Shown here: positions 1-64,000 of the stretch, piece after piece
Numbering within the stretch: the first letter of the stretch is position 1
Layout: each line of letters starts with the position of its first letter
Assembly (NCBI GenBank): GCA_015179125.1
Contig: WHVA01000177.1
Span: 62,001 to 126,000, forward strand
Source of the DNA: Gautieria morchelliformis
Taxonomy: Eukaryota > Basidiomycota > Agaricomycetes > Gomphales > Gomphaceae
Reading direction: 5' to 3'
DNA length: 64,000 bases
Program-made: the position numbers and the translations under genes
Notes under the pieces: generated by a model
Seen by the model: only the letters and a program-made list of their open reading frames with translations
Databases searched by the model: none
Told to the model about the DNA's origin: nothing

Positions 1-257
1 GAAGGCCAAGCACCGAAGTGGTTCAAGTCAGGGAACAAAGAGACAGTTAAACAAGCGGAAGAAAAGGACTTCGCGTTTGTATCTAAGGATGTAGCATACA
101 GTGCTATATCTGCATCTGACTGGCTAGCCGATTCAGCGGCAACAACACACATAGCTCGAAGCTGAAATGATTTCGCTAGCTATGCCAAGGAGCCATCGGA
201 AATTGAAGGAATTTCACCTGGAGCAGTACTACATACACAAGGCCGAGGCACTATATA
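1..257 (+). pseudogene. Copia-1 Gag-Pol, protease-start fragment
   Basis: Frame 1 reads a polar Gag tail and then WLADSAATTH, the Copia-type aspartic protease motif (normally DSGA/DSGC; here the Gly is Ala). A TGA at 163-165 interrupts the frame and is explained by CGA to TGA. The frame then continues to the TA target site at 256-257, where a DNA transposon entered. It resumes at 3402 with a Tyr-Met-Glu-Phe stretch typical of the region after the protease active site. Confidence 0.8.
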
Positions 258-293
258 AGGTAGAGGACAGCTAGACTCCGCAACCTCTAAGCG
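258..293 (+). repeat. Mar-1 left terminal inverted repeat
   Basis: Starts AGGTAGAGGACAGC and matches the reverse complement of 3364-3399 at 35 of 36 positions. The flanking dinucleotide is TA. Confidence 0.93.
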
Positions 294-643
294 CCCATCC
301 TTGCCAATGTGAGGCAACGCTTTCTGCATTGCCAGCAAGACTCAATTAGGAAATCTGGTACCGTAAAATCATTTAGAAGACCTTTGTCTGTTTTCCTATG
401 GTTTTGCTTTGTGGATTATTCTACCCTCAGTCTTGAAATATAACCAAAGAGTTTTTTTTGCTCCATTATCTTCAAATACATGTTTTAGATGCAGGGGACG
501 AAAGTAATATTTTTGACCTCTCGAAATTTGCCTCAATCCGGCAACTCCCGAGAGCTAGCAAAGTCTGAAAAGTAGTTCATCTCGAGCCTCTGGAGCTCTT
601 TAGGACAGTAACAGCGCCTCGTTATCAGCTGTGAAGCTTTACT

Positions 644-3226
644 ATGGGTCGCAGGAAGGCCAGGGACTTATTAAGGCTAAAAAACCTTGGTAAAAATGCG
701 AATAAGGTGACTTTTTGACTGATTCTCCCCCTCATTCAATGTGTCTTGAGCCCAATTCTCATTGCTTATTCCTCCCAAACTCCAGAACACTGCTTTAGTT
801 GTAGAAGAAGCCTCGCTGAAGCCACAAGAGCCAGAAGTTCAGCACAGTGAAGAGTTTGATTCAAGCGGCTCGAGTTTCAGCACCCCTTCTGTGCACAGCA
901 GCCGCAGCTCATCCTTCTCTGCATCAATTGACTCTTTTCCTGATGAAATCGATGTCCATAATGATGTACAGCTGCTTACCTTCACCAACAAGCTCCAGGA
1001 TGGCATCAAAAACTTTCTTGATAATGCGAAGAAGAGAGGCCGGCTGTCTCATTATAGCAAGGCAAACCCAGCCCCTCGCACAAAGCGTAAGCGCGAAATG
1101 GATTCAGCATCCAATACTATGGTCCTCCGCAGTCACGGATACAGGACAATCACGTCATATTTCAAGAAACACCGGATGTCGCATGGGTCCGGTCAAGACA
1201 GTGAGATGGACTGCATTTCAGTGGGGGGTTTCTGTGCCAGACAGGAGGAAGAGGAGACAGAGACAGAGATGCACAAGGAGGAGGAGGAGGAGGAGGAGGC
1301 GGCAAGTCAAGATGAAGCAACAAGCAGAGTTGAAGCCAGGAATATGATGGCTACCGTGGAAACCGAGAATTTGGTTCCATGCACGTCAGAAATGGAATTG
1401 GATGATGACTGGGATGATGGTGATAACAAAGATTATGATGACAGCGAGCATACACCCATCAATGCAACTCGACAAGCTCGGGCCCAACCCCCACCCTGTG
1501 ACTCACCTGAGATCAAAGCCGGGATTACGAACCTCACTGGTCGTTCACAGGAAAAGACACTCGATGTCATCTTCTGTGGCTGCATGCTTGCAATGCTCGC
1601 ATTTTTGCGACTTTATACTGCAGGCAATGGCTGGCGGGAAGCATCGTTAATAGCATCAACAGCTTCCGGAAAAGGGAAGGGACTTGCGCGGTCTCTACGC
1701 AAATGGGTCTGGGAATATCTGGCCAACAATGACCAGTTGCCAGTCAGCTTCTATGGAATGCACATCCAGTCCAGACTCAAAGATGAGGATCTTGCCGAAG
1801 AACTGAAGCTCCACCTGCGACCTCTAGACAAAAAATATCTGCAGGCCATCGATGTTGTGCATTACCTAGAACGCCCAGACGTCAGGTCTCGGCTCAAGAT
1901 CAAAAAAAAACCAAGTGAGTGCACTGCACGTCGTTGGATGAATGCCATGGACTACCAATATGGAAAGGCACCACATGGCATGTATGTGGATGGGCATGAA
2001 TGTGCTGATGTCGTGGAATATCGTGAAGATACCTTTCTACCATTTTGGGCATCAATTGAAGACCGGATGATGACCTGGTCAAATGAAAATGATCCCATTT
2101 ACCTGCGTGCCATGCCAACCTTCCCAGAACAGAAGCGAATAGTATTGGTGACTCATGACGAGTCATCATTTTATGCAATTGATCGGCGAAAAACGCGCTG
2201 GGTACATACTACGGAGATTGCAGAACCAGTCAGACAAGGAGAAGGAGCCTCGATAATGGTCTCAGATTTCTGCTCCCCAGATCTGGGCTGGCTTAAGTCC
2301 AAGGATGGGTACATTAACTACAATTTCAAAGGAAAAGGCTCAGTTTCCACTACAGCACGAGAGAAGCTCGTATATTATTTAAAGCATGGAGAAATCGCGA
2401 TGGCTATTTTGACTGTGATGATTTGTGTTCACAGACACTACTCGCCATTGAGCTTTTCGAAGACAATTTCCCAGGAACTGCCATTGCCGCATTTGGTTTC
2501 GACAACGCACCTGGACACCAGAAGCGGGCTGATGATGCCCTTTCTGCACGTCACATGCCAAAATTTCCAAAATTTTGGCTCAGGAAAAGTGGAAAATGCA
2601 AGATGCGGCCAGGAAGACTTCCAAATGGAGAGTCGCACGACTTCTATTTCCCAGAGAACCATCCCACCATGCCTGGCTGGTTTAAGGGTATGAAATTAAT
2701 CATCGAAGAACGGGGTTTCAAGGAAGAAGGCTCACTTCCAGCCCAGTGCAAGTCATTTAAATGTGCAGATCCAACTGCTGCTTGCTGCTGCCGCCAACTT
2801 TTATTCAACCAGGAAGATTTTGCATCTCAGAAACCCAAGATTATCAAGCTTGTAGAGTCTTATGGGCACATAGTGTTCTTTTACCCAAAATTCCATTGTG
2901 AGCTCAATTTTATTGAGCAATGCTGGGGGGCTGCAAAGTATGAGTATCGGATGCTCCCACCAACCCAAAATGAGGCTGCAATGGAACAGAATGTCCGAAT
3001 GTGCCTAGATAAGGTAAACCTACTTAAGACGCGAAGGTGCTTTCCCCTCCTTATTTATCTATGGAAACGCTAGCTCACTGTGAGGATATGATACAGGTTT
3101 GCTAATCGTTCTGCGAGATTCATGGATGCTTACCGAAAAGGGTTGAATGGCATGCAGGCAAGTTGGGTGAATCAGAAGTATCATGGACATTGAGTTCTTC
3201 CTGATTCAATATTGGAGGAGCTCTAA
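644..3226 (+). pseudogene. Mar-1 transposase, DDE superfamily, decayed C-terminus
   Basis: Cut-and-paste transposase. Proposed exons are 644-706 (start MGRRKARD), 786-2308 and 2356-3013, plus a last exon up to the TAA at 3224. Introns 707-785 and 2309-2355 (GT-AG, 79 and 47 nt) join frames exactly; the second yields the junction KDGTREARILFKA. The protein has a basic N-terminal part with an acidic Glu run and then a region that could be a helix-turn-helix. The catalytic set is Asp in VTHDESS (codon 2157), Asp in FDNAPGH (2501) and Glu in ELNFIEQCWG (2915). Spacing between the second and third residues is about 137, far longer than the usual D34-39D/E. The last intron (about 3014-3073) is tentative. 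TGA at 3089 and 3191 break the C-terminal part, so it is probably inactive. Confidence 0.8.
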
Positions 3227-3363
3227 TGCTTTCTATAGTTAACTGAGTATATATTATTAGATGCTACAGTAGGTTTGGGAACCTTGAAGTTACTTGGTTA
3301 TGGGCAACGACATCCGAGCTAGATTTTTGCCACCTTAACCCTAACCCTGATATTAGTCATGCA

Positions 3364-3399
3364 CGCTTAGAGGTTGTGGAGTCTAGCTGTCCTCTACCT
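3364..3399 (-). repeat. Mar-1 right terminal inverted repeat
   Basis: Mirror of 258-293 with one mismatch, followed by the TA duplicate at 3400-3401. Confidence 0.93.
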
Positions 3400-3401
3400 T
3401 A

Positions 3402-3556
3402 CATGGAATTCAAAGTCGGCGCTAAGACGAACACGATCGAGCTATGTGACATCAAGCATGCACCAGATGCGCCGAACAACCTTATCAGTGTAGGGCGTCT
3501 AACTGATAAAGACAACATGGCCACATTTACAGGCACCGGCGTCGAATTCAAATCAC
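3402..3556 (+). pseudogene. Copia-1 Pol, fragment between protease and pre-integrase
   Basis: The frame reads MEFKVGAKT and then a stretch ending NNLISVGRL, the conserved segment after the Copia protease active site. It continues the frame broken at 257 and stops at the LTR cassette that begins at 3561. Beyond the cassette the frame resumes at 6786 (RVIFAQGQKHG). The join is open if the 4-bp GCGC/GTGC target duplication is counted once. Confidence 0.8.
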
Positions 3557-3560
3557 GCGC

Positions 3561-3763
3561 TGTAGAGAGGGAAGCCTCGCTGGAGTGACAAACTGCGCAG
3601 AACTACTAACGCAGCTGGTAGTGAGCGGGAAAGAGGAGTCTCTATTACTAATCTAAGTGGACTCATTACATACTCGAGAACAATGGGAGTGGCACAAGGT
3701 GACATCGTACTGAAAGACAAGAAAAACCTATAATCTCCAACTAGAGAGTGTAGCTCTCTTACA
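3561..3763 (-). repeat. Cassette LTR, 203 bp (3' LTR if element is minus)
   Basis: Begins TGTAGAGAGG and ends CTCTTACA. Nearly identical to 6584-6785; I count four substitutions and one extra A. Confidence 0.85.
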
Positions 3764-4654
3764 TCTGCCAGGACTCCTTTTTGAAGATCCCACTCACTAC
3801 TGGTCAACAATGAGAGACTGAGATACTTGTGATGTAAGAGCTGGGGAGTAGGGACGACACTGGGAATGAGTATGAGCCGTCAGCACTCTGAATGGGGACT
3901 ATGAGAGGGCAGAGGCGGTGTTTTGATGGTGCACTCAGTGTGGTGGTGATTGGGGTGCGCGCGTCGGCTCTCGAGGGTGTGTTGTGCAGCGCGTTCTCGG
4001 TCTGGGCGGTTACCCTGTGTGTCGAAGCAGCCGTTGGCAAGGGTGGTGCGGGAGACAGGCATGGGTATGGTGGTTCGTGTGGGCGTTGTGGGAAGACAGA
4101 GGGTGCACGATCTGCGCTGTGGTCTCGTGGGTCCACAACGCTGCGTCGTTCATTTGCGTCGTGCTCTTGCGAGGCGACACATGGGCTATGGCAGGAGTTA
4201 TGTGCAACTCCGGCATCGCCGTCCGCTTTGCTGTCTCGTGTATTGGTGTATGACTGCTGGTTGCGCGCGTTCGGCACCCATGTCCGTGCCAGGTTGGGAA
4301 GACCATTCCCGTGGGACATCTTGGGTCCACACTCTATACTCGTCGACATCGGGGCCTCTCTCTCTTCCTCTATCATACTCAAGCCCTGAGCGTGGCTGAA
4401 GTCGTGCCCGACCTTCAATTCATGTTCTGTTTTCATCCCCAATTGCTGCTCTCCTTTTCCCGCAGTCTGTGCTGTTGGGGCTCGGGTCTCCACATCTCGA
4501 GTGTCTGGTGGGTGGCTGGAAGTCCCGGCCATTGCACTGTGCTGGTGCGGGTGGTGTGTGACAGTATGGGAGACGAGTGCGCAGGGCTGTGCGACGTTTC
4601 AAAATGCGTAGAGGGCCGCGTGGATGTGTGTGAGCATGGTGGAAGGCAGGAATG

Positions 4655-5107
4655 TTGGGTGCATTTATGCTCCTGCACCAAAATCAAGCATAATATATTC
4701 GATTTATTGTATGGTGTTTCAACCCTTTCTCACATTGTTCTTGTACCATGCATCTATTTCTCTGATTATTTTTCGAAATTTTCCAGTCACTCCTTATCTC
4801 TCCATTCCACTTTGTTATTTCTATTTTCACAGGCGGCTGCACACAGCGGAGTTTGAAACGACTTCGACGCGCGAGCCCTTGGGCGCTAAAGGGCCGGGTG
4901 CACGTATATGCCTTCTGAGACAGGATAGTACTCCTCTCTCAGTGACAATAAATTCACTGAGAGAGGCGAGTAGTATTCTTTATATTTACATAGCATGTTG
5001 ACTGAAAATCATGTAGTGTATTTGATTCTAGGTACTGTATTAATATATCAGTGACAATAAATTCACTGAGAGAGTGTATTTGATTCTAGCTTTCTAATAA
5101 CTCTACA
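4655..5107 (+). repeat. Repeat A, member of the A/B/C structured repeat family
   Basis: The 453-bp unit starts TTGGGTGCATTTATGC and ends CTCTACA. Shared marks with B and C are GTGC...GCAC near the 5' end, GGGCGCTAAAGGGCCGGGTG, TATATGC, a 12-bp-stem hairpin (4934-4965, loop CAATAAAT) and a second hairpin at 5048-5074. The tail 5048-5089 equals 4939-4965 joined to 5017-5031, leaving out 4966-5016 (GCGAGT...TGTAG). No clear target duplication remains at this copy. It interrupts the zinc-finger frame. Confidence 0.75.
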
Positions 5108-6411
5108 GAACCTTCCCTGCCATAGCCCCTAGTTGCTAACAAGGAACGCATGTCTCAGGGATGTAGAATGCGGGAGAGAGTGTCACGAAGCAGCTTCAAT
5201 AAAGATGGCCATGTGCGGATGCTCGAGGTGGTTCCTACTGTGTGCGTGTCCACTCTGCCGTACGCATCGTGCGACGCTGTCTGTGCCTGCGTGGGAGTAC
5301 CGCGGGTCCGCCTCTCGGCGTCCTTCAGATGCGTCGCATTCTCTCGAGTCATTGCGGGTGTGTGCGTGCTCACATGGGTCTCGGTCAGGGTTGCGATCTC
5401 ATGACTCCTCGCCATCTGCTGCATCTCTGTCCTGCAGTGTCGCTGCGTGACATCATGCGTCGGTACGCAGGTTGTGGCTGTGAGGGGAGTTTGCATAGGA
5501 GCATTCTGTTTGGACGGTGCGGGTGAGGAAGAGAGTGGAGGTGAGGAAGGAACCCAATGGCTAGGCAGCCTGTGACATCGTGAAGAATGCATCGGCGTGT
5601 ACTGAGCACGCGAGGAAGGGAGTGGAGGCGTAGGATAAAGGGGAAAACGCGCCAGGGCATGGAGGTGCGTGTCGGTTTGTGGCTGCCTTGCCACATCACA
5701 TGTCTGGACGACGGTCTCAAGGGTTGCGCTGTTGCCATGGGCGGCGCCAATGCCCGCGGTCCTTCTGGTCATAGCCGTGCATGGCACTGTAGGTGGGAAC
5801 GTGTGGGACACATCCGCGCATGGTGCAACGTGTGCATGGGAGGGAGCCAAGCTGGCGATGCACGAGGATGTTGGGGTGACACCATAAGACAGCGCAGAAC
5901 GTAGCTGTGGGTCCTGGCTGACGGCACGGTGCACCCTGATGTGTCGTTTAAGTCGGTGGGTGGTTGAAAATGCACGAGAGCATGTAGCACAAGTGTGTTG
6001 GCGCATTGCGCCACTCCCATTGTTCTCCGGGGCTCCTATGACTGTATGACAGGGCACATACAGAATATCTCGATGAGATGGGACTGATAAGGACAGAACT
6101 GAATTGGATGGTGGTTGAGAAACAACTAGCAGGGAAGTAGAAGGTGTCGGTGGCCAGCAGACTATAGACTCGGGACTCTTGTCCTCCAGGAACGAGCGAA
6201 GAAGTCCATCAGAAATGGCTGGAGAGATAGCAAGTAGCTCCTCCAAGGAAAGTGTAATGGGGGTTTGGAGAGGATCATCTGTGGGTGCAATGGATGTCGA
6301 CAGGATATGTTCTAAGACGCTTGTGACTGTGCCGTGCATTGCCACCGGGTTGCCCTGCGTTTCGACTGACTCGCTGTGGTTCATTTCAATTCGACCAACT
6401 AAGTATAACTT

Positions 6412-6465
6412 GTTTCTTGCGACCGACGTGTTTCTTGTGACCAACGTGTTTCTTGCAACCGACAG
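6412..6465. repeat. Three tandem 18-bp repeats
   Basis: Units GTTTCTTGNGACCNACGT at 6412, 6430 and 6448, contiguous. On the minus strand they lie in the zinc-finger frame and encode six-residue repeats of the type VARNT(L/S). Their length keeps the frame, which supports the longer start at 6546. Confidence 0.8.
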
Positions 6466-6583
6466 TTCAAATGTGATGGATCGAGGGAAGGTGTAATGGA
6501 TGGTCTCCTGCCGTGGACAGACAGAAGCCGAGGGTGGGCGTGACATGGAAAGGTTGAGAGTTCTTGCGAACGGGGCAGCCAGA

Positions 6584-6785
6584 TGTAGAGAGGGAAGCCT
6601 CGCTGGAGTGACAAACTGCGCAGAACTACTAATGCAGCTGGTAGTGAGCGGGAAAGAGGAGTCTCTATTACTAATCTAAGTGGACTCATTACATACTCGA
6701 GGACAATGGGAGTGGCACAAGGTGACATCGTACTGAAAGACAAGAAAACCTATAATCTCCAACTAGAGAGCATAGCTCTCTTACA
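6584..6785 (-). repeat. Cassette LTR, 202 bp (5' LTR if element is minus)
   Basis: Direct repeat of 3561-3763 with TGTAG...TTACA ends. Followed on the plus strand by GTGC, the presumed target duplicate. Confidence 0.85.
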
Positions 6786-9741
6786 GTGCCAGAGTTATTT
6801 TCGCACAGGGACAGAAGCACGGGCGGCTATTCTGTATGAAGGCACGGGTCACTCGATCAGTCGAGGCATGGGATTTTGCCGCAGCGGCAAAGGGACGGTC
6901 ATGGGACAAATGGCACAGGATACTCGGGCACATCAACATAAACTCTATAAAAATGTTGAAATCTAACGACCTACTTACTGGACTCGAGATCGACGAGTCA
7001 AAAGAGCCGAGTCAGTGCAAGGCTTGCATACAAGGCAAACGGCATGTGGAGCCATTCACCAAAAGAGCTGAGGATACTGTTGATCTGGTCGGTGACCTAA
7101 CAGTATCCAATGTATGGGGGCCTGCCCAGTTTGAGGGACCGTCACGTGAAAAATACTTTTATTCTTTCACGGACATCAAATCTAGGCACACGGTCATTTA
7201 TTTCGGGAGTGCCAAAGATGAAGCGCTCAGGCACTTTGAAACATACAAAGTGTTTCTTGAGACCCAAACAGGTCAGAAACTGAAGAGGTTTCGCTTGGAC
7301 AACGGTGGGGAATATGTAAATAAAAATTTCAAAGAATTTTGTGAAAAACATGGCATTATCATGGAGACCACAGCTCCATACTCCCCAGCCCAGAATGGAA
7401 TTGCAGAACAACTCAACCGGACCTTACTCGAGCACGCACAGGCAATGATATTCACCAAGAACCTGCCAAAAATACTTTGGCCTGAGGCCATGGCTTACGC
7501 ATGTTATATCAAAATCGATCGCCCACGCGAGCGCTTGGAGATGATGCAACACCGTTCCAGGCACTATTCGGCAAGAAGCCGAACATAGCTCGTCTAGAGG
7601 AATTCGGGACAAACTGCTGGGTTATGGTGCCGGATCAACGTCAAGCTAAACTTGATCCAAAGGCAGAAGAACACATATTCGTTGGAGTAGCTGAACATGC
7701 AAAAGCCTGGAGGTATTATAATAAAGCCTCAAAGCACGTTCAAATCTCAAGAAATATTACATTCGACGAAAACGACAATAAACTGTACCCTATCCCGGAT
7801 AACAACGATGATGACACCACTGATACGGCACCGCTCGAGGGGGAGCACTCACAGCGCGAGCATGTGCCGGACCCAATCCCATCTACCCCACAGACGTCAT
7901 CACCCCAGACGACGCCCGTTCCTGATCCACCTGAACAAGCGCCAGCCCCACAGATTCAACGGAGCACGTGTATCACTCAAAGGCCGGATTACTGGAAGCT
8001 GAATGATTCAGGCCGCACCAAGCAGGTTTACATAACAAAAGAAATCGTTACTGAACCTGAGAATTACAGAGCGGTGGTATCACGTGATGATGCGCCGATC
8101 TGGGAGAAAGCGATGGAAATTGAAATGGATCAACATAAGACGCTAGGAACATGGGAATTAACAGAACTACCACCCGGATGAGTAGCTATCGGTTGCCGAT
8201 GGGTATACGCTGTCAAAACGCAACCGGATGGACAATTCGATAAAGCTAAAGTGAGTGTCGTGGCTCAAGGATTCACACAGAGGCCAGGGATGGATTACTA
8301 CGAAATAACTTCACCTGTGGTCAAGTTCGATTCACTACGTGTTTTATTAGCCATCGTAAACACGCTTGATTGGGAAATCGAGATGATGGATGTCAACGGC
8401 GCCTATCTCAATTCAAATATAGATGAGGAGATATACATGCGTCAGCCCGACGGTTTTGATGATGGATCTGGACGCGTTCTAAGAATACACAGAGCGCTCT
8501 ATGGACTCAAGCAATTGGGGCGAGCTTGGCATCAGCGCTTACGCAAATTACTACTTGATCTCGGCTTCCACCAAAGTACAGCCGATGAATGCATCTATAT
8601 CAGACAAGATAAGGACTCAATCGAAGTCATATCAGTATACGCGGACGACTTCGGACTATTTGCTGATTCCAAAGGAGGGATGGTTAAGCTCAAGGGGGAG
8701 CTTCCTGGAAAATTCCCTTTGACAGATTTAGGAGAAATGAAGAAAATCTTGGGAATTAGGGTTGAAAGGAATAGGGATGAGGGAACACTGACTATGTCCC
8801 AAGGACATTACATCAACATCATACTCGATCGATTCAACATGGCGACGGCTCATTCCGTATCTACACCTCTACACAAAATGATCAAGCTCACAACGCCTAT
8901 GGACTCAACGGGTCCTCCTACCTCCCTTATACATTCTTCCTTCTCATTTCTTTCCACCCCTTTCGAGGAGGGTGCTTCATGCTATCAGTGTTCCCCAACT
9001 ACTGAAGTACCCTATGCTAAAGCAATTGGATTGTTAATGTATGCAGCACTCAGCACGTGACCTGATTTGGCTTTTATGGTACAACACTTAAGCCAATTCA
9101 CTACTACTTACGGAGCCGAGCACTGGACGGTGATCAAGCATGCGCTCAGGTACCTCAAGGGGTCACATGACGACGGCATAACCTTCCGACGAGACACTGG
9201 TCTCGACCTTGAAATATTCGTTGATTCGGACTATGCTAATAGAAATGATGCACTGTCTATTAGTGGCTATGTAGCTATACTAGGAGGGGGAGCCATCGCA
9301 TGGAGCTCGAAGAAGCAACGAACGATCGCGTTATCTACTATGGAGGCCGAATACATGGCACTCACCGAGGGCACCAAGCAATTGATCTGGCTAAGGTGCT
9401 TCATCGAGGAACTAGGAATAGATCAAACCCAGCCCACGTCACTTCGATCAGACAATCTAGGCACCATCACACTATCACATGACACAACATACCATGCGCC
9501 TACCAAACATATCAACGTCGCATATCACTTCATCCGTGAGAAAGTGGCCTCTCACGAGGCAACACTTACGTATGTACCGATGAAGGAGAACGTAGCGGAC
9601 ATATTTATGCAGGGACTGGATTTACACCAACCTAGGTATTTATTAGGGAAATTAGGATTTTGCAGAAGGGACTTCTTGCTGAGGGGGAGTGTTAGTAATC
9701 AGGACGATGATACGGCCGAGGCAGAGCTGGCATGCATTTAG
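6786..9741 (+). pseudogene. Copia-1 Pol: integrase, reverse transcriptase, RNase H
   Basis: Pre-integrase zinc region: WDKWHRILGHI with CKACIQGK. The integrase core shows LDNGGEY and NGIAEQLNRT. A frameshift occurs near 7510. The RT begins at the TGA at 8179 (probable former Arg) and carries IEMMDVNGAYLN, YGLKQLGRAWH and a YADD catalytic box near 8640. A stretch at about 8915-9000 looks inserted before VPYAKAIG. A TGA at 9058 interrupts STRPDLAF. RNase H follows with DSDYAN, STMEAEYMAL and the conserved KHINV region. The last codons run into the LTR. Product would be the Copia polyprotein; not functional here. Confidence 0.88.
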
Positions 9742-9913
9742 TCGGGAGTTCGAGAATGCTCTCGACTCCAGGATGCTGGTGCACCGGCCCGGCATCAGCA
9801 CAGCATCAGCTTGAAGGATTAGTAATATAGGAACATCATATTTAGTATATAAGGACAGACGATCTTGTGTAGATTGTAGAATAATCAGTCTATTATAACT
9901 CCTTCTTTCTACA
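9690..9913 (+). repeat. Copia-1 3' LTR, about 224 bp
   Basis: Starts TGTTAGTAATC right after the purine tract GAGGGGGAG and probably ends TTTCTACA at 9913. It contains a TATATAAGG box near 9847, a likely retroelement promoter. The partner LTR is outside the window, so the right boundary is inferred from the TG...CA rule. Confidence 0.65.
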
Positions 9914-10500
9914 GATAGTTTCATTGGGAAACCTGCAATATAGTGATACAAGACCAAGTGAGGCATCGTCATCTGTATCGATGCCGCAGACTCCGAGACG
10001 ATGCGACTCCTTGGCCATGGAGAAACGCGAATTGAATGGAAGGAAGCATGTCCACATTGACCCGCCCACGCCACCCATGGGCGTTTACATAAGGCCTGAG
10101 CGTCAGCGCGGCATTCCTGAACTGCTTCAAGTAAATATGGTGTGTGTCTCTGACACGGAAGCTCACCATGAACGTTCTGTGTCATCATCACTATCCCTCA
10201 CAGATCATCGATCAAGGCCCAGGTTCCCTCAGTATACCGACCCTTACATAAGTCATCTGTGTGTACTAACAGTTACACCGCCACGTGTGATGAGTCGCAG
10301 CCAAACAGTAATGCGGCACCGGGCGCTGCCGGGAGCCGAGAATAGAAACAGGGTTGGATTCAAAGATCGCGCAGGCGCGCGCTTCTGGCGATGTGTTGAT
10401 TGACGTTTCACTTGCAAGCTTCGAGGCTTCTGCTTGCAGTTGTGGTGTAGCGAGGTGCCTCACGTGTGTGACGTGAATCAGGCCTAAAGGGGTATAGCAT
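9914..10500 (+). other. Unassigned; open frame 9924-10403
   Basis: The Copia-1 target flank. A 159-codon frame (SVSMPQTPRRCDS... HIDPPTPP) reads like part of a polar, Pro/Ser-rich protein. A donor-like GTAAAT follows LLQ at about 10131. I do not recognise it. It may be a truncated host-gene exon or chance; only the first 200 bases look protein-like. Confidence 0.25.
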
Positions 10501-12008
10501 CAATATCCACGATCGATCACTGATCGCTCGCTTCGATCACGATCGTGATATGAACTGTCATAGCGAGATCGATCGGGGAAGCGCTCTTCTTGCTAAACGA
10601 GCGTGGGGAAGCAGTGACGTGTGGGGCACGTGCCAGGAGGGGTCACGGTACCGGGGCGTGTCGCCAGTGCCTGCCAGGCACCCGCATTCCCCGCCAGCCT
10701 CCCAGACGCGGGGAGAAAGTACAATGGCGTGTTTGTTGGGGGCGCGAGAAGGGTGTAAATGTGAGCATCGCGCAGCGCGCAGAGGAATACTGACGCCGAG
10801 GTACTATCAAGCCTGATACGGTCGGGTGACCCCATTGCCAATAAATACCTCCGCCCGTGACGCAATCTCCATTTCCACTGCCAGCCCCACAACCCTCTCA
10901 ATCTCCCACCTGGTCCTCGACCTCATCTCCCGATCCGCATCCAGCTCTTCCACCCGTCGCTTAACGCGCCTCCAGACCCCGCCTCCTTTCCCTGCATGTC
11001 CTGTATGAAGCGGGCCCCATGCTCAACCCGCATTAACTGAGAGGGGCCATCAACATCCCGCATGAAATACACATGTGCACTCCCCAGCACCTCCTACCCG
11101 TCCACGCGGAGCGCAGACGTGATCGCATCGCACCAGACCATATCGCCACTCGTGCAGACATAGACTGTGTTGAGCCGCCAGTCTGCACTGCCAGCAGAAG
11201 AGGGTGCCTTACTCCCCGCGAGTCGATGTGCCTCTGCCTCGTGGTCTGTCAGTCCTGTGTCATTTGTATAGTAACCCACCTCAGGATCGCGCCTCTCCAT
11301 ATGCTCTCAATCCGCCCCTGCAGCCCCTCCTCCCATCCTTCTCGTACACGCCGTACGTGCTGCATCACATCATCGGTGGACGGTCAGCAGTGGCGTGTGA
11401 ATTCGGCATGGTCGGCGGGGGTTTGTAGGCCCCCAAGGGGAGTGGTGTATCTGGAAGAGAGAGTTAGCTAGTGAGAGGGGATTGAATGAGGTGAGAAAGA
11501 AATAATGAAGATGAAAAATGGTGTAGTGAGGAAGCTTGCAGGAGCCAAGAGAATGAATAGAGGAAAGCTGGTATTAGAAGAAATAGACGAGAAGTCAGCC
11601 AAGGGCTGAAGAAAACGCAAACGAGAGAATGAATGGGACATAAACTAAGCAGAAGACGAGAAAAGGAAGCTTCAGGTGGGCGGGTGGAAGGGATCGGAAG
11701 GAGAGGAAGGAGGAGGTTGAGCTAATACTTTGGCAACAATATTTTCTGGTTCTTAGGTCATCCAGAAGTAAAACGGAGGCGACCAAATAGGAGGGAGCGC
11801 CTACTGGAATGAACAACAAGTGAGGTGTAGAAAAGTAAGTCAAAGAATGACGTGCAGCGAGGAAAGCGAAAAAAAAGCACGGGATGAGATAAAAACAAGT
11901 AGATGAGAAGTACCAGAAGCGCAGGATGACCATGCAAGAGTGGCGGCACAGACACAATAAAACAAGAAATATAAAAACACAGAAAGGCAAGAAAAACCCA
12001 CCGATCCA
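10501..12008. other. No confident gene; GATC cluster and a purine-rich strand
   Basis: 10510-10575 holds seven GATC sites including the perfect palindrome ATCACGATCGTGAT. Around 10940-11300 a minus-strand stretch reads protein-like (TSGDMVWCDAITSALRVDG) but carries a stop and cannot be identified. From about 11455 to 11960 the plus strand is strongly purine-rich (GA-rich) with no convincing gene. Confidence 0.4.
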
Positions 12009-13493
12009 TCAGACCATCCGCCTCGTTAATGCCTTTCCAACCCGCGCTGGCCTGCTCGAGGCCTGCACAGTGCTGCTCAAAGTTGCCGCGTCGAAGGTGC
12101 ACAGCGGGTAAGCGGGCAGTGGGGAAAGCGTGTCGGCCGTGAGGTGTAGAAACTCGGTTTGGGCAAGTAGGAAGTTATATGCCAGATATGAACGATGGGA
12201 CTTGCAGGAGATTAGTAAACTATTTAATGTTCTCTCAGTGATAGTCAACACTGAGTAATATAAAGGAATGCTACCTATTTAATGTTATACATGTTTTTTC
12301 AGTTTCATACTATGAAAGTACACTATTAAACTCACCTCCTCAGTGATAGTCAACACTGAGGAGGGGAGGCTGCGCATGGGCTTGTTTCACTCGCATATAC
12401 GAAGTTCCGGCACTTAAGCGCCCTTGAGGCACTGGTGTGCCGTGCTAAGCGCCCATAGAACGTAACACGTTAGTGAACAGCCGCAGCTCAAAAAGGAAAC
12501 TTGTCCACAAGCACCCACAAAGGGTTGGTTGGACAGAACATGAAAAGGAGTAGTAATACAGCCTCGAAAAAATCAAAGAAAATTGTGAAAGGCATAGAAT
12601 GAATGTCAGCATAGTTTCAGGTCGAAATTGAAAGAAATAACAACAGAAATGTTAGGTTTGGAGCCTGGTGCACATATGCACCCAACATGAGGGACATATC
12701 TTCCGGATCTGCGTGCTGGCCCGGAGGTGCGTAGTACGCCGACTGCCACGTTGAAGAATCCGTGCAGTCGTGCGGCGACTCTGCTGCGCGGTGCCGTCCA
12801 TGCCGTCAGGGATCCCCGCCGGGGGAAAATTCCCACCTTCATCGTTGTCGATAACGTTGGCCACGCGCATCAGATGGATCGTGAGGCCCCCCACCCACAA
12901 TCCACTCCAGGCCCTTACATTGTGCTGCACTGCACCGTGCACGAGCGGACTCCAGTGGATGTCTGTGAGCACAGGGGAGTCAAGCACGCTGGGAGGAGCA
13001 GGAGGATGCGGAGGGTACTGAAGATTCTGGCAGAATAATGTTAGTGGTTCATTTGTTATCGGTCTGAAGAGGAAGGAAGGCAACGGGATAACACTGATGA
13101 AAAATATGATGCAGAAGCAGGGTATAGCCGTGTCCGGTTCTAGGCCCTTCCCAGCTAAAATCTTCAGACAAGACCCACCTCCAGCCCATCCCACATCGTG
13201 CCGTCCCCGATCCAACGACAATGTTCGTGATCTCCCATCCACTGGGCATCTTCTCGCATATCATCACATACAACGAACGGGGTCACAAAGACGCGCACTG
13301 CCGTGCACAAACCCGACCTAGAACCAAAGCCGATGCTCCAAAGCAGACTGAACAAAGACAAACACCAAGCAGCATCAACACAACGCCGCAGGCCACCCAT
13401 AAACGTGTCCCTCGTGGCGTACCCCCACGAACACCACGCACGTGCACAAGCCACAGTTAGCGCCCTGGTGGCAGTGCAAGCAGATCTGCGCAC
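12009..13493 (-). pseudogene. Unrecognised minus-strand gene, split by repeat C
   Basis: Excising repeat C with one 7-bp target duplicate joins DPEDMS to LTADTLSPLPA in one frame, which ends at a stop at 12009. Upstream the minus strand shows several protein-like stretches (for example one ending GNFPPAGIPDGMDG), intron-like pyrimidine tracts before AG, and a hydrophobic segment near 13340. Frames change more than once, so exon structure could not be settled. Function unknown; possibly a broken host gene. Confidence 0.35.
12145..12685 (-). repeat. Repeat C, member of the A/B/C structured repeat family
   Basis: The 541-bp unit (minus: TTGGGTGCATATGTGCACC ... TTTCTACA) is flanked by CGTGAGG (12138-12144) and CATGAGG (12686-12692), a 7-bp target duplication with one CpG change. 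Hairpin 1 is at 12336-12363 and hairpin 2 at 12232-12255. The tail lacks segment 12287-12335 (GTGAGT...TGTAT), which is present between hairpin 1 and the 12-nt piece 12275-12286. Confidence 0.75.
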
Positions 13494-13880
13494 GGGATGA
13501 TATAGGCTAATTAATGGAATGCTGGGTCATGGGTGCCAAGGGGGAGGCGACAAATAGTTAACCAACCGTGAGGTTAATATTTCGCCGAGTTAGGGGAAGA
13601 GGGATTTTGCCAGCCAAAGACCGAACCGCGGGAGTTGCCAGAAAGCGGCAACTTCCGGTTGTGGGTCCCTGAGGGCGCACAACCCACAGCATGTCCATAC
13701 CATGATGTGACTGTGCCGGAACGTGTCTGAGGCCGGCAAGCCTCAAGCGCGAGGACGTGGCAGGCCATACTACCACCCATAAATCCGATGAAACGCAGCG
13801 GACCGTGAGTATGCCTGACAGTACTCGCGACCCCCTTATGTAAAGGACTGGGATGGAATGAGCACAAAGTGTGAAATGTA
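13494..13880. other. No gene seen; probably 3' non-coding part of the DIRS-like element
   Basis: No sustained frame and no recognisable terminal or split direct repeats were found between the recombinase stop and the host-like region to the left. Confidence 0.35.
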
Positions 13881-15090
13881 TTAGGCTAGGCGAAGATTTT
13901 GTCGAAGCTGCGACATGCGTGAGGTAAGAGATGTAACCAAGTCGAAGGACTCGCTAATGAAGTTAGGTAGGATTTCTTCGATCTTTCTCCAGTATAGTAA
14001 GAATGCTGTGGAGGACCACCTGCCTATGACCATGACTATCCATGGGTCGATCCCCATGAGCAATAGGTGGGACGTCCCGCCAATCCTGAAGCCGTGGCCC
14101 AGGACCGGTGGGAGAACGCTGGTGGACCATACTTCCTGGCAGCGCTCCATGAACCACTCCTTGGTCATTGGTGCCCATGCGCCGTCGGCAGTTTCAAACG
14201 CGAATAGCGGTGCGTAGCTGGGGACATGGGAATTGCAGCCGAGATGGTGTTGGAAGGCGGGTATGGGGCTGGAACGCTCGTTGACGTCTAAGAGCTGGAG
14301 GTCGTTGCCTAGTGTTCTTTTGGTTTTAGAATAGGGGATGTGAATAGTAGTGAATTTCCGGCCCTGTTTGGCAACGCTGTGTGTGATCGGTGTGGAGCGT
14401 AAAACGTGGAATACCGTGTCAAAGGAATTATGGGATGGTATGGTCAACTCGGCTAAGCGGCAACATGCCCAGAAGGAAATGGAAGCTACGGCAAACACGG
14501 CCGCGTCGAAGGAATTCGTCAAGGTTATTGTCACACAGAAAATTTAGGTGAGCTATAGTGACGGGGTCGCAGGGTTTGCGTGTGGAGGAGGTTGGCATGG
14601 CCCTGGCGGCTCCCTTCTTCGCCAAGGCTAGTAGGCCACCCCCGTGCCACGGGGCGTTGTTCAACTGGTGCCAGCGGTGTATGCCGGCGAGCCATGTGGA
14701 AATGCAGGATTCACTCACGGAGCCGGCCCCGCAGTTCGCTACAAATAGTGAAAGTAGCATTTCAGATGCTGGCATTCTCTCAGACTCAGGTAAGCTGATG
14801 GAATCGCAGTACTGGTTGAATCTTAGGAGGCCGGCTCCCCAGCCTTGGCGGGTGCCTTTGACTACGCTTTGGGAACAGATTTGGCGCATGCGTGCTATGT
14901 GCTCAGGGGGAAAGGATGAATGAGAAGACAAGGTTCGATTGATAGAGTACGGAGTCTGCCAAGATGTGGCATGGTCAGCCGCCAGAACAGGGGGACGTAA
15001 CTGGGAAGGTGCAAGAAAATTCTTCGGGTCACGTGACGCTCGCGGTTTTCGTTGGCGCGCAGGCTGCGGTAAGGGTGCGTCGTCGGTCAC
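13881..15090 (-). pseudogene. DIRS-like tyrosine recombinase, one frameshift
   Basis: The N-terminal core-binding part (from 15090) contains TRQGWGAGLLRFNQYCD. The catalytic part (to 13881) shows the first Arg in CCRLAELT, HGFRIGG (His-x-x-Arg), GRWSS and Tyr in AFLLYWR, that is the R-H-R-W-Y set of tyrosine recombinases. The frame changes near 14505 between NNLDE and FDAAVFA, fitting a one-base deletion. Its role would be integration of the circular cDNA. Apart from the frameshift all catalytic residues are kept. Confidence 0.85.
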
Positions 15091-15145
15091 TGCCCCACCT
15101 GTGCGTAACGAGCTGGCATGCTGCTCACCCAGGATCTCCCGTCAT

Positions 15146-16850
15146 CTAAGCATAGGCAAGGAAGGTGGAGAGCGCCTGTGGGAGGGCGAAGTAGTGTTGG
15201 AGGCGCATGTCGGGTGGGCCCATCTCACCGCGAGAAATGGGGTCCGCCCTGTTCTCCGCGGAGGGGATGTATCTGGTGTTGAGTGTGACATTGATCAGAG
15301 CAAGAAGGAAAGAGATGTGATGGATGGCGTCATTGCGCTGCGCGTTGCGGGAGCGGCCCCTGGCGAGGGCGTAGATCACGCCGGTGTTGTCACTGTTGAC
15401 CCTCACGTGAGAGTCTGTGAAGCCGCATGCGTGTATCCATAGTGCAGCGATCTCGACCGCAACTGTTTCTGCCCAGCCGATGTCACGTCCTTCGCTGTCC
15501 CATCCAGGTCTGAGGCGCCAGGCAGCCCATCTACCTCCGACGGTCAGGCCTATGCCCCAAGGTGTCAAAGCGTCGACCCAGATGTCAGTGTCGATTGTGG
15601 TGCGGGTAAGGAGTGAGCGGGAGATGTCCGTGCGGTGCAGTACATCCGTCCACCACTCGAGGTCCTTGCGGACGCGCCTGTTGATGAAGCGCCAGGTGTG
15701 TGCGTTCCCCTGGAACTTGGTGATGGACATGTTGAGAGCGGGTAAGAATGAGCGGCCCAGCGTGTGCACGAAGGTGATGTGTTGGAGGGTGCCCATGAGT
15801 TTCATCGTGGGGCGGAGCTGGGTTCTGTTCGTGGAGATGTATGATGTAATTCTGGCTAGGTATTTGGTACACTTGTGCTCGGGAAGGGAGACTGTGCGGG
15901 CAGCCAGGTCCCAGGTGAAGCCGACGTATTTGGCCATGAAGGCGAAATCGTGGCCCTTGGCCTCCACGGGGTGCCACGGCACGCCCAGTGGGTCCGTCGC
16001 CGACGTGATCGTGATGAGGTTGATGGCATATTCAAAGGCGTCTGCCATGCTGGTGCATGGGGATGCCTTTTCTGGGTGCATGTTAATGTCAGAGGGCTCG
16101 CGGATGAACAAGAAATCGTCGACCCAACGGAAGACGTTCTTGAAGCCGAAGCCAGCTAGGATGTCGACGAGTGCATCTGCGATCGTCCCTTGGATGCCGC
16201 CGGCTGTGGCTAGCCCGAACGGTAAGACGTGGTCAACGTAGATCATGTCGCGCCACGAGACGGCTATGTAGCGTTTATGCACGGGAAGTACAGGGCATGT
16301 GCGGTATGCTTTCTGTAGGTCTAGGCACGCAAGCGGCATGCCTAGTGGCGCGGTTGCGAGCTGTGAGAGGATGTGCGTCAGCTGATGTCTGACTCGGTTT
16401 GGGATGATGTGAAGACGGGTGATAGCCCGGTGTGTGTGGCGATGTGTGATCGTGATGTGTGGTGCGGCGGGTGATCATGCTGTGCGTGATGGTGATGCGG
16501 GTGTGATTGTGCGGGTGTACGTGATGGTAGACGTAGTATGAAAATAGTGGAATGGTGCTCATGTATTGTGCGACGAGCCAGGCTGAGCCCCAGTGGGTTG
16601 GGAAGTCGTCGGAGTTGAGCATATCATTGACTGATACGCCGTGTGCGTCGGGTTTCGAGGCGTTCCTGATAAGGCGCCATTTGTCGGATCCGGGTTCTTT
16701 CTTGACTAGGCCCAATGGTGAGGTGCGAAAGTGGCCGTTGAAGATGATGTGTGCTTCGTCGATTGTGAAGGGACCTGACATGCGGCCAGAGGTCACTTCT
16801 TCCCATAAGTGGTCATCGATAATTTTGGGTCTGTCGAGGGCGGATTTCAT
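15146..16850 (-). CDS. DIRS-like reverse transcriptase-RNase H
   Basis: The N-terminal exon (from 16850 MKSALDRPK, or upstream in the same frame to about 16935) includes PLGLVKKEPGSDKWRLIRNASKP and NDMLNSDDFPTHWGSAW. About 180 bases then do not fit the family and look like an intron ending CTCTCACAG near 16350. The frame resumes LATAPLGMPLACLDLQKAYRT and runs to 15146. The RT catalytic box is RWVDDFLF and the fingers/palm show YVDHVLPFGLATAGG. RNase H has DALTPWGIG, ETVAVEIAALW and NSDNTGVIYA. It ends 55 bases before the recombinase frame. Donor site uncertain; otherwise open throughout. Confidence 0.75.
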
Positions 16851-17197
16851 GTTGGGCGGGATGAAGGTTTCAGTGAGTGGGGGTGGAGTGCCGATTGGAG
16901 AACCTTGTGGAAGAAATTTCGCCTGTATCTATGCTAGTAGGTAGATGGAGGCGAAAGCAAAGGATGAGCTCGAATGATAGGTTCTCACGCTATTTAAGGG
17001 GGTTGCTACTTAAGCTTCCTTAATTAGCCCGGTTGTAGCGCTCAGATTCGCTGAGCTCATCATTGCTTCAACTGTCCAACACGCGTGGGGTCAGGTGCGT
17101 TGCTTCTGGCCTTCTCCAGGCTTCGATATGGTTTCATACTATCAATGAGCAGCTTAATTCGGTGATGAGCGGAGAAGCGACTGAGTGCCGCCCGATC

Positions 17198-18224
17198 TAA
17201 TGATGGGCACGGCTCGGCCCAGGACGTCTGCCGGGCCAGGCCAAGACGCCAATAGGCTGAGCCAAACCAGGCCCAAGCCGTTGGTTGGCACATCCGCCTC
17301 CAGGGCCTGGCTCAGGTTTTGACAGGCCAGAGCCGAGCCAGGAAGCCAGGGCCTGCGGGCGCTTAAATCCAAGATCTTCGGTCGCCAAAAAGGATATCTT
17401 TGCTCTGATACTGGCATGTACATAAAAGGTTTTTCATGATATGTAGTGTTGTTACAGTGGCCTTAAACCTTACTCTCTACCCACTTGCCATGCGTCGTCA
17501 TCGTATCGATGATTCCGACGATTCTTCTGATCACTTCAACATCTTCCTTCAGTCACCTGACCATATATCACAAGGAATGACATTGATGCAGTGGTGGGGG
17601 GTAAGTCTTACGGCCTTTGAACACAGAATACACATGAGCTAACTGCAAAAAAGGCCAATGGGTGGTGATACCCCATGTGGGAATCATTGGCCTTCGACTA
17701 CCTGGCTATAATGACATCATCTGTATCCTCCAAATGCACCTTTTCTAGCACTGGCATCACCATTACAAAACGCCGTAACCGCTTGAGAGGCGACGTGGTG
17801 GAGGCACTTCAAGTAGTCAAATGTGCCCTGCGCAATGACATTCTAGTATGTGAAGCTCTAGTAGCCCAAGTTCGAAGGTAGAGCTGTTACATGAAAAGGA
17901 TGGCATGGAGGTATCAACCAGTGAGGGCAAGCCTGACTCAGGCTTCGAGTTGGATAGTGATTGCGACGACATCATCGACGATGAGGAAGAATTTTAAGGA
18001 AGAATTTTAATCTCTTTTGCGCTACATACAAAAAAATGATATCTGTGTCTACAATGGGATTAAAGCCATTCCCCCACCAACAGGCCATGGCCCAAGCCAA
18101 GGCCAAGCTGGAGCCGAGCCAGGCCAAGTGCCAACGGCTTGGCTCAGGATTTTGCAAGCCAAAGCCAGCGCTAGCCAGGCCAAAGCCACGGCTTTCAGGC
18201 CAAGCCAGGCCGTGCTCATCACTA
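17198..18224 (+). mobile_element. hAT DNA transposon, internally deleted
   Basis: Imperfect inverted ends TAATGATGGGCACGGC (left) and TAGTGATGAGCACGGC (right, reverse complement). Flanks GCCCGATC (17190-17197) and GCCCAATC (18225-18232) are an 8-bp target duplication with one CpG transition. Both subterminal regions (17210-17370, 18070-18215) are packed with short GGCC/GCCAAG motifs in inverted arrangement, probable transposase-binding sites. Only 1.03 kb remains, enough for the transposase C-terminus. Confidence 0.82.
17436..17881 (+). pseudogene. hAT transposase C-terminal dimerisation domain
   Basis: Reads QWWG, then after an intron-like GTAAGT...AAAAAAG the motif PMWESLAFDYLAIMTSS and FSSTGITITKRRNRLRGD, then a Val-Glu-Ala-Leu-Gln segment: the classic hAT family dimerisation domain (W-x-LA-D-L-S-x-ERxFSxxG). 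A TGA near 17667 replaces the Arg expected in W-R-Y-P. The N-terminal and catalytic parts are missing. Confidence 0.85.
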
Positions 18225-18232
18225 GCCCAATC

Positions 18233-19860
18233 CTTCCGAGAATCCGACTTCCCCACCTCCCCACGGGCCACCGACCAGACGTCCGCACCTCACCGTTCTA
18301 CCCTCCCCGTGCACAGCGCAGCCGCTATCGCGCCCTCTCCGCCATGATGGCATAAACATAAGCGCAGGAGAATACATGGTGACACAAGACATTAAAAGCA
18401 TTAAAATCCCCGTAGGATCAAACGTTTGTGCAGTGATCCGGAGTTGAATCTCACAAACTGGGCATCGTTGGTTCCGAGCTCCGTGGTATCTGTATCGCCG
18501 AACCCGACTCGGTTGGCACTCGACTGCACGACAAGGGGAAGATATCTTTATGTTCAGACCTTTTCTCCACGATAGCACTCAACAGCGCGACACAAGGACG
18601 TATCAGAAGGGTCCATGCTAATACCTGATGATTATAAGATAAGACTTGTCGTCTGGAACTTGATTCAGTACATACCTGTCCGAAAGTCCTCGTAGCGTGA
18701 CCTGTAAGATGATTATTAGTACAAACCGCCCAGTTCCTTGGAACGTGTTACGCACTAAATTCAGCATGGCTACGGCTGATGATAAGTTCCGTCGTTGAAA
18801 CAAAGTACCCAAAGATAAATAGGCCTGATACTAAAACGTCCATGCGGGTTGCTGTGTTGGGTGTTAACGAGGAACTAGGAATGTCGGGTTGGAGTCACTG
18901 ACAGTCAAGTATGGCGGGTAGCCCACCCCCACGACGGTGGTATTCATCGAGGGCTCTTCTTGCTTTCCGTTCCTCGGATGTTTTAGTCGTTTTGAAACAG
19001 GGCAATCGCAACCAAATCCAACGGGGGTGAGTGTGTAAACCGTGAATACCGCCAGTAACATTGAGGCGAAGGTAAGGGCTGCAATACGCCCTGACCCAGA
19101 AGCCGGTACATCCACCCCAAACATGAAGACAAATCTGACCGATTTGCAACGCCCATACGGCAATTTATCACTCATTATCCACATTAGAATCGTCAGGATC
19201 AGGGAGAAGAAACCTGGGGATAAAGCATATTACTACAACGCATAGCTTGATCAAGGTGAAGTGGAAGCTATGAACTTACTCTGCAACCACGCTGCCGCGT
19301 GTACGCCTTTGGAACACTCGCATAGAATGAGAGCGAACACCATTCCCACAATCTCGAGCCAAACCAGTTGTGAGACTAGCCAGCATTACACATTGCAGAG
19401 TGAGTAAAAAGACTAGCCCATGATAATGCCAGACCTTACCTACTATGCCTTCAATGAATGAGAGATTTCCACCTTGTAATTTGGCAAGAGCAGCCATAAT
19501 TAAGCCAAAGCTGAGATTAAAATGGCTTTGGTACTGCGGACAAAGAGTACATCATGCTTCTTACCTCATAACAATAAAAACCCAGAGCATAGTCTCGATA
19601 CCGTGACGCGAACGCTTCATCGACAGCACTATAGCAGTATATAGTTGAGGGAGGGATCGAACAACTAGTAATGCCCCGTAGCACGTACCAAGCAGTGTGA
19701 ATTGGAAGTACATTGAAGCTCGTATCCCAATGCCAGCTAGATCGCTGTCGATTGTCGAAGCCCCAGTACAGTTCATCTTTGTCGAAGATAGAAGACGGGT
19801 GCGTACGTTCAGCTGGAAACGACGTCCTTATAACGGATTCTAATTCCATTGTGTCCACTT
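18233..19860 (-). pseudogene. Possible multi-exon membrane-protein remnant
   Basis: The minus strand shows successive short frames with hydrophobic stretches: 19858-19517 (acidic start, ending YALGFYCYE before GTAAG), about 19500-19270 (VGMVFALILCEC), 19184-18864 (ILTILMWIM; MLLAVFTVYTL) and a basic segment RRALDEYHRRGGGLPAI. The spacing and donor/acceptor-like ends suggest a several-exon multi-pass membrane protein of the kind common in basidiomycetes. I could not build a continuous model and name no family. Confidence 0.3.
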
Positions 19861-20251
19861 TTCGTCCGTACTTTGTCTCGGCCCGGAATTGAAGCCGGTC
19901 GCTGGAAGGGGCGCTTGTAAAGGCCTGTGTCCTAGAACTATAGGTCGAAGTAGAATTAGAGTACGGGGTTTTGACCGTAGATTCAAGTATCTTACTGCGC
20001 TCCTTTGTCCGTTCTCTCTTTTGTGTGCTATACGCGTCATCAGCGCATGCGTCATCGGCTTACATCAGCATGCCGAAGTGCCGCTTGATCCAACAAGAAC
20101 TGCGCCACTGCCTCTGATATCTGACGCTCAACGAAGGATACAGAGATATATTCATGTCGCAGACAATTGCACTTGTCACCAGGCGGCCCGTTGCGCTGCA
20201 CCTCCTGCCACCGAGACGTCACGTGTTCACTGTTCAGGTGATATAACAGTG

Positions 20252-21538
20252 TCACATCCCATTTTCGGTCGCCGGTTTCGTTTTTCGTTGGGTCCCCCAG
20301 TTTGGATAATGGTTTGGGGACAATACTGTCGGCATTCGACCAGGTCTGTGTCCTTTTGTAGTACCCTTTCGGTCGTCCCAATGCCACAGCTGGTCATTTG
20401 CACGACGTGTCTCCTCAAGGAGCGCCTGGCGTGCCTTCCTCTCCTCCTCACGTTCCGCCTCACGCAACTTGCGGTCCTCTTCGCGCATCTTGCGTGTCTC
20501 TGCACGTGCTTCCTCCAGGAGCTCAACCAGTCATGTAGTTTCAGTCCTCCACCTCCCTCCCACACAGGAACGTTTCCGTCCGAAGCTCTCACGCATATCT
20601 GTCCCAGATATGCTCGCCAATTGACTGCCATCATTCTCCTTCTCAGAAATCCCAACCGATGGAGATGGGGAGCGTCCTCGCTTCTGCCTAGGTCGCTGGC
20701 ATATCACCATGGCGTCTCGCATAGTCTCTCCCGCATCCTTCGCCGCGTTCTGAACCTATTGATTAGATAGTTAGTAGCCAATAAATATCATGAACAAAGT
20801 CCTTCACTCACCTGTTTTTCACGCTCCTTCTGCTCCTCCCTGGTCCCTTTCACCTCCAACTTGAGATGCTGCACGGCATCCAGCTTCCCTGAGAGCGAGG
20901 CGAACAGGGCTGGATCGCGCTCCCACTCTTTACCAAGAGCAGACCGGGGAGTCTTCTTTTTTTCCCCCTACTCTCTTCTAGTCAGTGCGCAATTTATATA
21001 AAATAATTATGCTAGGGCGCACCTCCACCCAAGTGAGCAGGGATGCCACTTTGTTCTTGAGTGTGTCTGGCTCACGGTTCAGGCAAGACCCACTCTCTTG
21101 CACGTGCCTGGCCACTTCTTTCCAGTGTTCACCCAGCTTTGCCCGTGGTGCCATGTACAGGTTGACCTCGATCACAGCGCGGAGGAGTTGGTTGAGGTCA
21201 TGCAAAGAAAAGGCTTCACGCGCCTTGTGTGAAGATATGGGCTGTGACCCTAGCACACCTGACGCGTCCAACCCGGTGTTCGATGACTCGTCAGGTGTGC
21301 TAGGGGGTGCAGCGACCGAGGTAACGAGGGAGAGGGCGACAGCCTGTGGATGGGGCGTGTTAGTAGAGTTAGAGAAAAGGGCGGGACTGCGCCTTTCCTC
21401 AATCCCACCTGCTTGTGACGCGATCGGAGTGCTAGGGGTGTTATAAAAGACAGCGGGCGGGATTGGCTGCATACTCACATGTGATGCGGTGGTGGGCTGG
21501 AATGGACACGTGGGTGTGGGCTGGAGTGAACGCGACAT
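20252..21538 (-). pseudogene. SANT/Myb-like DNA-binding protein with C-terminal coiled coil
   Basis: Proposed exons are 21538-21023 (ATG, MSRSLQPTP), 20972-20812 and 20755-20252, with introns 21022-20973 (50 nt) and 20811-20756 (56 nt) that join frames. After a Ser/Pro/Thr-rich N-terminus comes FSLHDLNQLLRAVIEVNLYM with the continuation HWKEVARHV and LKNKVASLLTWVE, a Trp-containing three-helix SANT/Myb-like fold. Next is a basic nuclear segment (RPRQKRGRSPSPS) and a charged coiled coil (REEDRKLREAEREEERKAR). A TGA at 20531-20533 interrupts the third exon; the frame continues open after it. Likely a nuclear protein. Such domains also occur as accessory proteins of Harbinger transposons, but no Harbinger transposase is visible. 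Confidence 0.55.
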
Positions 21539-21647
21539 TGCTAATATTTTCTCACGCACCTGTAGGATAGGATTAGCAGTTCAGCATACTCCGCAACTGA
21601 TATATATTACAAACTAATCCACTCTATTGCACTTGGAAATACAAATA

Positions 21648-21687
21648 ATGTCTCGTGGGAATGCATTTTTGTCTCCGACAACCAGCC
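21648..21687 (+). repeat. Left TIR of the candidate element
   Basis: Forty bases from ATGTCTCGTGGG to ACCAGCC; 34 of 40 identical to the reverse complement of 25452-25491. Confidence 0.65.
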
Positions 21688-22215
21688 TGATGTCACGACG
21701 CGTCAGGGGGCATTGTCTCAACGTGGAAGCATTTTGGTCCCACGTCGACCACATTTTTGTCTCACCCAAATGACATTTCTGTCTCATCTTTAAGCTACAC
21801 TCCATACACTTTACCGAAAAATACGAGTGGGGGCTCATTTTGTTACCCGAATAGAGCAGTATACGCCAAAATTATCAGTCTGTTGACCCAAGCACGGTGG
21901 CACTCAAGTTCGGCCTACCTTGAGATGTCTCTTGGATGTCCTAAGCGCAAGGTGAGCACGACATTGTGAAATTTCATGGTAGCTTATCACGCATATGCCA
22001 TTCTAGGAGAATTGTGAGACAAACATTGAACAGCCAGCTTGGTTACGCACTTTGTATTACTCGGTGGACAATAGCAGACAATGTCGCGTTGCAGTTTGTC
22101 TAACGCACTTTCTATGGCTCGTTATGCTGTGTGATTTCTCAGCTTCTCAGTGTTCTTTTATGCCCCTCAGCTATATAACAGACCATGATGGACTAGTTCT
22201 CCACAGTAAATCCCT

Positions 22216-25141
22216 ATGCCGCCTGGCAAATGACGCTCTGGTCGTCCGCCTAAGAGGTTCCGTAAACGTGGACGGCAAGCTTGGAATGACACCCTTCGCA
22301 CATTCGATACTTCTAGTAGCACCGCTGTGGAGAGTCCCCAAACGGCTCCCATCGCCTCTGCAAACGACTCTGAAATTATCATCACTCAAAGGCGGCGTGC
22401 GTATCTTGATATGATCTACGAAACTCACAGTGTCCCTCCCCCTGTTCTCAATACAAGTCGATCCACTAAACCTCTTCTCTTGGACTCCATCAAACACCTG
22501 GCGCCAGTATGGAAGGATATGGGTCATGTACTTACCACAAAGCTGCCAGATTGGTTTGACGCTCAGGTAAGTCATCTTCCTGAGAGTTTATACATGTGCA
22601 CACTAATGAAACAATGTTGTCATCATAGTTCAATGACTATAATCCCTACAGGACAATCACTTCTGCGTCTGTTGACCAGTCGTGGTTTGGACATCCCAAT
22701 GACATGCCCATTGATGTCAGGGCACAGCCCTTCATCCTGTTCTGGAATGAAACATCAGGACTTTCACTCCAGGGATGTGAGGCAGCAATATTACAAAGGA
22801 GACTAGTTGCGCGGTTTGAATACAAGTGCCGAGGGGCCTGTGCCTTGGCATCGGACACGTCTGACTCTGCGACTGAGTCCAACTAAGAAGATAAAGGTTC
22901 TAACCATCTCACACAACGTAAAATGCGTTGGAAACAATGCCCAGGTCAAGTTACACTTGTGGTACTGTCTCGGTTTTATTTAACTATTGTAGCACTAATG
23001 ATCCGGTCATACAGCTTGAGGCTTATGCTGATGACTTGACTCGTGTCACTGTCTGGCAATCAGGTACTCACGAAGATGCAAATCCAACAGAGTTACTTTG
23101 GTCTCAGCGTTTGCGTAACCTGGTATCTGAGTGGTTGAGGCTGGTAGGTGTCAAGGCTACAACGGTTATGTGTGGTATGTACCTTACCTACTGCAAATAC
23201 CTTCAGGAGAAACCCACATAAAATTGCATTACAGAGCTAGTTAACCAGTATCGGACCCCGTTGCTCACTTCCAGACCAATGAATGCCGCAACTGACATAA
23301 GTGACAACTTCCCAACATTCCGCAGGCCAACTGCCAAACAGATCAGGCAGTTGTTACCTGCCATCGTTCGCCGAGCACGTCTCTACCAGGATCCGTTCAC
23401 TGCTGTCACAATCCTGAAGAATCACAATCTGCACAAGATCTACAAGTGCCTCCCTACGCATATATCCATCACAAACCGTTATTCCTGACATATTTTTACC
23501 AAATTTGTAGCTTTATCCCTCATAATTCAAGAAAACCTGATAGTCAGTACTGATTCACATGCGCTATGGCAGATGGTTTCACTCTGGAGAATTTAATTCT
23601 CCACGGCACATGTGATGGGTTGGCCGCAGATACCAGCTGGCGCAATAAAAATGAGAACCGTGCTGCCGTTACGTTCCTGCGGTCAATCAGCATCAACACT
23701 TTGTGCCAGGTCAGTCATTGTGAGTTGCTGTGGTGTATTGTATCTAATGGGAGCCGTTCGTCTACTGTGATGTATGTAGGATCAGTATTGCTGTCTGCAA
23801 ATGTACACACACAGACCTTAGCCACGTACCTGGAAGCTACCGTCAAAGTAGGACAACGAGCAAAAGAGATTAACACAGGTACGTATATTCCTGAAAGTCA
23901 TATCGTCCCAATGGAATGAACATCTAGCCAAGCGCACACGATCCACACTTGATGCTGGCCTGAATTTTGACTTTTTTAGAGAACATTCCCAATACCTAGA
24001 CAATGTGGATGCATACATCATTGGATCCTCTTGTGCTAGCAGACTCGCGTGTGTGTTACGAGAAACGCATGGCATTCAGGGCCACCTGGAACAGACAAAA
24101 CTGGTGTTCGGCCCTGGTTGCACAATTCTGGCTTACTATCTGCTAGCTAATCGACTGGGGCTCGGAGCTGAAGAAACGTACATGCTGGCAGACCAGGGCC
24201 ACCTGTATCAACCCTCCTCGGATCATGAATTGGTATGGGAAGCTATGCGAGGGCGCGTTTCGCTGAGTGTCAAAGGACACAATGATTTTGAACGGATGCA
24301 CAGGATTATGGACGCAACCATCAAGCTACCGGGCATTGAGGTGTCCTTTGCTTCTGATCCTAAGGTCATCACTTTATTTTCTGCTTTATTTGACACTTAT
24401 CACATAAGAGAAGGCTCATATTGAAGAAACCCCTTCATGCGATGTGGATAAACGCGATGCGGACGCTGGCCACTCTAAAGAACTTGTCCCACAAGAAGCT
24501 GTAACCGTATTCCCGAAGCCAGTCAACTGGAAAGTCCTGATGTGCTACAAGGTCACGAAGGCGAAGCTATGGCGAGTGAAATCGAAGTGCAGCACTCACT
24601 CCCCCAACCGCAATTCCACCTTCCACATGGTGATCAACAGCCATTCGTGCCATTGCCATATTCTGCTGGATCCCAGGCTCATCCTTCTTCGGACGCCGTG
24701 TCGCTGTCTGTGGTGCAACAATCGTCCCCTAGGGTGTACATGACCCTCGATTCTGCAGACGTTTCCAATGCCCGAGAATCCGAAAGTGTAGAAAGGGCTC
24801 GAGTGGAAGTGGAACACGCAGCAACCAACAAAACACGAGAGACTAGGTTATCTTTAGCTATAGATGCAGCTCCGGAGGCTGGGTCTGCTCTAGCTACAGA
24901 TCAACTACCCTTGATTCAACTTGTGAAGACCGCCGAGGGATGGAAAGCATCTGCCGGTGCTCTTCCACATGGTAAACTGCAAGCACAGGATACCTCTGGT
25001 GACGGCTTGGCAACAAATCACACGGGCACTCAGAAGACCTCCAACCCCAAGCGAAAGCGAAGCCCTGAAGGAGTCCTGGCACCCGCAGATGTAGGGCGGC
25101 GTCTGCGGCCCCGAAATAGTTCATCAAGTAAATCAATGTAA
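22216..25141 (+). pseudogene. Multi-exon gene of unknown function inside the TIR element
   Basis: Starts ATG at 22216 as MPPGK, then TGA at 22231 (fits CGA) and a basic AT-hook-like run RSGRPPKRFRKRGR. Exon 1 ends at 22566 and intron 22567-22628 joins in frame to FNDYNPYRTI. Later blocks are SRFYLTIVALM, a frameshift near 23010, YADDLTRVTVW, RPTAKQIRQLLPAIVRRAR (about 23325-23380), LENLILHGTC, ANVHTQTLATYL, STLDAGLNFDFFRE, LVFGPGCTILAYYLLANRL and SVKGHNDFERMHRIMDA (to 24424). A low-complexity tail ends with basic RKRSP and RRLRPRNSSS at 25141. TAA at 22884 also breaks it. It reads as a formerly conserved protein of about 800 residues; I recognise no catalytic motif. Role in mobility is inferred only from the flanking TIRs. 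Confidence 0.5.
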
Positions 25142-25451
25142 AATTATTAGAAATATGCAGACTGTACTGGGCACAGTGGCTCTCATTAATGTGCACTAGA
25201 TCTACCCTAATAACACTTGGGGATGGATTCCGTTCAAGGCTGCAAGAAGCAGAACATACGGTGGTATTAAGACTGTACAAACACAAAGATCTACTTATAA
25301 CTGAATGAACTTTAAAGATATTATGACAAGGATAATTTTGTCGGAATGTGCTAATGGAGAGCTTTCGATTGAGACCCAGTTCATGTTTTTTGGTGGTGTT
25401 GGGGAGTAGCGGCTTAATGTTGAGACAGCTTAGTTATATTCGAGGACAGGT

Positions 25452-25491
25452 GGCTGTTCGGCGGAGACAGAATTGCATTCCCATGAGACAT
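25452..25491 (-). repeat. Right TIR of the candidate element
   Basis: Ends CCCATGAGACAT and is followed by TA. Inverted partner of 21648-21687. Confidence 0.65.
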
Positions 25492-25493
25492 TA

Positions 25494-26187
25494 TTATGCC
25501 TTGCCTTGCACTTGCCCCAAGGACCTCGATATGTGCATGTGAAACTAGCTGACCGAGATGTATATTACTTGAGACATCCATTCTGCGTCGAAGCATCATG
25601 TGTCGTATACAGACTGTGGAATTGCCATTTGCGGGGGCATATCCGTATTTAAATTCTGGCTCTTCATGACATCGCAAGTACGTTCTGAATTCCTTTAATT
25701 AATTGTGAATGCTCGTACATACCCTAGTGCGCAAATTTCGTCATCACCACTACACATGCACTTCATATATTGCAGTCCTCGAGAGGTTTGGGAATGGGGA
25801 CAAGCTGCATATGGTGTGTGCGACAACAGGTCCACGTGCCCAGGCGTGCACGGAGCTCACTCACTCCAAGGCACAACATGATATGCACTGTTGCCTCTGA
25901 GACACGGACCAGCTGTACTTACGCAGACGGCGAGTACTACAGAGCCACATCGAACGGGTGCTTCACATTGATGCCGGGGACACGTGGGTCTGAAGTCCAT
26001 TTGATTCGATGACAGGTCCGTAGTAGGCAGTGCCGTGCGGCACCTCACGTCGTCTTTCTCCCACCCACCTAGAACACTGCACACGATGAACAATGTTGAG
26101 GGCACTGTGACAGCACTGTAAGCCCACGATCGCTTCTCTAGAGCCAACTGTTCACGCCACCCCAAAGGATTCCTGCAGTAATCCAAG
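25494..26187. other. No confident gene
   Basis: Minus-strand protein-like pieces occur near 25890-26150 (for example PHGTAYYGPVIESN), but two frames compete and stops intervene. Nothing could be named. Confidence 0.3.
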
Positions 26188-26409
26188 TTGCTGGAAAGAC
26201 CCTTTCGTTTGCACTGCCTATTGCATACTGACTCTTGCCGATCGACAACAGGCCTGAAGTGCGAGCACCTTCCCAATGTCGGACTGCTCTGTAAATGTCC
26301 TGGTGACTACTATGTAAAACTCTTTGTCGACAAGGATGTCAAGAAGACTGAGGTATCTGCGAGAGGCAATACTGCCTTGTGGAATGAGTCGTTCTATTTG
26401 TGTGTTTAA
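26188..26409 (+). pseudogene. C2-domain-like fragment
   Basis: The frame reads LKCEHLPNVGLLCKCPGDYY, then VKLFVDKDVKKTEVSARG and ALWNESFYL. This matches the core of a C2 domain (Ca2+/lipid binding: ...D-P-Y-V-K-L...N-P-x-W-N-E-x-F). It stops after about 45 residues of domain and has no continuation on either side, so it is a remnant of a gene torn by the insertions around it. Confidence 0.4.
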
Positions 26410-26672
26410 TTTAACTTCTGGCATATTGTACACATCGAAAGGGGCTTTCCTGCAAGTTTGATCACCCTTATTGCCGCAGCAATGCTTCAGGGTAGAGAGT
26501 CAAGGATGTGGTTACTAGAGAAGTGATCCTGGACTTATGCTATGGCACCCTCATTGTTGCCCTTACAGTTGTTCAGCCTGACCTGCATGGTGGTATTTGA
26601 TGTGGAAGGCACAGGATCGGGACAAAAACAGACTTGATAGACCATGAAAGCCTTTCATCTTAGGCCTGTGGG

Positions 26673-27144
26673 TGTCAGGGGACACCCTGTTTTCCATTTC
26701 CAGTCCTGACACCACACCCAGTTCCGACTCCATTTCCGATTCCATCTCCGACTCTGCTTTCGGAAATGATTCCGCTTCTGGCAGAACTTCCACCAGTTCT
26801 GTTCGCTTTGACAATTCCACTCCAATTTCCGACTTCTGCTCTCGGAACAGTGTTGGAAGTCAAGCGACTCACATAATAGGTGACATCAAGGGTCTATCAA
26901 GGGTCAGGGAGGTCAGGAGGGTGCAGGGTTGATGGCGGGTGCCAAGTGTTGTCCCTGGCTGCGCAGCATAGTATAGTACGGGCTCGCTGACATTGGGGGT
27001 CCTTAGACTTTTCTCTTCAGATTTCCCCTTGTCAGGTGAGAATCCCCTCTCTTGTATACTCTGTTCATTTATACATACTTCGGATTTCCCCTTGTCAGTT
27101 GTGTGGTAGTGTGATCTCCGCAGCCAGCTAGGGTTGCCCTTACA
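26673..27144 (+). repeat. Gypsy-1 5' LTR
   Basis: Starts TGTCAGGGGACACC, ends GCCCTTACA, 472 bp. Contains a run of TTCCGA/TCCGAC hexamers and two copies of GGATTTCCCCTTGTCAG. Confidence 0.92.
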
Positions 27145-27211
27145 GCAGAAAAGTCTCACCTAGAGGACCGGCGGTCGTACTGCACGTTGCATTCGCCATA
27201 GGTGCGTTTGG

Positions 27212-28507
27212 AATTGGAGATAGCGACTTGGAGGTTGCAACCTCTTCTATGCACACGGCATACGACAGCCCCTCTTCTTATGTCAAGCTCCCAGCCCTGG
27301 AAATCCCGTCCCATATGTCTCCTTCTGACATGGATCCGGACGATCGTCTTCGGAATATGGAGGAGGAATTGACGCAGAACAGGATGAAGACCGATGCAAT
27401 TGAAACAGCCTTACAAACGATTTTGGCTAAGTTAGATATTCCACTAAGTGGTGGAAATGCAATGCAGGATGGATGAGTCGAATTTCGGAAAAGCGGAAGT
27501 AGTGGAAGAGAGGATGTCCGCGAAGTTCCAAAGGTCAAACCCGCAACTCCAGCGGACTTTGACGGAGATTTAAAGAAGGGACGCACATTCTTCAACACAT
27601 GCAGCATCTACTTCGCAACTGTCGGAGACCTCTTTCTGAACGGCCAGGCTCGGATTCACTGGGCATTGTCCTTTTTCAAGTCAGACCGCGCAGCCTGTTT
27701 TGCAAACAAGGTGATCTGACACGAAGCAAAGGGCAAGGGGAACTACTTCCGGGACTGGGATGCCTTTGAGAAAACATTTTCCAACCAGTTCTGCCCGAAA
27801 AATGAGCAGCTCACAGCCCTTACCAAACTCGAGGGGACCAGCTGGTACCAGGCCAAGGGTCCGGTCGATGACTACATCAATTGCTTCCAGGAGCTCATTG
27901 ACCTTGCGGAGTATGACGACGACAAGATGATCCTCATCAAATTCCGCCGAGGACTTGATCCAACACTCCAGAGCCAAGTCGCGCTGCTTGGGGATGGAGC
28001 TCCGGATTTCGATGACCCGGAAGGGTGGTACCAAGCTGCGCAGAGGGTGTCCCGAAACAGGGAAGCAAATGAGGCCTTCATGGAGACAAACTGGAACATG
28101 ACGCATAATTCCGCTCGTTCTACTCCACTTGTGCCAAAACCAGCAAGTGCATTCATTCCCACACAGAAAATATTTCCAACGGTTGCTCCGCCTGCTCCTA
28201 TTAGGAGCCCTAGCCCCCTCCCTCGAAGAGTGGCCCTGCCCCGATGGATGTTGACCGCATGCGTGGAAAAGGCAACGGAACCATCACCTGCTTCCGATGC
28301 CGACAGCCAGGCCACTATGCCCGTGAGTGCCCCCAAGCCTTTGACATCCGGCTTATCACCACAGAGGAGAAACTCGAGCTCCTTCCAGAGTTCCTCGCAC
28401 TCGCAGACATAAGCAGAGTGCCCACTGGAGAAGATATTTCCGAAAATGGGGAACATGGCGTGTCGGAAGTGGAAGATGCGTCAGATTTTGTGACACGCAT
28501 CGGGTGA
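27212..28507 (+). pseudogene. Gypsy-1 Gag, multiply frameshifted
   Basis: Same order as the intact Gypsy-2 Gag: DMDPDDRLRNMEEEL, the capsid-like region (WDAFEKTF, then EQLTALTKLEGTSWYQAK), and the zinc knuckle CFRCRQPGHYAREC near 28275. A stop at 27474, a second near 27718 (CGA to TGA in I-R-H) and several indels destroy it. It ends TGA at 28505; Pol starts in the overlapping -1 frame, as in Gypsy-2. Confidence 0.85.
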
Positions 28508-30615
28508 GATGTGTGCCCCTGCTGCCTGTACATAACCGGCGTTCCTCTCTTGAAGTAGAGAATGAAAAGCCCCCACTCCCCTCACTTCGTACAGACCCAC
28601 CAGATAAAGTCACACAAAAACCGAATCCGACACCCTGTCCATCCTGCATCTGCCCTTGGGAGAGACACCTCCCAAAGCGCTATGTTGTTGCTGCCACCCC
28701 TGGCCCCAAGTCACTAGTCATTAAGGTGGAGATCCAGACGACAGATATGGCGGAAGTCAAATCTGGACCCACCCTTGTCGATTGCGGGGCCACTGGTCAG
28801 TTTATGGACCGGGATCATGTGGAACGGAACCGACTGACCATGCGGAAGTTGCAACGTGCAATCCCAGTGTTCAATGTGGATGGAAGCCCCAACGAGGAAG
28901 GGTCCATCATGGAGATAGTAGACACAATTCTCCGCTATGATGGACACACAGAACGCACCTCCTTTGCAGTCACCAGCCTGGGAAAGCAAGACATCATCCT
29001 CGGGTTTACCTGGCTCCAGGAGCAGAACACGGAGATCAATTGGCAGACTCGGAAGGTGCTGATGAGTCGGTGCCCAGCCAAGTGTCACATGTGCTGATCG
29101 GAAGTGCGGAAGGAGCACCAGGAGCAGCGGAAGACCGAATGGCTCATACAGACATGTCATTCAGGCCCCCATCCACTGCTTGCAGAAGACGACTCGGAAG
29201 CAGAATTTGAACCGGCTCCCACATTCAATTCCGATTGCGATTCCGACTCCGACGTCATCCGACTCAGCCCGGAAGACACTCTGGTGGCGGGGGAGCGCTT
29301 GCTGTATGTAAACCTTCCACCGGAAGCGGAACACATCCATGCCACCGGAAATATTTCGCAACGCCTCGCTGAAGCCTCCAGGAAGCATGATAAAGTGGAG
29401 GTGGAGATTCCGGAGTACCTGCGGGAGTTCGAGGATGTCTTTGCCAAGGAGTCATTTGATGCCCTGCCTCCACGGAAGCTGTGGGACCATGCTATAGAGT
29501 TGGAGCCTGGGTCAAAGCCCACCAACTGCAAGGTCTGCCCGCTGTCACCCAAGGAGCAGGTAGAGCTTGATGCGTTCCTTGTGGAAAACCTCTGTACTGG
29601 GAGGATCTGCCCCTCCAAGTCACCCATGCCATCTCCGGTGTTCTTCATCAAGAAGAAGGATGGTTCACTCAGACTTGTGCAGGACTACCGGGCCTTGAAT
29701 GCGATCACGATCAAGAACTGGTACCCCATTCCACTCATTTCCGAACTGATCACACAACTCCGTGGGGCAAGGTACTTCACTAAGCTGGATGTCCGCTGGG
29801 GCTTCAATAATGTTCAGACCCGTGAGGGAGACGAGTGGAAGGCCGCATTCCGCACCAACTGAGGACTCTTTGAGCCACAGGTCATGTTCTTTGGCCTCAC
29901 CAACAGTCCTGCCACATTCCAGACAATGATGAATGACATCTTCCGTGACATGATAGCAGAAGGGGTTGTCTGTGTCTACCTTGATGACATCCTCATCTTC
30001 ACGAAAACAATGTCGGAACATCGGGAGGTCGTGTGGAGAGTGCTGGAATGGCTCCGGGAGTACAACCTGTGTCTCAGGCCAGAAAAGTGCGAATTTGAGC
30101 GGACATGGATAGAGTACCTTGGGGTGATCGTGTCGGAAGGAAAGGTGGAAATGGACCCAGTCAAAGTTTCTGGTGTGTTTGAATGGCCTGTGCTGCGGAA
30201 CAAGAAGGAGGTCCAGTCCTTTGTTGGGTTTGTCAATTTCTACCGGCGGTTCATCAAGGACGTCTCCTGCCATGCCCATGCCCTCTTCAACCTCACCAAG
30301 AAGGATGTTGGATGGTGGTGGGGGGAGCCAGAACAGGCCTCCTTTGACAAACTCAAGGAGCTGATCACTTCTGCTCTGGTCCTGATCTTTCCCGACGACT
30401 CTTGTCCTTATCGAGTTGAGGCGGATTCTTCTGACACAGCCACCAGAGCGGTTTTGTCGCAGCAGTCATCGGAAGATGGTGGCGGGTGGTATCCGATTGC
30501 CTTCTTCTCTAAAAGCCTTAGTCCAGTGGAACGGAATTATGAGATCCACGACAAGGAAATGCTGGTGATCATCCGAGTGCTGGAGGAGTGGTGACACTTC
30601 CTTGAGGGTGCTCTG

Positions 30616-31333
30616 TGTTATGATATTCCAGAAACGATATTAATGACATCACCGAGACCAGTATCTAAGATATGCGGACATGACCGAATCACGATCCCCA
30701 GAACCTATGCTTTCGTCTATACTCAGCCACACACAGATATCCCCGAATCCCCTGACTCGCATACACACGACGCCGGACCAATACATTATCACGCACGCGC
30801 ACAGGGCACGCCAAGCCGGTCACTATCACATTACATATGTCGATTCCATCAATCTCGATCGAGAGACCGACCCGAGGCACAGATCCCCGCTTAGGCACCA
30901 ATTCAGTTGCGACCAAGACACGATATACATCCGATCGTCCCTGAGCGGCTCCGACCGAGGCCCCACGATTTCTCCTATATATCACGCACATGTCCCTTCA
31001 GACCACCGCCTTGCATACAATAAACTCTTAGCATTACCTTGTAATATTCACTCGAGAGTTCACTCCAGTCCACACTCCACATCCCCCTGTGTTTCTACAT
31101 CACATACCGTACGTATTGCATCGACGCCGAGTCCTTTCCAGTAGTTAAATAGTATAAACAAATGTAACTGTCGAAGATGAATAACAATAGTTTTACCTCT
31201 CCACCGTCTCAAGATTCCTGATCGAAATAGTCTCCGTAGTACAAGCAGTCCTCTCAGAATTCAGACCCCTACTCGATTCAGCTTCACTCGAGGCTTGAAT
31301 AAAATCCAAATACATTTATAGCAACTCTTATCA
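30616..31333 (+). repeat. Copia-2 5' LTR, 718 bp
   Basis: TGTTATGATATTCC ... AACTCTTATCA. The following GATTAAGAGTCTCACG is the likely primer-binding region before the ATG at 31359. Confidence 0.96.
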
Positions 31334-31358
31334 GATTAAGAGTCTCACGACACTCACC

Positions 31359-34300
31359 ATGGCTCAAACCACAGCACACCCAAAACACGATATACATAAA
31401 TTCCACGACATCAAACCCAAACTGGACAAAGAGAACTGGATGTCATGGAAGAGGGAACTGTTGGCAACGATGAGGGACAGAGGGATTTTCAAAACAATCA
31501 CCGGTGTGGATCCCTACCCCGTCACAGCTAACCAGCAGATCACCGTCGTCGCCGGAATTAACATGGTTGGCAGTACGGCTCTAACTCAGCTTCAGGACGA
31601 GTGGGACGACAGAAATAACGCAGCTTACAGTCAGATCCTCTTATGCATTTCCCCCGAACTACAGACCGCAATCGACATGACAGACCAATGCACGGAAGCA
31701 TGGACTATACTGACTAGGAAGTTCGAGTCCACCGACCCTAGCAAAATCAGTATAATCAGGACAAAATATGAAAACTACCACATGATCGAGGGGCAATCGG
31801 TCTCGGCGTACCTCACCATGATGAAAGAATACAGGAATCAGCTTGCCAAAATGGGTGAAGTGATCGCTGATTCCACTCACGCGGCCACCATACTCAGAAA
31901 TGTCCCCGAGTCATGGAGACCTATCGCGCAGACCATAAGAATGATCACGAGGGTGCCAGACGAGATCGAGGAGAGGCTGGAGGCACATGAGGCGGATCTC
32001 AACGCGGTGGAGATGTCGACACAAGCGGCTATGGCGTTCATAGCACAGGGCAGGACACAAAAAAGATTCAATAACCCAATGCCGAGAATGAACAACAACC
32101 TCACCTATCCCTACCAAAACCGCATTCCACAACAAATCAACAACGGACCGCCTGCATTCTCCTGCAACAATTGTGGTAAGCCGAACCACTCTGCAGCGAG
32201 GTGTTATGCACCTGGCGGGGGACTGGCGGGTCAGGAGCCGTGGAAACGATTGTACGGGGCACAGGGAGTAGGAAGCGTGCAGGGAGGGGGAGGAATGCAG
32301 GGAGGAGGTAGCGCTCAGGGTGGAAATAGCGCTCACGGAGGAGGTCTCACCGGAAGTGATCGAAATGACATCATCAGGGCAGCCCCACCCCCACAGCATC
32401 ATCAGTCAGCAAATCCCGACATAGCTCGATTCGCCAATATACCAAAGAAAAACATCGTCATGTTGGCACAAATCATTGAGAACCAATTCGATTCGAATAA
32501 CATCACATTGACAGCTAATTTGACAGCCCTATCAGCAATACAAGATAGCGTCCACATCTGGTTAATCGATTCCGGGGCGTCTAGTCACCTATGCGGAACA
32601 CTCGAATTATTCGAAGAGATACACCCCACACCTCCTATCTCGATAGAAACATCCAGCGGGGACTCATTTAACGCGGATCAACGTGGTACGATCCACATCA
32701 TGATACAGAATGACTCACACGCGCAGCTATCCCCGCTCGCATTGACTCTAAAGGACGTCATATACGTTCCAAAACTCAACGCAAATCTATTATCGGTCGC
32801 AAGAATGACGAACGCCAATGTGGATGTTATATTCAGTAAATCCAACACATCATTACTGCTAGGCGACGAAACGATCGCAAAAGGTACAAGAATAAACGAC
32901 CTATACGCCTACATAGCACAGCCGTCTACGAAACCGGAGCCTGAAGCTGCCGTTTACTCAAAGGAACCCAACTCGATGTATCTGTGGCATCGAAGATTAG
33001 CACACGCTGGAATCTCGATACTCGAGAAGATGTCAAAGAGACAGACTGGGATCGGGTTACCTGAACTGAGTGCAGGACAGGAGCTGAGTCCCTGTACAGA
33101 CTGCCCTTTCGGAAAACAGACCCGCTTACCATTCAAAAACATCGAAGACCTTCCAGAATCGATTGGTGATATCATATCCTCAGATCTTTGCGGCCCATTC
33201 GAAACCTCAGTCGGCGGTTTCAAATATTTTGTCATCTGGATCGATCACCCCACCAGATACATCAAAGTAGATTTCCTGAAGAACAAAGAATGCAAGACGG
33301 TTACCAATTCGTTCAAGGAATATTTGGCGTGGTTGAAGAAGCAGAGGGGAGTTGATGTGAAGAGGATCAGAACCGATAACGGGGGGGAATACATGGGAGG
33401 AGAGTTCAAGGAACTGTGCAGTGAGCTTGGAATCGTTCATGAAACAACAACTCCTCACACACCTGAACACAATGGAGTCGCAGAGAGATACAACAGAACG
33501 CTCCAGGAAGGCGCACTCACGTTACAACACGACGCCGGCCTCACGAGCCGATTCTGGGTATCCGGTATCCATACAGTGAACTTCGTGAAAAATCGAACGT
33601 TACACAGCAAAATCGATATGTCACCCTACGAGGCCTTATGGAAGACGAAGCCCAGACTTGACTGGTTGCGCACATATGGTTCCAAATGCTGGGCACTGAT
33701 ACCAAAGGACACAAGGAGGAAAGGCGACTACAAATCAACAGAAGGGATTTTCGTTGGATATTTTGATGATTCAAAAGCATACAAGGTGTGGATACCACGC
33801 ACCCAAACACTGATGAAGGCTCGGGATGTAGTTTTCGATGAACTGAAACAAATCGAACGTACCACGCTACACATCACCGACGAAGATGAAACCCCACAGC
33901 TCTGGGTAGTCGACGGAAATCTCCCCACATTCTCCCATCCATCACAATCTGAAACCAACCCACCAATCGACGACAACGACGATGAGATGCCACCCCTGAC
34001 ATACGACGACACGATGGACACTGATGATGAAGGAGAGGGAGAAGCGATAGAGGCGAGGCTGAATGTAGGAGAGGGGGAGTTATGCACGGAGAGTTTCGAC
34101 ACAGAAGCCGAACCGGAGGAACAAGTGGAAGAGTCAGAGGCGAACACAGGAAGAGGAGAGGGAGAGGACATAGCACCGAAGGAATTCCTGAAGGGACCCT
34201 GGATGAATCCGTCAAACACGAATTATGGAAGAGGCAGGAGACATGCCGCACTACTCACCGAAGTAGTAGCAATGGCATACGGGAGGAGAGAACTTGAGGA

Positions 34301-35897
34301 GACCGAGGCAGGATTCGTGGTACTAGCGGAGGACGAGCCAGCGAGCTATAAAGAGGCAATGAAGTCAGAGAATGCAGAGAGGTGGAGGAAAGCATGTCAA
34401 GATGAGTACGACTTACTGATGGGATACAACACGTGGAAGCTAGTCGAGAAACCAGCCGAGGCGAACGTCGTAGGAAGCCGATGGACATTTCGAGTAAAGA
34501 GGGACAACAAGGGGGAGGTCGATAAGTTCAAATCCAGATTCGTTGCTCAAGGCTACTCACAAGTACCAGGAATCAACTTCCAAGAAACCTATTCTCCTAC
34601 AATCAGACTCACCTCTATCAGACTCATCCTAGCACTCGCATGCAAATTCGACCTGGAACTGCGACACATAGACATGAAGGGAGCATACCTCAACGGAAAG
34701 CTCGAGGACACAGTATACATGCAACAACTGGAAGGTTTCGCCAAGCCGGGAGAGGAAAATCTAGTGTGTAAACTCAACAAAGGAATATACGGCCTCAAGC
34801 AGTCAGGAAGGGTATGGCACGGGACTCTGAGAAAAGAGATGGAGAGGATAGGATTTAAAGCAGGGGAGGCGGACAACACAGTATTTTTCAGGTTCGGAGA
34901 GGGAAACACAGTCGAGATTGCTGGATGGTACGTGGATGATGGACTCCTAGCATCGAATTCATTAACCGCTATGGAGGGGATGGTCACCGCAATCAGGGGG
35001 AGCTTCGATATCCAAGATTTGGGGGACCCGACGCGGCTGCTCGGGATACAGATCGTCAGGGAACGTGAACGCGGCACAATCCATATCTCACAGCCGGCAT
35101 TCATTAACACAATGTCAAAACGATTCGAAATAACATAAGGACGCGCCGTCAACTCACCAATGGATCCTAACGTCGAACTACAAATCTCCACCATCCCAAA
35201 CGACATCATCGATTACACGTACGCATCCATCGTAGCCAGCCTCAACTACTGCGCCGTTGCCACTCGACCCGACATCGCATACGCCGTCAATAAGTGTGCA
35301 CAATACTCATCAAAACCTAATGTCACACACTGGGAAGCCGCCAAGAGGATATTACGATACCTGCTGAACACGAGAGAGTATGGGATACTGTACGTCAGAG
35401 AAGGGGAAGGAGCTGTTGGATACGCTCACAATCTAGCCGGATACACTGATGCGGATTTCGCGGGCGATCAAAACGACCGAAAGTCAACCATGGGATGGGT
35501 ATTCACCTTCAATGGCGCACCCATATCCTGGGCCTCGAAGAACCAGGGTCTCGTTAGTCGATCGACCATGGAGTCCGAGGTGGTAGCAGGATCGTTCGCA
35601 TCAGCGGAAGGGATATGGCTCATCAAACTGGGGGAAGATTTCCAACACGATTTCACACCTATTCCAATATTCACGGATAATCAATCGGCCATCGCTTTCT
35701 TAACAAACAACACCAATAGCAGCCAAACGAAACACATTGACGTGCACTATCATTACATGAAGGAACAAATCGACGTGGGAAATATCAAACTACACTATGT
35801 AAAAACACTCGATAACCCCGCCGACGTCCTCACGAAACCACTGTCACCTCGCAAACATCTCAACATCCTAGCGATGCTAGGAGTGCGTCGAGTTTGA
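31359..35897 (+). pseudogene. Copia-2 Gag-Pol polyprotein, one internal stop
   Basis: Starts MAQTTAHPKHD 25 bases after the LTR. Gag (UBN2/Copia type) runs to the CCHC knuckle CNNCGKPNHSAARC (residue about 269), then Gly/Gln-rich repeats. Protease WLIDSGASSHLCG at about 400. Pre-integrase YLWHRRLAHAG at about 541. Integrase has IRTDNGGEYMG and HNGVAERYNRTLQ. An acidic linker precedes RT with DMKGAYLNGKLED and the catalytic YVDD at about 1191. TAA at 35136-35138 (codon 1260) interrupts the frame, which continues as RNase H (YTDADFAGD, STMESEVVAG) to 35897. The TAA may be CAA to TAA. The product would drive copying and integration if the stop were absent or read through. Confidence 0.93.
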
Positions 35898-35904
35898 GGG
35901 GGAG

Positions 35905-36622
35905 TGTTATGATATTCCAGAAACGATATTAATGACATCACCGAGACCAGTATCTAAGATATGCGGACATGACCGAATCACGATCCCCAGAACCTATGCT
36001 TTCGTCTATACTCAGCCACACACAGATATCCCCGAATCCCCTGACTCGCATACACACGACGCCGGACCAATACATTATCACGCACGTGCACAGGGCATGC
36101 CAAGCCGGTCACTATCACATTACATATGTCGATTCCATCAATCTCGATCGAGAGACCGACCCGAGGCACAGATCACTGCTTAGGCACCAATTCAGTTGCG
36201 ACCAAGACACGATATACATCCGATCGTCCCTGAGCGGCTCCGACCGAGGCCCCACGATTTCTCCTATATATCACGCACATGTCCCTTCAGACCACCGCCT
36301 TGCGTACAATAAACTCTTAGCATTACCTTGTAATATTCACTCGAGAGTTCACTCCAGTCCACACTCCACATCCCCCTGTGTTTCTACATCACATACCGTA
36401 CGTATCGCATCGACGCCGAGTCCTTTCCAGTAGTTAAATAGTATAAACAAATGTAACTGTTGAAGATGAATAACAATAGTTTTACCTCTCCACCGTCTCA
36501 AGATTCCTGATCGAAATAGTCTCCGTAGTACAAGCAGTCCTCTCAGAATTCAGACCTCTACTCGATTCAGCTTCACTCGAGGCTTGAATAAAATCCAAAT
36601 ACATTTATAGCAACTCTTATCA
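35905..36622 (+). repeat. Copia-2 3' LTR, 718 bp
   Basis: Same length as 30616-31333 with eight differences. Followed by the CTCTG duplicate. Confidence 0.96.
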
Positions 36623-37893
36623 CTCTGTGCCCATTAAAGATCTGGACAGACCACAAGACCCTGGAGTACTTCCACACATCCAAGAAATTGAACCGACGAC
36701 AAGTGCGGGGGTCCCTATACCTGTCTCAGTTCGACTTCATGCTCCATCACTGCCCTGGCATCACCATGGGCAAGCACGATGCCCTGTCCCGCCGCGCAGA
36801 TCATGGAAGCGGGAGCAGCGACAATGCTGACATGACATTTCTCCGCCCAAGTCTCTTTGCAATCCGCACCCTAGAAAGAGTGACTGCAGTTGGGGAGGAA
36901 GTGGAAATGCTCTGGGACATCCAGAGGCAGTACCGGAATGGAGAGAAGGAGGAATTGGTGGTGAAGGCAGTGGAGGAACTGTGTCAAGGGCACTCACAGT
37001 CTGTACCTGCAGTGGAGTAACGTGATGGGCTGCTCCACTTCAGAGGCAAGGTCTATGTTCCAGGTGGCGCGGACCTCTGCCGCCGCATTGTGTCCCAACA
37101 CCATGACACCCAGGTGGCTGGGCATGCTGGCAGGTGGAAGACACTGGAGTTAGTCACTCGGAACTACTGGTGGCCTCAGATGTCCCGCTACATTGGACAG
37201 TATGTGAACATGTGCGACCTTTGTCTCCGGACCAAAGCACAGCGACATCCACCCGTCGGAGACCTTGTTCCACTCCCGATTCCAGAATCCTGCTGGGACA
37301 CCATCAGTGTCGACTTCATCATTGAACTCCCAGAGTCTCATGGCTACGACGCAATCATGAACATTGTGGACTCGGTAAGCAAGGTGTCCCACTTCATTCC
37401 AATGCACACGACAATCACAGCCCTTGGAGCGGCCCACCTGTTCCTTGCACATGTCTGGAAGTTGCATGGGCTCCCGAAGCAAGTCATTTCTGACCGAGGT
37501 CCGCAGTTCATCGTGGAACTGACTCGGGAGCTCTACCGCCTGCTCGGAATAAATCTGGCTACCACCGCAGCATACCATCCACAGGGTGATGGACAGATGG
37601 AATGGGTCAATCAGGAACTGGAGCAATATCTCCGCCTCTTTGTCAATGAGAGGCAGGATGACTGGGATGAGTGACTTCCACTGGCAGAATTCCAATACAA
37701 CAACCATGTACATTCTGCTACACAACAGACTCCCTTCATGCTCGACTCTGGACGACACCCGCGGATGGGCTTCGAGCCATGCCAGGCAGAGTCCCGACTC
37801 GAGACAGTCAATGAGTTCCGAGACCGCATGGACTCCACCCTTTCAGAAGCCAAGTCTGCCCTTGCGAAGGCCAAGGATGACATCGCAAGGTAC

Positions 37894-38375
37894 TGTAGAG
37901 GACAGGAATTATAGGCAGTAGGACTGGACTTGGTGCTCAAAAGAATAGACTAGAAATCAATTCACTCTCTCAGTGAATTTAGTGGTCACTGAATATATTA
38001 TACACTACCTAGAAATCAATTCACTACAAGATTTCTGGGTCAACAAATCGAAGGAAAATAAGACTAATTTACTTGCCTCTCTCAGTGAATTTAGTAGTCA
38101 CTGAGAGAGGGGGAAATGTGTCTTACTGTGCATATACTACCACCCGGCCCTTTAGCGCCCATGGCAGCGCGCGTCGAAATGATTACATAAGGGTGCCGGT
38201 GGTGAAAAGAAGGAAAACAAATCGAAATAGAGGTACAAATATTTGATAGAAAATTTCGGAAATTTTTGAAAAATAAAGTGATCATAGTAGAACAATCTGA
38301 AAACAAATTGGAAAGAAATACGAATGGTGGAATGTATTTGGCTTGATTTTGGTGCAGGAGCATAAATGCACCCAA
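37894..38375 (-). repeat. Repeat B, best-bounded copy of the A/B/C structured repeat family
   Basis: Inserted in Gypsy-1 Pol between KAKDDIARY and YNRRRVPA. AGGTAC occurs on both sides (37888-37893, 38377-38382) where Gypsy-2 has it once, so a 6-7 bp target duplication is certain. The minus strand starts TTGGGTGCATTTATGC and ends CCTCTACA, 482 bp. Hairpin 1 is 38077-38109, hairpin 2 is 37965-37992. The segment 38024-38076 (GCAAGT...TGTAG) lies between hairpin 1 and the 15-nt piece 38009-38023, and is missing in the tail copy 37950-37992. Confidence 0.85.
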
Positions 38376-38919
38376 GAGGTACTACAACCGACGCCGGGTT
38401 CCTGCCCTGGAGTACCAAGTTGGAGACAAGGTGTATCTAGATGCAAGTGACATCTGCACCACACGCCCTTCGCAGAAGCTTGCCCACCGCTACCTTGGGC
38501 CCGTCACAGTGATGCGGAGGGTTGGACGGAACGCATACCGCCTCCGACTTCCAAACTCCATGTCCCACCTACACCCCATCTTCAACGTAGTGATGTTGCT
38601 CCCTGCTCTTGAGGACCCAATGCCAGGTCGGAAGGCTCATCCGCCACCTCCACTGGAAATTGTAGATGGGGAAGAGCACTATGTGGTGGAACAGATCCTG
38701 GACAGCCGGTTTGTGCAAGGACGACTCCAATTCCTCATGAAATGGGAATGGTATGGGTATGAGGAGAATTCGTGGGTCCCGGAGCAAGATGTCTCTGCTC
38801 CGGACAAACTCCGTGAGTTCTATAGGACACACCCTGGTGCCCCTCGCCGAATCCGCTCGCTGGCCTTTCAATCCCTCGTGTCCTGTCCTTCGAGGACGCA
38901 GCAAGCTAGAAGGGGGTGA

Positions 38920-39381
38920 TGTCAGGGGACACCCTGTTTTCCATTTCCAGTTCCGACACCACACCCAGTTCTGACACCATTTCCGATTCCATCTCCGACT
39001 CCGCTTTCGGAAATGATTCCGCTTCTGGCAGAACTTCCACCAGTTCTGTTCGCTTTGCCAATTCCACTCCAATTTCTGACTTCCGCTCTCGAAACAGTGT
39101 CGGAAGTGAAGCGACTCACGTAATAGGTGGCATCAAGGTCGATCAAGGGTCAGGGGGATGCAGGGTTGATGGCGGGTGCCCAGTGTTGTCCCTGGCTGTC
39201 CAGCATAGTATAATATGGGCTCGCTGACATTGGGGGTCCTTAGACTTTTCTCTTCGGATTTCCCCTTGTCAGGTGAGAATCCCCTCTCTTGTATACTCTG
39301 TCCATTTATACATACTTCGGATTTCCCCTTGTCAGTTGTGTGGTAGTGTGATCTGCACAGCCAGCTAGGGTTGCCCTTACA
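38920..39381 (+). repeat. Gypsy-1 3' LTR
   Basis: TGTCAGGGGACACC ... GCCCTTACA, 462 bp, preceded by the purine tract AGAAGGGGGTGA, which also supplies the Pol stop. Confidence 0.92.
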
Positions 39382-39435
39382 GTGGGATTACGAGGCCCTC
39401 CCAATCCCTTGTTACCTGTCCAGAATGGCTGGACT

Positions 39436-40320
39436 CTTATGTATTCTACAGTTATCCATCACAATGACTGATTTTGGCTCAGGGTAGGGATTCATTTGGT
39501 CCAATAGCTGCTCAATAAATTGCGCAAAACTTACTGTTGTGAAAGATCCCTCGAGAATATTCACATACAATATCCCATCCAGTGACAGTGCTGGGAGAAT
39601 GGAGTATCTGTGCAGATTTTCATGCTGCGGTCATAGAATATCTACGTGTCACTCGCCTCTTTCCCCTCACAAAACATGCTTTCCGCAGGGCTTGTTGTCC
39701 TTGGATTGCACAAGCCCTCCCTCGGTAGGCTGTCCGACGATCAGCAGCACTCTCGTCCACAAATACCAGCTGCTCTCTTGAGTACATACCAACCCACCGT
39801 ATATTCAGCCCGCTTGATGGCACTCCATTCAGCAGCAACCTGTGTAAGCTAACAGGCATTAGAACAATGCCGGTCTATGTTAAAATAAATACCTTTTTCA
39901 TGGAGAACCCAGATCGTTGTAAGGCCCGCCAGATCATCGCCAGCGATGCAGTGATACCTTGGATGTTGCGCAGAGCTCTCTGTAGTTCGTCCAAATAGGC
40001 ATCACAGTTTTGATGCAGACATCCATGGAGCAGCTGCAACTGTACTATAAGTCTCACAGAAAAATAGTCAAGGTGACTGACGTACATTTATATCTGTATT
40101 CCTCAGAGCTCTCCTCCTTCGTCTAGATGCGGGGTCGTTGATCACCTCACCCGTTTGACGATGCAAAGCTTGGATTGACTTGATTATGTTGATACTAATA
40201 CCACTGTAGGCTGAGGCTTTGCTTATGGGCAATATGGAGAGCATCCGAATAATCATCCAGCACGGATCCTCAGACACCCGAACACCATTAGGCATGGGTG
40301 GGAGCGAACGACAAAGCACG
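39436..40320 (-). pseudogene. Tc1-like transposase remnant next to Gypsy-1
   Basis: Minus-strand blocks in family order: an N-terminal helix-turn-helix-like stretch (ASAYSGISINIIKSIQ), DAYLDELQRALRNIQG, WRALQRSGFSMKK, then EQLVFVDESAADRRTAYRGR (first catalytic Asp), GQQALRKACFVRGKR, LSLDG-like residues in another frame, and VIVMDNCRIHK (second catalytic Asp). The frame changes several times, and the part with the third acidic residue is absent. Gypsy-1 lies immediately downstream (39381), so it may have cut this gene. A different family from Mar-1. Confidence 0.75.
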
Positions 40321-40595
40321 TGCAGTCATGGGAACGTTGGATTTCGCTACAGGTCTGCACAGCAGGATTCCACCAGCCTAACACGATGAAATAAAACCGA
40401 AATCTCTTTGTGAAAATCTCAGAGTGGACTTTCTCTTCAGTTTCTAAAAGGACTGCTGGTTTCAAAGTGTGCAGATGGTCCACAAAATTCAAACAAGGCC
40501 GCAATTGGTACAGCAAGGGAATGCCAGGTTTCCTGGCTCTAATCTCACCTCAGAAATTCACTTAATAACAATCTCAGAAAGTTTTATTATAAAAA
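40321..40595. other. No gene seen
   Basis: Lies between the Tc1-like remnant and the truncated start of Copia-3. No repeats or frames supported. Confidence 0.3.
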
Positions 40596-41862
40596 AAATT
40601 CAGAGCCTGCGTGTCTTGCTTGCCCTCGGCATCCACAACGGGTGGCGGATCGAGATGATGGATGTTAAGGGTGTGTACCTTAACTCTAGGTTGGAAGAAG
40701 AAATATACATGCGCCAACCGGAGGGGTTTGACGATAGATCGGGACGAGTCCTGAAATTGCATCATGCCATTTATGGACTGAAGCAATCAGGCCATGCCTG
40801 GTATGAACGGTTGTCCAAAGTACTATTCGATGATGGGTTTATGCGCAGTTATGCCAACGACTGTATCTTCTTCAAAAAACACAATGATAATATATTACTA
40901 TTGTCACTGTCTATGTCGACGACCTAGGCCTCCTCACGAGTACAGAGGAACTAATGGTGCGTGTCAAAAGCCTATTGAACACTCATTTCCCTATGAAAGA
41001 TCTTGGCGAAATGCAAAGAATCCTTGGAATCAGAGTGGAAATTGACCGTAATGCCAGTACCATTAAATTATCTCAAGGCCATTATATTGACATCATTTTG
41101 CATCGATTCAATTTGGTCAAGGCACCGCCGGTAACTACCCCAGTCGTGACGGACATAAAATCATTAGTGCCGCGTCCCAAACAGGAACAGGCACTCGATG
41201 TTCCTTGTGCGCAAGCTGTGGGATCTCTTATGTACGCCGCTGTTGGTTCACGACCAGATATTGCATTTGCCGTACAACAACTTAGTCAACACACTCACAA
41301 CTATACTGTTGCACATTGGACGGCTGTTAAACGCGTTATTCGGTACCTTAAAGGTACCCGAGATCTAGGAATCACCCTCCGTGGTTCCGCGCTTTCCCCA
41401 CAACTTGAAGTCTACACTGGCGCCAACTTTGCAAATCTTGCCGATTCCAAATCAATTGGTGGCTATATTTGTCTTTATGCTGGTGGCGTTATTGCATGGC
41501 TATCAAAAAAGCAACCTTGGATTGCTTTATCTACAACTGAATCCGAGTCTATGGCTCTTGTCCCCGGAGCCAAACATGTCTTATGGGTAAATCATTTACT
41601 CCAAGAGCTCGTTTTCCCTTGTGACTACCCCGCGCATATGCACTGCGACAATCTTCAAATGATCTCTGGTATCCATGACGCCATTCATCATTTCCGCACC
41701 AAACACTTACACGTCGAGTGTCATTGGATCCAAGAATTAGTTCCATTCAAGGAATTAGGAATTATGTATGTGGAGTCTGAAGAAACCCTCGCGGACGTTC
41801 TCACAAAGGCCTTGCCTTTACCAGAACACAATTATATTCTCTACAAAATGGGTATGGCTTAA
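40596..41862 (+). pseudogene. Copia-3 RT-RNase H fragment, 5'-truncated
   Basis: Begins in the RT at SLRVLLALGIHNGWRIEMMD, with GVYLNSRLEEEIYMRQPEGF and YGLKQSGHAWYERL. A one-base frameshift near 40905 precedes YVDDLGLLTS. The frame is then open through GSLMYAAVGSRPDIAFAV and the RNase H (STTESESMALV, KHLHVECHWI) to TAA at 41860-41862. Gag, protease, integrase and the RT start are absent. A family distinct from Copia-1 and Copia-2. Confidence 0.85.
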
Positions 41863-41897
41863 ACCATATTTCTCTTTTTCCTTTCACTCGGGAGGTA

Positions 41898-42074
41898 TGT
41901 AAGATAACCGTCGCTCAAGTGTATCGATGACACATGAGTAGTTTAGTCATGTAACCATAGTGTACCACAATGACTCAAGGTAGTTTACTAGTTTCTTCTC
42001 TCCGACTCAAAATCATGTATATAGGAATTTCTGAGACATCGCTCGATAATCCTAACTATCTACTGTGTCTAACA
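41898..42074 (+). repeat. Copia-3 3' LTR, about 177 bp
   Basis: Follows the purine tract CGGGAGGTA; TGTAAGATAACC ... GTGTCTAACA with a TATATAGG box near 42016. Boundaries follow the TG...CA rule only. Confidence 0.6.
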
Positions 42075-44046
42075 TAGGCGGTGTCCATGGCTGCGTTGTG
42101 CACTGTTGGGTGGCGGAGGGGTATGCGGTGTCCGCAGCTGCGCTGTCCCCTGGTGGATGGCATGGGGTAGGAAAGCGACGTCCGTGGGGAACGCTGGGTC
42201 GGTGAGGAGGTACGGAGGGAGGGGTGCTCAGCCTCACTGCGTGTGTGGCGACAGTGGGTCCTGCATCTGCCTCTGGGCCTGGCGCAGGTTCAGGCCTCAG
42301 CATATGCGCATGCTGCTTGGTGGCGGAGAGGTATGCGGCGTCCGCGGCTGCACTGTCCACTGCTGGGTGGCGGAGGGGGGAGTTTGCAGAAGAAAGACGC
42401 TGACACTCATCAGATTGTGGGGGCGGCGGAAGATCCCGATTGTACTTGGGTTGAAGACGCATTACCTATCCGCACATGGACCGTGGAGAGAGAGAAGAGT
42501 TGTGAGAAGAGACGGGAAGAGAAGATAAGAGCTGCGAGAACTGGGTTGTGTATATAAATAGACCTATCACGCCGCATATTACAGATGCACCCACACGGAC
42601 ACACAGTGCATCTTCCTAACCTCCCTAATATCTGTCTGTCTGGAAATGCTGCTCCTCTCCCACTGCGAATGGAACCTCGCCCTCCTCCTCTGCAAGCACC
42701 GCCCGAGACTTACTCATGCCACAGACCCCCAAGTCGGCCTCCACTCTTGTACTTTCACCCCACGTCCGGGAGTCTGGCGGCGAGTGCAGGTGCTTGGTAC
42801 GCACGGACTGCAGGTTTCCTACCGGAACCCTGGCACATGCACCCACTGCACTGTGTCACTGCTCCCCACGTGACATGCTTGCCAACAACAGCGCTTCCAC
42901 CTCGCTATGCCATGCGACGCTTCATGCCAGTGACCAGTACTTATCTGTAATTCTGAGCATGAGTTACATGTACACTGTACATCCCCTGCCGCTTCCACAG
43001 ACTCGGGTCTGAATTCATCCTGAATCATCTTATTTAATCGAAGCGTTGTCCGCCGACCCACCTGCAACGCCAAGCACCTGGCTCTCAATGGCATTGCAAA
43101 AACGTGCCGCACCAATTCCTCGAAGCCCAACCCCACATGCCCTATGGCAGCTTTCAACGCATCGGCGATCTTCGCCTCTACATCACTGCTTGATCCACCA
43201 CTTGATCCACCGGTGAATAGTTGAGTTACTGTGCGCAGTCCCTGCCCTCGCATACCCACCTAACACCTCCCAATGCCTTTTGTGTCACCCATCATCACCG
43301 TGGACAGACGGGGTTCTCTGTATTGTAAGAGCAGCTTCTGTGCGCAGCTTACAACTACCTAGGCAGCATCAGATAAGGTCTGATGGTATTTAGGACTAGC
43401 AAGAAATACCTAGGCGGCGTCAGATAAGGCCTGAGCCGCCGTTATACAAGAGCTGCATACTTATACTAAGGTAGCGCGCTCGGGGATAGGTCAGGGAAGG
43501 AATGTAGGGATGGAAACAAGTGATGGTACTCGGCAATGGGTCAGTCATCTTCACAACACTCTGCGTGCCATTCTGTGCCGGCACGGGCATGGTGCCACTG
43601 TGGGGGAAGTTTGCCACCCCTCGGATACCGGCAGGGAGAATGGGTGGGTGCTGAGGATGACCTGTGAAGTACATTGTAATGTGGAACGCACCTCGTGGTC
43701 AGCCTTCAGCCACTCACTTCTTCCACATGCAACTTCTGCGTGCTGCTTCATCTCCATCTCCATCGCCCGTTGCCAAATCGGGTAATCATCCCGGTTCTGT
43801 AAAGGTGTCGACCTTCAGCCTTATGTCACAAGGGCACTCCAGAACTTGACCAATGTGTGGTATTCTGAATGCTACGTAATGACAGTGTAAGGGTAAGATG
43901 CGATGGGGGCTGCTGGCCGGTTCCCACACATAACTATACAGTGGGTCCCTACGGGGCCCACTGGGATTATGTAATAACTAGTATACATGTATGATACATA
44001 GGTTATTTACACCCTCCCCCTCTATAGACAACTATAGGGGACCAAC
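42075..44046. other. Unassigned GC-rich region with imperfect direct repeats
   Basis: About 40 bases recur at 42110-42150 and 42320-42362 (GGTGGCGGAG(A/G)GGTATGCGG...). On the minus strand this encodes imperfect repeats of the type DSAAADxAYxSAT. A minus-strand frame near 43220-43000 reads VEAKIADALKAAIGHVG and then GRRTTLRLNKMIQDEF, possibly a gene fragment. TACCTAGGC(A/G)GC(A/G)TCAGATAAGG is repeated at 43359 and 43409. Nothing identifiable. Confidence 0.35.
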
Positions 44047-45300
44047 TAGGACTCATAGAGCTCATCCATGATGGCGTCCTCTAGTGATTCCGATACAATG
44101 ACATCATCATATGGGGCCGGTGGAGCATGCGACTCCTCCGGAGGCACCTCCACAGGTGTGGGGGTGGTTGGGTGAGGCTGCTCTGTCTCACCACTGGCGG
44201 GGGCTTCCGCTTGGTTGACGGGGTCGATGTCCTCACGGAGCATGGCCTCGACAGCTGGGTCCTCGGCCTGGGCAGGGGGCCGGAAGTGCGCCAGCTCTTG
44301 ATCGAGCTGAGCGTGGGTGAGCGGTCATGGCACTGCAGCCATCACATGGCTGGTCTCGAGGACCTTTTGTTGGCCTTCCCATGCGGCGGCACTGAACGCC
44401 GCGTCGGTGAGGCTGCGTTGAACGTAATGTTCAATGCGGGCTGCTCATCCGTGAGTGACGCTGGCGTAGCGGGCCAGCCATCGCACGATCTCAGCAAGCG
44501 GGATGTCAGGGCCAGCCCGGCCTCCCACGGGATATGGACCCATGATGGAAAGCCGCAGGCTCATGCTCTGCGGTGCGGCATTCCCTGGCATCAACGAAGC
44601 TCGACCATCGGTCGGTCGAGCCGAACAAGTCGAGGAGTCTCAACTTGAGGGGTGACGCGACCCCTTTAACATGGGGTGTGAGTGCCTTCAACCACATCCA
44701 GACCTCCATGTCATCTAGGTTGAAGGTCCCATCCGTGTTGTCGTGGATGGCGGTGGGGATTCCTTCGGGGTTATGTATCCAACCCTGTAGGATAGCGGTG
44801 ATGTTGTGCGGGGTACTGCTCGCTATTACAAGACAATCCCGTTTGGGATTGCGACCGCGTTGCTTGCACTCAATGCGCTTGAACACGCTGATCATGTCGC
44901 GTGTGCACGCGACTTGCGGCGTGTCTTTTGCCCGCGCTAGGAGCTCAACGAAGTGTGGGTCGTTGAGCGGGAAGATGTCGTACCATTGAGTACGACGCTG
45001 CGGCGCCTTTCCTACCGGCCGTGGTAGGAGGCCCATCTCAGAGGTCGACGGGTCTCCAAGTTGTATGATCAGTCCCTCCCCTGGGTAGGGAGGGTGAACT
45101 ATCCCCGCCGGTGGTGGCAGGTCCACATGAGGCCCGATGTACTGGGCATTGATCACTGCTACTGCCGTTGTAGGGCAGGGTTGTTGATCGTGTGCGATGG
45201 TGACGTCGTCAGCTATGCGCTAATCGCGCTTTCCTTTGCAATGGCTAGACCATTGACAGTGTTGGGGGTGCCGGGCAATTTCTTGCGCTTCTTAACTAAT
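44047..45300 (-). pseudogene. Unrecognised gene, decayed by nonsense changes
   Basis: The minus frame near 45298 reads VKKRKKLPGTPNTVNGLAIA (basic start, no Met seen), then about 45156-44550 reads YIGPHVDLPPPAG, WYDIFPLNDPHFVELLARA, TRDMISVFKRIECKQRGRN, LQGWIHNPEGIPTAIHDN and NLDDMEVWMWLKALTPH. After a frameshift near 44545 it continues DIPLAEIVRWLARYASVTHG, then an acidic, Pro-rich end to a stop at 44049. Two TGA codons and one TAG fit C-to-T changes. It looks like a once-conserved protein of about 400 residues. I do not recognise a domain; no function assigned. Confidence 0.45.
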
Positions 45301-45353
45301 GTACATGTAGATACACGGGTTATTTACATTATCGGGTAGGAATCAGATAATAC

Positions 45354-45991
45354 TGTTACGTATCGAGATTTCCGCTAGTCGGAACTGGAAAGGACAACGG
45401 CTTCAACTTATGTGTTGCGCCCCCAATAAACTATTGTCCTAAGTATTTCGGAACACAGGTCGGAAGTCGGAAAATACTGAACTCAAGGTAAGTCGGAACA
45501 TGAGTCGGATTGAGTCGGAAGATGGGAGGCAGAGAGACGGAGGTCTTTCTAAAACTCGCTGTGCTAAGAACAGGAGATGGAGCGAAGGAAATCCAGTATC
45601 GAAGGTGATTATCTGATTGCAGAATAACAGACATACATGAGAGGCTTTTATACAAAGAGCTGAGACAACATGTAATGAGGTAGTACTAAGCAAATTCCAG
45701 TGGGAGCGCATACATGGGAACTAACTAATTGGGAACAAGGGGACTACAAGGGGGGTTCAGGGTAAGGTAAAACAATGTCAAAGAACAAGGGGTCGGAAAA
45801 CATATCTGACAACGAACTACAAGGAGGACCGGACATATGGTCTTGATGAACGATTAAACAGGTCCGGTGGGTCTGAGTAATAGAATCGAAAGAACAAGGG
45901 AGTAGAGCAAGGGGCGGAATATCGGAACTAACAGGGGATTGGAATGTGTGCAGAACTGAGGTTTGGAAGTCGGAAATGTACGGTCGTAACC
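45354..45991 (-). repeat. Diverged LTR, inverted relative to 46073-46729
   Basis: The reverse complement follows 46073-46729 end to end: CGGAAGTCGGAA near 45970, the ATACATGAGAGGCTTTTATA promoter-like part near 45645, and TGTTACGTATCGAGATTTCC at the left end. No target duplication was found, so it is an older solo LTR or a piece left by rearrangement. Confidence 0.65.
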
Positions 45992-46072
45992 GAAGCTGCT
46001 CTCATAGGCCAACACTAGAAAAAAAAAGAAAAAACACAAAATGCCAGGAAATGTATGTACCTATTCATACAT

Positions 46073-46729
46073 TGTTATGACCATGCAATTCCGACTTCCG
46101 ACACTCAGTTACGCTCACGTCCCAACCCTCTGTTAGTTCCGACATTCCCACCCCTTGTTATATCCTTTGTTCTTTCGACTCTATTACTCAGACCCACCGG
46201 ACTCAACTCACGGGAAAGCAAGACCATATGTCTGTCCCCCTTTGGAGTCTTGTTGTTCTGTTGTGTCAGATATACTTTCCAACCCCTTGTTATTTTGCCA
46301 TTGTTCTTTACCCTACCCTGCACCCCCTTGTAGTCCTTTGTTCCCAATTAGTTACTTACCCCATATGTCTATCTGACTTCCTCTCCCTCGGGAATTTGCT
46401 TAGTCTACCCTATTACATGTTGTCTCAACTCTTTGTATATAAGCCCCTCATGTATGCTTGTTATTCTGCAATCAGATAATCGCTTCGATATGTGATTTCC
46501 TTTGCTCTATCTCCTGTTCTTAGCACAGTAAGTTTTGCAAGACCTCTCTCTCTCCGCACTCCGGCTTCCAGCTTCTGACCCAATTTCTGACCCTTGTCTT
46601 GTGCAACACTTTCCAATTTCTGACTCGCAATCCAAAATACTTAGGACGATAGTTCATCGGTGGCGCGATATATAAGTTGAAGCCATTGTCCTTTCCAGTT
46701 CTGACTTGTGGAAATCTCGATATGTAACA
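46073..46729 (+). repeat. Solo LTR with 5-bp target duplication
   Basis: TGTTATGACC ... GATATGTAACA, 657 bp, flanked by TACAT on both sides (46068-46072, 46730-46734). TTTGTATATAAGCC near 46431 is a probable TATA box. No internal element remains, so it formed by LTR-LTR recombination. Confidence 0.85.
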
Positions 46730-46734
46730 TACAT

Positions 46735-47176
46735 GCCTGCTCTGGCTATTCATGTGTCCCACCATACGTCCCAGCAGGCCCCACAGATTTGGCAAGCAGG
46801 TGGGCACCATGTCACATCCTGCTGTTATATCTGGGGCTTAGGGCACACCATTAGCAAGGTCAGCATATAATCCCTGGCCCCATAGGCACAGGCCTAGCTA
46901 CAGTCGTATGCTGTGACAGCGCTACAGTGTCTCCCCATGGTAGGTCTGCAGGCCCATACTGTATGCCAGCCCACAGGGGGTAAGTAGGCACAGGACCATT
47001 CATCAGCATGTAGGTGGGTGTCTACACAGCGTACGAGACCACGGAGGTACAATGTCCCTGCCCCAGTCACCAGCATGAACAGTATGGGGTCCTTTTACCA
47101 TTCGTTAGGATGTAGGTATGGTGTGGGCTGTCACGTAGGTGTGGTGTCTCAGCCACTGGAGGCATATAAATTTTTT
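46735..47176. other. Low-complexity repeats built on CATGTAGG/CAGCAT units
   Basis: Short degenerate motifs (AGCATGTAGGT, AGGATGTAGGTATGG, CAGCATGAACAG) recur here and after the hairpin (47585-47650), so the hairpin element was inserted in this array. No gene. Confidence 0.45.
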
Positions 47177-47532
47177 TCTGGTCTGAAAACTTGTTCAAAA
47201 AACTGTAAAGGTATTCCAAATTTTTTTAGTGTTTTTAATGTGAAAAAACTTTAACAAAATTTTGTGTTTTTGTTAGAAGTTGTTGAGCAAGAAAATTGTA
47301 AAAAAAGTTTAAAGTTTTTTGCAGGGTTTTTTATGTCTTTTTATAAGTTTCTTTGTGAAAATGCAAATAAACCCATAAAAAACCCTGAAAACAACTTTGA
47401 ATTTTTTTTACAATTTTCTTGCTCAACAATTTCTAATAAAAACACAAAATTTTATTATAGTTTTTTTACATAAAAAACACTAAAAATATTTGGAATATCT
47501 TTACAGTTTTTTCAACAGTTTTTCAGATAAGA
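47177..47532. repeat. Long AT-rich hairpin (foldback MITE)
   Basis: Arms of about 160 bases pair almost throughout: CTGTAAAGGTATTCCAAAT and GTTGAGCAAGAAAATTGTAA on the left recur inverted on the right, around a centre at about 47355. GC content is far below the surroundings. No coding. The structure fits a foldback/MITE DNA element. A target duplication could not be fixed. Confidence 0.75.
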
Positions 47533-48248
47533 CAACTTTTATCCGCCTGCAGTGAGCACCCTTCTTCAGCAGGCAGGTAGGGTTTCTACATGCAGTTCAT
47601 CAGGATATAGGTACAGTGTCACAGCACCATAGGTCAGCATAAGAACCTGGCCTTTGGCCGGCTACTTACTGGTACTACCGTCTGCCAACCCGAGTCTTGT
47701 GATACTCATGCCCAAGCCTTGTAATTCCCTGCCTGGCCTGAGCCTATCCCCAAGCTTAACCCATGACCTTATCCCCTTAGTTCTCTGCTCCATTCCATCA
47801 CCCATCAAATTAGTTATAATTAACTCGCCCATATCCCCACTTACGCTCACCCCTGACTCCTTATCTCGTTGTATGTAAACCCCCTTGTATGCACACTTAT
47901 TCCTCAGTCTGAAAATCAACTATTATACTCCCTTTGATACTTAGCTAGTTTCTAAGTACTCACCTCTTGATCAAACCTTGCCTCTTATTTGTTTACCTAA
48001 GAAATTGGGACTCGTATGTAGGGCAGGTGCAGCACACAAGCTGAAGCCAAGTCCCTCTTCGACTTCCCTATTTGAACCTCGCCCCGTAACCTCAGGCCTT
48101 ACCTTGGGTTTCACCCCTGAGCTCGGTCAACCTCCCTCTGAAGGATTGTGTCATAACAGTATTTTCAGACTGTTCACACCCTATGTATCCCTCTTTTTCA
48201 CTACGTCTATGATAACTCACTCCCGCACCCTACGGGGTATCTCAGAAC
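47533..48248. other. Probable 5' non-coding part of Gypsy-4
   Basis: Pyrimidine-rich sequence with TTGTATGTAAACCCCCTTG near 47870. It could be a Gypsy-4 LTR and leader, but no second copy lies in the window to prove it. No gene. Confidence 0.3.
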
Positions 48249-48476
48249 AATTGTCTCTTCTCCAAGGTTGCTGATGATTCACCACCATCACCAGGCATAC
48301 CTCTGGGAGACCCAGCCGAGCCTAGTAACAAAGGCAAATGTAGGGCTAACCCTGGTGACCCTTCAGGTGATCCAGCTGTTGGATTTGAAGGCTCTGATCA
48401 CAATGATGACCTTCTGAACCCACTACCCGACAACCTCAGTGACCTCAACAATAACAAGCTCAGGCATCCATTTTTC

Positions 48477-49170
48477 ATGAAGCTTGCTAAACCGCATGAC
48501 CCAGAAGCCCAAGCCAAGGTCAAGGAACCAGACACTTATGATGGTACTGACCAGGCCAAGCTTTCAACTCGGACTCAGTGGAACGATGCTTCACTCTGCC
48601 ACATCACGTACAAAGGCCTGGCTAAACAAACAAGGACGACCTTCTTCACTTCCCAAGGTTTTGTGGCCTCACAAAACTTTGCAACTTCGCATTGGAATGT
48701 GACAGCTGTTATTGGGAGGGTAAGGAATATGATGCAATGGCTAATGATGGTAACCCCCAGCCTGCTTGCTCCACTAATCAGCCCAACAATGCCACCAACA
48801 ATAACCAGTCTTCCAATGGTTGGAATAACAACAAGAACTCCAATAAGACCGATAAAAACAACAGTAAGAACTCCAACTCCAACACCTTGTCTAACAACAA
48901 GAGCCAGCCTGACATCTCAAGCAAACTTGGGAAAGATGGCAAACTCCTTCTTAAGGAATGTCAACATCAGGTTGACCAAGGGCTTGGCTGCTTTACGGTG
49001 CCAAAGGTCACATAGTCAAAGATTGCCCCAAGGCTGCAAATAGGGCCGCTAGTTCCAAAGGTCGGGCAACAAAGACCTCTAACAAGGGGACTTTGGCCTC
49101 CATTATGGAGGTGAAAAAATAGGTAGCAACCTCAGAACCACACAATCCGAGGATTGCAATAACCTCGCCC
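48477..49170 (+). pseudogene. Gypsy-4 Gag
   Basis: Reads VKEPDTYDGTDQAKL, then, in a second frame, LALECDSCYWEGKEYD-like residues, an Asn/Gln-rich spacer (about 48770-48900), and a degenerate zinc knuckle followed by IVKDCPKAANRAA. At least two frameshifts; the usual capsid region between the first two blocks is largely deleted. Confidence 0.65.
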
Positions 49171-50698
49171 ATGTTCTCAGACTCAGCGCCACTTCTCATT
49201 CATTGTCCAAAGATTCTCTTAATGTACATCTGACCTCTCCTTCGCTTCCCAATGTCTCTTTTGTTGCATTAGTTGACTGTGGGTCTTCTGACTGTTTTAT
49301 TGAATCCAAGTTTGTCAAGACATATTCTATGCCTACTTATCCTGTCTCTCCCATACCCCTGAAACTATTTGACAGTAGCACTAACACTACCATTACCCAA
49401 GCTCTAGACCTCTGCATCAGTTTTACGACCAGAGAACAACAATGGGTTACCTTCTATGTAACCTACAGTGACCTCAGCTCGCTCTGCCTCAGCTACGACC
49501 ATGACCTCGCCCACAGCATCTTCCCCACCTCCTCTGACCTCACCTCGTGTTTCTCTGATCAATGTTCTCACATTTATGCACACAGCTAGATTAGAAGGAT
49601 CTGAAGTGTTTCAACTCAACATTGCTTTGCCAGAGGAGCAACATCAGGAGATAGCTCACCTGAGCTTTCTGAGGACATTAAAAAACATGTCCCCGAAGTA
49701 TACCATGATTTTTCAGATATGTTCAGCAAACCTCACGCTGACACTCTAGCTCCACACTGACCCCATGACATCAACATCAACCTTGAAGAAGGGACCTCCC
49801 CACCTATTGGTCCTATCTACTCTCTTTCAGCCTCCAAGCTGAAAGCACTCTGCAAATTCATCGACGAACACCTGAAGATCAGTTTCATTCGACCCTCCCG
49901 CTCGCCCCATGGTGCACTGGTACTGTTTGTCTGCAAAAAAAGATGGTTCACTTCGCCTGTGTGTCGACTTCCGAGGTTTAGACAAAATCTCCAAAAAAGA
50001 TCGGTATCCACTGCCATTGATTGCTGACTTACTTGATGCTCCAAAGAATGCTCACATTTACACAAAGATTGACCTTCATCATGCTTACCACCTCGTACAA
50101 GTTGCTGAGGGTGATGAATGGAAAACCACCTTCAGGACTCGCTATGGGTCTTTTGAATGGTTGGTTATGCCTTTTGGTCTCACTAATGGCCCTGCCACTT
50201 TTCAAAGATTAATCAACTAGATTTTTGCTGACCTTCTGGATGTTTGTGTGGTGGTATACCTGGATGATATTCTAATCTACTCCAGTGACCCTTCCAAGCA
50301 TACAGAACATGTCAAGGAAGTTTTATGATGACTTTGGCTCCACAACCTCTTTGCAAAGAGGGAAAAGTGCGAGTTTTACCATGACTCGGTTGAATTCCTT
50401 GGTTACATCCTCTCTCCGGAGGGCCTTACTATGGCGGACAACAAGGTAAAGGTCATTCAAGATTGGCCTTAACCTCACAAAGTTCGTGACATCCAATCCT
50501 TCCTCGGTTTTGCCAATTTCTACTGACATTTCATACACAACTAGTCTGACATCACCATTCCTTTAACACAACTTACCCGCAAGGGTACCCCTTGGAACTT
50601 TACCGAGGACTGTTGACAAGCTTTCAATTTGTTGAAGAAAAGCTTCACCACAGCTCCCATTCTTACTCATTGGATTACTGGCCTTCCATTGATCGTAG

Positions 50699-51153
50699 CT
50701 GGATGCTCACAACTTTTTATTACCCATAGCTTCACCCATTTTATTCTCAGATTATAGAAAAGAAGAGGGTGAAAGTACATGCCAATCTTATTGTTGGGAT
50801 ATAAATAAATTTTCTTTTGTCCCTCCCCAAGCGGCGGCTCCGCCGACGAGAACGCCGATTCTTATTTTTACCACTCTTCTTATTTTTTCTACCCACTTTT
50901 AAGATACACTACATCATTATAACTATTCATACTAATACTCCTACTCATATCTATTAGAAGTATCTATCCAACTATCTGTTATTCTATCTTGTAGTCAGAT
51001 ACTCTCTTATATGTATATATATCTCCGAGATGTTTAAACATATACAGAATATTCTAATAACATCTATTATTCTCCTTATAAATACTACTATATATTCTAT
51101 GTTGTTATTAATACTCATATATGCTGTATCACATGACCATTTTGATTATCCTC
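50699..51153. other. AT-rich insertion, possibly of mitochondrial origin (NUMT)
   Basis: CGTAG occurs on both sides (50694-50698, 51154-51158), where the uninterrupted gypsy frame needs it once. The 455-bp insert is very AT-rich (ATATATAT runs) except for a GC hairpin CGGCGGCTCCGCCG at 50830-50843, the pattern of fungal mitochondrial intergenic DNA with GC clusters. No frame, no TG...CA ends. A small AT-rich transposon remains possible. Confidence 0.5.
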
Positions 51154-52900
51154 CGTAGAGACTGACGCTTCAGAATACGCTTTAGCAGAGATATTATCAG
51201 TGCGAACCTCGGAGGGTGAGCTTCACCCGATGCCTTCCACTCTTGCACCTTCACCTCTACCAAACTCAACTATGATGTTCATGACAAGGAGCTACTAGCA
51301 ATTTTTGAAGCTTTTCAACACTGGCGACACTACCTTGAGGGTCCTGGCAACCCTGTCGACATTGTAACCAATCACAAGAACCCTGAATACTTTTCAACAA
51401 TGAAGCTCTTGACTTGTTGACAAGCTCACTGGTCAGAATACCTCTCACAGTTCAACCTTGCTATCCGTTTCTGGCCTGGTCACCTAGGAATGAAGCCTGA
51501 CTGTCTCACTAGACGATAGGATGTCTACCTTAAAGAGGGGAATAGCGACTATGCCACCATAAACCCACAAAACCTACGGCTAGTGTTCACTCAACATCAG
51601 TTGGAATCATCCCTTAGAGCTACTAACCTCGCTCCCATTGTACTCCGAGGGGCTTCACTGCTTGACACTGAGCAGATTCAAGCAGATATCCTCGCTAACC
51701 TTGCATTGGACCCCATAGCCAAGTCACACCTTGGCTTGGTCAATGACCCAAGATGGACCACATATCATGAGGGCTTCCTTAAGCTTGACAACCTTAGTTC
51801 CCATGGCTCAAGACCTCCGACTTCACATTCTTTAGTACAAGCATGACCATATCCTCTCAGGACCCTTCGGTGTCAACAAAACCTTGCAGTTGATCCGGTG
51901 AGACTACACATGTCCAGGGATTAGATCCTTTGTCAAGGAGTATTGCAAGATGTACACCACTTGGATGCAGAGCAAGCCACACCATCACAAGCCTTACAGT
52001 CTCCTTAAACAACTCCCTGTTCCCGAGAAGCCTTGGAATTCCATTTCTATGGATTTCATTGAGCAGCTCCCACCTTCATTTCCATACTAGTGATTGTTGA
52101 CCACTTCACTAAGCAGGTAATCTTTGTCCCTACCACAGACAAGATAACCTCGCAAGAGCTGGCTCATCTCTTCGTCCTTCATGTCTTCTCCAAGCATGGA
52201 GTCCCCTCACATGTCACCTTGGACAGGGTCTCCAAGTTTGTCTCTCACTTCTGGCGTTCCCTAGGGAAGGCCCTGGACATGCGGTTGCATTTCACCTTGG
52301 GATACCATCCCGAGGGTGATGGTCAAACCAAGTGTGCTAACCAAACCTTGGAACAGTACCTCAGAATCTAGTGCAACTGCCAACAGTCCAATTGGGCCTC
52401 GCTCCTTCCCCTCGCCGAATTCCCCTACAATTATGCACCCAGTGCAACTACTGGCATCTCCCTGTTCTTTGCTAACAAGGGTTAGCACCCAAACCTTGCT
52501 GTTCACCCCAAGCGTGACCTTGCCTCAGCAGGAGGTCGAGACTTTGTGGTTGACCTGGATGAGCTTCATCAAGAACTTTGCTGAGCTATCCTCAAGGCGC
52601 AGAATCCTTACCAAACCTCAGCCAATGTTTGATGCAAACCAGCCCCTGATTTCCAAGTGGGATCCCTTGCCTTGGTCAAGGCACAGTACTTGAATACAAC
52701 TTGACCCACAAAAAATCTCACCAAGAAGTTTTTAGGTCCTTTTGAGATCATTTCCCAAGCAGGTACTCACTCCTTCACCCTTTGACTCCCGGATCACATG
52801 CGTCAGTCCACCCAGTATTCCACATATCCGTGCTCAAACCAGCCTCACCCAACACCATTCCGAACTGAGTGCAACCTCCTCCACCTCCAGTCATTATCGA

Positions 52901-53922
52901 TGGTTTTTAGGCATTAATATCGTGTATTAGTGAACACAGTGAATGCCCAAATAACTTGTGTGAATAGGTATGCTGTTCGGCGAAGAGGATGAACCAATAA
53001 ATGTTCAGAAGATAACAGGGCTGCCTGAACGGAGCTCGCCCTATCTACAGTCATAGCGAAATAGCCCGTGATAATTGACGATGTAACGTGCAAGGTGTCT
53101 TGGAAAGGTTGTCTAAATAGCAACAATCCTTTCGCCGGCGAAGGCACTCCTTTGGAGCCCTTCGCCGACAGCATAGAAAATAGTTTGAAGACTAAAGTAA
53201 TGAAGGTGAAGTATGAAAACTCACCAGTGGTGCTTAAGTCCTCCTCTGGTTGAAGATAGAAATCTACAGGTGAGGGCTCAAGACGATGATCACAGTGAGG
53301 TCAAGCTTTGCACAAGATGGACGTATGATAATTGAACTGAAGAATATACATGCGAATGTAGACTACTTATATCGAATGCTCATATGATGCTAGCGAATAG
53401 GAAAGAGGCCGTCTGGAGTCAGGGTTGGATAGGGGTGCGCGGTCAGGATACATAATAGATGAAATAGACATACAATAGAATGGAAGAGGGGTGTGAACAT
53501 GAAATGATGGAGAGGAAAGAGGGCGAAGGCCCCTACATACGAGAACACGCCTTGGGACCTGCATATACACCACCCTGCATGGACTCTTCGTCTGCTGGGT
53601 TGATCCCACATGACCTATGGGTAGGACGACCTGCGAATGTATCCTGGCCATATGAACACCTAAAGGGGATGGATCGAGAAGGTGATGGGGCCAGTGATGA
53701 ACTATCACGCCGGGTAAAGGGTGTCAATCATGTTTGATGGCGTGCCTGCTGGTGAATGATGCGAGCAGCGAATGGTCATTCGGCGAATGTGGCGAAGAGC
53801 GAGTGGAACGAACATAGTGGGGGAGTGGTCAGAGGGTATGGCGAACTCAGGTGAAGATGCAAGAGGAATGATGAGAGGGGGAACAGAGACAGTGGGGTAA
53901 GGGAAATATACGGGTCATGACA
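52901..53922 (-). repeat. Solo LTR in Gypsy-4 chromodomain
   Basis: The reverse complement runs TGTCATGACCCG ... CCTAAAAACCA, 1022 bp with TG...CA ends. Its first 629 plus-strand bases recur at 54146-54766. No target duplication: ATCGA on the left, GAGTT on the right, and about 15 chromodomain residues are lost, suggesting deletion or recombination. Confidence 0.65.
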
Positions 53923-54145
53923 GAGTTGCAAATTACTCTACCTTGTTTGGTGGACTGGTTATGAGGGTACTGACGAAGAAACCTCGTGGATCCTTGCCTC
54001 CAAGCTTGACCACACCTTGGAACTGGTCAAAGACTTCCACGAGTCTTATCCTGGCAAGCCAGGACCTTTGGCCTCTCTATTATTTCCATGTTTAACCCCC
54101 ACAACTCTCAGTAGTTATATTCCAAGAAAACCTCCCTGTCAAGAT

Positions 54146-54766
54146 TGGTTTTTAGGCGTTAATATCGTGTATTAGTGAACACAGCGAATGCCCAAATAAC
54201 TTGTGCGAATACATATGCCGTTCGGCGAATAGGTGAACCAATGAATGTTCACAAGGTAAGAGGGTTGCCCGAACGGGGCTCACCCTATCTACAGTCGCAG
54301 CAAAATGGCCTGTGGCACTTGACGATGCAACGTGAAAGGTGTCACGGAAGGGCTGTCTAAGTAGCGACAATCCCTTCGCCGGCGAAGGTGCTCCTTCAGA
54401 GCCCTTCGCCAACAGCACAGAAAATGGTTCGAAGGCTAAGGTAATGAAGATGAAGTATGAGAACTCACCAGTGGCGCCTAAGTCCTCTGCTAGTCAAATA
54501 TGGAAATCTCCAAGAGAAGGCTTAAGACAATGACCACAGCGAGGTCAAATTTGCACAAGGTGAACGACGTATGATAATTGAACTGGGGAATATACATGCG
54601 AATGTAAACTACTTATATTGAATGCTCGTAAGGTATCAGCGAAAAGGAAAGAGGCCGTCATGAGTCAGGGTTGGATAGGGGTGCGCAGTCATGATACAAC
54701 ATAGATGAAATAAACATACAATAGAATGAGAGAAGAAGGAGAACATGAAACGACGGAGGGTGAAGG
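54146..54766 (-). repeat. Second copy of the same LTR, truncated by Gypsy-2
   Basis: Matches 52901-53529 closely (GTTTTTAGGCGTTAATATCG start; CTTTCGCC(G)GCGAAGG near 54377). It breaks off at 54766, where the Gypsy-2 LTR starts. The missing right part is not found on the far side of Gypsy-2. Confidence 0.75.
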
Positions 54767-55234
54767 TGTAAGGGCAACCCTGGCTAGTCGTGGAGATCAC
54801 ACTACCACACAACTGACAAGGGGAAATCCAAAGTATGTATAAATGAACAGAGCATACAAGAGAGGGGGTTCTCACCTGACAAGGGGAAATCCAAAGAGAA
54901 AAGTCTAAGGACCCCCAATGTCAGCGAGCCCGTATTATACTACGCTGCGCAACCAGGGACAACGCTTGGCACCCGCCATCAACCCTGCATCCCCCTGACC
55001 CTTGATCGACCCTTGATGCCACCTATTATGCGAGTCGCTTGATTTCCGACACTGTTCCGGGGCGGAAGTCGGAAATCGGAGTGGAACTGGCAAGGCGAAC
55101 GGAACTGGTGGAAGTTCTCCCAGAAGCGGAATCGTTCCCGAAAGCGGATGCGGAGATGGAATCGGAACCGGAAGCGGAGTCGGAACTGGGTGTGGTGTCG
55201 GAACTGGAAATGGAAAACAGGGTGTCCCCTGACA
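54767..55234 (-). repeat. Gypsy-2 3' LTR
   Basis: Plus-strand TGTAAGGGCAACCC ... GTGTCCCCTGACA, 468 bp. Adjacent purine tract of seven G on the minus strand. Confidence 0.93.
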
Positions 55235-58200
55235 TCACCCCCCCTCTAGCGTGCTGCGTCCTCGAAGCGCGGGACACAAGGGATTGAAATGCCAGCGAGC
55301 GGATTCGGCGAGGGGCACCTGGATGTGTCCTGTAGAACTCCCGGAGTTTGTCAGGAGCGGAAACATCTTGCTCTGGGACCCACGAATTCTCCTCGTACCC
55401 ATACCCTTCCCATTTCACGAGGAATTGGAGTCGTCCTCGCACAAACCGGCTGTCCAGGATCCGTTCTACCACGTAGTGCTCTTCCCCATCTACAATTTCT
55501 GGCGGAGGTGGCGGATGAGCCTTCCGACGTGGAATTGGGTCCTCAAGCATAGGGAGTAACTTCACCACGTTGAAGACGGGGTGGAGGCGGGACATGGACA
55601 TCGGAAGTCGGAGGCGGTATGCATTCCGTCCAACCCTCCGCGTCACTGTGAAGGGCCCAAGGTAGCGGTGGGCAAGCTTCTGCGAAGGGCGTGTGGTGCG
55701 GATGTCACTTGCATCTAGGTACACCTTGTCTCCAACTTGGTACTCTGGGGCAGGAACCCGGCGTCGGTTGTAGTACCTTGCCATGTCATCCTTGGCCTTC
55801 GCAAGGGCCGACTTGGCTTCCGAAAGGGTGGAGTCCATGCGGTCTCGGAACTCATTGACCGTCTCGAGTCGGGAGTCAGCCTGGCGTGGTTCGAAGCCCA
55901 TCCGCGGGTGTCGTCCGGAGTCAAGCATGAAGGGAGTCTGTTGCGTGGCGGAATGGACATGGTTGTTGTATTGGAATTCCGCCAGCGGAAGTAACTCATC
56001 CCAGTCATCCTGCCTCTCATTGACAAAGAGGCGGAGATATTGCTCCAACTCCTGATTGACCCGTTCCGTCTGTCCGTCACCCTGCGGATGGTACGCTGTG
56101 GTGGTAGCCAGCTTTATGCCGAGCAGGCGGTAGAGCTCCCGAGTCAGTTCCGCGACAAACTGCGGACCTCGGTCGGAAACGACTTGCTTCGGGAGCCCAT
56201 GCAACTTCCAGACATGTGCAAGGAACAGGCGGGCCGCTCCGAGGGCTGTGATCGTCGTGTGCGTCGGAATGAAGTGGGACACCTTGCTCACCGAATCCAC
56301 GACGTTCATGATCGCGTCGTAGCCATGAGACTCTGGGAGTTCAACGATGAAGTCGACACTGATGGTGTCCCAGCGGGATTCGGGAATCGGGAGCGGAACA
56401 AGTTCTCCGACGGGCGGACGTCGTTGCGCTTTGGTTCGGAGACAAAGGTCACACGTCTTCACGTACTGTCCGATGTAGCGGGACATCTGAGGCCACCAGT
56501 AATTCCGAGCCACTAACTCCAGCGTCTTCCACCTGCCAGCATGCCCAGCGACCCGTGTGTCATGGTGCTGGGACACGATGCGACGGCGGAGGTCCGCCCC
56601 ACCCGGAACATAGACCTTGCCTCTGAAGTGGAGCAGTCCATCACGTTCCGACCATTCCGCTGCCCGTACAGACCGTGAGTGCCCCTTCCGGAGTTCCTCC
56701 ACTGCCTTCACCACCGACTCCTCCTTCTCTCCATTCCGGTACTGCCTCCGGATATCCCGGAGCATTTCCGCTTCCGCCCCAACTGCAGTTACTCCTTCTA
56801 GGGCACGGATTGCAAAGAGACTTGGGCGGAGCAGTGTCATATCCGCGTTGTCTCCACTTCCGCTTCCGTGATCCGCGCGGCGGGATAGGGCATCGGGCTT
56901 GCCCATGGTGCGGCCGGGGCGGTGGTGGAGCATGAAGTCAAACCGGGACAGGTGTAGGGACCACTGTGCTTGTCGTCGGTTCAGCTTCTTAGCCATGCGG
57001 AAATACTCGAGGTTCTTGTGGTCTGTCCAGATCTCAAAAGGGCATAGAGCACCCTCGAGGAAGTGTCTCCACTCCTCCAGCGCTCGGATGATTGCCAGCA
57101 TCTCCTTGTCATGGATCTCATAGTTCCGCTCGACCGGACTAAGGCTCTTAGAGAAGAAGGCAATCGGATGCCACCCCCCACCATCTTCCGATGACTGCTG
57201 TGACAAGACCGCTCCGGTAGCTGCGTCGGAAGAATCCGCCTCGACTCGATAAGGGCGAGAGTCGTCGGGAAAGATCAGGACCGGGGCGGAAGTGATCAGC
57301 TCCTTGAGTTTGTCAAAGGAAGTCTGTTCCGGCTCTCCCCACCGCCATCCAACCTCCTTCTTGGTGAGGTCGAAGAGGGCACGGGCGTGGCAGGAGAAGT
57401 CCTTGATGAACCGCCGGTAGAAATTGACAAACCCAATGAAGGACTGGACCTCCTTCTTGTTTCGCGGCACGGGCCAATCCGATACACCGGAAACTTTGAC
57501 TGGGTCCATTTCCACCTTTCCTTCCGACACAATCACCCCAAGATACTCTATCCGCGTCCGCTCAAATTCGCACTTTTCCGGCTTGAGACACAGGTTGTAC
57601 TCCCGGAGCCGTTCCAGCACTCTCCGCACGACTTCCCGATGTTCGGACATTGTTTTCGTGAAAATGAGGATGTCATCGAGGTAGACGCAGACAACCCCTT
57701 CTGCTATCATGTCACGGAAAATGTCGTTCATCATCGTCTGGAATGTGGCGGGACTGTTGGTGAGGCCAAAGAACATGACCTGTGGCTCAAAGAGTCCTCG
57801 ATTGGTGCGGAATGCGGCCTTCCACTCGTCTCCCTCCCGGATCCGGACATTGTTGAAGCCCCAGCGGACATCCAGCTTAGTGAAGTACCTCGCCCCGCGG
57901 AGTTGTGTGATCAGTTCGGAAATGAGTGGAATGGGGTACCGGTTCTTGATCGTGATCGCATTCAAGGTCCGGTAGTCCTGCACAAGTCTGAGCGAGCCAT
58001 CCTTCTTCTTGATGAAGAACACCGGAGATGCCATGGGTGACTTGGAGGGGCGGATCCTCCCTGTACGGAGGTTTTCCGCAAGGAACGCATCGAGCTCTAC
58101 CTGCTCCTTGGGTGACAGCGGGTAGACCTTGCAGTTGGTGGGCTTTGACCCAGGCTCCAACTCGATGGCGTGGTCCCACAGCTTCCGTGGAGGCAGGGTA

Positions 58201-59150
58201 TCAAACGACTCCTTGGAAAAGACGTCCTCGAACTCTCGCAGGTACTCCGGAATTTCCGCCTCTACTCTATCATGCCTCTTGGAGGCTTCAGCAAGGCGTT
58301 GCGAAATATTTCCGGTGGCGCGGATGTGTTCCGCTTCCGGCGGAAGGTTTACGTACAGCAAGCGCTCCCCTTCCGCCAGAATGTCTTCCGGGCCGAGTCG
58401 GATGACGGTCGGAATCGGAATCGGAATCGGAAGTGGGATCCGGTTCAAATTCCGCTTCCGAGTCTTCTTCTGCAAGCAGTGGATGGGGGCCAGAACGACA
58501 TGTCTGTATGAGCCGTTCAGTCTTCCGCTGCTCCTGGCGCTCCTTCCGCAGTTCCGACCTGCACACGTGACACTTGGCTGGACATCGACTCATCAGTACC
58601 TTCCGAGTCTGCCAATTGATCTCCGGGTTGTGCTCCTGAAGCCAGGTAAACCCGAGGATGATGTCCTGCTTCCCCAGGCTGGTGACTGCAAAGGAAGTGC
58701 GTTCTGAGTGTCCATCGTAGCGGAGAATTGTGTCTACTATCTCCGTGATGGACCCTGCCTCATTGGGGCTTCCATCCACATTGAACACCGGGATTGCACG
58801 TTGCAACTTCCGCGTGGTCAGTCGGTTCCGTTCCACATAGTCCCGGTCCATAAACTGACCAGTGGCCCCGCAATCGACAAGGGCGGGTCCGGATTTGACT
58901 TCCGCCGTATCTGTCGTCTGGATCTCCACCTTAATGACTAGTGACTTGGGCCAGGGGTGGCAGCAACAACATAGCGCTTCGGAAGGCGTCTCTCCCAAGG
59001 GCGGATGCGGGATGGATGGGGTGTCAGATTTGGTTTTTGTGTGACTTTATCCGGTGGGTCTGTACGAAGTGAGGGGAGTGGGGGCTTTTCATTCTCTACT
59101 TCAAGACAGGCAAACCGGTTATGTACAGGCAGCAGGGGCACACATCTCAC
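55235..59150 (-). pseudogene. Gypsy-2 Pol: protease, RT, RNase H, integrase, chromodomain
   Basis: The frame from 59150 overlaps the Gag stop in the -1 frame. A one-base deletion at about 58960 (three C where Gypsy-1 has four) and a slip in a TCGGAA hexamer run at about 58412-58435 break it; from 58475 it is open for 1149 codons. Protease VDCGATGQFMD (about 58880). RT with [20 protein letters not shown] and YLDDILIFT (57672-57689). RNase H VEADSSDAATGAV, YEIHDKEMLAI. Integrase zinc region QHHDTRVAGHAGRW and core DTISVDFIVELPES, LPKQVVSDRGPQFVAEL, YHPQGDGQTERVNQELEQY. Chromodomain ILDSRFVRGRLQFLVKWEGY (about 55415-55475), which targets integration to modified chromatin in such elements. The frame runs past the purine tract into the LTR because of an extra G pair relative to Gypsy-1. 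Confidence 0.93.
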
Positions 59151-60520
59151 CCGCTGCGTGTCACAAAATCCGACGCATCTTCCGCTTCCGGTAGACCATG
59201 TTCCGCATTTTCGGAAAGCTCTTCCGCAGTGGGCACTCCGTTTATGTCTGCAAGCGCGAGGAACTCTGGAAGGATCTCGAGTTTCTCCTCTGTGGTCATA
59301 AGCCGGATATCAAAGGCTTGGGGGCACTCGCGAGCGTAGTGGCCTGGTTGTCGGCAGCGGAAGCAGGTGATAGTTCCGTGGCCTTTTCCGCGCATGCGGT
59401 CAACATCCATCGGGGCAGGGCCACTCTTCGAGGGAGGAGGGCTATGGTTCCTAATAGGAGCAGGCGGAGCAAGCATCGGAAATAATTTCCGTGTGGGAAT
59501 GAATGCGCTTCCGGGTTTTGGCACAGGTTGAGTAGGACGAGCGGAACTGCGTGTCGTGTTCCGACTCGTCTCCACGAAGGCCTCATTTGCCTCCCTGTTC
59601 CGAGAAACCTTCTGCGCAGCTTGGTACCACCCTTCCGGGTCATCAAAATCCGGAGCTCCATCCCCAAGCAGCGCAACTTGGTTCTGGAGCGTCGGATCAA
59701 GTCCTCGTCGGAATTTGATGACGATCGTCTTGTCGTCGTCATATTCCGCAAGGTCGATGAGCTCCTGGAAGCGATCGATGTAGTCATCGACCGGATCTTT
59801 GGCCTGGTACCAGCTCGTCCCCTCGAGCTTTGTAAGGGCTGTGAGCTGCTCGTTTTTCGGGCAGAACTGGTCGGAAAATGTTTTCTCGAACGCGTCCCAG
59901 TCCCGGAAGTAGTTCCCCTTGCCCTTTGCTTCATGTCGGATCACCTTGTTTGCAAAACGGGCTGCACGGTCCGATTTGAAAAAGGACAACGTCCAGTGAA
60001 TCCGAGCCTGGTCGTTCGGAAAGAGGTCTCCGACAATTGCGAAGTAGATGCTGCATGTGTTGAAGAATGCGCGTCCCTTCTCCCGATCTCCGTCAAAGTC
60101 CGCCGGAGTTGCGGGTTTGACCTTTGCTAACTTCGCGGACATCCTCTTTTCCGTTAGTTCCGCTTTTCCGAAATCCGGGTCGTCCAGCATTTCATTTCCA
60201 CCACCTTGTGGAATATCTAACTTAGCCAAAATCGCTTGTAAGGCTGTTTCAATCGCGTCGGTCTTCATCCGGTTCCGCGTCAATTCCTCCTCCATATTCC
60301 GAAGACGATCGTCCGGATCCATGTTGGAAGGAGAAATATGGGACGGGATTTCCGGGGTTGGGAGCTCGACGTAAGAAGAGGGGCTGTCGTACGCTGTATG
60401 TGCGGAAGAGGTTGCGATCTCCGAGTCGCTGTCTCCGATTCCGAACGCACCTATGGCGAATGCAACGCGCAGTACGACCGCCGGTCCTCTAGGGGAGAGA
60501 CTTTTCTGCTGTAAGGGCAA
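59147..60520 (-). CDS. Gypsy-2 Gag
   Basis: Open for 457 codons; the first ATG in frame is at 60322 (MDPDDRLRNMEEEL), giving 391 residues. An acidic N-terminal coiled region, then a capsid-like part (PADFDGDREKGRAFFNTCSI, WDAFEKTFSDQF, KDPVDDYIDRFQELI, FRRGLDP), then the nucleocapsid knuckle CFRCRQPGHYAREC (CCHC). It would form the cytoplasmic virus-like particle. It ends TGA at 59147-59149; Pol begins in the -1 frame across this stop, an arrangement also kept in Gypsy-1 and consistent with -1 frameshifting. Confidence 0.9.
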   Translation of the reverse strand: MPLQQKSLSPRGPAVVLRVAFAIGAFGIGDSDSEIATSSAHTAYDSPSSYVELPTPEIPSHISPSNMDPDDRLRNMEEELTRNRMKTDAIETALQAILAKLDIPQGGGNEMLDDPDFGKAELTEKRMSAKLAKVKPATPADFDGDREKGRAFFNTCSIYFAIVGDLFPNDQARIHWTLSFFKSDRAARFANKVIRHEAKGKGNYFRDWDAFEKTFSDQFCPKNEQLTALTKLEGTSWYQAKDPVDDYIDRFQELIDLAEYDDDKTIVIKFRRGLDPTLQNQVALLGDGAPDFDDPEGWYQAAQKVSRNREANEAFVETSRNTTRSSARPTQPVPKPGSAFIPTRKLFPMLAPPAPIRNHSPPPSKSGPAPMDVDRMRGKGHGTITCFRCRQPGHYARECPQAFDIRLMTTEEKLEILPEFLALADINGVPTAEELSENAEHGLPEAEDASDFVTRSG

Positions 60521-61007
60521 CCCTGGCTAGTCGTGGAGATCACACTACCACACAACTGACAAGGGGAAATCCAAAGTATGTATAAATGAACAGAGCATAC
60601 AAGAGAGGGGGTTCTCACCTGACAAGGGGAAATCCAAAGAGAAAAGTCTAAGGACCCCCAATGTCAGCGAGCCCGTATTATACTACGCTGCGCAGCCAGG
60701 GACAACGCTTGGCACCCGCCATCAACCCTGCATCCCCCTGACCCTTGATCGACCCTTGATGCCACCTATTATGCGAGTCGCTTGATTTCCGACACTGTTC
60801 CGGGGCGGAAGTCGGAAATTGGAGTGGAACTGGCAAGGCGAACGGAACTGGTGGAAGTTCTCCCAGAAGCGGAATTGTTCCCGAAAGCGGATGCGGAGAT
60901 GGAATCGGAACCGGAAGCGGAGTCGGAAATGGAGTCGGAACTGGGTGTGGTGTCGGAACTGGATGTGGTGTCGGAACTGGAAATGGAAAACAGGGTGTCC
61001 CCTGACA
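60510..61007 (-). repeat. Gypsy-2 5' LTR
   Basis: 498 bp; 30 bp longer than its partner because of extra (TCGGAACTGG)-type repeats near 60930-60985. The minus-strand leader GCAGAAAAGTCTCTCC after the LTR is the PBS region, as in Gypsy-1. Confidence 0.93.
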
Positions 61008-61990
61008 CTGCGCCACTCGCGGATGCGTTGCATCTTGTCCTCGTCGGCAGGTACCCCTCGGCCGTTGATGATATGGCCGAGACACTCCATTCGGATGGAA
61101 TAGAGGTCCACCTTTTTCTTGCTCAGAAAAAGGTGATTCTTCCTCAGTCTGTCAAAGACGATGTAGAGGTGCTCTTCATGCTCTTGTATGGAAAGCGAGA
61201 ATATGAAGATGTCGTCCATGTATACATGGACGAAGCGACCTATGCAGTCGCGGAAAATGGCTGTCATCAGCCATTGGAATGTTGATGGGGCATTACAGTC
61301 TCCCATCTGTATCACCTGGCTCCTGAATGTGCCAAGGATCATGGCAAAGGCAGTCTTTGCTATGTGATCTGGATGGATCCGGATCTGTTCATATGCTTCT
61401 GACATATCGAGTTTGGTTCGATACCGACAGTGAGCCATGTCGCTGCGGATGATATCCTGATCTGGGAAGGGCGTGACGTCCTTCACCGTGTTCTCGTTCT
61501 GCTGATGCAGATTGAAGACGGTTCGTAATGTACCGTTCTTCTTCGGCACACACAGCATGGGCACTGCCTGCTGCACGACTGCCGGAATCCACCACTTTGC
61601 AGTGGTGTATCATTCTATCTTAGCCGATAGTTCCTCTCGGAAGTGTTTGGGGCATTTCGGTAGTCGATACCGCATGGGCCTGTTGGGATTGATGAGGTTG
61701 ATCTCATGGTTGATCGCCCGTAGTGGTGGGAGTTCTAATGGAATTCCACTGACTAAGTCAGTGATTCGTTCCATCCATTCCTTGCGGAGGTGAGGAAGGT
61801 CATCATCCGTGAGGATGATGGTGGTGGTTGGCTTAGAAGCCATTAGGTGCTGTGTGCGTCTATTAGGTCCCGCGGCGCGCGGAACCGCTTTCCTCTTCCC
61901 CATCGCTTTCACCGTTAGGTGAGAGCGCCTCTCCCTTCGGTTGTAGGGTGAGTTCGAGGACGAGTCGTCCCGTGACTCGTCCTCCTGGCT
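61008..61990 (-). pseudogene. Gypsy-3 Pol: reverse transcriptase, truncated
   Basis: In the same frame as Gag, after the TGA at 61991-61993. Reads EINLINPNRPMRYRLPKCP, then a TGA at 61610-61612 (fits CGA), VPMLCVPKKNGTLRTVFNLH, RTKLDMSEAYEQIRIHPDH, GDCNAPSTFQWLMTAIFRD and the catalytic YMDDIFIFS (about 61215). The thumb starts (ECLGHIINGRGVPADEDKMQ) before truncation. Confidence 0.85.
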
Positions 61991-63958
61991 TCAATGAGCC
62001 AGGTTAGGCTTCGGTGCCCGGGTGAGCCTGCTCACTCGTGGCCCCTTGTCCTCGTTTGTTGATCCGTCGTCGTTGAACGATACCTTGCCCATGGGGATCA
62101 CTTCATTCCCCTTGCGGATCATCCCTGGGCTTGAGAAGTCCAGGGTTATGCCGAATCTCCTTAGGAACGGTGTCCCTAAGATAGCGTCGTAATATTCGAC
62201 GTTCGCTACGTCAAAATATTTGTTGTATGTCTCACGACCAAATTCGATGGTCGTGTTCGTTCCATAGTTGATTGTGGAACGGCTGCCTATGCAGGCTAGC
62301 TGCAGCGCGATTGGCTGCTCCAGGGAGAATGTCTTCATCCCTGTAGCTCGCGTGAATTCGGGGGATAGCAGTACCCCTTCGCTGCCGCTATCTAGCAGGC
62401 AGTGGGCTTTTACGCCGTTTATTTCCCAGTACCCCGATAGGGTATGGTTCTCACTGCGCGGGCGCATTGGCCGCGTCCTGTGTTTGCTTCGGTGGTGATA
62501 CACCGGCTCGGCCGCCTTGTCTGGCGTGACTGACGTGCGTGCCGCCATGACCTTCGTGGCGGTTTCGTCCTCCAGCGTGAATCTGATCGCGCTGGACCTG
62601 TAGGTGGTGTCTTCCACCTCCTCATCCCATTCATAGTATTGGGACGGCTCGGGGTCCCACTCTTCAGCGGGCGCGTCTCCGTTATCCGGAGTGTCATTGG
62701 GTTGGGTATCACCCTCCCCCTCTTCATCAATCTGTTGAAGAGAATTTTGACCGAGATCCATCTCTGGATCCTCAGCCTCATTGTCATGCCTCGCGGCTGC
62801 TGTCCTTATACCGGACCTAAGCCGGGGGCACTCCGCCTTTTTGTGGCCAGGTTGGCCGGATTCAAAGCACGTGGTGTTGCTTTGGTTGCCGCTGGGTCGA
62901 TCGTTAGGCCGGCCCAACGCTTTCGTTGGTGGGGCAGGTTGTGGGGATGACCCTGATGCTTGAGGCTGTTTAGCTTCAGGTGGGTGTCCAGCCTGTGCTG
63001 GGCGTGAGGGCGTTAGCCGTTGTCCTGTTCCACTTCTTGCGAACAGGCTGGGCCTGGTCAGGCCCGTTTGTGTCAACGGCTTGTTCCCAGTGAGCCGGGC
63101 AGCGCTTGCCGTTGCTGCTGCGCTTTCTGCGTGGCGCATCCCCATATTGTATTGGGATGCCTCCTCGATCATCCGGGCCGTCTCGAAGAGTTGCTCTATT
63201 GAGCTGCTCTCGGCATTATAGCCCTTTTTGAGGACCTCGTTGCGCAGCGCCGATACGAACCGTCTCCGGAATGTGTAATCGTCTGGCGGCTGTATCATAC
63301 GTGCCGCGTATTTCGTGAGCTCGTTCAGCATTTCCTGAACGGTTTTCATGCCCTGCATGACCGCGTCGAACTTATTTGATGCGTGATGGTATGTCAGTGT
63401 GTGCAGGAACCTTTTTTGAAGGCCTTGCATCACAGTTTCCAGCGTCCAGCTGCGGACCTGGCGATTGAAGCGTTCAACGTTTCGAAGGAACCACTCCTGG
63501 GCTTCGCCGGTGAGGCGAGTGCCCACGTAGCCGACCTGCATGTCGATGCTGGTTGGCCCTAGGAGGCAATTCATCTTCAGCCATCGTAGGATGGCTGCTA
63601 CGAAGATTTCAAACTCTTCGAGGTCAGATCCCCCGGCATATGGCTCGGGGTGAGCCAATTTCACGCCGGCTTTCGCTAGCACAGACTTCTCCAAGTCTGT
63701 GTCCGCGGTGTCTGCTAACGCCACGCGGATCATCCTTGTGATCCCGTCGTACGGCTCCATTGGTACGACGTCGGCCTGGTCAGGGATTCCCTGGCCTTCC
63801 GTTGGGGCCATGGATCGCTCGTGCGGTTGTGACGCCGCACGGGGCAGGCTGTTATATGCCCTGACGGGCCCTGGGCCCGGATTGGGCTCAGGATCGGGAG
63901 CATTTTGTGCTCTCGGTTCCGGGGGCATTTTGTGCCTGGTGTCCCCAGTCAGTCCCAC
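61991..63958 (-). CDS. Gypsy-3 Gag-protease
   Basis: 655 codons from 63958 (ATG at MGLTGDTRHK; 42 bases from the window edge, so an upstream start is possible). A Pro-rich N-terminus, then a Gag capsid domain of the retrotransposon-gag type (MQVGYVGTRLTGEAQEWFLR, VMQGLQKRFLH, ARMIQPPDDYTFRRRFVSAL). A knuckle-like CFESGQPGHKKAEC has Ser where the second Cys is expected. Then an acidic linker and an aspartic protease with LLDSGSEGVLLS (about 62390). It ends TGA; the RT continues in the same frame after the stop. Confidence 0.87.
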   Translation of the reverse strand: MGLTGDTRHKMPPEPRAQNAPDPEPNPGPGPVRAYNSLPRAASQPHERSMAPTEGQGIPDQADVVPMEPYDGITRMIRVALADTADTDLEKSVLAKAGVKLAHPEPYAGGSDLEEFEIFVAAILRWLKMNCLLGPTSIDMQVGYVGTRLTGEAQEWFLRNVERFNRQVRSWTLETVMQGLQKRFLHTLTYHHASNKFDAVMQGMKTVQEMLNELTKYAARMIQPPDDYTFRRRFVSALRNEVLKKGYNAESSSIEQLFETARMIEEASQYNMGMRHAESAAATASAARLTGNKPLTQTGLTRPSLFARSGTGQRLTPSRPAQAGHPPEAKQPQASGSSPQPAPPTKALGRPNDRPSGNQSNTTCFESGQPGHKKAECPRLRSGIRTAAARHDNEAEDPEMDLGQNSLQQIDEEGEGDTQPNDTPDNGDAPAEEWDPEPSQYYEWDEEVEDTTYRSSAIRFTLEDETATKVMAARTSVTPDKAAEPVYHHRSKHRTRPMRPRSENHTLSGYWEINGVKAHCLLDSGSEGVLLSPEFTRATGMKTFSLEQPIALQLACIGSRSTINYGTNTTIEFGRETYNKYFDVANVEYYDAILGTPFLRRFGITLDFSSPGMIRKGNEVIPMGKVSFNDDGSTNEDKGPRVSRLTRAPKPNLAH

Positions 63959-64000
63959 GTTGCAGATCCGCAGCCTGCTGTTGTACGCTGTGCACGCCTG

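Follow-up and report, generated by a model that had tools for sequence, protein, structure and literature searches.

The window, a stretch of 64,000 nucleotides from contig WHVA01000177.1 of the basidiomycete Gautieria morchelliformis, contains three repeat copies (A, B and C), each of which ends in a tail that resembles the upstream hairpin region of the same copy with an internal piece left out. The first-pass annotation read this arrangement as unspliced and spliced versions of one RNA segment placed in tandem and renewed in each copy. Which kind of element carries such a tail, and by which process could the tail be kept in agreement with the hairpin region?

Solo LTRs of Ty1/copia retrotransposons

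All three copies represent solo long terminal repeats (LTRs) of copia-type retrotransposons and not small structured elements. In family alignments built from the searched assembly (122 Mb, 1113 contigs) the element boundaries coincide with LTR boundaries (Table 1), which rules out a small structured non-LTR element. The assembly also contains 26 matches to the hydrophobin family, 16 of which extend over at least 69 of the 79 model positions; they mark it as fungal and probably as that of a mushroom-type basidiomycete. A search of the whole window against Rfam at gathering score yielded no match. All three copies are flanked by target duplications of 5 bp; the duplications of 6-7 bp and the element ends given by the first-pass annotation were thus incorrect, the actual ends being those of the LTRs. 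The LTRs of copies A and C start with TG and that of copy B with TC, and all three end with CA. A complete family A element (L017, positions 483-5729), the one element on which the assignment to copia is based, encodes a copia Gag domain, an integrase with a DDE-type core (rve) and an RVT_2 domain, with the integrase located before the reverse transcriptase (RT). The family A LTR is followed by GGGTTATGGGCCC, a candidate tRNA-type primer binding site (PBS) that may correspond to the anticodon arm of the initiator tRNA.

Several further observations concern the history of these LTRs and their surroundings. LTR B interrupts a sequence that has an intact relative, representing the empty site, at 55755-55866 in the gypsy element of the window. 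At two places in the assembly (L060 and L066) a family A LTR is nested in the initial part of a family C LTR. Two other copies (L138 and L144) combine a C-family-like U3 with B-type R and U5, which suggests that modules are exchanged between LTR families. The window also harbors a copia element at 30615-36622, with LTRs 98.9% identical over 719 bp, a Gag-INT-RT reading frame of 1259 amino acids and an LTR without the repeat layout described below. In addition, it contains a copia remnant at 6836-9738 with pieces of integrase, SH3 and RT across several frames, and two copies of about 615 bp (52901-53512 and 54146-54758) that lie close together and are 84.6% identical.

Table 1 Coordinates of LTRs and of their parts in the window. 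Introns, exons and the 3' R acceptor are proposed features.
Feature	Position	Strand	Remarks
Solo LTR, Ty1/copia family A	4653-5141	+	489 bp; target duplication AGGAA; boundaries common to 25 aligned copies, window copy counted
A1, family A (first copy of R part 1, proposed exon 1)	4939-4965	+	exact repeat; recurs at 5048-5074
Proposed intron 1, family A	4966-5016	+	51 nt; GCGAGT...TTGAC...TGTAG; sole AG/GYRAG of the LTR (family copy L009)
B1, family A (proposed exon 2)	5017-5031	+	exact repeat; recurs at 5075-5089; followed by GTACTG
Proposed intron 2, family A	5032-5089	+	58 nt = linker + A2 + B2; GTACTG...TTCTAG; precisely missing from 13 G-form LTRs read
A2·B2, family A (proposed 3' R acceptor)	5048-5089	+	exact copy of A1 + B1; within-copy linkage measured in B-type copies
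U5, family A	5090-5141	+	LTR end from family alignment
Solo LTR, family C	12145-12687	-	543 bp; target duplication CCTCA; boundaries from 30 copies, window copy counted
A1, family C	12336-12358	-	
Proposed intron 1, family C	12287-12335	-	GTGAGT...
B1, family C	12275-12286	-	
A2·B2, family C	12220-12255	-	
Solo LTR, family B	37894-38377	-	~484 bp; target duplication GTACC; boundaries from 27 copies, window copy counted
A1, family B	38077-38103	-	
Proposed intron 1, family B	38024-38076	-	GCAAGT...TTGTAG
B1, family B	38009-38023	-	
A2, family B	37965-37991	-	
B2, family B	37950-37964	-	
Gypsy solo LTR	26673-27145	+	R1 (...TTGTCAG) ends at 27035; proposed GTGAG intron 27036-27098, its 3' end = R2
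Gypsy LTR, same family as 26673-27145	38920-39382	+	R1 39252-39272; proposed intron 39273-39335, ending in R2
Gypsy chromovirus, 3' LTR	54767-55234	-	R1 54876-54896; proposed intron 54813-54875
Same gypsy chromovirus, 5' LTR	60510-61007	-	R1 60619-60639; proposed intron 60556-60618

Repeat layout, within-copy linkage and splice-like signals

The long form of the LTRs reads U3-A1-[49-55 nt]-B1-linker-A2·B2-U5, and the duplicated piece occupies the position expected for the R region. In the parsed copies of families A, B and C (one each), A2·B2 consists of A1 followed immediately by B1. This exact join is kept across the three families despite their differing sequences, the B segment being TGTATTTGATTCTAG in A, TGAATTGATTTCTAG in B and AACATTAAATAG in C. 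The first-pass description of the tail as the hairpin region minus a gap was confirmed for copy A, where the omitted piece is the proposed intron 1 of Table 1, and for copy B, including the one mismatch noted there. For copy C the tail layout was as claimed, but the reported gap end TGTAT and the tail short by one base turned out to be private to the window copy. Among the 30 aligned C-family copies, the gap ends with TGTAG in 28 (the exceptions are the window copy with T and L086 with A), and the additional tail G that makes the join exact in length is present in 29, the window copy being the sole exception. The A/B repeats are not chance similarities. When both strands of the window were scanned for exact direct repeats of at least 13 nt at a spacing of 35-260 nt (low-complexity filter applied), a single 15-mer repeat at 42107 was detected besides the copia A/B/C and gypsy LTRs.

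The sequences of the two repeat positions are tightly linked within copies. We joined matches by position among those listed (100 each of the 1312 A2·B2, 1270 B1 and 1318 A1 exact genome matches). B1 was equal to B2 in 81 of 83 paired B-type copies, which carried the alleles AAT, GTT and GAT, compared to 28 expected if the positions were unlinked. Likewise, A1 was equal to A2 in all paired B-type copies (80/80; two alleles). No B1 partner among the B1 matches listed was found for 17 of the 100 A2·B2 matches listed. The paired copies are related and not independent, and the number of independent events is thus smaller than the number of copies. Each allele change shows at both repeat positions, i.e., the repeats evolve in concert, in agreement with the first-pass observation that hairpin and tail agree within copies and differ between them; the families differ as well. 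A few copies count against a renewal of the repeats. B1 and B2 are unequal in the remaining two of the 83 pairs (L136 and L137), two family C copies (L085 and L088) share a B2 change that is absent from B1, and two copies lacking intron 1 (L115 and L118) share a difference between A1 and A2. A lag of one generation, or transfer between two RNAs, could account for such copies with unequal repeats.

An analogous layout was found in the Ty3/gypsy LTRs of the window, two of which belong to a chromovirus (54767-61007, minus strand) that contains a chromodomain. In a sample of 18 gypsy copies (4 from the window and 14 fetched), the same T-to-C change occurs in both R1 and R2 of three copies, and T is present at both positions in the other 15. 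The copies w26673 and L106 have one further private change each.

The ends of the repeats coincide with splice-like signals. The motif AG/GYRAG, where the slash marks the end of the first repeat, occurs once per LTR and precisely at this place in all four LTRs tested (copia A, B and C and gypsy, represented by a single copy each), and it is absent from the copia LTR at 30615-31333, which lacks the repeats. Both the piece before B1 and B itself end with AG, and GTA directly follows B1. The joint chance of these junction motifs is approximately 2e-9, a rough product of motif frequencies that allows three positions at each of the three junctions and counts the related families A, B and C once. 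The proposed intron 1 is 49-55 nt long with GC-AG or GT-AG ends. A branch-like TTGAC is the majority form in A and B, with CTGAC in L116 and TTAAC in L121. Shared variants were found at 0 of 42 signal sites (donor, branch and acceptor) versus 13 of 111 other intron 1 sites (one-sided p = 0.013; three family alignments, with variants counted if present in at least two copies and the C branch picked by eye). Intron 1 thus has the GY..AG ends, the branch motif and the host-like length of a spliceosomal intron. The signals are weak at the second donor (GTACTG, GTAGTG or GTAGCA) and at the branch site in C and gypsy. A host actin gene (L135, 1338-1386) contains a 49-nt intron with a GC donor (GCAAGT...CAG), and four further introns extracted from actin are of the GT-AG type with lengths of 52, 58, 59 and 67 nt. 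Across the four LTRs, ATG is absent from the 368 nt of proposed spliced leader and occurs 22 times in 1227 nt of U3. In the copia intron 1 and gypsy intron sequences there are five in 216 nt (none in family B), and copia intron 2 has none.

A proposed renewable intron and its by-products

Based on these features, we propose that the LTRs carry a renewable intron: the leader would be spliced, and strand transfer to A2·B2 would rebuild the intron in each cycle. We estimate the probability of this reading at roughly 0.6. Transcription would start at the first base or bases of A1, and the 5' leader, with the order A1-intron 1-B1-intron 2 (linker-A2-B2)-U5, would be spliced twice to yield cap-A·B·U5-PBS-gag. 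The first-strand cDNA of this leader, ending in the complement of A·B, would then anneal to A2·B2 close to the RNA 3' end. There the LTR copy would stay unspliced, possibly protected by pairing of the U3 arm with the end of exon 1. After annealing, synthesis would run on through linker, B1, intron 1, A1 and U3. Because the cDNA would enter at A2·B2 of the unspliced 3' copy, the new LTR would regain both introns, with its A2·B2 recopied from the spliced A1·B1. The spliced-leader cDNA would match A2·B2 over the whole R part and A1 over A only. In the gypsy LTRs the putative single intron ends in the exon 1 copy, so that strand transfer would restore it likewise. The first-pass idea of unspliced and spliced versions in tandem, renewed per copy, is partly supported: it fits the linked alleles, the intron-like signals and the precise variant forms described below, from which we infer the splicing itself, but it did not recognize the copia LTRs or the location of the duplicated piece at the place of R, which supplies a mechanism.

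The position of TATA-like boxes is consistent with the predicted start site. These boxes lie upstream of the limit of A1/A2 identity by 35 nt in A (L009), 34 nt in B, 32 nt in B', where the box (TACATGC) is weak, 41 nt in C and 43 nt in gypsy. The region common to A1 and A2 starts only at the A of AGTGAC in some of the B-type copies. For family A, the sequence predicts a transcription start at 4940-4941 (C or A of CAGTG). Compared to shuffled sequences, U3 together with exon 1 and the donor folds stably in the window copies (z = -5.8 for A, -3.5 for B and -5.1 for C) as well as in B' and gypsy copies (z = -3.4 and -3.2, respectively), whereas leader-only stretches are not more stable than shuffles (z = -1.0 for A and -0.8 for gypsy). 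For gypsy, the fold predicts pairing of the U3 arm with the end of exon 1 and GUGAG. In partition function calculations, a clear gain in accessibility of the donor region in the context of the 5' leader was restricted to A and B'. The outcome was mixed for gypsy and for B, where the copy used (L031) carries a private change next to the donor, and no rise was calculated for C or L121. A clean hairpin switch at the donor was therefore discarded, being clear in A and B' only. As modeled, the folds are suggestive of a hairpin that protects the 3' copy from splicing.

Aberrant products are also predicted by the mechanism. Annealing at A1 instead of A2·B2 would yield U3-A·B-U5 (short form). A leader lacking only intron 2 would find its best match in A1-gap-B1 and give U3-A-gap-B-U5 (G form); if landing on A2, it would produce a tail still holding the gap. 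From a leader lacking only intron 1 a double tail would result, and from an unspliced leader landing on A2 a doubled unit. An A·B-linker-A·B form would require that the 3' copy is spliced too. The short form, the G form, the double tail and the doubled unit were all found, as predicted. For the short form we obtained 86 exact genome matches, and 11 of 11 fetched places were confirmed, comprising A- and B-type LTRs. Two short forms at C133 lie on the same strand at a distance of 4.6 kb, as would the paired LTRs of one element, and four further candidate pairs occur among the matches listed (C255, C407, C625 and C981). As LTRs without the intron occur in pairs, the intron is not strictly needed. 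The G form had 180 matches with at most one mismatch; 13 of the 14 fetched copies could be read and all 13 were confirmed, with one left unresolved. At the same threshold, A·B-linker had six matches, two of which are A·B-linker-A·B-U5 and four A-gap-B-linker-A·B-linker-A·B-U5 (double tail). The doubled unspliced unit A-gap-B-linker-A-gap-B-linker-A·B is present in full at C118, and repeated units occur at C650. None of the 13 G-form copies that could be read had the predicted gapped tail A-gap-B-linker-A-gap-B-U5. In a tree built from 78 U3 sequences (with L118, of the A·B-linker form, entered as G and three copies left unclassified), there are nine changes of state for the short form and 11 for the G form, which shows that these precise changes recur. 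The first-pass annotation had held that copies without the tail or the exact gap would speak against its reading; such copies do exist as minority forms, most of them being by-products that the mechanism predicts.

Two simpler splicing schemes were rejected. A single 109-nt intron ending at A2 would explain why A1 equals A2 but not why B1 equals B2, and GAGAG seems to be a poor acceptor. If only intron 1 were spliced, the tail should grow in every cycle, yet double tails are rare (four of the six A·B-linker matches).

Explanations that do not involve splicing also have to be considered. The by-products can be obtained from template switching between A and A or B and B as well, which counts against the splicing model. 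In the corresponding scenario, the R segment is duplicated and RT switches between A1 and A2 or B1 and B2, which homogenizes the repeats and yields deleted or expanded forms. Indeed, every variant found can be written as an A-A or B-B exchange or a combination thereof, and exchange-like events recur on the U3 tree. However, template switching provides no reason for repeat ends at GY...AG in two superfamilies, and it leaves the ATG-free exons and the conserved intron signals unexplained. Simple unequal exchange would result in a single-repeat form and not in the homogenized long form, since the contexts of B1 and B2 differ. Moreover, the B-B products (the G form) outnumber the A-A products (the short form) although A is longer, a comparison that carries little weight because the search patterns differ and subfamilies may have multiplied. 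Overall, we regard template switching without splicing, the main alternative, as possible but rather unlikely.

Alternatively, both copies might be binding or signal elements, such as a polyadenylation or packaging hairpin (AATAAA is present in the family A loop), whose identity is maintained by selection through a single binding factor. The stable hairpin of A1 and U3 in all three window copies, B' and gypsy would fit this function, but A2 lacks the outer stem arm and the parsed B and C repeats lack AATAAA. Selection for binding alone also does not predict linked loop alleles, and we consider this explanation improbable. The order A1-...-B1-A2-B2 further resembles the split direct repeats of tyrosine-recombinase elements of the DIRS/PAT/Ngaro type. 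For family A, the DDE-type integrase (rve) and the copia RT rule out such an element, and the copies have 5-bp target duplications; we assign a negligible likelihood to this origin. Within the renewable-intron reading, a more far-reaching version can be formulated, which we put forward tentatively and at somewhat less than even odds. The R used for first-strand transfer would be made by splicing, a pre-spliced copy of it would reside in the last intron of the LTR, and the hairpin of U3 and donor would keep the 3' copy unspliced. The copia and gypsy elements of one fungus would have reached this solution separately, perhaps because the expression of basidiomycete genes often depends on an intron.

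Comparison with known retroelements

A splice donor inside R, as proposed here, is found in the retroviruses HTLV/BLV and in spumaviruses. To our knowledge, these viruses have neither an acceptor within the LTR nor a spliced copy of R.

Among LTR retrotransposons, a close case is BARE1 of barley. RNA of this copia element is spliced just beyond gag, the spliced RNA serves for translation, and replication has to avoid packaging and reverse transcription of the spliced RNA (PMC3735527). BARE1 and the elements studied here are both of the copia type and would share splicing, but the BARE1 intron is located beyond gag, whereas the putative introns described here lie in the LTR and the spliced leader apparently serves as template. 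Plant LTR elements are generally without introns; the exceptions Ogre and Arabidopsis EVADE use them for subgenomic RNAs and alternative splicing (PMC12786077), and shGAG of EVD has also been reported (PMC8892269). Ogre and EVADE thus resemble the elements proposed here in having functional introns, and an R intron restored by strand transfer is not mentioned for them in the excerpts of that article (PMC12786077). Ordinary LTR replication involves a first-strand cDNA that is extended up to the RNA 5' end and is afterwards transferred to the R region close to the 3' end, either of that RNA or of a second one (PMC10085805). In the excerpts and titles covered, drawn mostly from freely accessible papers, no description was found of an intron restored within an LTR; phrase matches in PMC5542766 and PMC4256276 concerned the name of a vector and ltrB, a bacterial gene.

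Why an LTR would keep an intron may be related to the host. In Cryptococcus, intron removal strongly lowers mRNA accumulation for most genes tested (PMC3744415), and similar dependence on introns has been reported for Armillaria and Ganoderma (PMC4935854, PMC7017817). This dependence would be a possible reason to keep the LTR intron. If the proposed mechanism is true, R is a spliced product and the elements could meet the need of their host for introns. Repeat ends on GY/AG inside an LTR would be the signature to look for in other genomes. In mini-Tnt1 reporters, loss of the intron is the mark of retrotransposition, and the progeny lack it (PMC2923131); here, in contrast, the intron is apparently restored. 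An element copied via RNA is expected to lose the introns of its template, and their restoration in each cycle, if true, would represent a new solution to this problem.
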